DNA from: Cyclobacteriaceae bacterium
Lineage (GTDB): Bacteria > Bacteroidota > Bacteroidia > Cytophagales > Cyclobacteriaceae
Assembly (NCBI GenBank): GCA_019694875.1
Contig: JAIBBC010000001.1
Coordinates: forward strand, 620,001-684,000
Direction of reading: 5' to 3'
DNA: 64,000 nt
Below, piece by piece: positions 1 to 64,000 of the stretch. The notes under the pieces were generated by a model. It did no database searches and had not been told where the DNA came from. It saw only the letters and a list, made by a program, of their open reading frames with translations. The stretch's first letter is position 1; the number at the start of each line of letters is the position of its first letter. The position numbers and the translations under genes were made by a program.

Positions 1-1
1 A

Positions 2-1057
2 TCATCGGGCACGCTAGTTTTACTAAAAAAGGACAATGTGCGCGTAGAAACTGGCGACCACATTGCCTATTTACTTACTAATGCAGTGCTTGAAGATGTA
101 TTGAAATTGGAGAATTACATAAAAGCATTAGGTGAACCTGGAAATGTCAGTAACCCCGGCCGTCTTGTACTTGGTGAACTTCAGCAACCCTACAATGATG
201 TCCTTAGTGCGTTGGAGAATCTTGATAATTATAGGAAATTTCAAAAAACAACCGTTAGAGTAAATCAACTCAAACACCAACTTGCTGTTCACATAAGACT
301 TCGACAAATTTTAGTTGAACAAGTGAGTTTATTAAAAGAAGAGGCAAGTTTAGCTCACAGTAGGTACGCGATGGATTCTGCATTATTCGCTCAAAAGCTA
401 GCGCCTCCGTCCGAGCATATCGCCGCAAAAATGTCGTACCTGCAGAATGTTCGCGGCAATAGGGGTATTGAAATGACTATTGCTGATGAAGATGTTCAAC
501 TTGCCTCTCTAAAAAGTCAAATCATTGAATTGGAGTTGAACGACCAGGAACAACTGGCAACGCTCACATTAGCGTACACTAATGCCTTACGGTTATTAAC
601 AATGCGCATTGAACAATGGAAAACGGAGAAAATTCTCACTAGCCCGGTTATTGGCACTGTCGCATTTTTGGGATTTCTGGAAAACAATATGTTTATAGAA
701 CCAAACAAACCATTGTTTTCGATAATACCAGAAGCGGGGAGCATCTATGCGCAGGCGGAATTACCAATTGCGGGATCCGGTAAGATAATGGAAGGTCAAA
801 GAGTCAACATTAGGCTAGAAAACTACCCTTCAGAACAATTTGGAATTTTATATGGTAAAGTGAAAGAAGTGTCTGTATTGCCGAGCGGTGACAAATATTT
901 AGCGAAAATTGAACTCCCCGATGGGCTGAAAACATCTTACAACACGAAGTTGCCTTTTAAGCAACATCTTAAAGGAGAGACTGAAATAATAACCGAAGAT
1001 TTAAGGCTTTTGGAACGAGTTTTTTATCAGTTCAGAAATTTGATACAAGTCAATTGA
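2..1057 (+). CDS. HlyD-family periplasmic adaptor of peptide exporter (5' truncated)
   Basis: This is a membrane-fusion (HlyD-type) adaptor that would link an inner-membrane ABC exporter to an outer-membrane channel. The frame is open from base 2 without a stop, and the first visible residues (SSGTLVLLKKDN, then VRVETGDHIAYL) look like the lipoyl/barrel part of an adaptor, so the true start and the N-terminal membrane segment lie to the left of the window. A long alpha-helical hairpin fills about residues 45-210 and a beta-barrel with the motif SPVIGTVAFLG follows. The C39 ABC transporter at 4863-7058 is the natural partner although it is on the other strand. The family is clear; the exact substrate is inferred from the precursor peptide gene just downstream. 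Confidence 0.85.
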   Translation, partial: SSGTLVLLKKDNVRVETGDHIAYLLTNAVLEDVLKLENYIKALGEPGNVSNPGRLVLGELQQPYNDVLSALENLDNYRKFQKTTVRVNQLKHQLAVHIRLRQILVEQVSLLKEEASLAHSRYAMDSALFAQKLAPPSEHIAAKMSYLQNVRGNRGIEMTIADEDVQLASLKSQIIELELNDQEQLATLTLAYTNALRLLTMRIEQWKTEKILTSPVIGTVAFLGFLENNMFIEPNKPLFSIIPEAGSIYAQAELPIAGSGKIMEGQRVNIRLENYPSEQFGILYGKVKEVSVLPSGDKYLAKIELPDGLKTSYNTKLPFKQHLKGETEIITEDLRLLERVFYQFRNLIQVN

Positions 1058-1074
1058 TTCCAATATCATTGGAA
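1058..1074. repeat. 17-bp palindrome after the adaptor gene
   Basis: TTCCAAT and ATTGGAA form perfect 7-bp arms around ATC, starting directly after the adaptor stop codon. No T-run follows, so it is not a typical terminator. It could be an operator for the precursor peptide gene that starts 100 bases downstream, or a short processing hairpin. Role unproven. Confidence 0.4.
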
Positions 1075-1174
1075 CACACTGTTATAGCTTTAGCATACAT
1101 CACGTCTCAACATGACGATGGCGCGGAAGCCGAAAAGCGGATAGAGTAGGCAGAATGATTAATTATTTCTTATT

Positions 1175-1411
1175 ATGCTAAAAAACTTTAAAAACGCTCT
1201 CTCATCAACAGAAATGAGAAGCATCAAGGGTGGCGTGGAAGACGGAGGTTCAGGAACCTGTGGTTTTTCAGTCAATGTAAGTGGTGTACAAGTAGTAGGC
1301 TGTAACGTGACTAAGGCTCAGGCGCAGCAAAACGTTGCAAATTACGGTGGTCACTGGTGTTGCGACAGCTGCCCTACTACGTCATACTGCGGAAACGGGG
1401 GACCAGCTTAA
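1175..1411 (+). CDS. Double-glycine leader peptide, six-cysteine bacteriocin-like precursor
   Basis: This 78-aa protein has a Bacteroidetes-type GG leader: LSSTEMRSIKGG matches the LS..EM..IKGG pattern of natural-product precursors cut by C39 peptidases. Cleavage after GG (residues 19-20) would release a core of about 58 residues rich in Gly, Ser and Asn with six cysteines (TCG, GCN, WCC, SC, YC), enough for three disulfides. No lanthionine or radical-SAM enzyme is visible nearby, whereas disulfide enzymes and a C39 exporter are. It is therefore read as a disulfide-bonded exported peptide, probably a bacteriocin. It could instead be a signalling peptide; activity cannot be read from sequence. 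Confidence 0.75.
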   Translation: MLKNFKNALSSTEMRSIKGGVEDGGSGTCGFSVNVSGVQVVGCNVTKAQAQQNVANYGGHWCCDSCPTTSYCGNGGPA

Positions 1412-1425
1412 TAATTGATAATTTT

Positions 1426-1452
1426 GTGAGTTCCATCTAAGATGGGACTCAC
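1426..1452 (+). terminator. 12-bp stem-loop between precursor and TlpA gene
   Basis: GTGAGTTCCATC pairs with GATGGGACTCAC (one G-U pair) around a TAA loop, 14 bases after the precursor stop. Only three Ts follow, so it may be a weak terminator or attenuator, or a 3' mRNA stabiliser, letting the peptide be made in excess over the downstream gene. The hairpin is visible; the function is inferred. Confidence 0.55.
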
Positions 1453-1467
1453 TTTAAACACTACTGC

Positions 1468-2934
1468 ATGCGTACTTTTTTTTTCCTGCTTACACTAGCG
1501 AGTTTCATTCTTTCCTGCACAGAGTCCAGTCAAAAGACAAGCGCTACCACAACCAATCCTCAGATAACATTAATTTTAGTTCAGCCAAAAGTTCACCGGA
1601 TGGCGAAGACTCCTACGGGAATGACCACAGGTATCGGAGCGCCAGGCGAAGAGCTTTCTGTAATGGATAGCAATTATGTCTTCCGGGCAATCACAGTTAA
1701 GTACTCACCCGAAAATGACACCGTAAGAATCAATTTGGGACGAAGTTCTACTCAAGTGAATTTTAGATATAAGGCATTTGATGAGCTTCACTTTTTACTA
1801 AAAGAGGGTGACACTGCAATCGTTAACTATGATAGTGGCCAAATCATGACTCGAATAACTAACCGGGCCACTAAACCTTTGGATTTAAATCTTGATCTAT
1901 ATCTCCGGAACAAATTATACAACAATGATTACCCTTCATTAGCAAAAGCGATATATACATGGTTCTTAGTTCCTTTGAAAGGTCCATCTGACCTTGGCCC
2001 AGCACGTGACTCCTTTCTTTTAGAAGCGAACGTGCAGGTTGAAAAGGAAAATAAAATCTTAGATTCCTTGCTTAGTGCGCAGTCTATATCCCAAGATTAC
2101 TATGAATTTTTTCACTCAAGGAATTTGTTTCGACTAGAGACGATAAAAATATACCAGTCCGGCGAATACATCCGCCCGGCATGGACCAAAGACACCTCAT
2201 ACTTGGCAAATCAATTTTATAGAGACTTTCTCTTCGGTCTATTCGAAAAGAACATTGTTAAAAAATTAGACCGAATTACTACCAGCACTGGAGCAAACAT
2301 CGACTACAGGATCGCATTTGACCGCGTCACCGATAGCGAATTTACAGCGGTTGAAAAAGACGTGCTACACTCGTACATTCTTGAAGAAATTATTAGGTAC
2401 GGATCTCGTGACGATATTGAGCAGTATTTTAAAAAATTCTCAACAATAGTATCCAATCGAAGTTTGGTTGAAAGGGCCAAAGCGGAGCATAACCTTGACT
2501 TCAATTCCTCAGACCAACTCCAGCTTCAAACATTTTCAAAAGAAAATACGTATTTCAGTAAAGTTCTTGAGCAGAATAGAGGAAAAGTTGTCTATGTTGA
2601 CTTCTGGGCAAGTTGGTGTGCACCCTGTATCGCTGCGCTCCCAGCGTCAGAGGAACTTAGGAAAGAATACCAGGGCAAAAATGTTTCATTCATTTTTTTG
2701 TCCAAAGACGAAGATTTTGAGAAATGGGTAAAATCGGCTACAAAATTCAAGCTTGTAAACCGAAACAGTTTTATCATTAATAACCAGTATACTTCAGATA
2801 TGCTTGATGAGCTTAAAATCAAGGAGATTCCGCGGTATCTGATCTATGATAAAGCCGGTAAACTGGTACATAAGAATGCGCCGGGACCGGAAGGCCCTGA
2901 GGTTCGGAAACTGCTTGATACTTATCTACGATAA
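1468..2934 (+). CDS. TlpA-like thioredoxin-domain lipoprotein
   Basis: This 488-aa lipoprotein carries a type II signal (hydrophobic stretch then LSC at about residues 15-17) and a C-terminal thioredoxin fold with the active site WCAPC (C384, C387) inside FWASWCAPC, typical of TlpA/ResA-like periplasmic oxidoreductases. The middle third is an uncharacterised alpha-helical region common in Bacteroidota TlpA-like proteins. It would act in the periplasm, facing the peptide precursor encoded just upstream, and could reduce or isomerise wrong disulfides. It follows a stem-loop by 15 bases, so its transcription probably depends on readthrough of that hairpin. The thioredoxin assignment is firm; the peptide-folding role is inferred. 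Confidence 0.8.
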   Translation: MRTFFFLLTLASFILSCTESSQKTSATTTNPQITLILVQPKVHRMAKTPTGMTTGIGAPGEELSVMDSNYVFRAITVKYSPENDTVRINLGRSSTQVNFRYKAFDELHFLLKEGDTAIVNYDSGQIMTRITNRATKPLDLNLDLYLRNKLYNNDYPSLAKAIYTWFLVPLKGPSDLGPARDSFLLEANVQVEKENKILDSLLSAQSISQDYYEFFHSRNLFRLETIKIYQSGEYIRPAWTKDTSYLANQFYRDFLFGLFEKNIVKKLDRITTSTGANIDYRIAFDRVTDSEFTAVEKDVLHSYILEEIIRYGSRDDIEQYFKKFSTIVSNRSLVERAKAEHNLDFNSSDQLQLQTFSKENTYFSKVLEQNRGKVVYVDFWASWCAPCIAALPASEELRKEYQGKNVSFIFLSKDEDFEKWVKSATKFKLVNRNSFIINNQYTSDMLDELKIKEIPRYLIYDKAGKLVHKNAPGPEGPEVRKLLDTYLR

Positions 2935-2947
2935 ACAGAGGTCGTAT

Positions 2948-4549
2948 TCAATCAATCAGATACCTCAAGTCGGATACTGAGTATCCAGACGGCAAAAACC
3001 TCCCATTAAGTAGCGTGACGGGTGTTGAATAAAAACCATTTTCAATACACCAATTATGATGTGATCGAAGAAGTGCATCCTTGCTATCCAAGGTGCTCGG
3101 TATTAGTTTATTGGAATGCTTCGACACCCATTCGCTCGAGGCGTCACTTGTGTTACTAAGATAGTATTCGGCAAATAACGCGTATCGTAGATTTGAGTCC
3201 GTTGCTTCGTATAACCTTAACATAAACTCGGCCAATTGGTAAGATTGATCATTTGAATTGTTCTCGGTTAAGAAAATTTCATCAATTGCCAGAGATTGCT
3301 TAACGGCTAATAACTCAAATAGCTGTCTGTTTAACTCCTTGCAAGGTCGGCATGTGGGATTTGTTATTACAGTGATTTTGTTTTGTGCGTCGGCAGCGCC
3401 AAAGCGTATCGGTGCAATGGAGGAAAGGTCCACAACCCTCGATTTATTTAACAAGGTTGAAAACACATCCCGGTCGTACTTTATACGCCTTAAGTCCTTA
3501 AACTGTGATTTGTACTCCAACCATTGCGCAATACTCGGTTTAGCCAAATAGTAAATTGAAACTACAATCATGACAATAGCTGTCAATAACAATGCGCTTT
3601 TCGCAGGGACACCTAATGAATGGACTGAGATTAAATATAAAATACCAATAACAAGTTCCATAACTAGGACGGCCTGAGTGAAGAGGCATAACCGGCACCA
3701 ACTTTTCGCGATCTTCCATTGATAGAAGATCGAGTAACCAGTGTAAGGCGCCGCAAGAATAGCAATATACGTTGTAACAATGTGACTGTCGTTGCTACTT
3801 GAGAATAGAATATAGAAAAGACCAGAAAGAAAATATATGAAGCCGACTTCGCTCCAAGAGATCAATCCAAAAAGCTTTGCAGCCGGTGAATTTAAAATAT
3901 TGGCACAATTTCCCTTTGAGTGTTTGGGGCCGCAAACTTTTTGGATGAATGGGTTATTCTTGTCAAAGAATTGAATTACTAGTAACGACGAGATGATAGT
4001 TCCAAGAATTTTTGTTATCAAAAAAGCGAAGAAAAAAGTTGACCTTTCTGAAACGTAAAACGTTGAATACATTATTACTAAGAGTACTGAGATTAACGCT
4101 AAAGGTAAGCGGCACATCTCAAAGAATTCTCTAATCCGGTTTGAAGTAAATTCTTGCTCTTTGATATCACCTTCTTTCTCGAGTATTAAAACAATCTCAC
4201 TCCATTGCTGTAAAAATTGTTCCTTTGGAAATACTTCAGTCGTCCGGGATTCATTTAAGAAATGAACTTCATTTTGTGTAACCGACTCAACTACAAGGAA
4301 CATACCTCCATTTGAGAACATGTGAACAACAAGTGGCTTAGGTAGTTCATTTCTTAATTGTTCATAATTAGATCTGATCGCGACGTTTTCAAGTCCTAAC
4401 GCAGAGAGGGAGTCGCTGAATGACGTGAGGCTCGGAAATTCGGGATGACTTTTAAATGAGTCAATCGTAACATTCGTAAACCTGACTTTTAGTTTTTCTA
4501 AGAGAATTCGAAAAACTTCAACCGCGTTGTTCTTTACCAAGGCTCTCAT
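2948..4549 (-). CDS. C39-like / VKOR / thioredoxin fusion oxidoreductase
   Basis: This 533-aa membrane protein has three parts. Residues 1-125 resemble a C39 peptidase domain without the catalytic cysteine, which may serve as a leader-binding module. Residues 145-340 form a vitamin K epoxide reductase domain with loop cysteines C206 and C215 and the CxxC pair C285/C288 (WCRLC). The C-terminal thioredoxin-like domain has TCRPC (C400/C403). VKOR homologues oxidise DsbA-like partners using quinone; here the partner is fused. The gene overlaps the preceding small HTH gene by ATGA, and both follow the exporter gene, so exporter and oxidase appear co-expressed. The function as a disulfide generator for the six-cysteine peptide is inferred from context. 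Confidence 0.8.
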   Translation of the reverse strand: MRALVKNNAVEVFRILLEKLKVRFTNVTIDSFKSHPEFPSLTSFSDSLSALGLENVAIRSNYEQLRNELPKPLVVHMFSNGGMFLVVESVTQNEVHFLNESRTTEVFPKEQFLQQWSEIVLILEKEGDIKEQEFTSNRIREFFEMCRLPLALISVLLVIMYSTFYVSERSTFFFAFLITKILGTIISSLLVIQFFDKNNPFIQKVCGPKHSKGNCANILNSPAAKLFGLISWSEVGFIYFLSGLFYILFSSSNDSHIVTTYIAILAAPYTGYSIFYQWKIAKSWCRLCLFTQAVLVMELVIGILYLISVHSLGVPAKSALLLTAIVMIVVSIYYLAKPSIAQWLEYKSQFKDLRRIKYDRDVFSTLLNKSRVVDLSSIAPIRFGAADAQNKITVITNPTCRPCKELNRQLFELLAVKQSLAIDEIFLTENNSNDQSYQLAEFMLRLYEATDSNLRYALFAEYYLSNTSDASSEWVSKHSNKLIPSTLDSKDALLRSHHNWCIENGFYSTPVTLLNGRFLPSGYSVSDLRYLID

Positions 4550-4851
4550 AGATTTGAAAAGACGTTCAAGTGGAACGGCCGATTTAAATCAGCGAAAGCA
4601 TTTGACCCTCCTTTTATTCCAATGGCTTCCTTACCAATAACTAACGAGAACGTCTTTGTGTAAACGTAACTACGACTCGACTGACAATAGTCAATTTCTG
4701 CGCCCAGACTCTTTAGGTCGTTGAGTTCGTACATTAACATGCTCTTTGAAATATTTAGCCTGGACGCAAACTCATCAGGCGATCCTGTTGCCTTCCTGCG
4801 AATTAGATCATCCATCCGCTTAACTCTTTCGATGTACTTTAAAATACTCAT
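4546..4851 (-). CDS. Small HTH protein, probable regulator
   Basis: This 101-aa protein starts with a helix-turn-helix of the HTH_11/DeoR type (residues 5-50, around DEFASRLNISKSMLMYEL) followed by a short beta-rich tail. It lies 11 bases after the ABC exporter gene and overlaps the VKOR fusion gene by ATGA, so it is translated with the export machinery. It has no obvious sensor domain. It may regulate the peptide locus; the palindrome at 7113-7127 in front of the exporter is a possible target. The HTH call is moderate and the target is a guess. Confidence 0.6.
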   Translation of the reverse strand: MSILKYIERVKRMDDLIRRKATGSPDEFASRLNISKSMLMYELNDLKSLGAEIDYCQSSRSYVYTKTFSLVIGKEAIGIKGGSNAFADLNRPFHLNVFSNL

Positions 4852-4862
4852 ACGAAAACGTT

Positions 4863-7058
4863 TTAATTTCCAAGTTCCAACTGGTTCTTAACTAACTGAA
4901 AATAACTTCCTTTATTGTGAATAAGATCTTGATGAGTGCCACTCTCAACGATCTTTCCACGTTCCATGACTATTATCTGGTCGGCATTTTTTACTGTACT
5001 CAAGCGATGTGCAATCACCAATACTGTTTTACCTTTGAAGAAGGTGTTTAGATTTCGCATTATTGCGGTCTCATTATTTGCGTCCAATGAGGATGTAGCC
5101 TCATCAAAAAAAATAAATTCCGGATTCTTGTAAACAGCGCGAGCGATTAGAAGCCTCTGTTTCTGCCCCTGACTTAGACCCGCTCCATTCGCTCCAATTT
5201 TAGTGTTATACCGTAGTGGCAAGTTCTCAATATCATCACGGATATTGGCAACTTCCACAGCATGCAGAAGCTTAGAAATATTTACGCCGTCTCCCGAAAT
5301 TGCAATGTTTCGTGAAATGGTATCCGAAAATAGATACCCATCTTGGAGAACAACACCACATTTAGATCGCCAAGTCGAGCTATGAATATTATCTAAGTCA
5401 ACCCCATCCCACTTGATACTGCCGGAAGTTGGTTTATAGAACTTTAGAAGCAATTTCATCAATGTAGTTTTGCCACTTCCGCTCGTGCCAACGATAGCAG
5501 TTACTTTGCCAGCAGGAATTTTGAAGCTAATCGAGTCAATAACAATGGGCGACAATGGACCCTCGTAAGAAAAGCTTAAGTTATTGCAAACCAACTGACT
5601 TGTCTGAGGTTCCAATGAATTTGCCATTTCCTTGTCACCATCTTGCTCGGCTTTGGCGTATTGGATCTCACCTATTCGATCAAGGCTGATTTTGGCGTCT
5701 TGCCAATCACGACTAAAATTGATGAAATCTGTTACCGGTGCGTTTAGCTGACCAATAATATATTGGACGGCAAGCATCATTCCGAGCGTCATCTCGCCAT
5801 TTATGACGGCCATTACGGACATGAACGTGATTACAATATTCTTTAACTCGTTAACAAACGAACTTCCCGCATCTTGATATTGCTGGAGTCGGGTGCTCGA
5901 GATATTTATCTTGAAAAGCTTTGCTTGAATCCTTTCCCACTCCCACCGCTTTTGTGTCTCACAATTATTAAGCTTGATGTCGGCCATGCCGTAAATCATT
6001 TGAATTAGGCTGCTTTGATTGCCCGAAACTTGATTAAAGCGCTTATAGTCAAGCTGCGCACGCTTCTTCATGAAAAGAAGCACATAAGTCACATGTATAA
6101 AACTGAACAAAGCGAAGACAACGAATATGCTGGTGTCGTATACAATCAACACAAACCCGAACACGACAAGATTAAAAAATGAAAAAAGCATATTCAGTGA
6201 CGATGAACTGATAAAGCGTTCAATACGAGAATGATCGTCAATTCGCTTTAGAATGTCTCCCACCATTTTTGTCTCAAAAAATGGCATCGGTAATCTAAGA
6301 AGCTTCGTCAAAAAATTTGAAATGATGCTTATATTGATTCTGGTACTTATGTGAAGTAGAATCCACCTCCTAATGAAATCAACAGTCATGCGACTTATAA
6401 ACAGCATTAACTGCGCGATCAAAATCAGATACACGAAGTTTACGTTACGTGTATTGATTCCGACGTCCACAACAGATTGTGTTAAAAAAGGCACCGTTAG
6501 TTGAATGAAACTACCTAGCAGTAATCCAATAAAGAGCTGAGTGACATAGCGTTTGTAGTTAGTTAGATATGACCAGAGCTGTGTAATACCTCTCCGATCA
6601 GCGTGTTTCTGATCGGAGTCCTTTTCATAAAAATCAGGTGAAGGCTCCAAGAATAATGCGACACCCAAAGCATGTCCGTCCTCGTTTGTTGACAGCCAAC
6701 TTTTTGCAAACTCTTCCAAGGAATATTTAACAAGTCGGCCGACTGGGTCAGCCACGTAAATACTGCTTGAAGATATTTTATACACGACTACAAAGTGGTT
6801 TTGATTCCAATGCACAATGCAAGGCAACGTAGCGTCTACTTTGAAAGCATCGATTTTTAGTTTAACCGCTACGGTACGAAAGCCAATGGCTTCGGCCGCA
6901 GTACTTATTCCCAAAAGAGAAACCCCTTCTTTCGTCAAGAATGATTTTTCTCTGAGCTCTTGAAGGCTATAGCTTTTTCCGTAGTGTTTAGAAATCATTC
7001 TCAAGCACGTTGGGCCGCAATCCATTTGATCGTGCTGACGATAGAGGGGAAAAGCCAT
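4863..7058 (-). CDS. C39-peptidase-containing ABC exporter (bacteriocin type)
   Basis: This 731-aa protein combines an N-terminal C39 peptidase, a six-helix ABC membrane domain and a C-terminal ATPase. The catalytic residues C14 (DCGPTCL), H88 (QNHF) and D104 (VADP) are present, so the leader-cutting domain looks active. The ATPase shows Walker A (VGTSGSGKTT), the signature LSQGQKQ, Walker B (FIFFDEATSSLD) and the switch His (IAHRLST). Such exporters cut GG leaders while pumping the core across the inner membrane. The six-cysteine precursor at 1175-1411 is the obvious substrate. It heads a three-gene minus-strand operon with the small HTH and VKOR fusion genes. Confidence 0.93.
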   Translation of the reverse strand: MAFPLYRQHDQMDCGPTCLRMISKHYGKSYSLQELREKSFLTKEGVSLLGISTAAEAIGFRTVAVKLKIDAFKVDATLPCIVHWNQNHFVVVYKISSSSIYVADPVGRLVKYSLEEFAKSWLSTNEDGHALGVALFLEPSPDFYEKDSDQKHADRRGITQLWSYLTNYKRYVTQLFIGLLLGSFIQLTVPFLTQSVVDVGINTRNVNFVYLILIAQLMLFISRMTVDFIRRWILLHISTRINISIISNFLTKLLRLPMPFFETKMVGDILKRIDDHSRIERFISSSSLNMLFSFFNLVVFGFVLIVYDTSIFVVFALFSFIHVTYVLLFMKKRAQLDYKRFNQVSGNQSSLIQMIYGMADIKLNNCETQKRWEWERIQAKLFKINISSTRLQQYQDAGSSFVNELKNIVITFMSVMAVINGEMTLGMMLAVQYIIGQLNAPVTDFINFSRDWQDAKISLDRIGEIQYAKAEQDGDKEMANSLEPQTSQLVCNNLSFSYEGPLSPIVIDSISFKIPAGKVTAIVGTSGSGKTTLMKLLLKFYKPTSGSIKWDGVDLDNIHSSTWRSKCGVVLQDGYLFSDTISRNIAISGDGVNISKLLHAVEVANIRDDIENLPLRYNTKIGANGAGLSQGQKQRLLIARAVYKNPEFIFFDEATSSLDANNETAIMRNLNTFFKGKTVLVIAHRLSTVKNADQIIVMERGKIVESGTHQDLIHNKGSYFQLVKNQLELGN

Positions 7059-7608
7059 GGGGTCAAATAATCCCTCTATATAACATGATTCTGTATTATC
7101 TGCTTTTGTTAGTAGGAGTTACTCCTATGGAATTTGGACTAATTGTGAAGGATTTTCGATACAGTGACAATTAAGCTACTTGAGGTGCTCCAAATGAATC
7201 GAAATAATCAGAGGGTCAAAATGGATTAACCCCAAGATTAGGGAAGTCATGAGCCAGGCGGGACTTCGAGATGGGGTCTTACAATCGATCAAAAGATTAA
7301 TCAAACTGGTAAGCTAATTCCATTGATGACATAGAATGTAGCAGACGACTTCAATCGCGATATATTCAATATGGCAATTTATGCCACTTTAAGTCATTCA
7401 CGAATCGGTCGAACACTTTAAGACTTGTTCGGTTGCCGTATTAAATCAAAATAGTGTCGAAAACAATCAAATCCGAAGAGTTAATGTTCAACTTCCGCCG
7501 TGCTAGCGCCGCGGGGATTATGCAATTTTATAATACCAGAAACCAAAAAATGACAACAGCAATTTCGACAATCTAAACCAACCTAACCTAAATACATTCC
7601 ATTTGGGG
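7059..7608. other. 550-bp intergenic stretch with no gene
   Basis: This stretch separates the peptide export locus from the transposition module. Apart from the palindrome at 7113-7127 no gene, RNA or clear repeat was seen. It was read for a left transposon end (TGT start, GTCTTTWACT or GACTTTTGTAAACT repeats) and none was found. Confidence 0.5.
7113..7127. promoter_or_regulatory. 15-bp palindrome upstream of exporter gene, possible operator
   Basis: TAGGAGT and ACTCCTA are perfect 7-bp arms around a single T, 55 bases upstream of the exporter start. The position suits a repressor site for the minus-strand operon. No matching second copy was noticed elsewhere in the intergenic region. Which protein binds is unknown. 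Confidence 0.4.
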
Positions 7609-7971
7609 CTAAGCAAGTTGCTCAATCTTAGCTTTATAATCCTGCAGTTTCTTTTTCTCCAGCAATTCATCAATCATAAGATTGATCAGTGTTTTAGAAT
7701 CTTCATCCAATTGCCTCGAGTCTTTCAACGATTGCTCATAGCGCTTAGCATCGAATCTAATCCCCGTAATTTTTATCGGCTTAGAGTTCGTTAGTTCAGC
7801 GATGGTAACGTTAAATAGCTTAGCAATTCTCTCAAGCATCTCGGGGCGGGGGGTACTCTGTCCGTTCTCATACTTACCAACCATCGCATGAGCAACGCCC
7901 AATTGTTCAGCGAATCCGCGAGTTGTCCAGTTCCGTGATAATCTTAGCTCTTTAATCTTTGTTCCGATCAT
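7609..7971 (-). CDS. XRE-family transcriptional regulator
   Basis: This 120-aa protein has a classic HTH_3 domain at residues 3-60 (RGFAEQLGVAHAMVGKYENG) followed by a basic C-terminal helix. XRE proteins are DNA-binding repressors, often controlling mobile elements. It is divergent from the tniQ1-tnsABC-tniQ2 genes, whose promoter lies in the intergenic region, so it is a candidate regulator of transposition. The fold is certain; the target is inferred from position. Confidence 0.85.
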   Translation of the reverse strand: MIGTKIKELRLSRNWTTRGFAEQLGVAHAMVGKYENGQSTPRPEMLERIAKLFNVTIAELTNSKPIKITGIRFDAKRYEQSLKDSRQLDEDSKTLINLMIDELLEKKKLQDYKAKIEQLA

Positions 7972-8124
7972 ATGGCAATGTGGTTTTTGTTCCTCGAATC
8001 AAGTCCACAAAAGCCAGCAATTCGGCCACTTTACTTACATCGACGGCTAGGAAACTTTCCGAACGACCAAATATTATTTGGGCTAGTCCGGGAAATTCAA
8101 CGGCCACAAACTATTCGGTTATAA

Positions 8125-8156
8125 TTTGGATAACTTTAAACCTTTGGATAGTTTTG
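8125..8156 (+). promoter_or_regulatory. Bacteroidota-type promoter for the tns genes
   Basis: TTTG at 8125-8128 and TAGTTTTG at 8149-8156 match the Bacteroidota -33 (TTTG) and -7 (TAnnTTTG) boxes with a 20-base spacer, about 140 bases before tniQ1. The surrounding TTTGGATA is repeated twice. This is the only close match seen in the 324-base gap between the XRE gene and tniQ1, which otherwise holds nothing recognisable. Confidence 0.5.
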
Positions 8157-8295
8157 TACTACCGATGTACCTTTTTGCACTCTTCTGTCTTTAGTTGGAC
8201 ATCGTAAAGATAGCAAATCCGAAGTCTGCACACAAAAAGTTATCGAACATAATACTATCGATCGCACGAAAAAAACAGTTCGAAAACACTCATTA

Positions 8296-10029
8296 ATGTT
8301 ACAACCTATGATTACATTTTTAACACCATTAAGACCTGACGAAATGTTGATCAGTTTCGTTGCGCGACAAAAATATTATACTCATTCAAATCTATCCGAT
8401 ACCTTCCGCGATTTATTCGGTACGACCCAAATCAAAATCAATAGTTTTCTACCAAATGTAAATCAGCTTAATATAACAGCACTAAGAAATCTAAACTTAT
8501 CAAAAGAAGACATCCTAAGTAATAACACGCTTTATCCTCTGTACAAATTAAGCGTCACCACTTCATCGAAACACCACAATGCATTAAACGGAAAGTTCGA
8601 GATAAATTACCGACATCTTAAATTCTGTTCTCAATGCATAAAAGAAGATAGATTGTCCATTGGAGAATCGTATTGGCACAGGGTTCACAATATTCCTGGT
8701 ATCATTGTATGCTCCAAGCATAATACGCTCTTAAACACGTGGACTACACCCTTAAAAGACATTGCAAAACGGTCACTGTTTTCTCTCGATGAAGTAGTAC
8801 CTGAACCTCCCCACTCAAAAGAAAATCACAACGAAGACCTCTTTGAATTCACAAGAAGAGTTACCAAGGCCTTGTTTGAGCAGAATCCACCGTCAAAAAA
8901 GGATATAATTGAAAAATCTCTTAAATGCGGTCTGCTCACTCACGTAGGAAAAAGGGTTGAAGTTCAATTCAAAAAATTCTCAGAATTAATCCAAAATCTC
9001 TTTCAGGCATTTAACATTCATCCAGGAACAAATTTTCGAAGAATTAAAGCTGCTCTTTCAGTTGCCAACAAATTCTGCGACCCACTAACTCTTATTGCAA
9101 TTGAACTAATCTGCGAACGAATACAAAAAACCACAGTATTAGAACCAGACTGTCCAAAGGTTCCATGTGTTAATAAGCTTTGTCCTCACTACAAAACGAT
9201 TGCAAAAATCACATCTGAGTTCCATGAATTAAATCATTGCAAAACAGAAGGTCTTATTCAAAAATGTACATCATGCGGACACTCAATAATTTTCAATATT
9301 CGGCGCGAGAAGCAGTTGTACGTAGTGGACTATGGTTACGTAATTCTTGCCAACATCATTGATTCCGTTAAAGGTGGAGAAAGCTATTTGAGCATTTCAA
9401 GAAAACTAAAAATCGATCGAAAAAAAGTGTCGAAAATTTTTACTACTAATAGCTCAATAGCAATTGATATAAAATCTAACAACAACATAGCCCTGATTAA
9501 TCGTCGAAGAAAATTCTGGAAACAATATCTAAAAACAAACCAAGTTGAGAATCTATCAAAACTGACAGGTGTCGCGAAAACAGTGTATCGATTCTTACAA
9601 AAAAATGACTCCCTCTGGCTGGTAGCCTACAACAAGGAAACAAGACTAAGGAAGGGTAAGTCCACCGGGAGGCCAACGTCATCATTCAACGATGAACAGG
9701 TTGTTGAAATGCTCGCACAAACAAAAAAGAGTTTGATAGACTCAGACATACCTCGGAGGGTTTCAAAACAACTTTTGTTACACAGTATTCCAATGCGCGG
9801 TTTAACTGCGAAAAAGCTTGCCGACTTGCCACAGACTTTACGTTTTCTAAAAGATGAATGTGAAACACCTTTCCAATGGAAAAAACGGAAGATCAGACGT
9901 TTTGTTCTTAAGAACAGACTTCTCGAACTGACGACTGCCAAAATTATGGATAAGTTCAAAGCTTATAAAAATACGAAAACCGAAAAAGAAGAGTTGAAGG
10001 AGTTTATCGCAAAACTACTGATTGCGTAA
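8296..10029 (+). CDS. tniQ: TniQ/TnsD-family target-selection protein 1
   Basis: TniQ-family proteins choose the target site for Tn7-like transposons and recruit TnsC. This 577-aa protein has the N-terminal TniQ domain with a CCCH zinc site (C111, C114, C139, H142, in FCSQC and VCSKH) and a second zinc-like cluster further on (VPCVNKLC and KCTSC). The C-terminal half has HTH-like segments, as in full-length TnsD, which binds an attachment site. The Met at 8308 (MITFLTP) aligns better with TniQ2 and may be the real start. It is the first gene of the operon, before tnsA, an unusual place for a TnsD. Confidence 0.88.
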   Translation: MLQPMITFLTPLRPDEMLISFVARQKYYTHSNLSDTFRDLFGTTQIKINSFLPNVNQLNITALRNLNLSKEDILSNNTLYPLYKLSVTTSSKHHNALNGKFEINYRHLKFCSQCIKEDRLSIGESYWHRVHNIPGIIVCSKHNTLLNTWTTPLKDIAKRSLFSLDEVVPEPPHSKENHNEDLFEFTRRVTKALFEQNPPSKKDIIEKSLKCGLLTHVGKRVEVQFKKFSELIQNLFQAFNIHPGTNFRRIKAALSVANKFCDPLTLIAIELICERIQKTTVLEPDCPKVPCVNKLCPHYKTIAKITSEFHELNHCKTEGLIQKCTSCGHSIIFNIRREKQLYVVDYGYVILANIIDSVKGGESYLSISRKLKIDRKKVSKIFTTNSSIAIDIKSNNNIALINRRRKFWKQYLKTNQVENLSKLTGVAKTVYRFLQKNDSLWLVAYNKETRLRKGKSTGRPTSSFNDEQVVEMLAQTKKSLIDSDIPRRVSKQLLLHSIPMRGLTAKKLADLPQTLRFLKDECETPFQWKKRKIRRFVLKNRLLELTTAKIMDKFKAYKNTKTEKEELKEFIAKLLIA

Positions 10030-10040
10030 TCCCAGAGATC

Positions 10041-10799
10041 ATGGCAAAAAATAGAATCACCGATAAGGGAAGAAAACGTCAGCGTAGAGGATACGGTGCC
10101 GGAACCGACAATAGACCTTGGTTAACAGTTCGTGACTTCTCATCTTCCGGGAAGAGCTTTCGTGTCTTGGGAGATGTAACAAATCGTGTACACCAATTAT
10201 TATCAACGCTTGAGTATAAAGTTTTCTCATCTTTTGACTGGAATCCCTTAGTGACGGATATCCGAGAACAATGCAGTTTACCTCTTGAAGAAACGACTTC
10301 AATCGCACTAGAACTAGGTATCAGACATCCCACACACAAAGGAAAACCGGTTGTAATGTCAACCGACTTTTATGTAATCCTTAAAAACCGATCAGTTGCT
10401 ATCACGGTGAAGTATAGCAGGAAGCTAACCAAAAGGGCAATTCAAAAATTTGAAATTGAAAAGGAATACTGGAGACGAAAAGGAGTTTCATTTTATATAG
10501 TCACTGAACGAGAAATCAATCCGATTGAATATAAGAATCTCCAATTATTCAAGTATTGCCAACACATTACTCTGCCATCTATTGGAGAAGAACGATTTAA
10601 GCAGGAGTTGCGAAAACATCACGAGTACCCGGACGCAACATTGTCCCAATTCCTAAGAATTCTAGCAGAAGAACTTAACGTCCGATTTGGAGATCTTAAG
10701 CAATTCGCGCAGTACTTAGCATTCAATCGAAAGATCATCTTCGATCTTTCTCTTCATGAGTTTGATCAGCTAAAAGCATTGAATTATGCTATTCATTAA
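10041..10799 (+). CDS. tnsA: TnsA endonuclease
   Basis: TnsA cuts the 5' ends of the transposon so that the element is excised rather than copied. The 252-aa protein has the restriction-enzyme-like core with E58 (TLEYKVF), D109 (STDFYV) and K124 (ITVKYS), matching the catalytic E63/D114/K132 of the Tn7 protein by eye, plus the typical FEIEKEYWRRKG segment leading into the winged-helix C-terminal domain. It starts 11 bases after tniQ1 and overlaps tnsB by 14 bases. All three acidic and basic catalytic positions are present, so cut-and-paste transposition is expected. Confidence 0.92.
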   Translation: MAKNRITDKGRKRQRRGYGAGTDNRPWLTVRDFSSSGKSFRVLGDVTNRVHQLLSTLEYKVFSSFDWNPLVTDIREQCSLPLEETTSIALELGIRHPTHKGKPVVMSTDFYVILKNRSVAITVKYSRKLTKRAIQKFEIEKEYWRRKGVSFYIVTEREINPIEYKNLQLFKYCQHITLPSIGEERFKQELRKHHEYPDATLSQFLRILAEELNVRFGDLKQFAQYLAFNRKIIFDLSLHEFDQLKALNYAIH

Positions 10800-12813
10800 C
10801 TTCCCAACTGGCGCATTACTGACTGAAAAGTCAGACGACAAAAAGTTTTATCGCATACTAAACGTTGATCGCTCCAGCGATCTCATCTACTTGTTTCCAA
10901 TAATTAAAGGCGACAAAAAAAATAGACTTCCTATTAAGTATTGTCTATCAGAAATTGAAAAAAAGCTCAAATCGCGTGAACTTAGATATGCAGCACAGGA
11001 TTATTTCGATAATAGTCACATAGAAAAAGTCCAATGTTCAGATTCTGAAATAGAAATCCTCACCAAAGCCTTTAGCGTAATTGAGTTGCTAACACAATCT
11101 TCTTCGGTAATTACGAACGTGAGCTATAGAAATTCGCTGATCAACAAGCTTGTCAACGAGCGTAAAGCATCAAAGCCGTCCATGTATAAATGGATGGCCA
11201 TGTTCTGGAGAGGGAACATGAATTGGCAATCTCTTGTACCAAGTTTCAAGAACTGCGGGGCACCCGGTAAAGAGAAGGGAACAAGTAAATTCAACAGCGC
11301 TACCCAAAAACTACTCGAAAACAAGTATAAAGAGTATCATTTGAGATCAGGGTTATCTATTGAGGGGACTATTAGCAAAATAGTTCGCGAAGACCTCGAT
11401 GAAAGTCTTCATTGTCACGGAGACCTAATAACGCCCAAAGCTCTGATCTATCACGGAGAAAAAAATCTGAGTTCTGCCGAAAAGTTAGAATTACAGATGG
11501 GTCCACGCGGATTCACAATGACGTCAAAAATGCTTAAGGGAAGGGCTACTGACGGTGTGATCGGGCCCTTAGATCTGGTTCAAATTGACTGGACCCAAAT
11601 GGACATTCAGCTTAGATCATCTGTTTTCAAAGATCATTTTTTAGGAAGACCGTATCTATATATCGTAACTGACACTACCTCGCGATATGTCCTTGGATTC
11701 TTGATCACATTCTACACACCTAGTTATGCTACATTAACTAATGCTCTGTTAAATGCTTGTGTTCCTCTTAACGAATTTGATGACGAGGAGTTTACAACAT
11801 TTAAAGAGAACTGTGATCACTTAAGGCTTATCCCCAGACGAGTCGTTGCAGACAGAGGCGAAGCGTTGTCTGAAAAAGCAGACGATATAGCCCAAAGTTT
11901 GGGAATAGTAGTCGAGAATACGGAAGCATACCGTGGCGATCTTAAGCCAATTGTTGAGCGGTTGGTAAAAACTGTTCAGGATAGGATTAAAGAAATAATG
12001 CACGGAAAAGGTGTAGTGGGTCAAGATCATGGCGAAAGACAAGCGGAAGACTCCCGAGAATATGCCACAATTACTCTAGAGAAGTTAATTGAGATTGTCA
12101 AGATTATTATAAGGGAATACAACAGAGATCATCTTATTAAAACTTACCCTCTTCAAAAAGGAATGGACACATCTTTTGTCGACAAAATACCTGTTAAAAT
12201 TGTACAGTGGGGACTGCAAGAAGGCACAACTTTTCAAACAAGTAAACCTTTAGATACACTGAGACTACATCTGCTGACGAAAGAGCAAGAGCTTTCTGGC
12301 AGTCGTAAAGGAATCATTTTACACGGAGACGAATACATTCCGGTTGATGAAGAAACGGAGAAACTTTATCAGGAGTTAATTAGCGCTGGAGAAAATGAAT
12401 TTACACTAGCATATGACCCGAGAAGATACCATGAAATCTATTGGTATTATGAAGGCAAATTTCATCTCACAAAGATTAGAGGCGAAAATATGGCGGTTTA
12501 TCCCACACTCTATGATCGTCTCGTTGCAAAAGCGGAGTACAGCGTAAAAGACAATTCCCAGAAGAAGGAAGAACGCAAAGCGCGTATAAGAAATGATATT
12601 GAAATTGCGAAGATTCTAGCGTCGGCAGAGCAAGAAAATTATGGCAAGCTAAACATGAATTTAGGAAAGGAACTACAATCTATTGAAAAACATCTAGAAC
12701 AAGCTTCAGAGACTGCGATCTTGAACGAATCAAAGGAAAATGAGGAAAAATCAGGAATTTATTCAAGACCCACCCAATCCGATGAAATATCGAAACTCTA
12801 TGAACAAGACTAA
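10786..12813 (+). CDS. tnsB: TnsB DDE transposase
   Basis: TnsB binds the transposon ends and joins the 3' ends to target DNA. This 675-aa protein has an rve-type RNase H fold with the catalytic triad D268 (QIDWTQ), D356 (VADRGE) and E391 (PIVERLV), preceded by DNA-binding helical domains and followed by the mu-type beta barrel and a charged tail (residues 580-675) that would contact TnsC. It overlaps the end of tnsA by 14 bases. The repeats at 16122-16316 are its likely binding sites. Confidence 0.94.
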   Translation: MLFINFPTGALLTEKSDDKKFYRILNVDRSSDLIYLFPIIKGDKKNRLPIKYCLSEIEKKLKSRELRYAAQDYFDNSHIEKVQCSDSEIEILTKAFSVIELLTQSSSVITNVSYRNSLINKLVNERKASKPSMYKWMAMFWRGNMNWQSLVPSFKNCGAPGKEKGTSKFNSATQKLLENKYKEYHLRSGLSIEGTISKIVREDLDESLHCHGDLITPKALIYHGEKNLSSAEKLELQMGPRGFTMTSKMLKGRATDGVIGPLDLVQIDWTQMDIQLRSSVFKDHFLGRPYLYIVTDTTSRYVLGFLITFYTPSYATLTNALLNACVPLNEFDDEEFTTFKENCDHLRLIPRRVVADRGEALSEKADDIAQSLGIVVENTEAYRGDLKPIVERLVKTVQDRIKEIMHGKGVVGQDHGERQAEDSREYATITLEKLIEIVKIIIREYNRDHLIKTYPLQKGMDTSFVDKIPVKIVQWGLQEGTTFQTSKPLDTLRLHLLTKEQELSGSRKGIILHGDEYIPVDEETEKLYQELISAGENEFTLAYDPRRYHEIYWYYEGKFHLTKIRGENMAVYPTLYDRLVAKAEYSVKDNSQKKEERKARIRNDIEIAKILASAEQENYGKLNMNLGKELQSIEKHLEQASETAILNESKENEEKSGIYSRPTQSDEISKLYEQD

Positions 12814-12827
12814 TATTTGAAACACCC

Positions 12828-14312
12828 ATGGAATTGATAAACACTATGCCGCCGCGACTATCCTTAGAGGAGTTTGTGCAAAAAATGAGAGTTAATCACT
12901 TTATTAACCCTGATGATTTACCACAAGATGTTATTGAACGGCGAAACATGCTGTCCATTGCCCGTTTTCAATGGTTTCAAGTGACAGATAAACATTATGA
13001 AATCTATAATCACATATACGACATTGTTAACCAGCGGTACGAAGTATGTAAAGGAGAATACTTTAACATTGTAACAAATCTGAAAGATTGGGAGGCAAAT
13101 ATCAACAACAAAGATTTATGCTTGTCTCTTAAAAAGCTTTATGCGGTAGACAACCTGACGATTATTGGAATGCCAGGTGTTGGAAAATCATCTGCAGTCG
13201 AAAACATATTGAGAATTTGCTTCCCAGCCCCAATCAAGCATTTTAATGATTCTCATACCCTTCAACACTATATAACAACCCAAGTATTCTCAATCAAAGT
13301 GAATTGCCCTTCATCAGGATCGATCAAAGGGATAGCTGATTCATTTTTCCGTCATCTTGATCTAGCGCTCGGGGTTGACATGTACTACAGGAAGTATTCT
13401 AATTCAAAATGGAGTGCCGAAAAACTAGCAGTAGCAATAGGAGTATGGTGCCATCAACATCATCTCGGTTGCCTATGTATCGATGAGCTAGGCAACATGG
13501 ACAAAATTAGAAGCGTGCATCGCAAAGCATTAATGAACTTTTTCAAAAACTTAAGCGAGTATGTTGCCATACCGATAATTTTCATTGGAGCGTATGACTC
13601 GGTTCAGATCATGTGCGAAAATTATCAAATTCTCAGGCGTTTAGAGTCGGGAGGCATTGTAGTTTGGGACAAACTTCAAAAGGGTGATAAAGAGTTTGAA
13701 ACTGTGCTAAAATCAATGTGGAAACTACAGTATTTAAAGAACCCTGGCCAACTGACGAAAAAAATGATTGATGCTTATTATGAGGTGTCAGAAGGCATCC
13801 TATCGAAACTTATTAATACCCACATTGCAGCACAAAAGCGCGCGCTTCAACTCAAACTTGAAACATTAAATGAAGATTTAATTCGTCAGGTCGATCTAGA
13901 TTCAATGCAGCTTTCCCGACCCATCATCGACTCCTTGAGAAGCAATGACCAACATCGCAAGAATCTTTACGGAGATGTAAATTCCGATGTTCTAACAGCA
14001 TTAAAATCTACTAAGGCTACCACACAGCTCGACAAAATCCTTGAAATCATTTCTAAGAGTACCTTGACAGCCGAAGGTATAAAAACTGTTGAAACCATCA
14101 TCAATAACACGGCCGAACTAACTGACCAGGAAAAGTATAAGATGTCTCAAGCCTTGATTGACAATGTCACAACGAAAGAAGTAAAAGAATCAAAAGAATC
14201 CGTGACAAAAAACAGCCAAAGCTCAATAATTGGAAATGAAAGTATTCTCAATGGAATTTACGAGGCGGTTAGAAACAATAGTTCCACCGTTAATCCAGCA
14301 ACCATAAAGTGA
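12828..14312 (+). CDS. tnsC: TnsC AAA+ ATPase
   Basis: TnsC is the ATP-dependent regulator that connects target selection to the TnsAB transposase and provides target immunity. This 494-aa protein has Walker A GMPGVGKSS (K120), Walker B CLCIDE (D219, E220) and the sensor region FIGAYDS, the layout of TniB/TnsC ATPases. The C-terminal 120 residues are low in complexity and charged, probably the transposase-contact tail. It starts 14 bases after tnsB and its stop codon overlaps the tniQ2 start (TGATG). Confidence 0.92.
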   Translation: MELINTMPPRLSLEEFVQKMRVNHFINPDDLPQDVIERRNMLSIARFQWFQVTDKHYEIYNHIYDIVNQRYEVCKGEYFNIVTNLKDWEANINNKDLCLSLKKLYAVDNLTIIGMPGVGKSSAVENILRICFPAPIKHFNDSHTLQHYITTQVFSIKVNCPSSGSIKGIADSFFRHLDLALGVDMYYRKYSNSKWSAEKLAVAIGVWCHQHHLGCLCIDELGNMDKIRSVHRKALMNFFKNLSEYVAIPIIFIGAYDSVQIMCENYQILRRLESGGIVVWDKLQKGDKEFETVLKSMWKLQYLKNPGQLTKKMIDAYYEVSEGILSKLINTHIAAQKRALQLKLETLNEDLIRQVDLDSMQLSRPIIDSLRSNDQHRKNLYGDVNSDVLTALKSTKATTQLDKILEIISKSTLTAEGIKTVETIINNTAELTDQEKYKMSQALIDNVTTKEVKESKESVTKNSQSSIIGNESILNGIYEAVRNNSSTVNPATIK

Positions 14313-16111
14313 TGATTGCTTTTCCAAACCCATATTTTGACGAGGCACTTTATAGTCTGGCAGCAAGATATCATGCACTGTTGCCATTTCAAGACTATAA
14401 ATCTACGCAATTGGAATTGTTTGGAAGCAAATCCATTTCCGCGGTAATAGATTTGCCCTATGCATTGGAATCATTCCACTCGGCGAATTCCCAAGCATTA
14501 ACCTTGACAGTTGACGAGATAATTGAAAGATATACTCTATTTCCATATTACAGCAACTTCATAACCGTTGAAAAACAACAAAAGCTCTTCGAACTAATGA
14601 AAAGCAATCGAGGATCAACGATCCACGCGTCAGTTGGCATCAATGCCTCGCTTTTTAGGAGATCCAGATTTCCTAAATATTGCTCTGTATGCTTGATTGA
14701 AGATATTAAGAACGTTGGAGAGCCCTACTGGCATTTGGCACATCAAATTCCGGATATTCTAATATGCCCTATACATAATACCTTTTTAGCTCAAGCAAGG
14801 CCTGATTTATCCGGTTACAGCAGATTTTCCTTTCTAAATCCGAAAAAGTACGCTCAAGCATTAACCAAATTGAATGAATTAAATGAACTGAAAAACCTTG
14901 CGGGCTACCAACTCGAAGTCCATTTTAAGAATGTACCCTTTGAATTGAACAAGATTAATTATGAGGAAAAGTCCCAAGAACTAAATTTCTACAAAAAGTC
15001 TTCCCTAAACTTCCTGAAAATCGTCGATGCATTCATTTCTTTTCATAGCAAATCGTTATTAAATCACCTTTTCCCGTTATTTCACTCACCAGGAGACTAT
15101 CGCTGGATATGCGACATAATCAAACGCCCTCGTCACATATTCCATCCAATTAGGCAAATTCTGGTTCGTAAATTTTTTGAGTCATACGAACGTACCTGGC
15201 ACTTAAGCCCCCCGGAAGAGAAGGAGAAATATGAGTGTATCAATAAGGCCGCAGAGCATTATGGGCAAAAAGTTGTAGATCAAATTTCAAATCACATTGA
15301 CCCCAAAACCAAAAGACTTATTGCTACATTAACTTGCTCTTGTGGTATGGTTTATACCCAGAGCACAATAAAGAATGCTCTCGGTGAAGATGTAAAATTC
15401 CGTAGAGTTAAGGAATTTGGAGTGGTATGGATGAGTCGCTTAAATTCCGAATTACAGTTAGGAAAATCGTTCAGACAGATAGCGCGAGAATTAGGTACTG
15501 ACGCTAAAACGGTATCTGTCCTAAAAAGAGGCCCAAAAAAAGCAATTACACTAACAGACCCAATTTCAAATTTAAGAGAAGGCAAACGAGCTGAATGGAT
15601 TATACTTTTAGAAAAATACCCGTCAAACAAAGTTAAAAACGCTCGGTTGACAAATGGCGCGCTCTATGCATGGTTGTATCGTAACGATAATGATTGGTTG
15701 ATTTCTATCAACAAACTTTATCTTTCAGTAAACGAATTCAATCAACTGAAGTTAGATTGGGAAAAATTAGACCAGCACCTAATAAAACAGATTGCAGCGA
15801 TTGTATCTCATCTAAAGGCAACGAAGTACAAGGGCAGGATAACAAGGACCATTATTTCAAAAATAATCAACGCTGAAAAATATATCCAAGGCACAAACCT
15901 GAATAAGATCCCCCAAGCAAAGAAATTATTAAATCAGGTGTGTGAATCAGTCGAAGACTATCAAATCAGAAGAATAGACGATTTTATATCACTTATGGTG
16001 GAAAAGCAAGAATCTCTTCCCATTTGGAGAATTGTTCGTCAGACAGGTCTGTCTAACAAAGTTTCAGACAAAATCAAATCATATCTTTATCAAAGGGTCG
16101 ACGTGGCCTGA
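14312..16111 (+). CDS. tniQ: TniQ/TnsD-family target-selection protein 2
   Basis: The second target selector, 599 aa from the ATG at 14312; a GTG one codon earlier is possible, but the ATG shares a base with the tnsC stop codon. It has the TniQ zinc site in KYCSVC and ICPIHNTFL, a second CxC-type cluster (LTCSCGM), and HTH-like helices in the C-terminal half, such as SFRQIARELGTDAKTVSVL. It parallels TniQ1 along its length (FPNPYFDEALYSLAARY against FLTPLRPDEMLISFVARQ) but is clearly diverged, so it is an old duplication or a second acquisition. Two full-length selectors suggest two targeting routes. Confidence 0.88.
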   Translation: MIAFPNPYFDEALYSLAARYHALLPFQDYKSTQLELFGSKSISAVIDLPYALESFHSANSQALTLTVDEIIERYTLFPYYSNFITVEKQQKLFELMKSNRGSTIHASVGINASLFRRSRFPKYCSVCLIEDIKNVGEPYWHLAHQIPDILICPIHNTFLAQARPDLSGYSRFSFLNPKKYAQALTKLNELNELKNLAGYQLEVHFKNVPFELNKINYEEKSQELNFYKKSSLNFLKIVDAFISFHSKSLLNHLFPLFHSPGDYRWICDIIKRPRHIFHPIRQILVRKFFESYERTWHLSPPEEKEKYECINKAAEHYGQKVVDQISNHIDPKTKRLIATLTCSCGMVYTQSTIKNALGEDVKFRRVKEFGVVWMSRLNSELQLGKSFRQIARELGTDAKTVSVLKRGPKKAITLTDPISNLREGKRAEWIILLEKYPSNKVKNARLTNGALYAWLYRNDNDWLISINKLYLSVNEFNQLKLDWEKLDQHLIKQIAAIVSHLKATKYKGRITRTIISKIINAEKYIQGTNLNKIPQAKKLLNQVCESVEDYQIRRIDDFISLMVEKQESLPIWRIVRQTGLSNKVSDKIKSYLYQRVDVA

Positions 16112-16121
16112 TAGATCCCAA

Positions 16122-16236
16122 TGATCAGTAAAAGACTATTCGGGGTGATCAGTAAAAGACAATTTAGCCAAGCACCTATTGCGAGTAGTTTGCTAGTTAA
16201 AGACTTTCAGGTAATTTCCGGTTAAAGACATTCGGG
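16122..16236 (+). repeat. Four TnsB-site-like repeats at the transposon right end
   Basis: The core AGTAAAAGAC occurs at 16127-16136 and 16151-16160, AGTTAAAGAC at 16195-16204 and GGTTAAAGAC at 16220-16229, all in the same orientation with spacings of 24, 44 and 25 bases. Two copies are preceded by TGATC and two continue into ATTCGGGG. The reverse complement, GTCTTTTACTGATC, resembles the Tn7 TnsB site GTCTTAAACTGAAC as recalled. They lie just after tniQ2, as expected for an end. Confidence 0.75.
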
Positions 16237-16278
16237 GTTTTTCACAAAACCTGTGAGACAGGATTAAAGTAGCGGAAT

Positions 16279-16316
16279 AGTTTACAAAAGTCGTGAAGTA
16301 GTTTACAAAAGTCACA
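16279..16316 (+). repeat. Two terminal repeats and proposed right end of the transposon
   Basis: AGTTTACAAAAGTC occurs at 16279-16292 and 16300-16313, 21 bases apart, and the second runs into ACA at 16314-16316. Read inward this gives TGTGACTTTTGTAAACTA, a TGT-starting terminus with a repeated site. An alternative is the end of an IS21-like element, which also has TGT termini with internal repeats. The five bases outside are AAAAA; no matching left end was found to confirm a target duplication. Confidence 0.6.
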
Positions 16317-16383
16317 AAAAAACTATTCAAGTCTCATAAATTCATCAAGCAAATGCGTATTTCACTGTCAAGTAAAAGCTTGG

Positions 16384-18522
16384 TTATACTTTTAGCATCC
16401 GGGCATTTAGCGCAACGACAACCGTACTTACACTCATGAGTACTGCGCCCATAGCTGGGCTCAACATAATTCCAGCGTTATATAGTATTCCAGCCGCAAG
16501 TGGCAATGCAATCACATTATAACCTGTGGCCCAGGTGAGATTCTGTATCATCTTTCGGTAAGTTGCCTTTCCAAACAAAATAAGATTCGCAACATCTTTT
16601 GGGTTGCTGTTAACCAAAACGATGTCAGCAGTTTCTGCAGCAATGTCAGAACCTGAACCCACAGCGATCCCCACATCAGCTTGTGCAAGGGCAGGAGCAT
16701 CGTTAACACCGTCACCTGTCATCGCGACAAAATTTCCTTGCTGCTGCAGTTCCTTGACCCTTTCGAGTTTTTGATGAGGGAGTACTTCAGCAATGAAACC
16801 ATCCATGCCGAGAGATTCAGATACAACTTTTGCTACTTCCTTATTATCACCCGTTAGTAGGAGGGATTTTATGTTTTGTGAATGCAGTACTTTGATTGCT
16901 TCAGCTGACTCAGGCCTGATCTCATCTGCAAGTGCGATAAGGCCCATTACTTTGTCGTTGAATAAAACAAATACTACCGTCTCCGCTTTTGATGCTGTTT
17001 GATCAATCGCGATATTATTCTCTTTCAGGTATCCTGGACTTACAACTCTGATGAAATTCCCATCAACTTTAGCTTCGATTCCCTTTCCGGTAATTGCTTT
17101 GAAGTCTGAGAGCTTTGGCGAAGGAAGATTAAGTTCTTTTGCTTTTCGCACAATCCCCGTAGCGATTGGATGTTCTGAGTTTTGTTCAAGTGCTGCTGCG
17201 AGCTGTAGTACTTGTTCCTTGTTTGATTTGCCATCGAGACTTTCGTATCTCACTACATTGAATTCACCTTTTGTAAGCGTACCTGTTTTATCAAAGACAA
17301 CCATTGATATTTTCCTAGAGTTCTCAAATGCCGTCCGATCTTTGATGAGTAATCCGCTTTTCGCTGAGATCGCTGTAGAGCGTGCAACCACTAATGGAAC
17401 AGCAAGTCCCAGAGCATGAGGGCAACAAATCACGATGACAGTTACCATTCGCTCCATCGCAAATGCGAGATCCTTACCAATCACCAGCCAGACGATGAAT
17501 GTGACTGTTCCCGATAAGAGTGCGATTATCGTCAACCATTTTGCTGCCTGATCTGCGAGAAGTTGCGTCTTTGATTTTGAGTCCTGCGCATCCTGAACCA
17601 GTTTGATGACTTGTGATAGATAGGAGTCTTTCGTGCCATGAGACACCTGAATCTTCAATGAGCCCTCACCATTTATTGAACCTGCAATCACTTTGTCGCC
17701 CCTGTATTTTTCAGATGGCTTTGATTCACCGGTAAGCATTGATTCATTAAGAAAGCTTCGGCCCTCGTTGATAACTCCATCGGCAGCGATCTTTTCGCCC
17801 GGTTTTACAAGGATGATGTCGCCAGCTTTGAGCGAATCAGTTTTTACATCCATGATATGATCTCCATGAACGAGATGTGCTTCCGATGGCATCAGCTGTA
17901 CGAGAAGTTCAAGCTCTTTTGAGGCACTCATAATGGATCTCATTTCAATCCAGTGCCCAAGAAGCATGATGAGAATCAGTGTGGCAAGCTCCCAAAAGAA
18001 GTCCATTCCCTCGAGACCTAGTATGATAGCAATGCTGTAAACATACGCAACGGTGATGGCTACTGCGACCAACGTCATCATTCCAAGGGACTTTGATTTC
18101 GCTTCGTTAACAAGACCTTGAAGGAAAGGCCATCCGCCATAAAAGAAAACAATAGTTGAAAGCGCTAAAAGAATATAACCGGAACCAGAGAACATCCAGT
18201 CAATACCCAACCAATGCTGGATCATTGGAGATAGCGCCATGATGGGTACGGTGAGTGCAAGGACTACATAGAATCGTTTTTTGAAATCATCAATCATCCC
18301 TGCATGATGTGCGTGACCGCCAGATGCCTTGTGATCATGCTGCAACATGTCATGCTTTGGTATATGGTCTGAATGAACATGGGCTTTATGTTCATGCCTA
18401 GGTTCGGCTTTCGTCTCCTGTTTTGCGAGCACGAGATCCATTCCGCACTTTGGACATTTTCCAGGAGCATCTTTGATTACTTCTGGATGCATAGGGCAGG
18501 TATATTGCTGATGATGTTCCAT
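16384..18522 (-). CDS. copB: Copper-translocating P-type ATPase, CPH (CopB) type
   Basis: This 712-aa P1B ATPase would pump copper out of the cytoplasm. It opens with a heavy-metal-binding motif (YTCPMHPEV...KCGMDL, residues 7-30) and a His-rich stretch (residues 42-73). The membrane domain has the CPH motif (C367-H369) typical of CopB-type P1B-3 pumps rather than CPC of CopA. The phosphorylation site is D411 (DKTGTLTKGE), the actuator loop TGES is at 264-267, and the HP locus (SEHPIA) is present. It is the last gene of the long minus-strand copper run. The proposed transposon end lies about 67 bases past its stop codon, so its 3' end may be the attachment site. Confidence 0.92.
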   Translation of the reverse strand: MEHHQQYTCPMHPEVIKDAPGKCPKCGMDLVLAKQETKAEPRHEHKAHVHSDHIPKHDMLQHDHKASGGHAHHAGMIDDFKKRFYVVLALTVPIMALSPMIQHWLGIDWMFSGSGYILLALSTIVFFYGGWPFLQGLVNEAKSKSLGMMTLVAVAITVAYVYSIAIILGLEGMDFFWELATLILIMLLGHWIEMRSIMSASKELELLVQLMPSEAHLVHGDHIMDVKTDSLKAGDIILVKPGEKIAADGVINEGRSFLNESMLTGESKPSEKYRGDKVIAGSINGEGSLKIQVSHGTKDSYLSQVIKLVQDAQDSKSKTQLLADQAAKWLTIIALLSGTVTFIVWLVIGKDLAFAMERMVTVIVICCPHALGLAVPLVVARSTAISAKSGLLIKDRTAFENSRKISMVVFDKTGTLTKGEFNVVRYESLDGKSNKEQVLQLAAALEQNSEHPIATGIVRKAKELNLPSPKLSDFKAITGKGIEAKVDGNFIRVVSPGYLKENNIAIDQTASKAETVVFVLFNDKVMGLIALADEIRPESAEAIKVLHSQNIKSLLLTGDNKEVAKVVSESLGMDGFIAEVLPHQKLERVKELQQQGNFVAMTGDGVNDAPALAQADVGIAVGSGSDIAAETADIVLVNSNPKDVANLILFGKATYRKMIQNLTWATGYNVIALPLAAGILYNAGIMLSPAMGAVLMSVSTVVVALNARMLKV

Positions 18523-18527
18523 GTATT

Positions 18528-19133
18528 CTATTGTGATTCTTCGCGTTTTAAAATCAATTTGGTTGTAATGTCCACATCATCGTAAACCAGCTTGTCGCCA
18601 AGGTTTTCGAAGAACGACTGTGACCCAAATTTTACATCATACTTACTTCTGTCAAACACCAGTGTGGCTTCGACAATCGTTTGGTTATTTGTTGTTTTGA
18701 CTATTGCAGTGAAGGAGATGGGATTTGATTTGCCTTTGATGGTTAGATCTCCGGTCACCAGATACTCGGTAGCCGATTTAGATTCTACTTTGGTAATGAC
18801 AAACGTTGACTTTGGAAACCGGGCCACTGAAAAGAAATCTTCCGATTTAAGATGATCAACTAATCGTTTGTTTGATTTCGCATCGGTTATATCTAAGCAA
18901 GTGATGCTGGCCATGTCCATTTCAAAAGTGCCGCCTGTTAGTTTGTTTTTTACGAAAGTGAGATAACCTGAAGTCAGTTGGATTTCACCATAATGTTCAC
19001 CACCCACTTTTTTACCTGTCCTCTCCAGCTTACTTAGTTTCAAGTCCACAACAAACTTGTCGGCAATGGGTTTCTGTGCTACAGAAACAAATGAATGAAA
19101 TGTGAAGAGCGCAATAAATGCAAGTTTTACCAT
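18528..19133 (-). CDS. YceI-family secreted lipid-binding protein
   Basis: YceI proteins are periplasmic lipocalin-like barrels that bind isoprenoid lipids. The ATG at 19133 was chosen because it opens a clean signal peptide (MVKLAFIALFTFHSFVSVAQ) and lies one base after the DUF2911 stop codon; a longer frame upstream has no signal. The 201-aa product shows typical YceI motifs (GGTFEMDMASI, HLKSEDFFSVARFP, GDLTIKGKSNPISF). It sits between DUF2911 and the copper ATPase. YceI genes are common in Bacteroidota metal clusters, but the role there is not established. Confidence 0.88.
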   Translation of the reverse strand: MVKLAFIALFTFHSFVSVAQKPIADKFVVDLKLSKLERTGKKVGGEHYGEIQLTSGYLTFVKNKLTGGTFEMDMASITCLDITDAKSNKRLVDHLKSEDFFSVARFPKSTFVITKVESKSATEYLVTGDLTIKGKSNPISFTAIVKTTNNQTIVEATLVFDRSKYDVKFGSQSFFENLGDKLVYDDVDITTKLILKREESQ

Positions 19134-19134
19134 T

Positions 19135-19992
19135 TTACTTTTTGCCGGTTTTGGTTGACCACTCAGTACGAAGTTTTTCGTTGGCTGCAATAATCGGATC
19201 AAGTTTCTTCGTTGTGGCTAAGTCAGTCGATGCTTTCAATGTTTTTAGAGCCGATGCATAATCATTCAAAGCGGCTTCAATTTTTGCTTGAAGCTGAAGA
19301 TATGAGGCATCCTGGGTTTTGCTATTGGCCACCTTCACCCAGGCATAGGCCTGATTCAGATCTTTGTTGTTATTGAAGTAGTACGAGCTGGACTGAAATA
19401 AAAGACTTGCGCGATCTTCCTTCTTAACGTTGATCCGATCATTGATTTCGGCCATCACTTTTTCATCAACATTCATTTTGATGGTGATTTTTACTTGCGT
19501 GTTCTCCCATAGCAAAAACAAACCTGCTTCTTCTTTCGAAAAGTCATTTATTTCGATGGTAAAGGTTTCATAGTAGCGTGCCGATTTCTCTGCCTTTGCT
19601 GCAAAGCGAACGAGGTCCTGTTCTTGACTATAATCGGAAGTGCCATGCATTTCAGTGGTCTTGTTGATTATGATGGTCCACTCGTTTTGATTGGGAATGG
19701 TGAATAAAGAATAAGTGCCCGCAGGAATTTCGTTGCCATTCAGCTTTACTGATTCTGAAAAACGAATTGTGGTAGCATCGTGTGCACCGGTGCGCCACAT
19801 TTTACCGAAGGGCTCAAGGCCTCCAAAAATTACCCGGCCGCGTGCACTGGGGCGTGAGTATTTTACTTCCACTTCTCCAAAACCAAGCTGCTGTTTAAAC
19901 TCAGCATCGGGACTAGCCGGTGGAATATTTAATTGAGCATGAGCAAGTCCTGCGAGGCTAGTCAATAAAAAGGCTATTACTATTCGGTTCAT
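19135..19992 (-). CDS. DUF2911 secreted protein
   Basis: This 285-aa protein has a signal peptide (about residues 1-19) and a DUF2911 domain, recognised by the VEVKYSRPSARGRVIFG and MWRTGAHDATTIRF segments, followed by a TPR-like helical tail (residues 190-285). DUF2911 proteins are frequent in Bacteroidota and have no known reaction. It is 33 bases after the beta-propeller lipoprotein gene and one base before the YceI gene, within the copper run. Confidence 0.85.
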   Translation of the reverse strand: MNRIVIAFLLTSLAGLAHAQLNIPPASPDAEFKQQLGFGEVEVKYSRPSARGRVIFGGLEPFGKMWRTGAHDATTIRFSESVKLNGNEIPAGTYSLFTIPNQNEWTIIINKTTEMHGTSDYSQEQDLVRFAAKAEKSARYYETFTIEINDFSKEEAGLFLLWENTQVKITIKMNVDEKVMAEINDRINVKKEDRASLLFQSSSYYFNNNKDLNQAYAWVKVANSKTQDASYLQLQAKIEAALNDYASALKTLKASTDLATTKKLDPIIAANEKLRTEWSTKTGKK

Positions 19993-20025
19993 AATTTTAA
20001 GTCTTTAATGTATAGGAATTCAGTG

Positions 20026-21240
20026 TCACAGAGGAAGAGAAGCCAACTTTATTGACTTTTCTTTCGAATCAGTCCAGGCAAATATGAGTTTGTTGCCCGA
20101 CTTCGTCATTTGTGGAAAACCGCTTGATCGTGACTCGGATGATGTGGCGATGGTAATCGATTGGTCCTTGGTGCCATCACTCCGTACTTTAACAGCCTTT
20201 ATTTCTGTCCCCTCCATCCAACTGACCACAGCAGTTTGCTGGTCTATCAATACAATATCAACCCGGCCTATCGGACTACCCTCATCGACCCGAATTGCCT
20301 TTCCAAAGGTTTCCCCGCTATCATTAGAAAAAATCACTCGTACCTGAGCAGTATCAGAAGCAATGGTAAACCAGGCGGTAGCAATTGTACTTCCGATTGC
20401 CGATACACGTGGACCATTTACTGGGCATCCTGCAATTTTCCAATTGTCGTTATTGATACTTTTAGGTGTGGTCCACTCACCATTCACCAAACGCACTATG
20501 GACATATCGCGAATCTCTTCTCCCGAACGATCGCGATACACGACCACTGGTCCTGTAGAGGTTATTGCTGCACTTGTCTGGCAGCAATCGCAGGTTCGCT
20601 TGTCAAGTTCCCATTCATGAAGTTTCTTTCCATTTGAATCAAGAATGGCAGCTCGCAAACTCATTTCCCCATGATGATCATGATCCATGTTTTCCATTCC
20701 TTCCATCACGGTATTGCGGCCGTCTAACCAGGTAACAAAGAATTTATCCTCATATGGTACTAATGAAACAAAGCCATGCTCTGCCTGCTTACCATCATCG
20801 TGAAGAATTTTTGGTTTTGTCCATGTCGTGTCATTTGTGTTCGAAGTCGTGAACTTTACATCATAGGTAAATTTCCCATCTGCACTTCTATCCAAAAAAT
20901 GTGCAATGAATCCGTTTTGGTTTCTCGCCATCATGGGATAGTCTGCCCAATTCACAAACCAGGATTTACCAGAAGCAATGGTTATCGGAGGTGCCCATTT
21001 CCCAGCCGCTAGACTGGAAAGCTTAAATGTCGATTCTTCTCCACTTTTTTCAATCCAGGAAAAATAGACGATGCTGTCATAATATGTGAACAGGAAAGGT
21101 TCTCCACTTTCGACCCCGGTTTGAGTTGGAGATTCAAGTTGAGTTACTTTCGGTTGCTGTTGCACTTCCTCCGTCTTCTTAGTTGAACAAGATGTGAACA
21201 GTACGATCGACAGAACAAAAAGAGCTATGCTATTCTTCAT
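20026..21240 (-). CDS. Beta-propeller (sialidase-like) lipoprotein with Cys motif
   Basis: This 404-aa lipoprotein (lipobox TSC at about residues 16-18) has repeated beta-propeller strands with Asp-box-like turns (SNDSGETFG), as in exo-alpha-sialidase folds, but no sialidase arginine triad was identified. A CDCC motif (KRTCDCCQTS) and AGCP further on could bind copper or form disulfides, and a DHDHHGE stretch adds metal ligands. It overlaps the TlpA gene by 11 bases, so the two are probably co-translated. Together with the multicopper oxidase nearby, a periplasmic copper-binding role is possible but unproven. Confidence 0.7.
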   Translation of the reverse strand: MKNSIALFVLSIVLFTSCSTKKTEEVQQQPKVTQLESPTQTGVESGEPFLFTYYDSIVYFSWIEKSGEESTFKLSSLAAGKWAPPITIASGKSWFVNWADYPMMARNQNGFIAHFLDRSADGKFTYDVKFTTSNTNDTTWTKPKILHDDGKQAEHGFVSLVPYEDKFFVTWLDGRNTVMEGMENMDHDHHGEMSLRAAILDSNGKKLHEWELDKRTCDCCQTSAAITSTGPVVVYRDRSGEEIRDMSIVRLVNGEWTTPKSINNDNWKIAGCPVNGPRVSAIGSTIATAWFTIASDTAQVRVIFSNDSGETFGKAIRVDEGSPIGRVDIVLIDQQTAVVSWMEGTEIKAVKVRSDGTKDQSITIATSSESRSSGFPQMTKSGNKLIFAWTDSKEKSIKLASLPL

Positions 21241-21832
21241 GGTTTATTATTTTAGTAATTAGTTCAATGTTTGTTGATTCATCCCACCTTCGGGATCCTG
21301 TCTCTGAAAATTTCAAAACACCATCCGTATCAAAAATAAACGTGGTGGGCAGGGCAGGAATTTTCAATTCCTCCATGTTGTTCAATTGTACAAACCGAAA
21401 ATTGTAATCTTTCTTTTTTGAAAAGCGTTCGATTTGATCTAGTTCCTCGTTTGAAGCAAATAAAAACACTACATCTTTCCCTTTCATCAATGTTTGTGCC
21501 TTTTCAATAGTTGGCATTTCCTGAATGCAAGGCCCGCACCAGGTTGCCCAAAAGTTGATGAATACAGTTTTACCCTCAAATTCGCTCATGTCAATTTTTT
21601 CACCTGATAAACTTGAGAGCTTAATGTCATCAAGACTTATGGTGTTCGTTGATTTGTCCTTAGTGGAGATCTTCTCATTGTTATAAATAGCAATTGCTGC
21701 CCAAACTAACGGGATAGCCAATCCTAACATTCCAAGGAAATTGAGTAGAAAGCTTTTTCTCCTTTCCTTTTGGCTTTTACTGCCAGTTCCATTTTGCTTT
21801 GTCTTCTTCTTAGCGTTCATCATTAACGACAT
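21230..21832 (-). CDS. TlpA-family membrane-anchored thiol oxidoreductase
   Basis: A 200-aa protein with a lysine-rich N-terminus, one membrane anchor (about residues 29-47) and a periplasmic thioredoxin domain with WCGPC in FINFWATWCGPC. TlpA/ResA-type proteins reduce disulfides in copper- or haem-binding partners. Several Met codons near the start (residues 1, 4 and 5) are possible starts. It precedes and overlaps the CDCC beta-propeller lipoprotein gene, which could be its client. The fold is certain; the client is inferred. Confidence 0.88.
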   Translation of the reverse strand: MSLMMNAKKKTKQNGTGSKSQKERRKSFLLNFLGMLGLAIPLVWAAIAIYNNEKISTKDKSTNTISLDDIKLSSLSGEKIDMSEFEGKTVFINFWATWCGPCIQEMPTIEKAQTLMKGKDVVFLFASNEELDQIERFSKKKDYNFRFVQLNNMEELKIPALPTTFIFDTDGVLKFSETGSRRWDESTNIELITKIINHEE

Positions 21833-21910
21833 TAGATGTTGTGTCCTGAGTTAGTGGCCTGGGCATGTACTCAATCTTATATCCGCTATTTTCATTTTTT
21901 TAAAAATTCT

Positions 21911-22423
21911 TTATTGAATTGTTTCTTTCACCGATCCACACTTGAGCATAGCATCACCGAAGTATGGATTTTTGATCTGCTTTTCATTCGAAAGCCAATA
22001 CGCACCTTCGTTGTTATTCGCCATCGGACAGTACTCCAGGTAAATCGACCCCATCGAAAGCTTTGAAGCTTTCACCAGTGATGTCATTTCGTTGCTAAGG
22101 TTTGAGAACTCTTTGCGTTGATCATCGAGATCAGCTGAGGCCGCAATCTTTGAAGCGGACTCTGTTGCCTTTTTGGCGTTGCTCAAGGAAGTTAAAGACT
22201 TTTGTAGTTCGGACGCTGCTTTTTTTGCTTCGTCAGACTTGGACGCAACGAGAGCATCCTTCAGGTTGATATAGTGGGAATATGCTGTTCCAACTTTTTC
22301 GTCCTTGAACATCACATGTCCTTGCGCGTGATCTTTGTTGTCACTGTGTGCTGCGTGATCGTGTTGCGCATAAGCTCCGAAGCTCACCAGAGCAACAAGA
22401 GCAATCATTATTGTTTTCTTCAT
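21911..22423 (-). CDS. DUF3347 secreted protein 1
   Basis: This 170-aa protein has a signal peptide (residues 1-19), a short His-rich segment (HDHAAHSDNKDHAQGH) and a DUF3347 helical domain ending in the family hallmark EYCPMANNNEGAYWLS and IKNPYFGDAMLKCG. The conserved Cys, Met and His suggest metal binding. It follows the multicopper oxidase gene by 18 bases, and a second DUF3347 gene lies on the other side of the oxidase, so both probably serve it or the Cus-type pump. Confidence 0.85.
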   Translation of the reverse strand: MKKTIMIALVALVSFGAYAQHDHAAHSDNKDHAQGHVMFKDEKVGTAYSHYINLKDALVASKSDEAKKAASELQKSLTSLSNAKKATESASKIAASADLDDQRKEFSNLSNEMTSLVKASKLSMGSIYLEYCPMANNNEGAYWLSNEKQIKNPYFGDAMLKCGSVKETIQ

Positions 22424-22441
22424 AGTTATTTATTTTAGGTT

Positions 22442-23908
22442 TTAGATTATTTCATAATTGAGCATCATACCATCATCTTCGTGTTCAAGGTTGTGACAAT
22501 GGAATACGAAGACGCCTGTGTAGTTCGGGAATGTCATAATCACTCTGACTTTCTCGCGAGGCATCAAGAGGATCGTGTCCTTCCAACCTTTCTCGGAAGC
22601 AATCAGTTTGTTTCTACCACCAGTTCTTTCCAACACTTGGAACTGAACTCCGTGTATGTGCATTGGATGTATTTCATCTCCAGCTCTATTATCGAACTCC
22701 CAAATCTCTGTTGTCCCAGCTGAAACTGTTTCATCGACACGATCCATTTCGAATATCTTTCCATTGATTGAGTGCCTTCCCATTCCACCATGGCCACCGT
22801 CACCACCAATTGTTTGCGCGATGTCGAGTGTTCGGGTTTTCACTGAAAGACTAGGATTTAGAGGGCTGATGTTAGAAAGTGATGAAGGCAAGGTGAAGTT
22901 CGAGGTTTCTGTTCTGTCAACTTTAAATTTCAGTAGACTGAAACTCTGTCTTCCTTGTACATTGTACTCACTGAACTTGTTGCTGACTAAGTAAATTTCT
23001 TTGCCAATTGCAAGACCAGAGAAGTCAACGAGTACGTCTATCCGTTCACCTGGACCAAGCATTATGCTTGAAACAGTTTCAGGTGATACCAACAGACCTC
23101 CATCTGATCCTATGATGGTCATTTGCCTTCCTCCGGTGAGTGCCAGATTGTATACTCTGGCGGTGGAGCCATTTAGGATGCGCACCCTATACCACCTTGA
23201 TGCGACACTGAGGAACGGAGCGTGTTGTCCGTTTACCAATATCTGCTCGCCAAGGTATCCGGTCATGATCTCATCATCACTCGGTGAGTATTCAAGATTG
23301 TTTCCTTCAAAGTGTTTGTCCTGAATAATAAGCGGTACCTCAAACTCTCCAGATGGTAAATTCAGTGCGGTTTCTTCCGGATCATTTACGATGAACATTC
23401 CTGCAAGGCCCATAAAGACTTGCTTTGCTGTCACACCGTGAGGATGCGGGTGATACCAATATGTTCCCGCCCGTTGAATAATTGGTAGTGAATAGTTTAA
23501 TGAACCGCCAGCCGATGCAACATCTTTAGGATGACCATCCATGTTTTCGGGAAGAATTAGACCATGCCAGTGAATATTGGTTTCTTCTGACAGACTATTT
23601 TGCAGAGACACGTTTACGGTTTCTCCTGCGTTTGCCTTAATCGTTGGGCCTAGCAGGCCATTCGCATAAGAAAGCGTTGTGCTTGATTGGCCTTTCAATA
23701 ATTCAGCAACACTGAACTGAGCATTCAAGGATGCGCTTCCATTGCTCACAGCCGGAATTGTTAGTGGGCGATCAAACGAACCTTCAACAATCCAGTTGGG
23801 CTCACCGATCATGTCTTCTTCGGTATGGCAAGCACTTAATATTGAAGAACCAACCCACGCAGTAAGAGCAGATAAGGCGGAACGTTTTATGAAATCTCTG
23901 CGTTTCAT
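22442..23908 (-). CDS. Multicopper oxidase (CueO/CopA type)
   Basis: This 488-aa periplasmic oxidase would oxidise Cu(I) to the less toxic Cu(II). The start MKRRDFIKRS is a twin-arginine signal, and LSAC near residues 24-27 adds a lipobox. The copper ligands are in HWHGL, YHPHPHG, HPMHIHG and FHCHNLEHEDDGMM, so T1, T2 and T3 sites are all present. No Met-rich CueO loop was obvious. It sits between two DUF3347 genes in the minus-strand copper operon. Confidence 0.92.
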   Translation of the reverse strand: MKRRDFIKRSALSALTAWVGSSILSACHTEEDMIGEPNWIVEGSFDRPLTIPAVSNGSASLNAQFSVAELLKGQSSTTLSYANGLLGPTIKANAGETVNVSLQNSLSEETNIHWHGLILPENMDGHPKDVASAGGSLNYSLPIIQRAGTYWYHPHPHGVTAKQVFMGLAGMFIVNDPEETALNLPSGEFEVPLIIQDKHFEGNNLEYSPSDDEIMTGYLGEQILVNGQHAPFLSVASRWYRVRILNGSTARVYNLALTGGRQMTIIGSDGGLLVSPETVSSIMLGPGERIDVLVDFSGLAIGKEIYLVSNKFSEYNVQGRQSFSLLKFKVDRTETSNFTLPSSLSNISPLNPSLSVKTRTLDIAQTIGGDGGHGGMGRHSINGKIFEMDRVDETVSAGTTEIWEFDNRAGDEIHPMHIHGVQFQVLERTGGRNKLIASEKGWKDTILLMPREKVRVIMTFPNYTGVFVFHCHNLEHEDDGMMLNYEII

Positions 23909-23918
23909 GTTTTGACTA

Positions 23919-24563
23919 TTACTTCAATTTCTCTTTTACTTCCCCGCAGGTAAGCATCTTGTCACCGAAATATGGATTCTTGATTTGCGCCTGATCACTT
24001 AACCAATAAGCGCCTTCATTGTTGAAAGCCATAGGACAGAATTCATAGAAGGCTTCTTTACCTCCAAGACCAAAAGCTTTTACACTCTTATACAGATTGT
24101 CTGAAAGGTTGCTAAAAGCTTTTCTTTGTGCTTCAATGTCTGTACTTCCCTGAATTTCCTTCAATGAGCTTTGGATTGGAGAGAGATAGTTCATCCAATC
24201 GTTATGCGCTGCACCAGAGAGAAGTTTCATATCCACTTTTGCTAAAGCTTCGACAGTTTGTTTCGCTTCGTCTTTAACTTTGTTCGCATCCGTGGCAACG
24301 AATGCATCTTTCAACTCAACATAGGAAGTGAAAACGCTTGCAAGCTGATTCTGAAAGTTTGCGTCAACCTGGAACTGTGGTTCACTGGCTTCCGCAGCTG
24401 CAGTAGATCCCGAAGCATGTTCCGTGCTATCTTTCGCGGCATGTTCATCGTGACCTGTATGATTATCATCTTTTTTATTTCCCGAGCAATTTGCCAGGAA
24501 GGTGAATGCTGCCACGCCTAGTAGCAGCGAGTAAAACATTGATCTGATTTTCATTGTATTCAT
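23919..24563 (-). CDS. DUF3347 lipoprotein 2
   Basis: This 214-aa lipoprotein (lipobox ANC at about residues 24-26) has a His/Ala-rich linker followed by a DUF3347 domain with EFCPMAFNNEGAYWLS and IKNPYFGDKMLTCG. It resembles the DUF3347 protein at 21911-22423, so the pair is probably a duplication around the multicopper oxidase. The start may also be the Met at residue 4. DUF3347 is a metal-handling family by context; no reaction is known. Confidence 0.85.
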   Translation of the reverse strand: MNTMKIRSMFYSLLLGVAAFTFLANCSGNKKDDNHTGHDEHAAKDSTEHASGSTAAAEASEPQFQVDANFQNQLASVFTSYVELKDAFVATDANKVKDEAKQTVEALAKVDMKLLSGAAHNDWMNYLSPIQSSLKEIQGSTDIEAQRKAFSNLSDNLYKSVKAFGLGGKEAFYEFCPMAFNNEGAYWLSDQAQIKNPYFGDKMLTCGEVKEKLK

Positions 24564-24577
24564 ATTTAAGGTTATTA

Positions 24578-24700
24578 CTAGTTAAATTGATTCCATGTGA
24601 TAAAGGCAAGTAGAATCACTATGATGATGTAGATCATTCTTGATTTCCATCTTTGCCATTTTGATGGCTTTTCAAACACATCCTTACAACATTCTTTCAT
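24578..24700 (-). CDS. 40-aa single-pass membrane protein of the copper operon
   Basis: A complete short frame from ATG at 24700 to TAG at 24578 encodes 40 residues: a CC pair near the start (MKECCKDVFEKP), a basic aromatic segment (KWQRWKSR) and one membrane helix (MIYIIIVILLAFITW). It lies 4 bases after the adaptor gene and 14 bases before the DUF3347 lipoprotein gene, filling the gap exactly. A Cys pair with one membrane span suits a small metal-pump subunit. No family was recognised; the call rests on context, codon pattern and topology. Confidence 0.6.
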   Translation of the reverse strand: MKECCKDVFEKPSKWQRWKSRMIYIIIVILLAFITWNQFN

Positions 24701-24704
24701 ATAA

Positions 24705-25928
24705 TTAATGGGTATGACCTGCCATTGGGTCTGTTCCTTTTTTCAAAATGATTTCACTATACAAAAGGTACGCGCCAGTTATGGCGACTGTGTCACCTTC
24801 AGTTAACCCTTCGATAATTTCAACTTTCTCAAAATCTTCAATACCTGTCTTCACCATTTGTGGTCTGAATGTGTTACGACCTCGTTGTATATAAACATGG
24901 GTTCCTTTTCCATCACGGATCACTGCGTCAACCGGTAACGATAATGCTTTCTTACTTGAATGACTGAAGAACACCTGAGCCTGCATACCTGGCTTGAAAA
25001 CATGGGTTGGATTTGAGATCGAAGCCCTCATGGACATAATCTGTGTGTTGGCACGAAACTCGGGACTGAAAAATGTCACAATTGCTTCAACGGGTTGATT
25101 CTCGAAACCGCTTATTCTGACATTGATCTTATCGCCAACCTTTGCAAGTGTAGCTTCATTAGGGTAGAGTTCCGCTTCAAGCCAAAGACTCGATGTATTC
25201 TCAATTCGCATCAATGAGCCGCCTTCGGAAACATATTGTCCTTCAGATACTGAAATCTCTGTTACAATGCCCGAAGCAGGAGACAAAAATGTAATCCGAT
25301 TTTGTGCATTCTTATTTTTAGCCAGATCTTCAACCTGAGAATTGCTGAGTCCGTACAGCGTCAATTTTCTTCTTGCTGCATCAAGAAATGATTTGTATCG
25401 TGTTTCAGCTGCACCAAGTGCATCGTATTGTTCCTTAGCTAAAAGGAATTCCCTTTGAAGCGTAAGTATGGTTTCACTGTAGATTTCGTATAGTGGTTCG
25501 CCCTTTTGAATTGAGCGGCCTGTTTCTTTTACAAACAGTTTCTCAACCCTTCCAGGAGCTCTGCTGCTAACCACCTGTGATAGATCTTGATTTTCAACAA
25601 GCTTCCCATTAACGACAACGGTTTGACCGATGGATTGAACTGAAACTATTTGAGTCGTAATATTAGCAAGCTTTATCTGGCTGTCAGTTAGCATCAAGTC
25701 ATCTGTTGCGGCCGTTGTGTTGTCTGTTTTAGGCACGAGATCCATTCCACAGACTGGGCACTTACCGGGTCCATCCTGTACCACAGTAGGATGCATCGGG
25801 CATGTATACTTTTTAGCTGAGCTTTCTTCTTTGGCTTTGTCATGACCTGCATGTTCATCTCCCTGCTTTTCCTGTGAACAAGCAAAGAGTGTTGCTGCAA
25901 ACACTGATATGATTAAAATGCGTTTCAT
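24705..25928 (-). CDS. cusB: CusB-like RND adaptor with heavy-metal-binding domain 1
   Basis: A 407-aa periplasmic adaptor of a heavy-metal RND pump. It has a lipoprotein signal (FACS at about residues 14-17), a His-containing linker, a heavy-metal-binding motif (YTCPMHPTV...CPVCGMDLV) and then the usual hairpin, lipoyl and beta-barrel domains. The barrel/lipoyl junction reads ITFLSPASGIVTE. It starts one base before the end of the preceding adaptor gene's spacer and shows the same architecture, so two adaptors are encoded back to back. It may pair with one of the two split permeases. Confidence 0.9.
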   Translation of the reverse strand: MKRILIISVFAATLFACSQEKQGDEHAGHDKAKEESSAKKYTCPMHPTVVQDGPGKCPVCGMDLVPKTDNTTAATDDLMLTDSQIKLANITTQIVSVQSIGQTVVVNGKLVENQDLSQVVSSRAPGRVEKLFVKETGRSIQKGEPLYEIYSETILTLQREFLLAKEQYDALGAAETRYKSFLDAARRKLTLYGLSNSQVEDLAKNKNAQNRITFLSPASGIVTEISVSEGQYVSEGGSLMRIENTSSLWLEAELYPNEATLAKVGDKINVRISGFENQPVEAIVTFFSPEFRANTQIMSMRASISNPTHVFKPGMQAQVFFSHSSKKALSLPVDAVIRDGKGTHVYIQRGRNTFRPQMVKTGIEDFEKVEIIEGLTEGDTVAITGAYLLYSEIILKKGTDPMAGHTH

Positions 25929-25929
25929 C

Positions 25930-27243
25930 TTATTTATTTGTTTTGATGAAGCTTTCGCTATCGACTAAGTATTGAGCATTGCTGGCAATTTCATCCGATG
26001 ATGAAAGGCCTTGCTTAATTTCTATTTGATTTTCTGTACGTACCCCTGTCACAACTTTTTTTGGCTTAAACACATTCTTCACTTTAATAAAAACTACTTC
26101 TTCAACACCAAGATCAACGACCGCTTCTTTGGGCACCCACAATGCTTCAACTGAGTTACTCTCAATCACAGCTTTTACCAGGTGACCAATATGCAGCCGA
26201 TCTGTATTCTTCGTATAGACTCGAACTGTAAGAAATTCCTGTCCTTCATTGAAGAAAGGTTGCACGAAGTCGATCGTTCCCGATTCACCATGTTGATCAC
26301 CAAAATCGAGCATTACTTTACCACCCTTCTTCACGGTGCCAGTGAGAGTTGAAGCTATGTTCAATTCAACTCGCAATGCCGAAGGATTGACTACTTTAAA
26401 TAGTGTCTGGCCGGATGCTACATAGCTTCCTTCCCGGATAAGAACATTATTCGCATTTGTATTCGAAGTACCTGAAGACGCTTGAGGTGATGTACCTGTA
26501 CTTCCGCTCATTCCGTCATTCATTCCTCCAGTAGATGCCGAGGCATTTTGCGATGTCATAGGGGCAACAGGTGTTTGTTGCGTATCAGAAATTATATAGC
26601 CATCATAAGAACTGTAAATTGAAAAAGTACTCTTTGGCTCTTTGCTTTGAATGAGATCATTGATCTGCCCTTCGCTCGAACCAAGAAGTTTCAGGCGCTC
26701 TTTCGCGCTTTGGATCAGTGCTTGATTTTCCGAGTCATTCTCTAATAAGAAGATTAGTTCTCGCTGAGCCGTCAATAATTCAGGGCTGTAAATCTCAACG
26801 ACCTTTTGCCCCTTTCGCACTTTCTGAAAAGCATATTTGAGAAATACCTTTTCAAGCCGACCACCGATACGAGTTGGAATTGTATAAATGTTTCTGGTAT
26901 CATAGGTGACTACACCCTGAGCTGCTGTGGAAACGGGCATCGACTTGTATTCGCCTTTGATTGTTTTTATCGAAGCAATGACAGTTTCATTTGGAGATTT
27001 GAGCAGTTTTGAAAGGTCTTCTGTTATCTCAACTTCTTCGCCAGGGCGAGCTTTACGCACAAGATCCATTCCGCACACCGGGCATGTACTCGGTCTGTTA
27101 GAAATGACTGTGGGGTGCATTGGACATGTGTAAGTATCAGCATGCTCTGCATGCTCTCCACTTTTGTTACATGACGCAACCACTGCCAGTAACATTAGCA
27201 GTATTATTGCCAGTAGCAGGTTACTTCTCCAATTCCTTTTCAT
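25930..27243 (-). CDS. cusB: CusB-like RND adaptor with heavy-metal-binding domain 2
   Basis: A 437-aa adaptor with a lipoprotein signal (ASCN at about residues 23-26), the metal-binding motif YTCPMHPTV...CPVCGMDLV, and hairpin, lipoyl and barrel domains. A Ser/Thr/Gly/Asn-rich insert (about residues 225-265, with MNDGMSGSTGTS) in the barrel region is absent from the other adaptor. It overlaps the TolC gene by 23 bases. The insert marks it as functionally distinct, perhaps serving a different permease. Confidence 0.9.
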   Translation of the reverse strand: MKRNWRSNLLLAIILLMLLAVVASCNKSGEHAEHADTYTCPMHPTVISNRPSTCPVCGMDLVRKARPGEEVEITEDLSKLLKSPNETVIASIKTIKGEYKSMPVSTAAQGVVTYDTRNIYTIPTRIGGRLEKVFLKYAFQKVRKGQKVVEIYSPELLTAQRELIFLLENDSENQALIQSAKERLKLLGSSEGQINDLIQSKEPKSTFSIYSSYDGYIISDTQQTPVAPMTSQNASASTGGMNDGMSGSTGTSPQASSGTSNTNANNVLIREGSYVASGQTLFKVVNPSALRVELNIASTLTGTVKKGGKVMLDFGDQHGESGTIDFVQPFFNEGQEFLTVRVYTKNTDRLHIGHLVKAVIESNSVEALWVPKEAVVDLGVEEVVFIKVKNVFKPKKVVTGVRTENQIEIKQGLSSSDEIASNAQYLVDSESFIKTNK

Positions 27244-28474
27244 AGCTAACGATCATGTTAAAATATTCCTGATTCTTTTCGATGTACTCCATTTGCGCCA
27301 TGTTCAACGCTTCCCACGCATCGATTACAATTGGAAGCTGTTCACGATTCTCTTCATAGGCCAACATCAGAGTTTGGTAGTTTTTCTTCAATGCCGGGAT
27401 GATCTTCTTGTCATAATTGTCAAGTTGTTGCTTCATTCGTGCTAACTGTGAAGCCATGCCTGCAAGCATTCCCCGTGTTTCTATTAGTATTGCTTCACGG
27501 CCTTTCTTCATCGCCTCGATGTCATATTCCATTCCCTTCACCTCCGACTTGTACATTTTGGAAGACCACGGTGCAATAGGAATGGAAACCATTGCCATCG
27601 CGGTGAACTGAGTTGGCATATTGCCGATTGGTTGCATGTGATCAAATCTGATCTTGAAATCTGGTCTTGACTGATAACGTTGCAATTGTTGATTGAGCCG
27701 CATTACCTCGATAGTCTTGTCGATCTGCTTGATGTCACTGCGTTGTGAACTGAGTGCAGCTGTGTCATAAATTAATTGGTTGGGTTCATACTTGATTACA
27801 GTTGCTGTGTCAACCATGATCTGCGTTTCAACAGGAACGTTCATTAAACCTTTTAATCTATAGGAGCTTTCTTCAATAGTCCCGCTTGTCATTTGAATCA
27901 TGTTCTGCACTTCGCTCAGCCTGCCCTCGGCCTTATAAATGTTTCCAAGTCCTCCCTGATTGTACGGATATCTAATTCGTGCGAGTTTGATCATCAGCTC
28001 CATGATCCGCTCATTCTCCTTTAGGATTTTCATCTTTTCTTCAGCCACTAACCATTGGTAATACATCGTTTTAGCTTCGCTTCTCAACAGGTTGAATTGA
28101 GCAGAACGGTTTTGAGTTTCAACCGAAGCTTTTGATGAAAGGTATTTCCGATTAGCGTTTAGTTTTGAGGGATTAGTAATCTCTTGTTCGATTGAAAACA
28201 TCCATGCACCCTTATCTCTTTCGTCCATCAGCATCTGGTTCGGGTAAGGTGTCATAAAGGTTCCCGCACCAACCATCGGAGCCATCTGACTTCTTGCACC
28301 TTCCGAATATGTATTGAGAGCCTTGATCTTGTTGTCATACTCCTGCAACATTGGATTCTGCTTGTCAATGAGGTGAAGAACGCTATCTAGTGTAATCACC
28401 TGCGCACTTGCAAATGCGAAAACACCAAGCCAGAATCCTGTAAAAAAAAACGGTATTTTAATGCTTAGCTTCAT
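27221..28474 (-). CDS. TolC-family outer-membrane channel of the metal pump
   Basis: A 417-aa outer-membrane efflux protein with a signal peptide (residues 1-24) and two repeated long helical segments typical of TolC/CusC, here without the N-terminal Cys of lipoprotein CusC. It overlaps the adaptor gene by 23 bases and the C-terminal half of the permease by 17 bases. It is the only TolC-type gene in the window, so it probably serves both permeases. Confidence 0.88.
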   Translation of the reverse strand: MKLSIKIPFFFTGFWLGVFAFASAQVITLDSVLHLIDKQNPMLQEYDNKIKALNTYSEGARSQMAPMVGAGTFMTPYPNQMLMDERDKGAWMFSIEQEITNPSKLNANRKYLSSKASVETQNRSAQFNLLRSEAKTMYYQWLVAEEKMKILKENERIMELMIKLARIRYPYNQGGLGNIYKAEGRLSEVQNMIQMTSGTIEESSYRLKGLMNVPVETQIMVDTATVIKYEPNQLIYDTAALSSQRSDIKQIDKTIEVMRLNQQLQRYQSRPDFKIRFDHMQPIGNMPTQFTAMAMVSIPIAPWSSKMYKSEVKGMEYDIEAMKKGREAILIETRGMLAGMASQLARMKQQLDNYDKKIIPALKKNYQTLMLAYEENREQLPIVIDAWEALNMAQMEYIEKNQEYFNMIVSYEKELEK

Positions 28475-30383
28475 ATACTTCGAGTTTTCCGAATTTCCTT
28501 AGTTCATATTCTTTTGTCATCAAAAAGATGAGCGGGGTAACCAATAATATATGAGTAGAGGATGTAAGAACTCCACCGATCATGGGCAACACAATTGGTT
28601 TCATTACGTCACTTCCCACACCCGTTGCCCACAACACTGGAATCAAACCAAATAACGCCACACACACTGTCATGAGTTTTGGACGAAGGCGTTTAGCGGC
28701 TCCAGCAATTACATATTCTCTGAGCTCTTCGCGCGATATCGTTTCGCTTGAATTGCCTCTCAATTTCACAAGCTGTTGCATCGCGTCATTCAAATAAATG
28801 ACCATCACGACTCCTGTTTCTACAGCGATTCCGAACAATGCTATAAAACCAACCGCCACGGCCACTGAAAGATTCACACCATAGAAGTAAACCATATATG
28901 CGCCACCGATAAGTGCGAATGGCACAGTTATAAGACTGAAGAAAGCTTCGCGGATAGACTGGAACGCCAGATAAAGTGAAACGAATATGATTAGTAGCAC
29001 CACTGGTAGTATAATCATCAGTGTTTGCTTTCCACGAATGAGGTTTTCATATTGACCACTCCATTCCAGATAGTAGCCATTGGGAAGCACTCCAAGGTTT
29101 TTGTTCAAGGTCTCAATGGCTTCCTGAACAGTGCTTCCTAAATCACGATCTCTTACATTAAATAAGACAGCACCCCTAAGCAACGCATTTTCTGAAACAA
29201 TCATCGGAGGGCCGTTCTCGAATTTAATATCAGCGACTGCAGAAAGTGGGACTGTTCCTAGTGACGGTGTCTTAACCGGAATTCGCTTTAATTGTTCAAT
29301 ACTATTTCTATAGTCTTGAGATAAACGAACGCTGATCGTGAAGCGCTGACGTCCCTCAATGGTTTGACCAATAGGACTTCCACCAATAGCGGATTCAACG
29401 ACCATGTTGACATCATTCACACTCAATCCATATCTTCCTAAAGCTTCTCTGTTTACATCGATCGTGAGATATTTTCCTCCAGTGATAGGATCAACATACA
29501 AGTCTTTCACTCCTCGAACATCCGCAAGCGCTGCTTTTACTTTTTCAGACAACATAGCAATGCTATCGAGATTCTGCCCATACACTTTAACACCAACATC
29601 CGTTCTAATTCCGGTGGCAAGCATGTTAATCCTGTTGATGATTGGTTGAGTCCAGCCGTTCACAACTCCAGGTATTTGCATCTTCGCGTCAAGTTCGTTG
29701 ATAATGTCATTTTTAGTAATGCCTTCTCGCCAATCAGATTTTGGTTTCAGCATAATGATTGTTTCAATCATGCTGATAGGAGAGTTGTCGGTTGCAGTGC
29801 TCGCTCTACCCGCTTTACCTAATACTTTGTCTACTTCCGGAACAGACTTGATGATTTTATCCTGAACCTGGAGAATTCTTTTTGCCTCTTCATTTGATAC
29901 ATCAGGCAGTGTTACAGGCATGAAGAGAATTGACTGCTCGTCCAGTGGTGGCATGAATTCACTTCCAAGGCTAATCATCAACGGTACGCTAATCACCAAT
30001 GCAAGTATGTTAACTCCAATGGTTGTTTTGCGCCACTTCATGCAAGCGCGAATAATTGGCTCATAGATTCTTTCTAGGAACCGGTTGATCGGATTATGCT
30101 TTTCATCCCTAAACCTTCCTTTCATAAAGAATGAAATAATAACAGGTGCAAGCGTTACAACCAGTATGGCGTCTACTAGCATGATGAATGTCTTCGTGTA
30201 TGCAAGCGGATGAAACAATTTTCCTTCCTGTCCGGTGAGCATGAACACTGGAAGGAATGATGTTATAATGATGATTGTTGAATAGAAGACACCTCGCGAA
30301 ACCTGCTTGGAGGATTTCTCGATGATCTCCAGCCTTTCGGTATCATCTATTTTGTTATATGCTTTTCGAGAGATGAGTTTCAT
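28458..30383 (-). CDS. cusA: CusA-type RND permease 1, C-terminal half (TM5-TM12)
   Basis: This 641-aa polypeptide is the second part of an HME-RND permease. It begins in the cytoplasmic loop after TM4 and holds TM5-TM12 and the second periplasmic loop. By eye, two of the three copper-binding methionines of E. coli CusA are kept (INMLATGI and GPPMIVSENA); the third is Leu (GRYGLSV). The start ATG lies 11 bases after the stop of the N-terminal half and in a different frame, with a stop two codons upstream, so it is not a simple readthrough product. The two halves sum to 1068 residues, the length of an intact CusA. Confidence 0.88.
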   Translation of the reverse strand: MKLISRKAYNKIDDTERLEIIEKSSKQVSRGVFYSTIIIITSFLPVFMLTGQEGKLFHPLAYTKTFIMLVDAILVVTLAPVIISFFMKGRFRDEKHNPINRFLERIYEPIIRACMKWRKTTIGVNILALVISVPLMISLGSEFMPPLDEQSILFMPVTLPDVSNEEAKRILQVQDKIIKSVPEVDKVLGKAGRASTATDNSPISMIETIIMLKPKSDWREGITKNDIINELDAKMQIPGVVNGWTQPIINRINMLATGIRTDVGVKVYGQNLDSIAMLSEKVKAALADVRGVKDLYVDPITGGKYLTIDVNREALGRYGLSVNDVNMVVESAIGGSPIGQTIEGRQRFTISVRLSQDYRNSIEQLKRIPVKTPSLGTVPLSAVADIKFENGPPMIVSENALLRGAVLFNVRDRDLGSTVQEAIETLNKNLGVLPNGYYLEWSGQYENLIRGKQTLMIILPVVLLIIFVSLYLAFQSIREAFFSLITVPFALIGGAYMVYFYGVNLSVAVAVGFIALFGIAVETGVVMVIYLNDAMQQLVKLRGNSSETISREELREYVIAGAAKRLRPKLMTVCVALFGLIPVLWATGVGSDVMKPIVLPMIGGVLTSSTHILLVTPLIFLMTKEYELRKFGKLEVYEAKH

Positions 30384-30394
30384 ACTTTAATATT

Positions 30395-31678
30395 TTATTT
30401 GTCCTCCGGGTTCAGTTCCGAGTATCGATGAGACAGATTCTTATAAGAGTTTTCTGCCATGATAATTCCGTTGTCAACAATCACTCCGATCGCCAGTGCA
30501 ATACCAGTCAATGACATGATGTTAGATGTTATGCCAAAGGCATTCAGCAGGATAAAGCTTGTAGCGATCGTGATTGGAATCTGGATGATGATACTGGCGG
30601 CACTTCTCCAATGGAACAGGAAGAGGATGACCACCAGAGACACAACAATCATTTCTTCGATCAGTGTTGTCTTGATTGATGATACGGCCTCTTCAATCAA
30701 ATGGCTTCGATCGTAGACGATATTGAATTTCATTCCTTGCGGAAACCCCTTTGCAACCTCTTCCATCTTTTTCTTCACTGCTTTGATCACTTCATCAGCA
30801 TTCTCGCCATAACGCATCACCACGATTCCGCCAACTACTTCGCCTTCACCATCCATGTCAAAGATTCCGAGACGCGTCTCTCCTGTCATCTGGACCGTAG
30901 CTATGTCGCTTACTTTGACTGGAACTGTATTAACAGTCTTTACAGAAATATTTTCAATTTCATTTACTGACTTAAGGTAGCCTGTTGTTTTAATGATGTA
31001 GCCAATATCACTTTGCTCAAACTTCCGTCCACCAGCCTCATTATTATTAGCTCGTATGGATTGGATAACCTCCTGTGCTGACAGCCCGTAATAGTTCAGC
31101 TTGTTCGGATCGACCGTGATTTGATATTGTTTTTGAAACCCACCGAACGATGCGAGTTCACTTACTCCCTGAACATTCTGTAATGCAAACTTTACATACC
31201 AGTCCTGGATAGCGCGTTGTTCGCCAAGATCCATTCCTGGAGCATCAAGGGTATACCAAAGGATATGACCAACACCGGTTCCATCCGGACCAAGGGTTGG
31301 GGTAACACCTTCTGGCAAAAGTCGTGTCGCATAGTTGAGTCGTTCGAGAACACGTTCGCGAGCCCAGTATACTTCAGTTTCATCATTGAAGATGACGTAC
31401 ACGAAACTCATTCCAAACATGGAAGCGCCCCGTACATATTTAACCTGAGGAAGACCTTGAAGGTTTGTTACCAGTGGATACGTTACTTGATCCTCTATTA
31501 TTTGAGGACTGCGGCCCATCCATTCCGTAAAAACAATCACCTGGTTTTCGGAGAGATCAGGTATCGCATCTATTTTATTTACTTTCACCGAAAAGACTCC
31601 CCAGGCGAATAATCCTACTGCTACCAGCAGTACTAAGAATCTATTTCGAAGAGAGAAAGATATTACGCTTTCAATCAT
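30395..31678 (-). CDS. cusA: CusA-type RND permease 1, N-terminal half (TM1-TM4)
   Basis: This 427-aa polypeptide holds TM1, the first periplasmic loop and TM2-TM4 of an HME-RND heavy-metal permease. The TM4 proton-relay Asp is in GVIVDNGIIMAENSY, matching D405 of CusA by eye. It stops after a short cytoplasmic tail (SELNPEDK) exactly where CusA continues into TM5. The complementary half starts 11 bases later. Because the break falls in a cytoplasmic loop, both halves could insert and assemble. It could also be a frameshift, but the second permease of the window breaks at the same place. Confidence 0.88.
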   Translation of the reverse strand: MIESVISFSLRNRFLVLLVAVGLFAWGVFSVKVNKIDAIPDLSENQVIVFTEWMGRSPQIIEDQVTYPLVTNLQGLPQVKYVRGASMFGMSFVYVIFNDETEVYWARERVLERLNYATRLLPEGVTPTLGPDGTGVGHILWYTLDAPGMDLGEQRAIQDWYVKFALQNVQGVSELASFGGFQKQYQITVDPNKLNYYGLSAQEVIQSIRANNNEAGGRKFEQSDIGYIIKTTGYLKSVNEIENISVKTVNTVPVKVSDIATVQMTGETRLGIFDMDGEGEVVGGIVVMRYGENADEVIKAVKKKMEEVAKGFPQGMKFNIVYDRSHLIEEAVSSIKTTLIEEMIVVSLVVILFLFHWRSAASIIIQIPITIATSFILLNAFGITSNIMSLTGIALAIGVIVDNGIIMAENSYKNLSHRYSELNPEDK

Positions 31679-31772
31679 GACTTAAAATAAAGAATGTAAA
31701 AGAGAATTATTGTTATCGCTAAGACATAGCGATTACGCTAAGAGCAGAATGCCCTTCAATCGAATGAATAAA

Positions 31773-32180
31773 TCAGATTAAGAAAACTTGGTGCGCGACC
31801 GTGAGGTCGCAAGATCGCAAGGGCGGATCGTAGTTATAATATTGGATGCGAGTAATCGATGAAGCTGGAATTACTTCTGAAATAAGAACGGCTGGTTGCT
31901 CAATATCGATCGGAGCCGGAGTAACAATATGATTGTGTTCGATTGAACCTTTGAAATCAATGCCCTCATGAAAGACAAGTTCATCTTGGCAGCAAGCAGG
32001 TTTCATGTGCTTATGGCAAGCAGGTAAAGCTTTTTCTACCTGGCAGCTTTCAGCTTTTCCAAACAAGGCAACGTTTTGAACTTCTCCCCCACATAAATGC
32101 ATGCCGACCATGAAACTGGTAGATGAAACCAGCACCAAGAAGGCTAACAATATGGCTGATATGGAACGGATTAGCTTCAT
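31773..32180 (-). CDS. HYC_CC_PP-family small secreted protein
   Basis: This 135-aa protein has a signal peptide (residues 1-25) and the family pattern: MHLCGG in place of HYC, then CHKHM, CC (ACCQDE) and YDPP near the end. Such proteins are known only from Bacteroidota metal-resistance clusters and are thought to bind copper through Cys and His. It is the first gene of the long copper run, with 94 bases before the permease. The family is recognised by pattern; no reaction is known. Confidence 0.8.
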   Translation of the reverse strand: MKLIRSISAILLAFLVLVSSTSFMVGMHLCGGEVQNVALFGKAESCQVEKALPACHKHMKPACCQDELVFHEGIDFKGSIEHNHIVTPAPIDIEQPAVLISEVIPASSITRIQYYNYDPPLRSCDLTVAHQVFLI

Positions 32181-32324
32181 TTTATACCCAAATCTAACGC
32201 AAATCTCTGAATTTGGATTTATACTTAAATATAATTCAGTTACATAATTCCATAAAAAGGGGCTAAAAACTCATTTTATTATTCTTCCCCCTCCATATGC
32301 ATATAAATGCTTAAGTAATTTTAA

Positions 32325-33050
32325 CTAATGCACAATCACCATGTATATCGCCATTGCTACCATTAAAAGATCCTCAATAATGGTAACCGTGCTCATGGGG
32401 AGATTAAAAACGGCCCCTAAGCATGCACACTTTATTTTTTTCTTATCCAAAACGCTTTTGATTACACCAATGCTGCTAAACCCCATCACAATAATAGTTG
32501 CCCAGTTGGTGAATACAGGATTAAAACCGGTAAGAAAGGCAAGACCTAATGCCAATTCGATGAACGGATAAACAAAGCCATAAGCAGGCACCTTCATAGC
32601 CAACAAATCATACATCGCATAACTATTAGCGAACCCTTTCAAGTCTAAAAGTTTGAAAAAAGAAAAAACCAGAAAGAATCCAGCCATAAACGTATTCATA
32701 CCGGCATGCAGACTTCCGTTTGCAGTCACAATTGAAACACCTGCTATAAAACCCGCGATCAGTAACAGTGGTTTGTATGTAACTAACCAATTTTTTGCAT
32801 CATCAGTCTTCATCGTGTGGTGACCGTGGTCAGAAGCATCTGTACTAATTCTATATTTTGTATCAGCACCAATTGCCTCTTGAAGTTCTTCAACAGTCAG
32901 GTGCTTTTGCATGGTTATGACTGCTTTCTGGCCTTCAAGTTTCACATCGGCCGAAAGAATATCAGGATGCATAAGTAGCTTACTTTTTACCTTAGCCACA
33001 CAACCTTCGCAGGTGATTCCTTTAACTGTATATGAGTGTGTCATTGTCAT
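32325..33050 (-). CDS. HMA domain fused to MauE/DoxX-like membrane protein
   Basis: A 241-aa protein with an N-terminal heavy-metal-associated domain (GITCEGC, C14 and C17) and four to five membrane helices resembling MauE/DoxX redox-associated proteins (residues 95-241). A pair of Cys (IKCACLG) lies between helices. It would receive or pass copper at the inner membrane. The Met at residue 3 is an equally good start. It is divergent from the plus-strand genes that follow, and an imperfect TTAATTGAT/ATCAAATTAA palindrome at 33063-33082 lies just upstream. Confidence 0.8.
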   Translation of the reverse strand: MTMTHSYTVKGITCEGCVAKVKSKLLMHPDILSADVKLEGQKAVITMQKHLTVEELQEAIGADTKYRISTDASDHGHHTMKTDDAKNWLVTYKPLLLIAGFIAGVSIVTANGSLHAGMNTFMAGFFLVFSFFKLLDLKGFANSYAMYDLLAMKVPAYGFVYPFIELALGLAFLTGFNPVFTNWATIIVMGFSSIGVIKSVLDKKKIKCACLGAVFNLPMSTVTIIEDLLMVAMAIYMVIVH

Positions 33051-33249
33051 CGCTTTTTCAGTTTAATTGATAATCAAATTAACGGTGATACGAAGGAAAC
33101 GGAGTTACATAATTTTAGAAAAGAGTTACATTTTAGCCGGTTTCTGATTTTGATGGCTGATTCCAGATTTATTTCTTAATCAATAGAGCTATCTTTATTA
33201 GTTGCTTGTCGTTTGATGATAATCACATCACAACAAAAAAAATTTGATT

Positions 33250-33879
33250 ATGACGTTAACACCCCGCTTGAGCAAATTTGTTTTAACCTCGCACATCACT
33301 GTTTCCGTTGGCTGGCTAGGTGCAGTGGTGGTTTTTCTGGCACTCGCTATAACAGGTTTGACCAGCTCCAATACTCAATTGGCAACTGCGAGTTACCTCG
33401 CGATGGAAGTGTGTGCCTGGTTCGTAATCATTCCGCTTTGCTTATCTTCCCTTTCAACTGGCTTATTACAGGCAATCGGCACAAAATGGGGATTGTTTAA
33501 ATATTATTGGGTAGTAGTGAAATTATTCCTGACTGTGGTCGGCACAATCCTTTTACTACTTCACTTACAGCCGATCAGTTATTTGGCTGGAATAGCAACA
33601 GACGTATCCTTTACGTCAAACGAATTGGGATTGCGGATAGACCTAGTTCAAAAGTCGGCCTTAGCAATAATACTATTGCTCACTGCTACAACTCTTTCGG
33701 TGTACAAGCCTTGGGGAAAAATTCAAGCTAGAGCGAGTGCGGCAGTAACAAATAATGTTGATCAATTAATAACTACTGCTCCAAAGTCGCGGAACTCTTA
33801 CATGCTTATCGGGCTAGTATTGTTGATTATAATTTTTATCATTATTCACCTGCTTGGCGGAGGGATGGGAAAGCATTAA
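33250..33879 (+). CDS. DUF2269-like integral membrane protein
   Basis: A 209-aa protein with about five membrane helices, starting at the ATG at 33250 rather than the TTG two codons earlier. The N-terminal LTSHITVSVGWLGAV resembles DUF2269-type membrane proteins with a His in the first helix. It is the first gene of the plus-strand metal segment. No function is known; the family assignment is tentative. Confidence 0.65.
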   Translation: MTLTPRLSKFVLTSHITVSVGWLGAVVVFLALAITGLTSSNTQLATASYLAMEVCAWFVIIPLCLSSLSTGLLQAIGTKWGLFKYYWVVVKLFLTVVGTILLLLHLQPISYLAGIATDVSFTSNELGLRIDLVQKSALAIILLLTATTLSVYKPWGKIQARASAAVTNNVDQLITTAPKSRNSYMLIGLVLLIIIFIIIHLLGGGMGKH

Positions 33880-33901
33880 TACTCTTTTCAGACTTTATTG
33901 A

Positions 33902-34093
33902 ATGCAAGAACAAACCATCATATTCGGAGTTCCCGTTCTTTCAGCTTTTGTAACCGTCATCATTCTTTCGTTTATGCGTTGGCCTTTTAATATTCACTTA
34001 CTCTTTATCGGAGTTTTCGCTACTGCGTTTTCAACTATCGGTCGAATAAAATCCCACCAACCACTATTTGGACAATTGAAACTGAGAGTGTAA
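33902..34093 (+). CDS. 63-aa hypothetical membrane protein
   Basis: A short frame with one or two membrane helices (VPVLSAFVTVIILSFM and IHLLFIGVFATAFS) in a gap between the DUF2269-like gene and the arsR gene, same strand, 22 bases after the former. A basic tail follows. Nothing was recognised. It could be real because it fills the gap, but codon evidence is weak. Confidence 0.45.
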   Translation: MQEQTIIFGVPVLSAFVTVIILSFMRWPFNIHLLFIGVFATAFSTIGRIKSHQPLFGQLKLRV

Positions 34094-34100
34094 TTTAGCG

Positions 34101-34118
34101 TTTGCTTAAATAAGCAAA
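34101..34118. promoter_or_regulatory. Perfect 8-bp palindrome, likely ArsR operator
   Basis: TTTGCTTA and TAAGCAAA are perfect arms around AA and end one base before the arsR start codon. ArsR/SmtB repressors bind such AT-rich inverted repeats over their own promoter or start, so this is the probable autoregulatory site. Binding is inferred from position and symmetry. Confidence 0.6.
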
Positions 34119-34119
34119 T

Positions 34120-34491
34120 ATGAAAAACACATGCATTAGGGTTTTTGCTGATGTCAATCAAATTAAAGCCTGTAAAGAGAAGATAAGCCATGTTGACAAA
34201 GGGGCGGAACACCTTGCAAATTCACTTAGTTTGGCCGGAAACGGTGTAAGACTGAAAATATTATTTCTCCTTCAAGAAGAAGGTCAGCTTTGTGTTTGCG
34301 ACTTGAGTGACATTTTAGGAATGAATATATCGGCTATTTCACAGCACTTGAGAAAACTAAAGGATGGAAAAATAATCCTTTCGAAAAAGACAGGACAAAC
34401 TGTTTTCTATTCGGTCAGCCCTGAATACACAAACATTTTTAGACCAATCTTCAAATTAATTACTGACAACAAAATTTTAGAATTGATATGA
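34120..34491 (+). CDS. ArsR/SmtB-family metal-responsive repressor
   Basis: A 123-aa winged-helix repressor. The core (LSLAGNGVRLKILFLL through ISQHLRKLKDGKII) is typical ArsR/SmtB, and C58/C60 in LCVCDL are the alpha3-type metal ligands; further Cys at 5 and 18 may complete the site as in CadC. It would leave its operator when Hg, Pb, Cd or Cu binds. It overlaps the MerTP fusion gene by ATGA, so it controls the uptake/sequestration genes that follow. The metal cannot be named from sequence alone. Confidence 0.9.
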   Translation: MKNTCIRVFADVNQIKACKEKISHVDKGAEHLANSLSLAGNGVRLKILFLLQEEGQLCVCDLSDILGMNISAISQHLRKLKDGKIILSKKTGQTVFYSVSPEYTNIFRPIFKLITDNKILELI

Positions 34492-35666
34492 AATCGCAAC
34501 TTGTTTTAAGTGTCTTGACAGCGCTGAGCGCATCAATGTGTTGCATAACTCCGGTTCTTGCTCTTGCAGCAGGAACAAGTAGTTTAGCTGCGTCATTCCA
34601 TTGGATTGAACCATTCAGACCTTACTTCGTTTCTTCATCAATCTTAGTTTTAGGTTTCGCCTGGTTTCAATCATTTAGGACTTCTAAAAAAGACGTTGAT
34701 TGTAATTGTGAAACTCCTAAAGAGAAATCATTTTTTCAGTCAAGAACATTCTTAAGTATTGTAACCATTGTTTCATTTCTGTTAATCACTTTTCCATCCT
34801 ACTCGAAATTTTTCTTTAATAATTCAGTTTATCAAACGGGACAACAGCAAAGTAAGAATAAGAAGATTGAGCTAAACGTTTCAGGAATGACATGTACATC
34901 CTGTGAACTTCACATTGAAAGTGAGGTTAAAAAATTACAGGGTGTTTCATTTGTAAAAGCATCCTATGAGAAAGGTTCAACGACTGTAGAGTTTGACGAA
35001 CAGAAAATCAAAACTGACAGAATCATTCAAGCCATTAACCAGACTGGATATAAAGTTGAACAAGGAAAGAAAGAATTAACGCTCCAAGACCAAGCAGGAA
35101 ATTGTTGTGCTAATGGTACTTGTAAAAATCACACGGGTAACTTGCCGACAGAAGTGAACAGGAATTTGAAACTGCTCTCAAGCGTTTCTGAAATTCAGAA
35201 AACATTTAATCAACAAAATGGCAAAACTAAATTTGTAGCTATCTTATCCTCTACCTGCGGCTGGTGTTTACAGGGAGCTGAATCCATTCAAAAAACTGTT
35301 CTTGAGAAAATAAATGATAAGAACATTAGTCTAATTATTGTTTGGACAAACATGCTGAAAACGGACGATCAAAACAGTGCTTATAAAGCGGCATCCTTGT
35401 TTAAAGACCCAAACATTGTTCAATACTTCGACTCTGAAAATAAATTTGGCGACATCGTTGCGAAAAGGTTAAATCCACAAGGCAAAAAAGCCTGGGACAT
35501 TTACATGTTCTTTGACAAAGAAACGCTATGGAGTAAAGACTTTCCGAGACCGTTTGATTATGTCCATCAGTTAAGTTCTGAGGCTCATCCTTGGGTTGAC
35601 AAGACCAAATATTTTTGTGGATCTGAGTTAACAAAAAGGCTGGACGAGATTGTAACTACCCTTTAA
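34488..35666 (+). CDS. MerT-MerP-thioredoxin triple fusion
   Basis: A 392-aa protein with a MerT-like membrane domain (Cys pair C18-C19 in MCCITP, three membrane spans up to about residue 115), a MerP/HMA domain with GMTCTSC (C136, C139) and a C-terminal thioredoxin-like domain (residues 225-392) with CGWC at 257-260. The first two parts form the MerTP fusion known from Bacteroidota mercury loci, usually about 200 aa; the thioredoxin part is an extra 170 residues. A Cys-rich linker (NCCANGTC) joins them. No MerA reductase is visible nearby. Mercury import or metal relay is inferred. Confidence 0.85.
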   Translation: MKSQLVLSVLTALSASMCCITPVLALAAGTSSLAASFHWIEPFRPYFVSSSILVLGFAWFQSFRTSKKDVDCNCETPKEKSFFQSRTFLSIVTIVSFLLITFPSYSKFFFNNSVYQTGQQQSKNKKIELNVSGMTCTSCELHIESEVKKLQGVSFVKASYEKGSTTVEFDEQKIKTDRIIQAINQTGYKVEQGKKELTLQDQAGNCCANGTCKNHTGNLPTEVNRNLKLLSSVSEIQKTFNQQNGKTKFVAILSSTCGWCLQGAESIQKTVLEKINDKNISLIIVWTNMLKTDDQNSAYKAASLFKDPNIVQYFDSENKFGDIVAKRLNPQGKKAWDIYMFFDKETLWSKDFPRPFDYVHQLSSEAHPWVDKTKYFCGSELTKRLDEIVTTL

Positions 35667-35672
35667 TATAGA

Positions 35673-35888
35673 ATGGAAACAACAGTTATTCTAAATTCAA
35701 TAATTGCCTGCCCGTCTTGCGGATTTAAAAAAGAAGAGGTTATGCCTACAAATGCATGCCAATACTTTTATGAATGCGAAAACTGCAAGACTCTTTTAAA
35801 ACCAAAAGAAGGTGACTGTTGTGTGTTCTGCACATACGGGACGGTAAAATGTCCGCCAATCCAGCAATCAAAAAATTGTTGCGCTTGA
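35673..35888 (+). CDS. GDCCVxC-motif small protein
   Basis: A 71-aa Cys-rich protein with CPSCGF, CENCKTLL and the hallmark GDCCVFCTYGTVKCPP. The family is a GDCCVxC-domain protein, in some relatives a selenoprotein at one Cys, found after MerTP genes in Bacteroidota. It starts 6 bases after the MerTP fusion stop. It probably binds metal with its two CxxC pairs and the GDCC motif. All key positions are ordinary Cys codons here. Confidence 0.85.
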   Translation: METTVILNSIIACPSCGFKKEEVMPTNACQYFYECENCKTLLKPKEGDCCVFCTYGTVKCPPIQQSKNCCA

Positions 35889-35938
35889 ATATTGTGCCTC
35901 ACACAGCATACTTGCAATGGCCGGCCCAAAATGGCAAC

Positions 35939-37822
35939 TTAGTCTTCTAGCAACTTGTAATCTAATGACCCATTTCGATGCAATTCCCGCTCTCTTATAT
36001 ATGCGTAGATTACCGGCAGCACGATCAGCACAAAAATCGTTGAGGTCAAAAGCCCGAACACAAAAGGAATCGTGATAGGCTTCATCACATCACTTCCCGT
36101 TCCAGTAGCAATAAGCACAGGCATCAATCCAATCACATCCACAAGCACCGTCATTAGTTTAGGTCGGAGTCTTTGAACAGCACCTTCATAGATTGCATCT
36201 TCGATAATCTCGTTTGTGACTTGTCCTGTCGTATGATTCTTCAGTTTGAAATATAGAGAGTTGTTCAAATACACGAGCATCAAAACCCCGGTTTCAACTG
36301 CTATCCCAAACAATGCAATAAATCCAACAGCTACCGCCACCGAGAAGTTAACATCAAAAAAGTGTAATGAGTATGCTCCGCCAACCAATGCAACAGGAAT
36401 ACTACTCAGTACGATCAGTACTTCTCTCAAACTATTAAAAGTAAAGTATAGTACTACAAGGATGATTAGAAGAACGATGGGGATGATCACCATCAATCTA
36501 TTCTGCGCTCGCACCTGGTTTTCGTATTGACCGCTCCAATTTAAATAGTAGCCCTTGGGTAGATTCGTTATCGCTTTTTCAAGGCGCTCCTTTGCTTCGG
36601 CAACAGTACTACCCATATCCCTACCCCTAACATTGAAAAGTAAAGTCCCACGAAGCATTGCATTCTCGGAGTTGATCATTGGCGGACCTTCAGTGACAGT
36701 TATTTCGGCTACAGATGACAATGGAATCGGGCCGAGATTCCTTGTTTGCACTTGAAGGCTTTTGATTTGATTAATTGTGTTTCGGAAGTCTTGTGCAAAA
36801 CGGACACTAACAGGAAAACGCTGACGTGCTTCAATAGTGGTTGTTGCATTCATTCCTCCCAATGCCGTTTCAATAAACATATTAACATCGTCTACCGTCA
36901 AAGCATATCGGCCTATTTCATCTTTTTTGATCCTAATATCAACATACTTTCCTCCAACGATAGGCTCGACATACAAGTCGGCCACTCCATCGAGTCCTTC
37001 GAGTTGTTTCTTGAATTCATGTGCGAGCACATTGATCGAGTCCAGACTCTGTCCATATATTTTGATCCCAACGTCCGTTCTTATCCCCGTGGAAAGCATG
37101 TTTATTCTATTAATGATTGGTTGAGTGTAACTATTTATCACTCCTGGTATCGCCAGTTTACTATTCAATTCTCGAATTATATCGTCTTTCGAAATTCCTT
37201 CCCGCCATTCGCGTTGTGGTTTTAAAATGATCATAGTTTCAATCATGCTGATTGGAGCATTGTCGGTTGCAGTATTGGCACGTCCCGCCTTACCCAACAC
37301 ATTCTCCACTTCGGGAACCGACTTAATAATTTTATCCTGCACCTGAAGTAATCGTTTTGCTTCATTGTTGGAGATATCCGGCAATGTAACGGGCATGAAT
37401 AGTAGTGAACCTTCATCCAGTGGCGGCATGAACTCTGTTCCAAGGTTAATTACTAATGGCACACTTCCCAGTACAAGTGCCAATGCGAGACCAAGGGTAA
37501 CTTTTTTCCATTTTAAACACCACCGTATAACCGGTCCATACAACCACATGAAGAATCGGCTGATCGGATGTTTACTTTCGGGTTTTACTTTTCCCTTTAA
37601 AAACAAAGCCATCAATACAGGTACAAGCATGATTGCTACAAATCCTGATCCGATCATCGCGAACGTTTTGGTCCAGACCAGAGGAGAGAAGAGTTTGTGT
37701 TCCTGACCAGTAAGAAAAAGAATTGGACTGAATGAGATTAGTGTAACGAGAATAGAACTCACCACAGCTTTACCTATTAACCGTGATGACTTTTCAATCT
37801 TGTCTATTCTGGTTTCTTCCAT
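35939..37822 (-). CDS. cusA: CusA-type RND permease 2, C-terminal half (TM5-TM12)
   Basis: This 627-aa polypeptide covers TM5-TM12 and the second periplasmic loop of an HME-RND permease, paralogous to the one at 28458-30383. The Met positions INMLSTGI and GPPMINSENA are kept and the third is Leu (GRYALTV), the same pattern as copy 1. Its ATG lies one codon after the in-frame TGA that ends the N-terminal half. The halves sum to 1049 residues, a full CusA. It is the last gene of the eight-gene minus-strand operon and has no adaptor or TolC gene of its own. Confidence 0.88.
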   Translation of the reverse strand: MEETRIDKIEKSSRLIGKAVVSSILVTLISFSPILFLTGQEHKLFSPLVWTKTFAMIGSGFVAIMLVPVLMALFLKGKVKPESKHPISRFFMWLYGPVIRWCLKWKKVTLGLALALVLGSVPLVINLGTEFMPPLDEGSLLFMPVTLPDISNNEAKRLLQVQDKIIKSVPEVENVLGKAGRANTATDNAPISMIETMIILKPQREWREGISKDDIIRELNSKLAIPGVINSYTQPIINRINMLSTGIRTDVGIKIYGQSLDSINVLAHEFKKQLEGLDGVADLYVEPIVGGKYVDIRIKKDEIGRYALTVDDVNMFIETALGGMNATTTIEARQRFPVSVRFAQDFRNTINQIKSLQVQTRNLGPIPLSSVAEITVTEGPPMINSENAMLRGTLLFNVRGRDMGSTVAEAKERLEKAITNLPKGYYLNWSGQYENQVRAQNRLMVIIPIVLLIILVVLYFTFNSLREVLIVLSSIPVALVGGAYSLHFFDVNFSVAVAVGFIALFGIAVETGVLMLVYLNNSLYFKLKNHTTGQVTNEIIEDAIYEGAVQRLRPKLMTVLVDVIGLMPVLIATGTGSDVMKPITIPFVFGLLTSTIFVLIVLPVIYAYIRERELHRNGSLDYKLLED

Positions 37823-37825
37823 AAC

Positions 37826-39094
37826 TCAATTTGTTTCGGCTTCACCACCTATGGTTTTCATCGCATTTTCCACCATGACTATTCCTGCATCAACCAAATC
37901 ACCTACTGCTAATGCAACCCCTGCTAGCGACATGATGTTTGATGTAATTCCAAACCACTTCATTAGTATGAAAGCAAATAGAACTGACACAGGTATTGTA
38001 ATAACGACAATGAAGGCGCTCCTTACATGCAACAAAAAGATGAACAGAACAATGGCCACCACGATGATTTCTTCTGTAACCGCTTCCTTTAAAGTATCGA
38101 TTGTTGCATTGATCAAATCTGACCTGTCATATGCAGGCTTTATGTTTATTCCGGCAGGTAAGCCTTTTTTGATGTCTTCGATTTTGTTCTTCACGCGATC
38201 GATAACCTGCTTGGCATTTTCACCGTATCGCATGATTACTATTCCCCCAACTTTTTCGCCTTCACCATTCTCATCCACAATACCCAGCCGCAAGTCTCCT
38301 CCCATTTGGACTGTTCCAATATCTTTCACCCGAACAGCAATTGTGTTTTCCGATTTGAGTGGAATGTTTTCAATTTCATTGATACCCTTTATGTAGCCCG
38401 TGCTTTTGATGATATATCCGATGTCCGATAACTCAAACTTGCGTCCACCTACTTCGTTGTTATTCTCCTTAAGCTTATTAACTACATCCATCAACGTAAT
38501 ATCATAGTAACGTAGCTTCAATGGATCGACCACAACCTGATATTGTTTTTGATAGCCACCGAACGATGCAACTTCGCTAACACCTTCGACTGTCTGAAGT
38601 CCGAACCTTATGTACCAATCTTGCAATGCTCTCAGTTCACCTAAGTCATAGCCAGGAGCATCAAGAGTATACCAGTATACATGACCTAAACCTGTTCCGT
38701 CTGGACCAAGTGTTGGGGTAACATTTTGAGGAAGCAAACGGGTTGCATAGTTTAATCTTTCCAGCACGCGAGCACGAGCCCAATAGATGTCGGCATCATC
38801 TTCAAAAATGATGAACACGAAACTCATCCCGAACATGCTCGCACCGCGGATGTTCTTTACTTTAGGTATCCCCTGAAGATTTGAAGTAAGTGGATACGTT
38901 ATCTGATCTTCGATGATCTGAGGGTTTCTTCCCATCCACTCGGTATAGATGATAACTTGGTTTTCTGATAAGTCCGGGATAGCATCGACAGGTGTATTAT
39001 AGACAGAATAGATGCCGTAGATTATCATGATTGAATACATGATAATCACCATCCATTTGTTTTTTATCGACCAGCTTATCAGTTTCTTGATCAT
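37826..39094 (-). CDS. cusA: CusA-type RND permease 2, N-terminal half (TM1-TM4)
   Basis: This 422-aa polypeptide has TM1, the first periplasmic loop and TM2-TM4, with the TM4 Asp in GDLVDAGIVMVENAM. It ends (GGEAETN, then TGA) at the same cytoplasmic loop as the N-terminal half of copy 1. TGA, GTT and ATG follow in one frame, so only a single stop codon separates the two halves. It overlaps the PRPP synthetase gene by ATGA. Confidence 0.88.
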   Translation of the reverse strand: MIKKLISWSIKNKWMVIIMYSIMIIYGIYSVYNTPVDAIPDLSENQVIIYTEWMGRNPQIIEDQITYPLTSNLQGIPKVKNIRGASMFGMSFVFIIFEDDADIYWARARVLERLNYATRLLPQNVTPTLGPDGTGLGHVYWYTLDAPGYDLGELRALQDWYIRFGLQTVEGVSEVASFGGYQKQYQVVVDPLKLRYYDITLMDVVNKLKENNNEVGGRKFELSDIGYIIKSTGYIKGINEIENIPLKSENTIAVRVKDIGTVQMGGDLRLGIVDENGEGEKVGGIVIMRYGENAKQVIDRVKNKIEDIKKGLPAGINIKPAYDRSDLINATIDTLKEAVTEEIIVVAIVLFIFLLHVRSAFIVVITIPVSVLFAFILMKWFGITSNIMSLAGVALAVGDLVDAGIVMVENAMKTIGGEAETN

Positions 39095-39966
39095 TGTAAC
39101 GCGTCAATGATTATTGAACTAAGATCTATACCATTGCTGCTATGAGCAATAGTATTACAAGTTACTATTTGTGCTGCACCGGCTTCTTGTAGTTCCTGAA
39201 AAGAATTGTCGGCAAAGATCGCATGAACTCCTATGCAAATAGGTTTATTGAAACCAAGTTCCAGTAACCGTTTAGCAGTTACAATCATTGTATGTGCAGT
39301 TGAAATGATGTCGTCTACGAGCACGGGTGTACGCTCATGAAATGAACTGATTTCAGGAAATGAGATTTCGACATTTCTGTCTCCATGGCGTTCCTTGTTC
39401 AGTACAATGTACGGTGCATTGGCCAGGGCTGCTACCTGAGAAACCCATTGTTCACTTTCGGAGTCAGGGCCTATCAATAATGGATTTGATACAGAAGTTT
39501 TTATCCACGTGGCAATGGACTTTGATGCATGTAAAACCTTTGCATTCGCACTGTAGATCTCATTCATAGAATGATGTCTGTGCAAATGAGGATCTATTGT
39601 TACAAGCTCATCAATGAAAGGCGAAATTAATTCACTGAAATAGGTTGATGTGACAGCTTCACCAGGTTTGAATTGCTTATCCTGACGCATGTAAGCAAGG
39701 TATGGTGCTACGAGAGTAATCTTCGATGCACCCCCATCTCTGAGCAGGCGGAGTAGAAATACTAACGATAGAAATTTATCGTCAGGCCGATGTAATGTTG
39801 CGACCACGACAACTTCTTTGTCAAGTACATCTGTAATTAATCGCACATATGTTTCTCCATCTGGAAACTTTCTCATTTCAATTTCTCCTAATGAAGCCAT
39901 TAAACCATCTACTATGTAGGCTGCGATATTTTCGTTTCCTTGAAATGCTATAACAATCTTTCTCAT
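39091..39966 (-). CDS. prs: Ribose-phosphate pyrophosphokinase (PRPP synthetase)
   Basis: This 291-aa enzyme would make PRPP from ribose 5-phosphate and ATP. It has the N-terminal Pribosyltran_N fold (MRKFPDGETYVRL, TLHRPDDKF), the metal-binding region (TIDPHLHRHHS) and the PRPP-binding loop VLVDDIISTAHTM. It is shorter than housekeeping Prs (about 315 aa) and of the divergent class often next to phosphorylases. It overlaps both neighbours by ATGA, so it is made with the phosphorylase upstream and the permease downstream. Confidence 0.9.
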   Translation of the reverse strand: MRKIVIAFQGNENIAAYIVDGLMASLGEIEMRKFPDGETYVRLITDVLDKEVVVVATLHRPDDKFLSLVFLLRLLRDGGASKITLVAPYLAYMRQDKQFKPGEAVTSTYFSELISPFIDELVTIDPHLHRHHSMNEIYSANAKVLHASKSIATWIKTSVSNPLLIGPDSESEQWVSQVAALANAPYIVLNKERHGDRNVEISFPEISSFHERTPVLVDDIISTAHTMIVTAKRLLELGFNKPICIGVHAIFADNSFQELQEAGAAQIVTCNTIAHSSNGIDLSSIIIDALQ

Positions 39967-41465
39967 ACGATGGTGACAATGGGGTTAACCGATGAAATGT
40001 ATGATTTAGCGTAGTTCATTTCTCCGTCTGATTCGGAATGAATTCGATAAATAAGATCGCCTTTGCTTATCTGGCTACCCAATGGTGCGAAGAATTCTAC
40101 GCCTGCTGCCACTGATTTTGGCGCACCGGCTAATTTTGCTACGCGGGCCAGTGTTCTATTGTCAATAGAAACGACTTTTCCAGAGTTGCTTGCCATTATA
40201 TCAAACTGCTTTGTCGAGGACGGAGGCTCTTTGAATCCGCCTTGAGCTTCGCAGATTCTGATAAACTTCTTGTATGCTGCACCAGATTCCAATATCTGTT
40301 TCGCTTGTGCAATTCCTTCGCGATATTTGCACGTTCCCGCCAATTCGAGCAACGCCCCAGATACAAGCAGTGCGCGTTCTTTGAGAGCAACCGAACATGA
40401 AGGGGAGTTTCTCAATACTGATAAAACATCGTGAGCTTCTAGCGCAGGTCCAATACCCTTACCTATTGGCTGAGAGCCATCTGTAATAATGGTGTTGACC
40501 TTAAGCCCGATTGAAGATCCTACTTGTTCAAGTTGTTTTTGCAAATGCAAAGCAGACTCATTGGTTCTGACCTTAGCTGTTGGTCCAACAGGAACATCTA
40601 TTACCACATGTGTCGATCCAGCGGAAACTTTCTTTGAAAGTACAGATGCGATCATTTGACCTTCGCTGTCAATGTCAAGAGCTTTTTCAACAGAGATAAG
40701 AATGTCATCAGCAGGACTGAGTTGAACTGCTCCTCCCCAAACCATGCAGCCACCTTCGGATTCAACTACTTTTCGCATTCGATCTATTGTCAGATCAACA
40801 GGTGTCATCGTTTCCATCGTGTCAGCTGTTCCAGCTGGGGAGGTGATCGCTCGCGATGATGTCTTTGGAATGATGAGACCAGACGCTGCAATGATACTAA
40901 CAACGATTGGTGTTGTACGATTGCCTGGAATACCCCCAACGCAATGCTTGTCTAAAATCAGTTCCTTGCCCCAGTCTAATTTTTGTCCAGTGCCAATCAT
41001 GGCCAGGGTAAGGCCAATAACTTCGTTTATATCAAGATTGTCATTGACACATGTCGTTATAAATGCAGCAAGTTCAATATTAGAATATCGTCCCGCTACA
41101 ATATCTCCGATTACATCGCTAAGAGATTCGTTATTGAACCGCTTACCATACATTTTACCACGGACATTCTTGAAGGACTCAATTGGATTTAAATGCACTA
41201 CTGAAACCGTATCTCCCGATTTGACATTCAGCCTCTTCATAGATTCAGCAGATAGCCCCGCCTCATGGTGTTCGATGATATCAGAAGTCACAACATTTAG
41301 AGTTGCTACTATACTCTTATTGCCATTGGTGACAACCACGCGAGTTAATGCGCTGAATCCCTCTGAACGGCAAACGTCACAGTCGTAACGCATGAAGACA
41401 ATATTCTCACGGTAAGTATCGATACCAATATTCTTTACTGAAAGACTGTTGTTATTATGAGTCAT
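39963..41465 (-). CDS. Thymidine/AMP phosphorylase family protein
   Basis: A 500-aa enzyme of the nucleoside phosphorylase II family. The extra N-terminal domain (residues 1-90) and overall length match archaeal-type AMP phosphorylase, which splits AMP with phosphate to adenine and ribose 1,5-bisphosphate; bacterial thymidine phosphorylase is about 440 aa. Family motifs KHCVGGIPGNRTTPI and SPAGTADTMETM are intact. The next gene is a PRPP synthetase overlapping by ATGA, so the pair may form a nucleotide-salvage route. The exact substrate is not decidable by eye. Confidence 0.85.
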   Translation of the reverse strand: MTHNNNSLSVKNIGIDTYRENIVFMRYDCDVCRSEGFSALTRVVVTNGNKSIVATLNVVTSDIIEHHEAGLSAESMKRLNVKSGDTVSVVHLNPIESFKNVRGKMYGKRFNNESLSDVIGDIVAGRYSNIELAAFITTCVNDNLDINEVIGLTLAMIGTGQKLDWGKELILDKHCVGGIPGNRTTPIVVSIIAASGLIIPKTSSRAITSPAGTADTMETMTPVDLTIDRMRKVVESEGGCMVWGGAVQLSPADDILISVEKALDIDSEGQMIASVLSKKVSAGSTHVVIDVPVGPTAKVRTNESALHLQKQLEQVGSSIGLKVNTIITDGSQPIGKGIGPALEAHDVLSVLRNSPSCSVALKERALLVSGALLELAGTCKYREGIAQAKQILESGAAYKKFIRICEAQGGFKEPPSSTKQFDIMASNSGKVVSIDNRTLARVAKLAGAPKSVAAGVEFFAPLGSQISKGDLIYRIHSESDGEMNYAKSYISSVNPIVTIV

Positions 41466-42529
41466 TATTTAATGCTGGCGTTGTAAAGTTTGCTGATGAT
41501 GAATTGCTTGTTCTTTTTGTCAAACTTGATAAGTTGGCCATCGCGCTTAAAATTTTCATCAATGCTCTTAAGGAATTCGACATTGTCAGGAAAAGCGTGA
41601 CGGAGGTTATCAATCGTCAATAAAATGGGGGCCGAATCGATTGTTTTGCTGAAATAGTAATGAAGGGTAGTACTTTTATGACCTCTGATCTCATGCTTAT
41701 AAAGTTGCAAATTGTTGTATGGATTCAATATCGAGTGATTCTTCCCATCAACGATTCTATACGTAACACCATTACAATCTTTGTAGCCAAATATTTCACT
41801 TTTGGGCATCGTGAAAAGACTGTCATTGTGAACTACGCGAACAACATCTTTATGATGGAATTGATCAGACTTGATCTTATGACTTTCAGTATTACAATCA
41901 ATAGCATACAATAACTTCTTTGATTTGTAGTCGTCAAAGGTTTTGTACACTCCGCTGCTATCGGATTGTGCGAAAACTACAGAAGTTGTAACCGATAGAA
42001 GTATAATTATGAGGGCTGTCTTTGCAAAGGAGTGTTTAGTTTCTTGTCCATGGTCCGCAATTGCCTTTTTTGCATCGCCAAGCATTTTTTTGAGACACCA
42101 GCGGCAATACCAATCTGCAAGCAGGAAACATAGCATCTTGTTAAAAAAACCTTTTGGTTTCTCATAGGAGATAGATAGTTCTGCTTCAGTATTTCCGTTT
42201 GTCTCATTTAGCAGGAGTTTCATCCGGTACCAGGAGTAGATAATGAGCTTCGTGTCCCCGATTGTTTCCCAAACTTTTTCCACTCCGTTGATCCACTTTG
42301 TAACTTCTACCGTGAAGTCCATCACCAATCCCATCATCTTGCCTGTCCATCGATAGCGGGATCCAATTCCGGTTTTGTTAGAAGTTAAAAAATCCAGCTT
42401 AAGCTTGCTACCCATCATCATCCCAGACGATTCTGTCATATGCATTCCGGTGACACCAAGATCATCTATTGTCTTGAATACTTGCTGCGCTGGTGCAGTA
42501 AAGCTTTCCTTTCTGGTTATGGTTTTCAT
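41465..42529 (-). CDS. SRPBCC-domain / membrane / secreted-domain fusion
   Basis: A 354-aa protein in three parts: an SRPBCC (START-like) ligand-binding domain at residues 1-160 (KESFTAPAQQVFKTIDDLG), one membrane helix at about 166-188 (TALIIILLSVTTSVVFAQ), and an uncharacterised domain at 189-354. The helix looks like a signal peptide, ending in AQ, so the last part could once have been a separate secreted protein. It overlaps the phosphorylase by one base (TAATG) and follows the P-ATPase gene by 4 bases. No function is proposed. Confidence 0.65.
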   Translation of the reverse strand: MKTITRKESFTAPAQQVFKTIDDLGVTGMHMTESSGMMMGSKLKLDFLTSNKTGIGSRYRWTGKMMGLVMDFTVEVTKWINGVEKVWETIGDTKLIIYSWYRMKLLLNETNGNTEAELSISYEKPKGFFNKMLCFLLADWYCRWCLKKMLGDAKKAIADHGQETKHSFAKTALIIILLSVTTSVVFAQSDSSGVYKTFDDYKSKKLLYAIDCNTESHKIKSDQFHHKDVVRVVHNDSLFTMPKSEIFGYKDCNGVTYRIVDGKNHSILNPYNNLQLYKHEIRGHKSTTLHYYFSKTIDSAPILLTIDNLRHAFPDNVEFLKSIDENFKRDGQLIKFDKKNKQFIISKLYNASIK

Positions 42530-42533
42530 GACT

Positions 42534-45074
42534 TTATTGTTTTATGATGTTGAATATTTTGGCAAGTTGATTGATGATGAGACTCGCGAAACTGAATGCA
42601 ATAATTATTATCCAGTCAAAAATTGTGAGAGGGAACAATGAGATCGCTTGTCTTACAGGAGTTATTTCGTAACATCCGATCAGAATCACAACGCATACAA
42701 GAATTGAATACCATACGTATCTGTTTCGAGTGATTTCAGATTTGAAAACACTGGACCCTTTTGAGTTCATATTGAACACGTGCAGTAATTGAGAGCCGAT
42801 CAGTGTGAAGAATAATATATTGTTGCAGAGTTCAGGATTCCAACCCTCTTCCTTGTGAAAGAGGAAATGGCTTGTCGTGACCGCGCCAAGGCCAGCTGCG
42901 CTGATTATAATTGAGTAAAATATTATGGTGATCCAAAGAGTTTTAGTAATAATAGGTTCATCACTATTTTTAGGCGCAATCTTCATGATGTTTCTGTTTC
43001 CTGGCGTCATACCAAGAGCGAGAGCTGGAAGAACATCTGTCACCAGGTTTATAAAGAGGATCTGTAAAGGAAAGAGCTGAAAATGAAGGTTGATGATTGC
43101 TGTAAACGCGATGGTGAACAATTCACTGAGGTTACAGGAAAGTAGAAAGACAACAAACTTTCTTATGTTGTCGAAAATGATTCTGCCTTGTTTGATGGCT
43201 GTTACGATGGATGCGAAGGAGTCATCTTTGATCACCATATCGGCAACATCTTGGGCAACTTGTGTTCCACGCAATCCCATGGCGATCCCGATGTCTGCCT
43301 TTTTTAATGCAGGGGCATCATTGACACCATCACCAGTCATTCCGACAATGAAATTCTTTTCCTGATATAGTCTTATGAGGTCAAGTTTTTGCGCAGGGCT
43401 AACTCTGGCGAAAATGCTTTGATTAATCCAGTTTGTTTTTTCCAACTCAGTTAACTGTTCGTAAGACTTCATGTCTAAGCCAAGTTGAACCTGCGTTGAG
43501 TCAATGCCCAGTTGTCTCCCAATCTCCTTAGCAGTGGCTGGATGATCACCTGTAATCATGACTACTTTTATCCCTGCGCTTTTACATTCTCTGATTGCTT
43601 CAGGCACGTTTTTTCTGGGCGGATCGATTAATCCAATAATTCCCAGATAGGTGAGGTTATCGTTGGCAATCCTTGCGCTATCGCTTTCGCTCGATGCAAC
43701 TGCTATAACTTTATAACCCTCTGATGCCAGTTTATTTGCTTGCTCCAAAACGTTCAGTTTCCAATCTGAAGTTGGGATTACGCTGTTGGATGAGATGCTT
43801 AGAACCGATTCAACGGCACCTTTAGCTACTGTAACGTATCGACTGATCCCTTTATGTAGCGTAAGCATTCGCTTCGATTCTGATGAGAATGGCTCTTCAT
43901 CAATCTTGGGAAATTGGTTGCGAATTTCTTGAATGCTGGAGTGTTGCGATGCGAATCGTAATAGTGCTATCTCCAACGGATCACCAACTTCATTAGCCTG
44001 ATCTATGCTTGCTGTGTTGCACAAAATGCAGGCTTCAATTATCTTCTGTTGATCTGAAGAGGGCTGCACAGATGCAACGGTCATTTTGTTTTCAGTAAGG
44101 GTCCCAGTCTTATCCGTGCAGATGACACTGGTACCTCCAAGTGTTTCAACTGCGGATAGCTTTTTTACGATAACATTGTGCTTTGCCATTTTCAGCATTC
44201 CTCGCGCAAGTCCTAGAGTAGCTACGATGGGAAGTCCTTCAGGTATTGCTGCAACCGCAAGGGCAATGGAAGTATTTAGCATTTCAAAAAAATCATTTCC
44301 CGCAATCCATCCCGCTACAAAGATGACTACCACCAGAAGCACTGTGATTTGAATAAGTTTTTTGGTGAAGCTTTCAAGTTTCTTTTCTAAGGGTGTTGCT
44401 GCCTGTTTTGCGGCTTGAACCATGGTTGCAATCTTGCCAAGTTCTGTCTTCATACCAATTGAAGTTATCTGGTATGTTGCGTTGCCATTTGTGACGAAGG
44501 TGCCTTTGAACAGAGTTTGAGCTTGTGTGTCGGATGTCGATTCTGGAGTTATAATTTTTTCTACTGGAACGGATTCTCCAGTAAGGGCCGATTCATTTAC
44601 GAGCAACCGCGATAGCTTTATGATTTTTCCATCGGCAGGTATGATGTCACCCGCTTCCAAATACACAATGTCCCCAGGGACAATTTGCTCAGAGTTGATC
44701 TCTTTCAACTTTCCGTCACGGATCACTTTTGATAATACGATAGAGAGTTTTTGCAAAGCCTCCATTGAACGGTCTGCCTGGAATTCCATGTAAAATCCAA
44801 TAGCCGCGTTGATAAAAATAACAACAAGGATCGCTATTCCATCAAGCCATTCATTAAAGTAGAACGACATTGCCGCAGCGAATAATAATATATAGACTAT
44901 CGGTGATTTGAATTGACCGAGTAGGATTTGCCAGAAGGAGTTGTGATTTTCCGTTTCGATTTTATTAAAACCGAATTCCTTTTGTAGTCGCAGCACCTCG
45001 TGTTCAGTCAGCCCCTTAACCAAATCATCATTGAGAATTGGTCCATCTGATGTTATGATGGTTTGCGAGTTCAT
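42534..45074 (-). CDS. Ca2+-type (P2) cation-transporting P-type ATPase
   Basis: An 846-aa P2-type ATPase from the ATG at 45074, which overlaps the upstream stop (ATGA); a start 16 codons earlier is possible. It has an N-terminal cation ATPase domain (EHEVLRLQKEFGFN), the TGESVP loop, the PEGLP motif in TM4 (AAIPEGLPIVATLG), the phosphorylation site DKTGTLTENKM and the hinge TGDGVNDAPALKKADIG, with about ten membrane helices. PEGL and the general layout fit SERCA/PMCA-like Ca2+ or Mn2+ pumps. In a metal operon Mn2+ or Ca2+ export is plausible; the ion is not certain. Confidence 0.9.
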   Translation of the reverse strand: MNSQTIITSDGPILNDDLVKGLTEHEVLRLQKEFGFNKIETENHNSFWQILLGQFKSPIVYILLFAAAMSFYFNEWLDGIAILVVIFINAAIGFYMEFQADRSMEALQKLSIVLSKVIRDGKLKEINSEQIVPGDIVYLEAGDIIPADGKIIKLSRLLVNESALTGESVPVEKIITPESTSDTQAQTLFKGTFVTNGNATYQITSIGMKTELGKIATMVQAAKQAATPLEKKLESFTKKLIQITVLLVVVIFVAGWIAGNDFFEMLNTSIALAVAAIPEGLPIVATLGLARGMLKMAKHNVIVKKLSAVETLGGTSVICTDKTGTLTENKMTVASVQPSSDQQKIIEACILCNTASIDQANEVGDPLEIALLRFASQHSSIQEIRNQFPKIDEEPFSSESKRMLTLHKGISRYVTVAKGAVESVLSISSNSVIPTSDWKLNVLEQANKLASEGYKVIAVASSESDSARIANDNLTYLGIIGLIDPPRKNVPEAIRECKSAGIKVVMITGDHPATAKEIGRQLGIDSTQVQLGLDMKSYEQLTELEKTNWINQSIFARVSPAQKLDLIRLYQEKNFIVGMTGDGVNDAPALKKADIGIAMGLRGTQVAQDVADMVIKDDSFASIVTAIKQGRIIFDNIRKFVVFLLSCNLSELFTIAFTAIINLHFQLFPLQILFINLVTDVLPALALGMTPGNRNIMKIAPKNSDEPIITKTLWITIIFYSIIISAAGLGAVTTSHFLFHKEEGWNPELCNNILFFTLIGSQLLHVFNMNSKGSSVFKSEITRNRYVWYSILVCVVILIGCYEITPVRQAISLFPLTIFDWIIIIAFSFASLIINQLAKIFNIIKQ

Positions 45075-45946
45075 ACGTGGGAAGGAGTACGTTGATTGGC
45101 TCGTTGGCATAGATTGAGGCATTCCTCAAGTATAGTTTTAATTCGAGCTGGCCTTATTCCAATTTGAGCCAACACAGTTTCATTTTTTAAGAGTTCGTGA
45201 CAAAGCACCAGATTCATTTCAAGTAATGCTTTTTTCTCCGTCAGCGTGAGCGATGTAAGTGTGGTTATCGGATAAAGTCCTAATGAATCGATAAGATCTT
45301 TAAGGCTTCCTTTCGAAGGATAGTCCCAGCCAAGCATTTTTAAACCTGCGCAACTTCCATATTGAATTGCGTCTAGTGTAAACCGGGTATTGGTTACAAC
45401 CCAGCCTTGATGGAATTTATTTGCATGACCGGGAAGCGTTTTCCATTGTTCCGCTACATCAAGAAATCGAGAATGTATGTACAAAGGAATCTTGACGTCA
45501 CTTACTGCACCCGGTTGGTTGTGATATTTGCATTCGATCATGAAATGATGGCTATCCTTTTCAGCAATGACATCCACTTCATGATTGACGCACTTGCCTT
45601 TAACAATCTTTGCTACTTCGACCTTAAAGCCCTGATGTTTCAGTAACTCTCCTATGAATTTTTCGAAGGGGTATCCAGATGGACCAAGCATCATGATCGC
45701 ATTCTTAAGATTGTATCGTGCCGCAAGAAACCTTGACCTTCCCTTCAGCAGACCGAATGCTTTTTTGTAAATTTTCTTTGTCGCAATACCAGGGTAAAGT
45801 TCGGAGGTGATTGCATCAACGATCTCGTGAGCCAGTGTCTCACTGGCTCCGGATCGCGTTAATGAACTGAATAGTTTTTTCGGATTGAATACGGACTTTT
45901 CGCCATTCGCTTTTGTAACCTCAAATGATGTTTGTCCATTCTGCAT
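45071..45946 (-). CDS. ATP-cone plus PD-(D/E)xK restriction endonuclease-like protein
   Basis: A 291-aa protein with an N-terminal ATP-cone (residues 6-88, VTKANGEKSVFNPKKL) and a restriction-endonuclease-like domain at about 90-210. D125 (EVDVIAEK) and E138-x-K140 (MIECKY) form a complete PD-(D/E)xK site. A helical tail follows. It overlaps the P-ATPase by ATGA and belongs to the second metal operon. ATP-cones sense dATP/ATP, so the nuclease may respond to nucleotide levels, fitting the salvage genes downstream; this is inference. Confidence 0.82.
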   Translation of the reverse strand: MQNGQTSFEVTKANGEKSVFNPKKLFSSLTRSGASETLAHEIVDAITSELYPGIATKKIYKKAFGLLKGRSRFLAARYNLKNAIMMLGPSGYPFEKFIGELLKHQGFKVEVAKIVKGKCVNHEVDVIAEKDSHHFMIECKYHNQPGAVSDVKIPLYIHSRFLDVAEQWKTLPGHANKFHQGWVVTNTRFTLDAIQYGSCAGLKMLGWDYPSKGSLKDLIDSLGLYPITTLTSLTLTEKKALLEMNLVLCHELLKNETVLAQIGIRPARIKTILEECLNLCQRANQRTPSHV

Positions 45947-45977
45947 AACCCTATCATTGAATTAGAAATAGTTTCCA

Positions 45978-46451
45978 TTACTGATTTTTGATATCCTTGT
46001 CTATTTCCTCTGCATCGTTGTTTTCAGTGCTAAAGAAACAATGGAGGACGCAGCCATGGGATTTGTCTTTATACCCGGCTTCTACTTTGGCAACTTCTTT
46101 CCCTGCTACTTTTACAACCCCGTCTGGGTCGGTCGTTACAACATGACCTTTCATTGACTTGTAGCTGCCATCTTTCTGAATCTTTCCGATGCTCTTGCCA
46201 CTAGTAGTTGTAACATCGCCATGAGCGGAAATTATACCTATTACCTTTCCTGTCTCATCGCATACTTTACCATTTTTGATTGAGCCAAGTGTCTTTCCAT
46301 CATCGTCAACCACAGTGCCATCGGCTTGTAAACGTGGATGCATACCTCTGTGCTTAGGTGGCATTTCACGTTTTTGTGGAGCATCTTTAGCATAAGCGAA
46401 TGAAAATGCAAATAGCATCAGCATTACGATTAGAATTGATCTGTTTTTCAT
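45978..46451 (-). CDS. Secreted repeat-rich hypothetical protein
   Basis: A 157-aa protein with a signal peptide (residues 1-22) and four to five short beta-repeats of the type DGxVxDxxGKxxGxI (for example DGTVVDDDGKTLGSI and GKVCDETGKVIGII), followed by a HGCVLHCFF segment with two Cys near the C-terminus. It is the first gene of the eight-gene metal operon. The repeats may form a beta-sheet and the Cys/His tail may bind metal. Family not named. Confidence 0.6.
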   Translation of the reverse strand: MKNRSILIVMLMLFAFSFAYAKDAPQKREMPPKHRGMHPRLQADGTVVDDDGKTLGSIKNGKVCDETGKVIGIISAHGDVTTTSGKSIGKIQKDGSYKSMKGHVVTTDPDGVVKVAGKEVAKVEAGYKDKSHGCVLHCFFSTENNDAEEIDKDIKNQ

Positions 46452-46875
46452 AGTGTGTGTGCTTTAATTAACAATAAATAAAGTTTGCGATAGCTTCCGA
46501 CTATCGATTTGACTTTCCACACCCCTATTCATGATTTTTGTCATGATTTGATGAAGACATGAAGGAAAAAAATATTTTAGGAAAAGAATGAAATGAGGAA
46601 CTAATGATGACCTCACAAGCTTAATAATTACGTTTAAAGCTAGTGCTGACCTTTATAATTTTTAAACAGATTTTTTTCAGGAGTGCAAGATTTACATAGG
46701 GCAGAATACCGCTAACTTGACCAAACAATTTCACCAACATTGCTTGAATTAATGAGGATTGGCTGAAGAAGATTGACTAATCATTTTTGAATTATTAATC
46801 AAAAGAACGTTCACAAACCACAAAAGCTCTAGGTGAAAAGCCGGAGAATAGGTGCCAATAAAAAAACTTCAGTGG
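46452..46875. other. Gene-free stretch with a hairpin and a short direct repeat
   Basis: No gene was seen. CGATAG (46488-46493) and CTATCG (46501-46506) form a small hairpin in the leader of the operon. TCATGATTT is repeated at 46529 and 46541, a 12-base spacing. Either could be regulatory; both are short and may be chance. Confidence 0.35.
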
Positions 46876-47433
46876 CTACCTATGTTGTGTAGAGTCATTC
46901 TTCAAAGAATCATACACTATATCGCTTGTATGCAGGGAGTCTGTTGCCAATGTAGTTTTAGTTTTCTCAATTGACTTAGGTTCCTGGTCATTCGTCTTCA
47001 TTTTGCCATTTAATTCCAAAAACAAAGCCAACAATCCGCTAACTCCACCAATGAAACCAATAATCAAAGAAATATTGAACCATCTAATTTGTATTTTAGA
47101 TAGCTTAGTTGAATATCTGATATTTTCCAATTCAACTTCTTCTCGAAGTCTCTGTTTATCCTCTTCTTTTTTACTGAGTTCCAGCAATTTCAACCAACCC
47201 CCACTTCTTTTTATTTCAAGTCCTCTTGCAAGTAATCTTCCCGAATGAAAAGTATTGCCGCTTTCCTTTATGATACCTTGGCTTGATAGCTCTTTTAGAA
47301 TTTCCGCGACAACAATCGATTCCCTTACGTTATACTTCTCCTCTATCTCTGAATATGGAAATTCGGAGTCTGATGAGCTTAATTTATCAATAAGCAGATC
47401 AATTATTTCATTTCTATCGTCAGTTGATATCAA
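46876..47433 (-). CDS. Hypothetical membrane protein with N-terminal HTH-like domain
   Basis: A 185-aa protein with a wHTH-like N-terminus (residues 1-70, REIVVAEILKELSSQGIIKE-like pattern), a charged coiled region and one membrane span (about 116-140, WFNISLIIGFIGGVSGLLAL) followed by a polar tail. No ATG lies in frame, so the start is the TTG at 47433. It lies 77 bases after the MksE-like gene on the same strand and may or may not belong to that operon. Function unknown. Confidence 0.5.
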   Translation of the reverse strand: MISTDDRNEIIDLLIDKLSSSDSEFPYSEIEEKYNVRESIVVAEILKELSSQGIIKESGNTFHSGRLLARGLEIKRSGGWLKLLELSKKEEDKQRLREEVELENIRYSTKLSKIQIRWFNISLIIGFIGGVSGLLALFLELNGKMKTNDQEPKSIEKTKTTLATDSLHTSDIVYDSLKNDSTQHR

Positions 47434-47510
47434 AGCGTCAATATTTAGTTCATGGACAAGTTAAGGATCAAATGGACTATGTGTAATAAATGTTCCAATT
47501 GTTATGAATT

Positions 47511-48044
47511 TCACCTAGTGGTGTTCTTGTCTAAGCTGTTCTGAGCCAAATCGTGTGCATACTCAATAAAAACCTTGTAAGCAGCCGTAAAGGCAAATCG
47601 GTCGTCTGCTATCTTTTCAATTATATTCCTTTTACCCATTGAGCTGAAAATGAAACGCTTTCTGGCATCAGAATCCTTCAGGTGTTTATTACTGTGTACT
47701 AAGTCAACCCATGATGTTTCTTCAAATAAGTTATCAACTTCTTCAATTGAAAATTCGGAGTATTGTAATGCATCTAAAAAATTCTTGCCGTGCTTGTCCA
47801 ACTCATAACAAAGAATAGCAAAAAAAATACTTATGTCGCGTGATAGATTTTCATCAGTCTCATCAGAAATTACACGAACAAATTCATTGGTTATCTGAAG
47901 TTCATGGTTAAATGAAGCTTTAAAAAATAGATTATAAAAATCTTCATTTTCTTTAATCGTGACATAATGAGACTCTCTAGACAGAATAAATCTTCCACCA
48001 AGAAGTTCTTCTACGATTTCTTTATGTGATTCAGGATACTCCAT
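47511..48044 (-). CDS. MksE/JetB-like (DUF4194-type) subunit
   Basis: A 177-aa protein of the MksE/JetB type, the small wHTH partner of an SMC-kleisin complex. The segment GRFILSRESHYVTIKENEDFYNLFFKA-like reads as the family N-terminus (GRFI then E..YN.LF), and helices follow. It overlaps the kleisin-like gene by 14 bases. Wadjet/MksBEFG complexes recognise and cut plasmid DNA. The assignment rests on weak sequence similarity plus operon context with the SMC-like, kleisin-like and JetD-like genes. Confidence 0.65.
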   Translation of the reverse strand: MEYPESHKEIVEELLGGRFILSRESHYVTIKENEDFYNLFFKASFNHELQITNEFVRVISDETDENLSRDISIFFAILCYELDKHGKNFLDALQYSEFSIEEVDNLFEETSWVDLVHSNKHLKDSDARKRFIFSSMGKRNIIEKIADDRFAFTAAYKVFIEYAHDLAQNSLDKNTTR

Positions 48045-49227
48045 TTTTCTTAAGAATAAGTTTTGGAACTGTCAATTTTGAGGTCTTAGTAATTATTAGC
48101 ATCGTACTATCTTCTGAGGCAGTATCGATTTCTAAGTCTTCATCAAACAATAGGCTTGTCAACGCAAACACTTTTTCGTTTGATATTTCGTCCTTGTCTG
48201 TTTTTAGTTGGGAGGTACACCAATCAAAGAAATTTTCAACCGGAAGACTGTCTGATAGTCTCTGCCGAAACAGAGTTCTATTAAAAACCCACCGTTCTTG
48301 ATTTTCGTCATCAGGTTCTATAACAGCCTCTACCTGCGCAATAAATTGTTCAAAGTATTCTTTTGTATTTAAGTATGTTCTGGTTGAATAGGGGCTGTCT
48401 TTTCTGGCTTTTAACAGATTGGGTGGGCTTACTTTATTGTATGAACGTAAAAATTCAATCCACCCAGTTAATATGAGTGACTCAGTCTTAATTCTCTCAA
48501 TAAGAGGCAGCAATTCATTTGTTAAAAGTTTAGACTGTCTTAGTAAGTCATCACCTGATTGAACCAATTGAGAATATAGTTGCTCAAAAGAATTGCGAAT
48601 TGCTTCATCAGCAATCGAAAGCCTTTTTTGATTAGCAAACTCTGAAACGTCCAACAGCTTGTTCGAAATAGATTCAGAATGATTAACATCAAGAATTGCA
48701 TTCAAAGGGTTTATGTAGTACTGAATCCAGAAAGATGCCTTTTGAATCTTTTCTCTGTAATCTATTTGATTAACATTGGATTTAAGTTCCCTGGTTTCGT
48801 TCAATAACCGAATTGAATTCTTCTCAACGGAGTCAGTGAACTCTTTAATTTGGGATGAAAGCGCCCTTATTCGTTCCAAAAGGATGGTCTTGTCCTCGTT
48901 AATGCCTTCTTTAATCTTTCTGAATAATTCGGAAATAGAGGTTTTAAACTTTTCGATCTCCTCAGGCAATAACGGCCTGAATTCAAGAAGAATAAATTCC
49001 ACCAACTTGTAATAAACATCCCGTAATTCGAAATCATCATTGATGTTACGGAGAATCTTATATTCAATCAGCTGGGATTTAATGTCTTTCTTATTTTTTT
49101 CAAGGATTATTTCCAATAGCTCCTTTCGAATGATACCTTCCTTACTTTGAGTATCAAACAGATCACGAACTATATCAAAGTAGTTCCAGATGAAATAAAG
49201 TATCGTTTTAGGTTCAGCCTTAATCAT
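48031..49227 (-). CDS. MksF/JetA-like (kleisin) subunit
   Basis: A 398-aa, strongly helical protein with an N-terminal winged-helix-like part (about residues 1-100) and long coiled segments (115-260), the layout of MksF/JetA kleisins that bridge SMC heads. It is shorter than usual (450-500 aa). It overlaps the JetD-like gene by 8 bases and the MksE-like gene by 14. No motif is diagnostic by eye; the call is mostly contextual. Confidence 0.6.
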   Translation of the reverse strand: MIKAEPKTILYFIWNYFDIVRDLFDTQSKEGIIRKELLEIILEKNKKDIKSQLIEYKILRNINDDFELRDVYYKLVEFILLEFRPLLPEEIEKFKTSISELFRKIKEGINEDKTILLERIRALSSQIKEFTDSVEKNSIRLLNETRELKSNVNQIDYREKIQKASFWIQYYINPLNAILDVNHSESISNKLLDVSEFANQKRLSIADEAIRNSFEQLYSQLVQSGDDLLRQSKLLTNELLPLIERIKTESLILTGWIEFLRSYNKVSPPNLLKARKDSPYSTRTYLNTKEYFEQFIAQVEAVIEPDDENQERWVFNRTLFRQRLSDSLPVENFFDWCTSQLKTDKDEISNEKVFALTSLLFDEDLEIDTASEDSTMLIITKTSKLTVPKLILKKNGVS

Positions 49228-50011
49228 GCGTCAATATTTCTTGCTCAAGAAAATAATTGTTCTTTGCCACCAGGTCACGAATCATGATAACTTCGTTCAA
49301 TTCCGAAGTCGCAACTCGTCTTGTTTGTTTCTGCTGCCCTTTTATCTGCTTACTGAATTTTTGAAATAGTTCTTCAAAGGTATCTGGGAGGTACAATTTT
49401 GCGTTCGGAAAGTGATTCTTAATGCGCAAATATTCATCCAAACCGTTAAAATCATAGTCAACAAAAACGAGCACTTCATCACACTCAAATGCCGAAAGTG
49501 ATGCCGTACCTATGCGGCCGTACTTGTGGACATAAATAAATTCCTTTCCAAAAATTTTCTCGGCTTTCAAAAAGCTCTCAAGATTCTCAACAAAACACAC
49601 CTTTTTGGCCTTTACTTTTGGGTTAATTATCCCAAAGACCCCAAAGGCTTCAGTGAAATACTTTAAGTCGACATCCTTTCCATTAATGATCACCAAGTTA
49701 AAGCCACGAAACAAAAACAGTGGATCTGATTTTACTCGTCTTGCCTTTGAGTCTCTTAGCTTCAGAATATTTAAAGCCTTGGTTACTTGTTTAATATCAT
49801 CCTCAGAAAAATGTCGGTTAATGAAAGAATCAAATGAGCTTCTATCATTTACAAATAGAACAGAGCCTCTTCCTGATTTCCTTGTGTCAAGAATAGTTGT
49901 CTTAAGAAGATTCTTAAACAGCAAAGAAGTTTTAATACTCTCTGGAACCTGAGCCATTGGAATATCACTGGATTTCAACCCAACATAAAATTTATACTCA
50001 AGCTCTTTCAT
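49220..50011 (-). CDS. MksG/JetD-like TOPRIM nuclease subunit (compact)
   Basis: JetD (MksG) is the nuclease of Wadjet systems. This 263-aa protein keeps the TOPRIM residues: E142 (FVENLESF) and the DxD pair D185/D187 (VFVDYDFNGL), plus the family C-terminal LEQEIL. The usual N-terminal arm is reduced, since JetD is typically 350-400 aa. It overlaps the SMC-like gene by 14 bases and the kleisin-like gene by 8. The TOPRIM pattern is the strongest evidence that this operon is Wadjet-like. Confidence 0.72.
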   Translation of the reverse strand: MKELEYKFYVGLKSSDIPMAQVPESIKTSLLFKNLLKTTILDTRKSGRGSVLFVNDRSSFDSFINRHFSEDDIKQVTKALNILKLRDSKARRVKSDPLFLFRGFNLVIINGKDVDLKYFTEAFGVFGIINPKVKAKKVCFVENLESFLKAEKIFGKEFIYVHKYGRIGTASLSAFECDEVLVFVDYDFNGLDEYLRIKNHFPNAKLYLPDTFEELFQKFSKQIKGQQKQTRRVATSELNEVIMIRDLVAKNNYFLEQEILTHD

Positions 50012-52670
50012 GTGATTCTATCGGTTCATTCTTAATTACGTTAGGAGAACCTTCACTTATATTGACCTTACCACCTTTAGAATGGGGTCGATACAACATA
50101 ATATGCTTTCCAAATCCAGGAAGTGCAGTCTCTTCGGTAGAAGTACAAATTGGTATTAGGTTATGTTCCTTACAGAATTTTAGCAACTCGTATCTATTTG
50201 GACCATCCACCCTGGCAATTTCATCAATTGCAATCGGGACTCTATTGCTTGGATCATTAATTGCGAGCTTGTTTATCACAGAAGCAATAATCACCATGCG
50301 TATCATAATATCTGTTCCAGTAGATTCAACCTGCTCTTTAAGGTCCACTGTTCGTTCTTTTCCATCCTTTGTTAAATGCAATTCGATGTCAAAAAGCTCT
50401 TCAAACTCAATTTTTCTACCAGAATCCAGGTATGCGTTTAACGTTTTTAAGTTCTCAGAATAATCAAAGTCAAAGTTGATTTGAGGTTGAATTTCCTGAA
50501 TTGCACTTATTCTCTTGAGATCATCGATAATTCGCGTGGTCTCATGTAGAACAATTTTCAAAGATTCTATATCAGAGATTTTTATTCGGGACAATTTAGT
50601 ATTGAATTTATTCGTCACGAACTCTTTAAACTCATGAAATCGCTTCAATAGCAAATAGGCGGGATTAGCGAATTGTGTACTAATTGCGTGAAGTATTGTT
50701 TCAACACTTTTTTGTTTTTCAGAAAGGCAAGCAATCTCTTCTTCTACAAATTTGATGAAAAGGTTTTCGTCTGCTTCCTGGCTCCTTATTCTTTGTTTCA
50801 AGCTATTAAAAACAGCGTCTTTTTTTGTTTTAAGTTCACTACGGTCAGAAACTGTAACGGTAATCTTGCTATAAATCTGAGCCAGGGTATCTGTTGTTTC
50901 AATGGAATTTGGTTCAAGTTCAATTTTCTCTGTTTCAACTTTCCATCTTTTTAACTCCGAAATTTCACTTTCCAGCGTCTTCCTCGCCTCAGTGATCATA
51001 GGAATGGAAGCTGACTTGCGGTCAATATCTTCTGACAAAAGAGCTAAATCCTTTTCGATTTGATGCTTAGTAGAGCTCGTCTTTGCGAAAAGTTCCTTCA
51101 GTTTTGTTAGCTCTTCTTTAAGAGAAGGTACAGACTCAATTAATTGTATTTTTTGTTTGATTGCTGAAATTTCAGAATTGAGATTCTTTAATTCAGTTCT
51201 TGCGTTTTCCGAATTCTGTGCTACCGGAAGAAGCTCCTCAAACTCTTTTAGCTCCTTTCTTAGTAAGACTAATTTTTCAGAAAGCTCTTCAATCGAAGGA
51301 ATTGGTTTGCTCTTAAAATTCTTAGGAAGAGTGATTCGACCGTCAAAAAACATCATTGTTTGGCCAATGGAATCAACAGGTTTTTCAATCAATTCACTCG
51401 ACAAGCTTGAAAACTCATTTGACAAGATTCCATTTACAATCTCCTTATCCGATTGCTTGCTTGAGATCTTATGAATTAATTGATTTGAATATCCATTGAT
51501 CTGATTTTCAAGTGCATTTGAGGTGGACTTCAGTTCAGAAATCTTATTCTCAATTTGCTTGACAGAGATAACTTCAGTTCTTGTAATACTTGCTTCAAGT
51601 ATTCTCCGCTTATCATCAAGATTTAGAAATGCCTGATTTAAAAAATCTAGCCCTTCATATGAGTCAATTTCATTTAGTTTAGATTGTATTCTATTTTGTG
51701 TCTCAACAATTTTGCTCAATTCTGTCTGCATCCCGCCAATCTCCCGGTCTAGTTTCTGCTTCCTTGGAATCAGTTCGTGTAATTCATTCTGCACCAGCTC
51801 TATTTCTTTCTTCTTTTGGAAATATCTCAATTCCAAGTCTGCAAGTATGGAAGGGTACTGAATATTGAAGGCAAATAAAAGTTCGGAGAGTATCTTGGTT
51901 CTTGCCCTATGTTGATTAACCAGTTCACGAAATTCCGTGAATTCCTTTTGGATGCTTGAGATTGACTTAATGTCATTGTTAATCCTCAACAGGTCATTAA
52001 TATCTTTCCGACTCTTTTGTGAAAAATTTAATGTTTGTCCATCCCTGCTGTCGGCTACGATCAGCGCTTCCTTCAGCGTTTTGTTGTTAATAAGTTTTGA
52101 GTTGATAAGATAGCGGTAGATTTTAGAAAAATTATTGCTGAGTCCGTCAGTTATTACGGCATTTTCCAGCCATACTACTCCATTATTTCTGCGTCCACGC
52201 TGGTATACAAAATTGAAGACCTCACGTTTATCCTTAAACCCCTCGATGGTAATTCCTGATGTAATCAATCGGGAGTACATCTCTTCAAACTTTAGTATCA
52301 CTTGACGATTTTCCTGATTCTTGATGAACAGCTCATCTTTATACTCATTATCAATTCGATAATACTCTAACTCGCCATCATTATTCCTTTTAAGAAGAAT
52401 ACAATAATATCGCTGCTTATAAATTTCAAAAATGACATAGCTATCTGTATATGAGGGGAAATAATGATGAATTGTATCCTTATCTCCTGGTTTGTTATCT
52501 ATAAAAGACATTCTCTTTCCATCAATGATGAAAAGAAAATTCAGAGCAAAAACCAGTGTGCTTTTACCAACATTATTAGGACCAATTACTTGAATGGAGT
52601 CAGCATCATTAAATCTGATAGCAGCCTTGCCATAAGTAGTTGAGTTTAGTATGATAATTCGGTTCAGCAT
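49998..52670 (-). CDS. SMC-like ATPase (MksB/JetC-like, compact)
   Basis: An 890-aa SMC-type ATPase with Walker A GPNNVGKST (residues 30-38), long coiled coils (about 230-720) around a hinge-like region near 420-480, and a C-terminal head with Walker B VPIAIDE (811-817). The ABC signature is unusual: ESTGTD at about 782-787 instead of LSGG. MksB/JetC proteins are usually 950-1100 aa. It is the first gene of a four-gene operon with all genes overlapping. It would encircle and extrude DNA. Confidence 0.8.
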   Translation of the reverse strand: MLNRIIILNSTTYGKAAIRFNDADSIQVIGPNNVGKSTLVFALNFLFIIDGKRMSFIDNKPGDKDTIHHYFPSYTDSYVIFEIYKQRYYCILLKRNNDGELEYYRIDNEYKDELFIKNQENRQVILKFEEMYSRLITSGITIEGFKDKREVFNFVYQRGRRNNGVVWLENAVITDGLSNNFSKIYRYLINSKLINNKTLKEALIVADSRDGQTLNFSQKSRKDINDLLRINNDIKSISSIQKEFTEFRELVNQHRARTKILSELLFAFNIQYPSILADLELRYFQKKKEIELVQNELHELIPRKQKLDREIGGMQTELSKIVETQNRIQSKLNEIDSYEGLDFLNQAFLNLDDKRRILEASITRTEVISVKQIENKISELKSTSNALENQINGYSNQLIHKISSKQSDKEIVNGILSNEFSSLSSELIEKPVDSIGQTMMFFDGRITLPKNFKSKPIPSIEELSEKLVLLRKELKEFEELLPVAQNSENARTELKNLNSEISAIKQKIQLIESVPSLKEELTKLKELFAKTSSTKHQIEKDLALLSEDIDRKSASIPMITEARKTLESEISELKRWKVETEKIELEPNSIETTDTLAQIYSKITVTVSDRSELKTKKDAVFNSLKQRIRSQEADENLFIKFVEEEIACLSEKQKSVETILHAISTQFANPAYLLLKRFHEFKEFVTNKFNTKLSRIKISDIESLKIVLHETTRIIDDLKRISAIQEIQPQINFDFDYSENLKTLNAYLDSGRKIEFEELFDIELHLTKDGKERTVDLKEQVESTGTDIMIRMVIIASVINKLAINDPSNRVPIAIDEIARVDGPNRYELLKFCKEHNLIPICTSTEETALPGFGKHIMLYRPHSKGGKVNISEGSPNVIKNEPIESHERA

Positions 52671-52890
52671 AGGAGGTAGCAGGGTAAAGTCAAAAAACGT
52701 ACCACAGGCTTTTTAGCCTAGAGTAAGTTATTACTTCATCATGACAATTACTGTCGGAATGCCTAAAAGTGCTAAATCAAAGAAATATGCAATAAAATTT
52801 AGGATGGGCTCCTGTTACAAGTTAAAGATTTGATTGGATATCGCTTCAGTTTCGAATCGTTATTCGTTAGACTGATCCATGAAGGTAAAT
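52671..52890. other. 220-bp spacer between two defence operons
   Basis: No gene was seen. It holds the 5' region of the SMC-like operon and follows the stop of the 603-aa HEPN-type gene. No clear promoter box or terminator hairpin was recognised. Confidence 0.4.
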
Positions 52891-54702
52891 TCAGTCTTCT
52901 GCTTCTGGAAATTCTGGAGGATCCTCTGATTCGAGTTTCTCTAGCATTTCAGTAATACTTTTATACCTGTTTCCTTTGGCGGCTCTTGATAAGATATTTC
53001 TAAACTTTAGCACCATTCGTGGAAGTGTTAATAGAACTTTTTGAACCGCTTTCCTTTGAAACACTCCGTTATGCTCAATCAAATTCCTCTGTTCATAAGC
53101 TTCAAATAGGATTGATGAATAGAACTCATATGCGCTTTGAAATTTAACTTCAGTGGATGATTCAATTTGCCATTTAAGTTGCTTTGTGACGTAAGGATGC
53201 TTAATTAATTTGTGCGCTCTTTTAAAATCAAAATCAGTTACCAGTCCTGGGTGAAGCATTTTCCATAGCTCTTCTCTTGTTACCCCAAAACGCTCTGGCT
53301 CTAAAGAGGGGCCTGATGATTGATTGTAAAGAATGTGAAATGCCAGGCCAAAGTTCACAAACGCGAACGAAACTTCTGAAGAACGACTCAAGATCTTACT
53401 TATTTTCTCTCGAATTAAGGCGGCATCATAGTTGTCAGAGTCAAAAAAGCACTCAAGATACCTCCAGAAGGAAACTAATCTTTCATCTTGGGAGTGCGAG
53501 CTTAATGCTTTAAAGTATAGCTTTTCAGTTTCAATCAATCTTTTGGTGATGGAGTTATCAATCCCATCCAAGAAGGTAGTCATCTTACTCTCATTAAATC
53601 GTTTTGAATTTCCATCTCTAACAATTTTAGGAAAGTTCGACTTCCGAATAAAATTCCTGTCTCCACCTATAATGTAATCTTCAGTATCTAAAGTGGCCTC
53701 TACGTTGTGTGTAATGTTAAAGAACATTAAAGCTTGACGAATCTTGCTGAGAGCTTCAAGCATTGAACCCGTTTCGTCACCTTTTAAAACTTTTGTCTCT
53801 GCAAATAACCTCCTTCTTCCAGTAAAAAAAGAGTAAAACCCTTTCTGAGTCTTTTTTGTAACATATTTTTTTCTCAATTGATTTGAGAAAATGACTCCGT
53901 CATACTCAAGTTCGATTTTTGCATAAGCACTGACATTCTTAAGTGGAAACACAAGGGTCCTTTCGTGTTGAGAATTTTTAAATAGAAAGTAGATTCCTTC
54001 AAATTGTTGCTTAAGATTTCGTTTATCAAGATATTTTTTCGAAGCCTCATAAAAGGCTTCTGGATTATTTTTAAACTCAAGTAGTTCTGGTGGAAGGGGA
54101 GCCTTCGTCTCAACTTTATCACCCGTAATTTTAATGTCCCTTTCAAAAATCCTCTTGAAAAGCTCATTCAACTCTTTAATTGTAAATCCTGAAAAGACGA
54201 ATTCAGTAACAATAATTGGAGTATAGTATTTTATCTTCTCAACATGTCCGTGACTTGGTTTATTAAGGGGCTCTTTGCACAGAATTACTTTTATAATTTC
54301 ATCAAGAGCATTCTGGAACATCGTCTTATCCAAGTCAGTGATAAAAGCTCTTAGAAGTAAGATTAGCTCTTGTCTGGTTTCATCCTTCCTTATTTTATTT
54401 CCTTTGAATAGAGGTGAGATTTTATTCCAGTGGTCTAAATAGTACCCTTTAATTAGCCAATCCTTTACTTTCAAGTACTTATTCTTTGAATAGTAGTCAA
54501 TGTATTTGTTGGAGTGGGTCGTATAGTTTTCAAGTTGAAAAAGAATCTTCTCCAGTAATGACTTGTGATTTTCTAGATTATGAGAGCCAATATCATCTAA
54601 ATCTTGACTTGTGAATTCAAAGTAATCTGTAAAAAAATTAGCCTTGTCCGAAACGGCAATGTCTGGGTGACTAATTCTATTTTTAAAATGATACTTCGTC
54701 AC
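52891..54702 (-). CDS. Large HEPN-motif protein, defence candidate
   Basis: A 603-aa protein of unknown family. Near the C-terminus the motif RNLIEH (R539 to H544, Rx4H) lies in a helical region with a preceding FWRYLECFFD segment, the pattern of HEPN/Apea-type RNase domains. The first 330 residues are helical then beta-rich and unassigned. It starts with GTG at 54702, 4 bases after the previous gene, which also has an Rx4H motif. HEPN toxins often cut RNA in abortive infection. The motif is seen; RNase activity is inferred. Confidence 0.55.
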   Translation of the reverse strand: MTKYHFKNRISHPDIAVSDKANFFTDYFEFTSQDLDDIGSHNLENHKSLLEKILFQLENYTTHSNKYIDYYSKNKYLKVKDWLIKGYYLDHWNKISPLFKGNKIRKDETRQELILLLRAFITDLDKTMFQNALDEIIKVILCKEPLNKPSHGHVEKIKYYTPIIVTEFVFSGFTIKELNELFKRIFERDIKITGDKVETKAPLPPELLEFKNNPEAFYEASKKYLDKRNLKQQFEGIYFLFKNSQHERTLVFPLKNVSAYAKIELEYDGVIFSNQLRKKYVTKKTQKGFYSFFTGRRRLFAETKVLKGDETGSMLEALSKIRQALMFFNITHNVEATLDTEDYIIGGDRNFIRKSNFPKIVRDGNSKRFNESKMTTFLDGIDNSITKRLIETEKLYFKALSSHSQDERLVSFWRYLECFFDSDNYDAALIREKISKILSRSSEVSFAFVNFGLAFHILYNQSSGPSLEPERFGVTREELWKMLHPGLVTDFDFKRAHKLIKHPYVTKQLKWQIESSTEVKFQSAYEFYSSILFEAYEQRNLIEHNGVFQRKAVQKVLLTLPRMVLKFRNILSRAAKGNRYKSITEMLEKLESEDPPEFPEAED

Positions 54703-54706
54703 TGAA

Positions 54707-55531
54707 CTATTTCAATTGTGTTAGGATATCAGACAGATACTTTAGTAACGAAATACACTTCAGACTATTAAGTTCTGTTCCATAAGATTTGTCAACACCA
54801 TGAAGGATCTCATGCCGATTTAATCTTATAGGAAATTCGTGGAGATCGATCTCTCTTGCTATAATAGGTGTGTTAGAAGTCAAAGGAGAAATAAGCAACT
54901 CTACTGTTGACTCGGATATTTTAATAATCTCTGCCGATATTTCAGGTAAATATGTCTTTCTATCTTTAATGAAAAACTTCTTGTTGAAAAAGTCATGACT
55001 AATTCCGTCTACCTGGGATAAGGTACTTGGTATAGAGAGAGAGTAAAGCTTTTTCAGATGACCTGATTCAATATCACGAAATAAATGACTCCTGTCCGGG
55101 TGTCTCTCGCAAAGATTATCAATGATTGCCTCTAAGTTCTCCGAATAATATTCAGATAAACATGAATCTAGCTCATCAATTCGTTCCTCACGGATTAGCA
55201 AACCAAGATATTCGTAAAACGTGAGTGCATTATCCGATTCAACATACCATCCATATTTTGAGAGCAGGAGAAGGACTTCCGGAGTACCTTCTACCAAATC
55301 CTTCAATCTTATACCAAGCCCTCGGAAAGTTTCAAATTGCTTCGTAAAGGCGCTAATGTGTTCTGAAACATGAAGCGCAGCGATCTGCTGGCTTAACAAA
55401 CTCAAAGACTCAATCACCCGAACTTGCGCTGGTATTTCGGGAACTATGCTTTTAAATTTTTCGGCTATTTCAGCAACCTTCCTGTATGGCTCCATGGCCT
55501 TATGTAATGTCTCGAGACTTTTTGGAATCAT
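54707..55531 (-). CDS. HEPN-like (RHEILH motif) protein
   Basis: A 274-aa helical protein. The C-terminal LNRHEILHGVDKSYGTELNS-type segment (Rx4H: R239 to H244) followed by a helix LKCISLLKYLSDIL is the pattern seen in many uncharacterised phage-defence proteins with a HEPN-like end. The N-terminal half is helical without a named domain. It lies 104 bases after the SIR2 gene and 4 bases before the large HEPN gene, so all three may be one unit. The toxin role is inferred. Confidence 0.55.
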   Translation of the reverse strand: MIPKSLETLHKAMEPYRKVAEIAEKFKSIVPEIPAQVRVIESLSLLSQQIAALHVSEHISAFTKQFETFRGLGIRLKDLVEGTPEVLLLLSKYGWYVESDNALTFYEYLGLLIREERIDELDSCLSEYYSENLEAIIDNLCERHPDRSHLFRDIESGHLKKLYSLSIPSTLSQVDGISHDFFNKKFFIKDRKTYLPEISAEIIKISESTVELLISPLTSNTPIIAREIDLHEFPIRLNRHEILHGVDKSYGTELNSLKCISLLKYLSDILTQLK

Positions 55532-55635
55532 CTCTGTTATCCTTTGGTTTCAACAAAGTTCCAAAGATTATTAGGTCATTTCAACATACAAAGGTGGAAT
55601 TTCATGACAACTTCTGTCGTTTTCGGGAGAGCATT

Positions 55636-56877
55636 TTACCCAAGCAACTCAGCTAAAATCATCTCCTTGTTCTGACATGCCTCCAATAAACCATTGTACC
55701 AAACACTTAATGGAATTTCTGGCTGTGACGAAGACTGAAAAGTATTGGTCCTTCGGAAATGATACACCATTTTCGGCAGTCCTCCTTTATTCATAAGATG
55801 TGCGTTGTACGGAACCGTCTCGTGCAATCCGAAGGCCCAACTATCAGTCCTAAACTCTAATCCTTCTTTATCCATCTCCGCATAATCAATTACAACAACT
55901 TTGCGTTTCTTTTTATCAAATCTGTTTGCTGCAATGCACTTATTAAGGTGCTTGTCACTAAATCCATATCCGAGGAATAAAATGGAATCAGCTTCGAAAG
56001 CTGCTCGCACAGTCTGCGAATAGTATGACATGAAAGGATCTCTCACAAGCTGATTTGTTTTGTCGAGACCTGCGATAATAGAAGAGTTTAAGTGGCTATT
56101 GCCCTCACTCGACATGTTATCATTTCTACCGGAAGAGTTGCTTTGAAATGTTGAGCTCAGATCAGGATTCCAAAATATTTTATGCATTTCACTTTTGGTT
56201 CCAACCATATCAAAATGAATTGATCCATGTAATTGGTAGTGAAAATTCCAGGGATGGGCTAAAAGCCTTTGTTTATCAAATTCACCGGTATCAATGTCAA
56301 ATCCTGTTTCAAGTTCAGGGCAAACGGAGAGAATTACATTATCATAGTTAAGATTTACTATACCCAGTTCAAACTCAGACCTCAGCGCGGCAAAAAAATT
56401 TTTCAAAAGATCTAACTGTTTCTGTTTCCCTGAAATTGTTCTTCCGAGATCTCTTAGGTGATCAAGCAGATTGTCTACCAGACGTCCATGAAGTATGCCG
56501 AAGTCGCTACCAGTAGCAACAGCTCTTCTCTTCCCCCAATGAAGAATTTCCGGGAAGCCTTCAATGTCAACAATAAATGCATTCAAGTGTCTATTATTCG
56601 TACCTTCTCGATCCAATGCAATAGTTTGTAACTGCTGCATGCCGAACAACAGATGCTCAAAATTCATTAAAACATTTAATCTGTTATTTGGATTCGCTTG
56701 ATAATACTGATGAACCTTGTCTTTGTAATAGGTGTATAAACTTTTCGTTAAATCATCCCCAAGTGGAAAAATTTTTAAAGCCCACTGATCAAATAGTTTA
56801 TCAATATCTGAAACTGTTGGCATTCCGAAGTCACGGGAAGCGCCAGCCCCAACAACAACTAGTAATTTTTTCTTCAT
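55636..56877 (-). CDS. SIR2-family NADase-like defence protein
   Basis: A 413-aa SIR2-like protein. The NAD-binding start is GAGAS (residues 9-13), followed by the conserved LNYDN, LHGSIHF and FLGYGFSDKHL motifs of SIR2_2-type proteins, which in defence systems such as Thoeris and DSR break down NAD on infection. Classic deacetylase zinc cysteines are absent. It is divergent from the DUF2971 gene by 167 bases and precedes two HEPN-type genes. Family is firm; NAD depletion is inferred. Confidence 0.88.
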   Translation of the reverse strand: MKKKLLVVVGAGASRDFGMPTVSDIDKLFDQWALKIFPLGDDLTKSLYTYYKDKVHQYYQANPNNRLNVLMNFEHLLFGMQQLQTIALDREGTNNRHLNAFIVDIEGFPEILHWGKRRAVATGSDFGILHGRLVDNLLDHLRDLGRTISGKQKQLDLLKNFFAALRSEFELGIVNLNYDNVILSVCPELETGFDIDTGEFDKQRLLAHPWNFHYQLHGSIHFDMVGTKSEMHKIFWNPDLSSTFQSNSSGRNDNMSSEGNSHLNSSIIAGLDKTNQLVRDPFMSYYSQTVRAAFEADSILFLGYGFSDKHLNKCIAANRFDKKKRKVVVIDYAEMDKEGLEFRTDSWAFGLHETVPYNAHLMNKGGLPKMVYHFRRTNTFQSSSQPEIPLSVWYNGLLEACQNKEMILAELLG

Positions 56878-57044
56878 GAATAATAGGGGATAGAGAAGGC
56901 ACTTACAAAAACAGTGTTGGCTGTTTCCTTAGCTTTTTCATACTCAATAAAATGTCTTTTAAGATAACTTATTTATTCGTCTTAATCGTGGCCTTAGACA
57001 ATAGCTGCGATAAAGATTTATTAAATTGATAAAAATGAAAAGAT

Positions 57045-58037
57045 ATGGAAATCACTCAGAAAGAATTGAAAATTCAGACCCAACTTAAAAGACTTCTTTC
57101 AGGTGTACTATTTAAATCAGCAAGAGCTGGCAATGATGATGGCGTTAATCAATCTCACTTTTTGATTTTACCTGACAATTCCAACCTTTATCATAGCCAA
57201 TATTGTTACAAGGAAAAACCAAAGTTTATTCACTTCACCAGCCTTGATAAACTTAAATCAATTATCAGAAGTAAGTCACTTCGACTGTATAATCTGCACA
57301 ACTTGAATGATCCTCGTGAGTATTCTTTTGCTGGAGATTTAATGGAGTTTAACGCGGCAAACAGAGCGGATGCGAAAGAAAACATGTTTCTTCTTTCCAT
57401 GTGCAAGACAGACATTCTCAGAGGCCCGCTCGGAGATGAATTCAATATGTGGCGACTCTATGGCGCGTACGGCAAGGGGGTTTGCATCCAATTTGATTTT
57501 TCAATGAATAAATTAGACTGTTGGAGAGATTACTTTTTAAGCAAGGTTTTTTATGGTGCATCTTCAAAAACAAATTTGAAGGAGTTAAACAAAATGCTCT
57601 CTAAACTTGAAAATGATCGACCTAAAACGACAATTGATTTAGGCCAGATCGTTGCCTTTCATAAATCAAATCTCTATAAACTTGAAAAGGAAGTAAGGCT
57701 TGTTTTCGACAATAGAAAAAAGAAGGTCCACGGTGCCAGGCAATACTCAGAATCATCTGGCGAGCTATTATCTCCAATTTTAAGTCAGGATTTAGGAAGG
57801 TCTGCTGAAACCAACAAAACAATAAAGTATCTGGAGCTACCAATCTACCATGAGAGCTTCAATTTTATTTCTGAAAATATTCCTATACCAAAGATTGAAA
57901 AGGTAATTCTTGGATTTACTCATACTGACTATTTCGAGGATGTTTCGAAAGAAATAAATACAATAATTGACGATAATCTAGGTTACAAGGTAAAAGTTGA
58001 GCTAAGTAGGGTCGCAAAGTATTACTTCGAGAAGTAG
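57045..58037 (+). CDS. DUF2971 protein
   Basis: A 330-aa protein with the DUF2971 pattern: FIHFTSLDKLKSIIRSKSLR and NLNDPREYSFAGD, then MWRLYGAYGKGVCIQFD. DUF2971 proteins are common in defence islands and of unknown activity. It is divergent from the SIR2 gene and followed by the SEC-C protein 73 bases downstream on the same strand, so it may pair with either. Family call is clear. Confidence 0.85.
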   Translation: MEITQKELKIQTQLKRLLSGVLFKSARAGNDDGVNQSHFLILPDNSNLYHSQYCYKEKPKFIHFTSLDKLKSIIRSKSLRLYNLHNLNDPREYSFAGDLMEFNAANRADAKENMFLLSMCKTDILRGPLGDEFNMWRLYGAYGKGVCIQFDFSMNKLDCWRDYFLSKVFYGASSKTNLKELNKMLSKLENDRPKTTIDLGQIVAFHKSNLYKLEKEVRLVFDNRKKKVHGARQYSESSGELLSPILSQDLGRSAETNKTIKYLELPIYHESFNFISENIPIPKIEKVILGFTHTDYFEDVSKEINTIIDDNLGYKVKVELSRVAKYYFEK

Positions 58038-58110
58038 AAGCTTTGAATTCGTGTTCTCTGAACCAAGAATTCTCTAAACATGTTCCATCAATTGCAACCC
58101 CTAATTTAAA

Positions 58111-61100
58111 ATGAAACCAGGAAGAAATGACCCGTGCCCGTGTGGAAGCAAGCTTAAATACAAAAAGTGTTGTATTGACAAGCCATTTGATTTTGAATTT
58201 AAGAATGATGGTAAAGCTTCTGTGGATCCATTTATTACTAAGTATGATTCGATTGATCTACTTCAATCAGTTGCGGCTCTTTCGATTCTACAAGAAAATC
58301 ATGGCAAAAATATTAGATTGGAAATACTGACTTTAGAAATATTAAAACATTTCCATTCTAGCACAGTTAAATCGTCAATTGGTGACCTTAAAGAGTTTAC
58401 GGATAAAAATTATGCCTCTCATTATCTTGAGGACCCTGTCACAAATCTTTTCACGGATTTAATAACATATCACGGTGGGGATTTTCTGATATTCCCCGGA
58501 ATCACAGAAACGGGATCATTCATACTTTCCAATTTATTAACGTCCGTCTTTCAGTGGCCGTGGTCAAATATTCCAGATCAATATAGATCAAATTGCAAGC
58601 ACGCTATTTCATTCATCTTAAATGTTTCTAATAGCATAGCTTCCAAGATGAATTATCAAAGGTATCAAATGAGATATTCAAAGTCTGAGCAAATTGAATT
58701 CCCCGTAGAAAGCAGGTTCAACGAAGTAAGGCAAAGCGTCCTGATAACTAACAAAGAAATGATATCCATCTTAGATGAAAATGGAATATCGAGAGATGTT
58801 ATATCAGCTTTCACCATTGACCTCAAAAAGGACGATTTTGCCACAGCGACAGTTGAAGACAACCAACTATTTGAACGGCCAATTATTAAAGTAGATTCTG
58901 GATATCTTATTATCGCTCCAACCTTATTAAGCCTATCGTTAACTAATTTCATTTGGAATGAGGCAAAAGCGTTTAAATGCATAGAAGAAGTGGAAGATGC
59001 TTATAAAGGTGTTTTGTGGAACGAGGCGCAATTTCGACTGACTCGTTTAGGATTTAAAAGCTTAAAATCTGATGAAAGTTTAAATGTCAGTCTTGGTGAT
59101 TTTGAAGGTTTGTATTCGTTTGATCAAGATAAGATAGCCCACGTAAGACTGATTTCTTCATCAAGAGTTTCTAAAGACCAGCAAAACTCCTCACGAAAAT
59201 CGTCTGATGAAATCATCAACGAAATAAAGCAAAACCCTAAATACGCAGATTTTAACTTTTTATACCTCCCTCTGATTTCAAATAACGGTCAGGATTTTGC
59301 TTTTCCAATAATGAAGCAAAAAAGCGCCAAGATATTGACAATTCAACTCTTTGAATTAAGCATTTTGGGAGATTTGGAGGAGACGGATGCTGTTGGATTG
59401 TGGAACTTTGCAACGGCATTAGATGAGCAGTTGCCCAACAGGCCAATGATGAACTTTTCATTTCTTGACCTGTATAAAATTTATAAAGACAAAGATCAAT
59501 CATTCTATGTATCGGATGATAGCAAAGATAACCACATCTATGTTCAACCAGGATTTGGAGCAGAATTAATTTTTGAAGCCAAACAAAAAAGAGATGCTCA
59601 TTCAAGTATTATTGAGAAAGCAGAGAAGTTTGGAAGGTCTCCTGTTATACGTAAGGAGAAGTACGCACCAATTTACTATAATCGAAATGATCTGATAAAT
59701 GGTGAATTGAGATTCCTTGTTGAAGGATTTTATCAGCCAATTTGGGTTGAGCCTGGATTCGATTTAAAGGATATAAAAGGTGACTTTAGGAATACAGTAT
59801 TTGAAATTAATGATGCTATTGCATATTGGTTGTGGCAGTTGTGTGGCGAGATCAGAGAGTATCTCAAAGAATTACCGCACAAGTCTCTCAAAATTTCCTT
59901 TACACTTAATCCTCAAGAAAAATTTGAATCCTTTGAACGAGACTTCAAACGTCTTCCGGATTTGTTTAAGAAATTTAGTTGGAAAGTATCTAAGTCGACA
60001 GTTAACATCCAGATACCAGGAGACGTAGTAGCATATTTGTACGGATCAGATAATGAGGGAGAAAGAAATCTTGTAAAGGCTATGGTCTATTCTTTCAACG
60101 ATTTGCTTTTATTCAATAATCTGCAAATCATCCCCTCAGCTTCTATTGAGACAATTGTTGATAAGTCTGCTCCACTTGGAATGAAGAAGAAATTCTTTGT
60201 CTTGGATTCAAATGATAACATGCTAGTGGATCAGCGAGATTTAGTTGATGCTAGATATGTACAAGCATACAATGTAAATGTCGTATTAAATTCGATTGTT
60301 TCTGGATTAGGCTCAGATGCCCCACCTGTTGGAGTATTAAAAACCAAGCAGGAGAAATTAAAGTTAATCAGAGACATAGTTATAAGGTCACTATTACCCT
60401 CATTAAAGAGAAAAACTTCGCTGTATAATTGCGATGAGTTACTCTGTACTCTTTTGACACTGAATGAAAGTCTTATCGAGAGAAGAGAATTTTACAAAAT
60501 TCAAACACCTTCTCGTATTGCGTGTTTTGTTTCAGCTGAACAACATGCCGTTGACTTAAAACGAACTATTTCAAAAATCAATGAAGCGACATTATCTATT
60601 CGTTGTTTAGTCGAACACGTTGCAGCAGAACAAGCAAGGGGAAAAAATCAATTAAGTACTACCGCTTTAGATGAGATGGTTGCAATAATGGATCAAATAA
60701 TTGCTTGGGGACTCGTTGGAGACCAATTAAATTACGACCTATTTGATTTTGAAGTTGGGATCCTTCCATCTGGAAGAGTGGGTACAGAAAAGTCTAAAGT
60801 AAATTCTATTCTTGATCCATACACTAGCAAGAAAATTGAAGAGGATATTCAGGACATGCTTAATTCCTATGACTCAGTTTTTTCCCAAAGAACTCAGGAC
60901 GAGGGGAAAGATATTCCCGACTTTATAGATAAGTCATTCCTTAAAGAATTCAATATTAGCCTTACGAGGATTTGTAAATTAGTTGAGATCTTGGCCATTC
61001 TAGGATTTACGAATAACCAAAGTTACTTTAGAATCTCGTTAAAAGATCTTAAGGACCATATTAAAGATTCTTTCTCTGAAGCTGAGCTTATGATTGGGCT

Positions 61101-61857
61101 AGACTTTCTGACCCTTAAGGAAAGAAACACGGTAGAGGTTCCTCCCCCAGGCTTTGATAACATTGATCTTTCTCCCTGGAGGTTTAATAGGAGATTGTCC
61201 TTGTTGAGAAGGCCGATCATAGCGATTGAGAATTTAGAAGACTTAAACAATCCCATGCTGTGTTGGGGTTCCCGGCAAATCCTTCTGAGTCGGATGTATT
61301 TGGGAGATCAATGCCAATCAGGACGACTAAGAGTTACTGAAGGTGGACCCGTTTCTAAGGCCCTTGGAAAAATTGCCAATGCTAAGGGCGTGGCACTTGT
61401 AGAAAAAATAATAGCAAAAATTAATAGTGATCAAATCAAGATTGATAAGGATGTTTTTATTGGGCCGAAAGAGTTCTTATATGCAGATTCAGATTTAGGC
61501 GATGTTGATATATTAATCATTGATAGCCGTTCGAAAATCATATATAGTCTTGAGTGCAAAAACATGGAGCCTAGTCGAAATGTTAAGGAAATGGTTGAAG
61601 AGGTTTCTAAACTTTTTGGAAGTGATTCTGAAAGAGGTTGGATTCAAAAGCACTTGGATCGTGATTCATGGCTTAAACAGAATATTGCATTGTTAAGTAA
61701 AAAGTATAGCATTGATTTAACTGGATGCCAAGTAAAATCTTTTTTTGTAACAGCTGAGGGAATGTTAACACCAATTTTAAAAGGCAAGGATTTACCAATT
61801 CCGTTTGTTAGTAAATACGATGTCGAAAGAAAGGGATTAGGAGCCTTTGCAATTTAG
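58111..61857 (+). CDS. Giant SEC-C protein with C-terminal nuclease-like domain
   Basis: A 1248-aa protein. Residues 3-21 are a SEC-C zinc motif (RNDPCPCGSKLKYKKCC). The long middle has no recognised domain and mixes helical and beta segments. The C-terminus has a PD-(D/E)xK-like site: D1133 (GDVDILIID) and E1148-x-K1150 (SLECKN), as in restriction-endonuclease-like folds. It is convergent with the dehydrogenase-family gene and overlaps its end by 4 bases. It may be a self-contained defence nuclease or work with DUF2971. Motifs are seen; function is open. Confidence 0.65.
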   Translation: MKPGRNDPCPCGSKLKYKKCCIDKPFDFEFKNDGKASVDPFITKYDSIDLLQSVAALSILQENHGKNIRLEILTLEILKHFHSSTVKSSIGDLKEFTDKNYASHYLEDPVTNLFTDLITYHGGDFLIFPGITETGSFILSNLLTSVFQWPWSNIPDQYRSNCKHAISFILNVSNSIASKMNYQRYQMRYSKSEQIEFPVESRFNEVRQSVLITNKEMISILDENGISRDVISAFTIDLKKDDFATATVEDNQLFERPIIKVDSGYLIIAPTLLSLSLTNFIWNEAKAFKCIEEVEDAYKGVLWNEAQFRLTRLGFKSLKSDESLNVSLGDFEGLYSFDQDKIAHVRLISSSRVSKDQQNSSRKSSDEIINEIKQNPKYADFNFLYLPLISNNGQDFAFPIMKQKSAKILTIQLFELSILGDLEETDAVGLWNFATALDEQLPNRPMMNFSFLDLYKIYKDKDQSFYVSDDSKDNHIYVQPGFGAELIFEAKQKRDAHSSIIEKAEKFGRSPVIRKEKYAPIYYNRNDLINGELRFLVEGFYQPIWVEPGFDLKDIKGDFRNTVFEINDAIAYWLWQLCGEIREYLKELPHKSLKISFTLNPQEKFESFERDFKRLPDLFKKFSWKVSKSTVNIQIPGDVVAYLYGSDNEGERNLVKAMVYSFNDLLLFNNLQIIPSASIETIVDKSAPLGMKKKFFVLDSNDNMLVDQRDLVDARYVQAYNVNVVLNSIVSGLGSDAPPVGVLKTKQEKLKLIRDIVIRSLLPSLKRKTSLYNCDELLCTLLTLNESLIERREFYKIQTPSRIACFVSAEQHAVDLKRTISKINEATLSIRCLVEHVAAEQARGKNQLSTTALDEMVAIMDQIIAWGLVGDQLNYDLFDFEVGILPSGRVGTEKSKVNSILDPYTSKKIEEDIQDMLNSYDSVFSQRTQDEGKDIPDFIDKSFLKEFNISLTRICKLVEILAILGFTNNQSYFRISLKDLKDHIKDSFSEAELMIGLDFLTLKERNTVEVPPPGFDNIDLSPWRFNRRLSLLRRPIIAIENLEDLNNPMLCWGSRQILLSRMYLGDQCQSGRLRVTEGGPVSKALGKIANAKGVALVEKIIAKINSDQIKIDKDVFIGPKEFLYADSDLGDVDILIIDSRSKIIYSLECKNMEPSRNVKEMVEEVSKLFGSDSERGWIQKHLDRDSWLKQNIALLSKKYSIDLTGCQVKSFFVTAEGMLTPILKGKDLPIPFVSKYDVERKGLGAFAI

Positions 61858-62531
61858 GTTGATGATTGCATCAAATATTCTCTTTTTAATAAAGAGCATA
61901 TTTTATAACGCTCATCATGCGTATCCTCATAGACAGCCTCCAATAGTTCGTATACATGTTTGATCCCAATTCTTTTGCACCACTCAAATGGCCCAAAAGG
62001 ATAATTGGTACCGAGCTTCATTGCAAGGTCTATATCGTCTCGCGTAGCTGTTCCTTCCTGAACAGTGTAATACGCTTCATTAATAATCATACAAATAACG
62101 CGAGGGGTCACCAATCCTACTCGATCATCTACCTGCATAAACTCTGTGCCCAATTTTTTAGCGATCTCCGCTAGTTGAATAATATCTGTTGGACGTAGCA
62201 CGCTTACCTCCATAACCTCTCTATTTAAAAAAGTAGGAAGTCCATTAAATCCAAAAAGTGTAGCCTTAATTTCGTGACCGCGAAGACTAGACAGCTCTGC
62301 CAGGGAAATCTTAGCAGTGTTTACGAAAACTTTAGCTTGAGCTTTATTTTCATAAATCTCCACCTTATATGGTTCCTCATCTAGAATAAAGTCAAGCACG
62401 AGATCCTTATTTTCAACAAATCTCTCTGCTTCCCGGTGATCATTCTCTACGGTGAAATGGTGACCTTCTCCAAACTTTGCTTTAGCTTCTTCGAGGTTAG
62501 TTGATGCGCCAATAACAAGAATCTTCATCAT
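61854..62531 (-). CDS. 3-hydroxyacyl-CoA dehydrogenase-family protein (C-terminal domain)
   Basis: A 225-aa protein whose C-terminal half is the 3HCDH helical domain (GLVTPRVICMIINEAYYTVQEG, then MKLGTNYPFGPFEWCKRIG). The N-terminal half starts MKILVIGAS but lacks a full Rossmann NAD site, so it is about half the usual enzyme. It may be a chromosomal metabolic gene next to the island. Two Met start codons are adjacent. Activity is doubtful without the NAD domain. Confidence 0.75.
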   Translation of the reverse strand: MMKILVIGASTNLEEAKAKFGEGHHFTVENDHREAERFVENKDLVLDFILDEEPYKVEIYENKAQAKVFVNTAKISLAELSSLRGHEIKATLFGFNGLPTFLNREVMEVSVLRPTDIIQLAEIAKKLGTEFMQVDDRVGLVTPRVICMIINEAYYTVQEGTATRDDIDLAMKLGTNYPFGPFEWCKRIGIKHVYELLEAVYEDTHDERYKICSLLKREYLMQSST

Positions 62532-62540
62532 ATTGATACG

Positions 62541-62921
62541 TCAGAGATTCTTTTCGATTACTTCTCCAAATTGTTTTGACTTCAATTTTCTATATTCCGA
62601 CATCTCGAATCTTTCCCTCAAATACTCTAGAATTTTCAATTGTTCGACTCCGGAGAGAGTCTTGACTTTTTCGAAATAAGCCGTTAGCTCATCTGTAGGT
62701 GAACCTTTAAGGAGGAAATCTGCAGTCGTTTCAAGTTCGTTAGCAATGTTCAATAAAACAGCCGAAGTGGGACTCTGGGCATCACTTTCATAGTTCGAAA
62801 TCTGAACGTGCGAAACTTTTACTCTTTTAGCCAATTCGTTCATCGAAATCCCCCGATCAGTCCTCAGGGATTGAATGCGTTTACCAAGTGTTATTTCTTC
62901 GTTTTTACCTCGTTTTGCCAT
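62541..62921 (-). CDS. XRE-family transcriptional repressor
   Basis: A 126-aa regulator with an HTH_3 domain at residues 10-66 (LGKRIQSLRTDRGISMNELAKRVKVSH) and a helical dimerisation-type tail. It is divergent from the gene that runs off the right edge. The upstream region has several TGTAA-N6-TTACA palindromes, probable binding sites. It lies 9 bases before the dehydrogenase-family gene, perhaps co-transcribed with it. The regulator call is firm. Confidence 0.88.
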   Translation of the reverse strand: MAKRGKNEEITLGKRIQSLRTDRGISMNELAKRVKVSHVQISNYESDAQSPTSAVLLNIANELETTADFLLKGSPTDELTAYFEKVKTLSGVEQLKILEYLRERFEMSEYRKLKSKQFGEVIEKNL

Positions 62922-62993
62922 GATTTTATTCTATCACTTCGCAACCTATTCAAACCAGCCTGGATCACAAGCTAAATAATAGTTGTGTGCAAT

Positions 62994-63032
62994 TGTAATT
63001 ATTATTACATTTAATTGTAATTAAAGTTACAA
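62994..63032. promoter_or_regulatory. Twin TGTAA-N6-TTACA palindromes, operator candidates
   Basis: TGTAA-N6-TTACA occurs at 62994-63009 and again at 63016-63031 (extended to TTGTAA/TTACAA), with centres 22 bases apart, two helical turns. They lie about 75-110 bases upstream of the XRE start and in the divergent promoter region, a good layout for cooperative repressor binding. Confidence 0.55.
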
Positions 63033-63114
63033 CGCTTGAAACTCTTTGATTTTGGACTTCTGGACTTCATCTGTTTTGTTTCGGAATGCCTATTCAAAGA
63101 TACTGAAAGAACTC

Positions 63115-63133
63115 TGTTACGCATCACGTAACA
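63115..63133. promoter_or_regulatory. Third palindrome of the divergent promoter region
   Basis: TGTTACG and CGTAACA are perfect 7-bp arms around CATCA, about 104 bases before the right-edge gene. It shares the GTTAC/GTAAC theme of the two upstream palindromes, so it could be another repressor site. The 315-base gap otherwise holds no gene. Confidence 0.45.
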
Positions 63134-63236
63134 AAAATAAAAAGTTACACATGTACACGACCCCGCGACCAAAAAGTAAACGCAATTGAAAAGAAGAACC
63201 CTTACACACAAATGAAATAACCTAAACTCAAATCAT

Positions 63237-64000
63237 ATGAAACTTAGAAAACCAATTTCTCACAATCATCTCCAACCCAACCTTAGTGAAAATGAGTTTG
63301 TAGTTCTCAGTGAATTCATGAATGAAGTCGTTGTCACATCTACACAACAAAGTTCACAAGTAATTGGGAACCCATTTCTAAATCTTGCAATTAGGGAAGG
63401 CATAATTACCGGTATCTACTTAACATTTGAAGAATTGAATGGATTAAGTAGTTACCAGTTCGCGAAAACCATTCTGTCACATGAAATTAAATTTCCAGAC
63501 AGTATAAGACACGATATATCCGTCTTTCCCTGGGAAGGAAAGCCCACACGTACCAAAAGTCAAGAACATGGACAAGCTGATTCCGGGCTACGTAAAATCA
63601 CGATAACCATCGAAGGAGAAAAGCTCTACGATTCAAGTCTCCGACTTGTTATAAGAAAAATTAAATCAAAAATAGTAGAGCGACTTAAAGACCAAATTAC
63701 CTTGGACGGAAACAAATCCATTTGTACATCTCTAACGGAGTTATACACAGCCGTTATAACAGAAGTTGAATTCTATAATCATGGAATGAACTCGGAAGCA
63801 GAGCAGGAGAATTCCATCAGTCAGAATATTGGGTCACGCGAAGGGCTTAAAATTTCAGAAGCTCTGTACTCATCGATAATCTATGAGAAAAGGCTTTGGT
63901 GGTTGAACTTAAAATCAAAGGAGGTTACTGTTGATAAAATGGGCATACACTATAAAGGCAAATGCTTTACGCCAACTGACGCTGATGGGTACAATTGTCT
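63237..64000 (+). CDS. Unrecognised protein, runs off the right edge
   Basis: An open frame from ATG at 63237 with no stop up to the window end gives at least 254 residues. No domain, signal peptide or membrane helix was recognised. There are beta-rich segments (KITITIEGEKLYDS) and a helical part (LRLVIRKIKSKIVERLKDQ). It is divergent from the XRE gene and downstream of the palindromes, so it is probably repressed by that regulator. Function unknown. Confidence 0.6.
   Translation, partial: MKLRKPISHNHLQPNLSENEFVVLSEFMNEVVVTSTQQSSQVIGNPFLNLAIREGIITGIYLTFEELNGLSSYQFAKTILSHEIKFPDSIRHDISVFPWEGKPTRTKSQEHGQADSGLRKITITIEGEKLYDSSLRLVIRKIKSKIVERLKDQITLDGNKSICTSLTELYTAVITEVEFYNHGMNSEAEQENSISQNIGSREGLKISEALYSSIIYEKRLWWLNLKSKEVTVDKMGIHYKGKCFTPTDADGYNC

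Follow-up and report, generated by a model that had tools for sequence, protein, structure and literature searches.

Two CusA-type permeases of a Cyclobacteriaceae bacterium, each encoded by two genes, and the clade of split CusA pairs in Bacteroidota to which they belong

Two CusA-type permeases are encoded in the window analysed here (64,000 nt of a Cyclobacteriaceae bacterium; contig JAIBBC010000001.1, positions 620,001 to 684,000), and each is specified by two consecutive genes. Each is taken, with a probability of about 0.9, to be a split CusA in which two chains would assemble into one Cu(I)/Ag(I)-exporting protomer. An earlier note on this DNA had proposed a genuine two-polypeptide permease, and the proposal is supported by the breadth of the split in Bacteroidota, its phylogeny, the drift of the spacer between the genes, the insertion or permutation of other genes around the halves, the co-occurrence of the halves and purifying selection. 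The four ORFs described there were recovered with the same positions and lengths, all on the minus strand (Table 1).

Table 1. Positions in the window of the split permeases and the genes adjoining them
Feature	Coordinates	Strand	Basis
Permease 1 N half, 427 aa (TM1, periplasmic N domains, TM2-TM4; D405 equivalent)	30395..31678	-	ORF, Pfam, NCBIfam, CusA alignment
Permease 1 C half, 641 aa (TM5-TM12, periplasmic C domains; M573/M623/M672, E939, K984 equivalents)	28458..30383	-	ORF, Pfam, NCBIfam, alignment
Permease 1 spacer, 11 nt between TAA and ATG	30384..30394	-	
Permease 2 N half, 422 aa	37826..39094	-	ORF, Pfam, NCBIfam, alignment
Permease 2 C half, 627 aa	35939..37822	-	ORF, Pfam, NCBIfam, alignment
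Permease 2 spacer, 3 nt between TGA and ATG	37823..37825	-	
CusC-like outer membrane factor (OEP); 17-nt overlap with end of permease 1 C half	27221..28474	-	
CusB-like adaptor 1 (HlyD_D23 + HMBD)	25930..27243	-	
CusB-like adaptor 2 (HlyD_D23 + HMBD)	24705..25928	-	
PRPP-synthetase-like gene directly upstream of permease 2; 4-nt overlap with its N half	39091..39966	-	
Thymidine-phosphorylase-like gene, upstream of permease 2	39963..41465	-	

All four ORFs match Pfam ACR_tran, the N halves over positions 2-415 and 2-418 of the 1021 in the profile and the C halves over positions 416-1019 and 419-1020, so that each pair is nearly gapless. Among NCBIfam models, TIGR00914 (CusA/CzcA) scores best with every one of the four ORFs; of its 1051 positions, the halves of permease 1 cover 1-425 and 429-1036 and those of permease 2 cover 1-421 and 435-1040. 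No single half reaches the cut-off of this model (701.45), and permease 2 joined across its stop scores 1089.5. The model describes a single polypeptide of ~1040 aa with 12 transmembrane helices (TM); each permease here consists of two ORFs. The N half of permease 2 scores 475.6 bits for TIGR00914, versus marginal SecF/SecDF matches of 18-22 bits that lie far under the cut-offs of those models and do not place it in the SecDF family. When aligned to E. coli CusA, with which they share 46% (N) and 42% (C) identity in permease 1 and 48% and 41% in permease 2, both permeases prove to be interrupted in the cytoplasmic loop that follows TM4, as the earlier note had located it: the break follows the end of TM4 (..IENAHKRL) and precedes TM5, helix numbers being assigned by homology. 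The two permeases are 60% identical to each other in their N halves and 57% in their C halves. The boundary of the internal duplication in RND proteins lies between TM6 and TM7, and the split does not coincide with it.

The same break was sought in other Bacteroidota and was found widely. Within the genus of the window's organism, split halves occur in three of 16 other genomes (G003, G006 and G015), and the break is also present in the order-level genomes G029 and G034. A profile built from eight N halves was run against 291 genomes of the order. At a threshold of E<=1e-180, 53 of them gave 58 matches in total, 55 lying in short frames (395-515 aa) and three in long ones (1051-1056 aa). The split clade has a patchy distribution: the other 238 genomes lack a match at this threshold. 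Among 395 genomes sampled from the phylum, at least 30 N-half matches in frames of 425-475 aa were found in 24 genomes, and the C-half profile picked out the same 24 genomes, with at least 30 C halves whose frames measure 628-728 aa. These counts are lower bounds, as up to four N and three C candidates were scored per genome, and the equal numbers of N and C matches in each of the 24 genomes are firm for the 22 that gave fewer than three. Lower-scoring matches in the phylum sample are mostly intact, at 1023-1160 aa, with three of 797-913 aa; one short frame, in G530, ends at a contig end and was left out of the split count, and the lower-scoring match in G665 contains two internal stops. In all, 114 split pairs with differing N halves were gathered, which makes the split more than a chance event. 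The general statement of the earlier note that HME-RND permeases are single polypeptides therefore does not hold for this clade.

In a scan of named genomes, the best 80 of at least 572 loci are from Bacteroidota by title except for L166, a fused member from a metagenome-assembled genome (MAG) labelled Actinomycetota, and L171, from a MAG labelled Ignavibacteria. The L166 gene lies on a contig of 4319 bases and is possibly mis-binned Bacteroidota DNA. Genera among these 80 loci include Flavobacterium, Chryseobacterium, Sphingobacterium, Mucilaginibacter, Cytophaga, Runella, Pontibacter, Adhaeribacter, Chryseolinea and Parachryseolinea. In Mucilaginibacter robiniae and Haliscomenobacter hydrossis, the pair lies on complete plasmids and is annotated as two adjacent CDS, both named efflux RND transporter permease subunit and followed by TolC-family and adaptor genes. 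The gene table of a Spirosoma linguale plasmid (L192) has no CDS over its split permease, which the original annotation may have marked as a pseudogene.

Phylogenetic analysis suggests a single origin for the split. Entries were kept if the N half was near-complete and more than 400 C columns were aligned; these 124 split and 45 fused entries were reduced to 114 and 43 by removal of identical N halves, and 33 distant fused sequences were then thinned to nine. The resulting tree, with 114 split and 19 fused sequences in its 133 rows, requires four changes between the split and fused states. Four are also required in an IQ-TREE analysis of 80 of these rows, 62 split and 18 fused, in which the core split clade has a support of 100. 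Six fused members, L120, L070/L072/L083 and L166/L177, fall inside this core, and trees that place them outside it are rejected (AU p 1.4e-9). By parsimony, the four changes correspond to one fission at the base of the clade within Bacteroidota, which was inherited and duplicated, followed by three returns to a single gene, versus 13 fissions if re-fusion is forbidden. Permease 2 belongs to the smaller branch of the first fork of the split clade and permease 1 to the larger, so a single fission was inherited by both; the trees do not bear out the premise of the earlier note that the two permeases represent two unrelated break events. Among unsplit permeases, those nearest in the trees are intact Bacteroidota sequences of CusA type (e.g., L103, L107 and L108), which lie outside the split clade and, in contrast to its two genes, are single frames of 1049-1100 aa. 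Evolutionary distances of N and C halves are correlated (r=0.951 over 80 pairs, partly due to shared ancestry; permuted maximum 0.174). Purifying selection on both halves is supported by dN/dS values of 0.013-0.050 for N halves (23 pairs) and 0.012-0.049 for C halves (24 pairs) from 29 pairs tried, six of which gave no value for N and five none for C; dS exceeds 1 in many pairs, making those ratios rough.

The residues known to matter in E. coli CusA are distributed over both halves. In that protein the triad M573-M623-M672 binds Cu(I) together with E625, and D405, E939 and K984 are each required for transport, changes of K984 stopping it (PMC8092243, in the portion available). All of these residues are found in both window permeases, D405 in the N half and M573, M623, M672, E625, E939 and K984 in the C half. 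Across the split rows, with duplicates included, M573, M623 and E625 are present in 134 of 134 and M672 in 132 of the 132 with letters at that position; for the proton relay, the corresponding counts are 133 of 133 for D405, 83 of 85 for E939 and 76 of 84 for K984. The eight exceptions at K984 carry L or V (L043, L045, L167, L168 and L170; L154, L160 and L173), and the two at E939 carry Q (L152 and L164, where small ORFs resembling metal-binding proteins separate the halves). The methionine triad in the C half and a proton relay that spans both halves are the basis on which proton-driven export of Cu(I)/Ag(I) is proposed. AlphaFold predictions for the single halves of permease 1, each made from 26 sequences, reach medium confidence (pLDDT 69.7 and 66.8). 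For both, the top hits in the PDB are entries of E. coli CusA; normalised by model length, the TM-score is 0.62 for the C half (rmsd 11 A) and 0.51 for the N half (rmsd 13 A). These predicted models back a CusA fold only loosely.

One alternative is that the halves are separate functional proteins, the C half for example forming oligomers of its own, with no joint transporter. The C half carries the entire metal triad and has its own start, often with a basic leader, as such a protein would; D405 of TM4, which is needed with E939 and K984 in CusA (PMC8092243, in part), is nevertheless kept in every N half with letters at this position. Since the relay is shared between the halves, neither should work alone, and the occurrence of both in the same 24 genomes and the natural re-fusions nested within the split clade further reduce this alternative to a slim chance. 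The N and C halves are instead proposed, from their sequences, to form one complex. The N-half gene would supply TM1-TM4 and the N-side porter and docking domains, and the C-half gene TM5-TM12 and the C-side domains; the two chains would insert with the break point in the cytoplasm and assemble into a CusA-like protomer, the pump presumably consisting of three N and three C chains and driving proton-coupled Cu(I)/Ag(I) export with CusB and CusC partners. The C halves often open with a short basic leader, e.g. MKNKIKNIFKKE or MAKWFKRNKDPL, the first 15 residues from the chosen starts having a mean net charge of +2.1, and this leader may help to keep the new N terminus of the C half in the cytoplasm.

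A second alternative is that one long protein is made from both ORFs by read-through of the stop or by programmed frameshifting. Permease 2 is in frame across its TGA, as an expectation of read-through would have it; the junction of permease 1, where the ATG lies in a different frame from the TAA, has a stop in both frames. Among 152 N-half ORFs (duplicates included), a C-half frame opens within 600 nt in 127 and is absent from this range in 13; the other 12 are fused. The 127 junctions use all three relative frames (64/43/20), 20 of them being in the same frame. Measured from the N stop, the C start overlaps in 37 of 113 non-identical pairs and lies at 0-20 nt in 67, at 21-100 nt in six and beyond 100 nt in three; 104 of the 113 thus fall between overlap and +20 nt, 20 of these being 4-nt overlaps. 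As the plausible start closest to the N stop was chosen, these distances are biased toward small values, and one of the 114 split pairs is absent from them for want of a usable start. Close relatives are the most informative. In L110, L111 and L112, 91-95% identical to permease 2, the same stop (..EAETN stop) and the same C start (M[ED]ETRIDKIEKSS, with two consecutive ATGs in L111) are used as in the window, and the stop-to-start offset is +3 in the window, +2 in L110, -1 in L111 and +1 in L112. Likewise, relatives of permease 1 in L111 and L112 (95-96% identical) share its ..NPEDK stop and MKL[IF]SRK start at offsets of 10 and 9, versus 11 in the window. As both products are kept while their frame relation shifts, no shared recoding event can join the halves, and this drift of the spacer through all three frames is the strongest evidence from the junctions against read-through, frameshifting and sequencing error alike.

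The halves also persist although other genes separate them. Extra ORFs lie between them in L073, L189, L152 and L164, named by eye as methyltransferase-like in L073 and metal-binding-like in L152 and L164. In L156, L185, L178, G510 and G495, which form a single clade with a support of 99, the operon is permuted to C-CusC-CusB-CusB-N, with one split-type N match per genome and the C half of L178 cut by a contig end. In the draft assembly of G029, an unrelated gene comes after the N half, and the C half is found on another contig, 84 nt from the contig end. The C half of L078 lies across two frames and is perhaps a decaying copy or an assembly error. Synthesis of one long protein is on these grounds very improbable, and the genes of a split CusA are two cistrons, each with its own stop and start, presumably coupled in translation.

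That a sequencing or assembly error or pseudogene decay broke intact genes deserves next to no weight: only one in-frame TGA keeps permease 2 from being a single open frame and intact CusA-like genes are also present in the window's genome, yet this break is found again in many other assemblies, in isolates and on complete plasmids, dN/dS is low in both halves, and ORFs are inserted or gene order permuted between them. Internal stops in L009 and L010, other RND genes of this genome, proved to be apparent, as both are intact ORFs (1063 and 1017 aa).

Permease 1 heads a row of genes with a CusC-like and two CusB-like members, giving a tripartite Cus set with partner genes adjoining the permease as in E. 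coli CusCBA. No CusB or CusC gene was found directly beside permease 2 within the window. By tblastn among the best 80 of at least 572 named loci, CusC was detected in 56 and CusB in 59-60 of the 66 loci outside the permease 2 group, and in 12 and nine, respectively, of the 14 loci within it, counts in which paralogues may cross-hit and some loci are short. PRPP-synthetase- and thymidine-phosphorylase-like genes also adjoin split CusA in L110, L112 and L113, and follow the N half in L185. Between the two permeases of the window are genes for an ArsR regulator and then a MerT-HMA protein (34120-35666, plus strand). Genes for TnsD/TniQ, TnsA, a TnsB-like protein (rve, under its cut-off), TnsC/TniB and TnsD are found at 8296-16111 (plus strand), and by its gene content the region looks like a Tn7-like transposon with copper cargo, which would fit the patchy distribution of split pairs. 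Candidate defence genes lie at 49220-61857, among them adjacent weak JetD-like and LmuB-like matches, a SIR2-like gene and a Upx-like gene.

The two window permeases resemble E. coli CusA in domain order, in the methionine triad with E625, in D405/E939/K984 and in 41-48% identity per half. They differ from it in being encoded by two genes, split at the TM4-TM5 loop, rather than as one polypeptide of 1047 aa, and neither keeps the methionine-relay residues M271, M403 and M755. Division of an RND protein has a precedent in SecD/SecF, a protein of this superfamily that many bacteria make as two polypeptides and others as a single one; it is split at the internal duplication into 6+6 helices, whereas split CusA is divided into 4+8, is cut inside the first repeat and has a different function. 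MdtB/MdtC is a heterotrimer, with two gene products in one RND pump, of two full-length permeases, unlike the two fragments of one protomer in split CusA. The duplication history of MdtB/MdtC is treated in PMC8277102 (in part). No description of a split CusA/CzcA or other split RND permease was found in the titles and abstract openings of the top-ranked literature results, nor in the available portions of PMC11213822, PMC8092243, PMC6316836 and PMC8277102.

Neutral persistence of the split, with easy reversal, is taken as the default explanation of its maintenance. It is also conceivable, and rather unlikely, that the split is adaptive, in that the ratio of the halves could be tuned, as in the operons with CusC and two CusB genes between the halves, or in that halves of paralogues such as permeases 1 and 2 could form hybrid pumps with different metal preference. 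With split CusA, a whole Bacteroidota clade of CusA-type pumps would depart from the one-chain RND protomer, providing a natural and repeatedly reverted experiment in where such a protomer can be cut with its proton relay kept. For annotation, such gene pairs would be neither pseudogenes nor two pumps, and since each half is named a permease subunit in two plasmid gene tables, annotation-based counts of RND pumps could be inflated.
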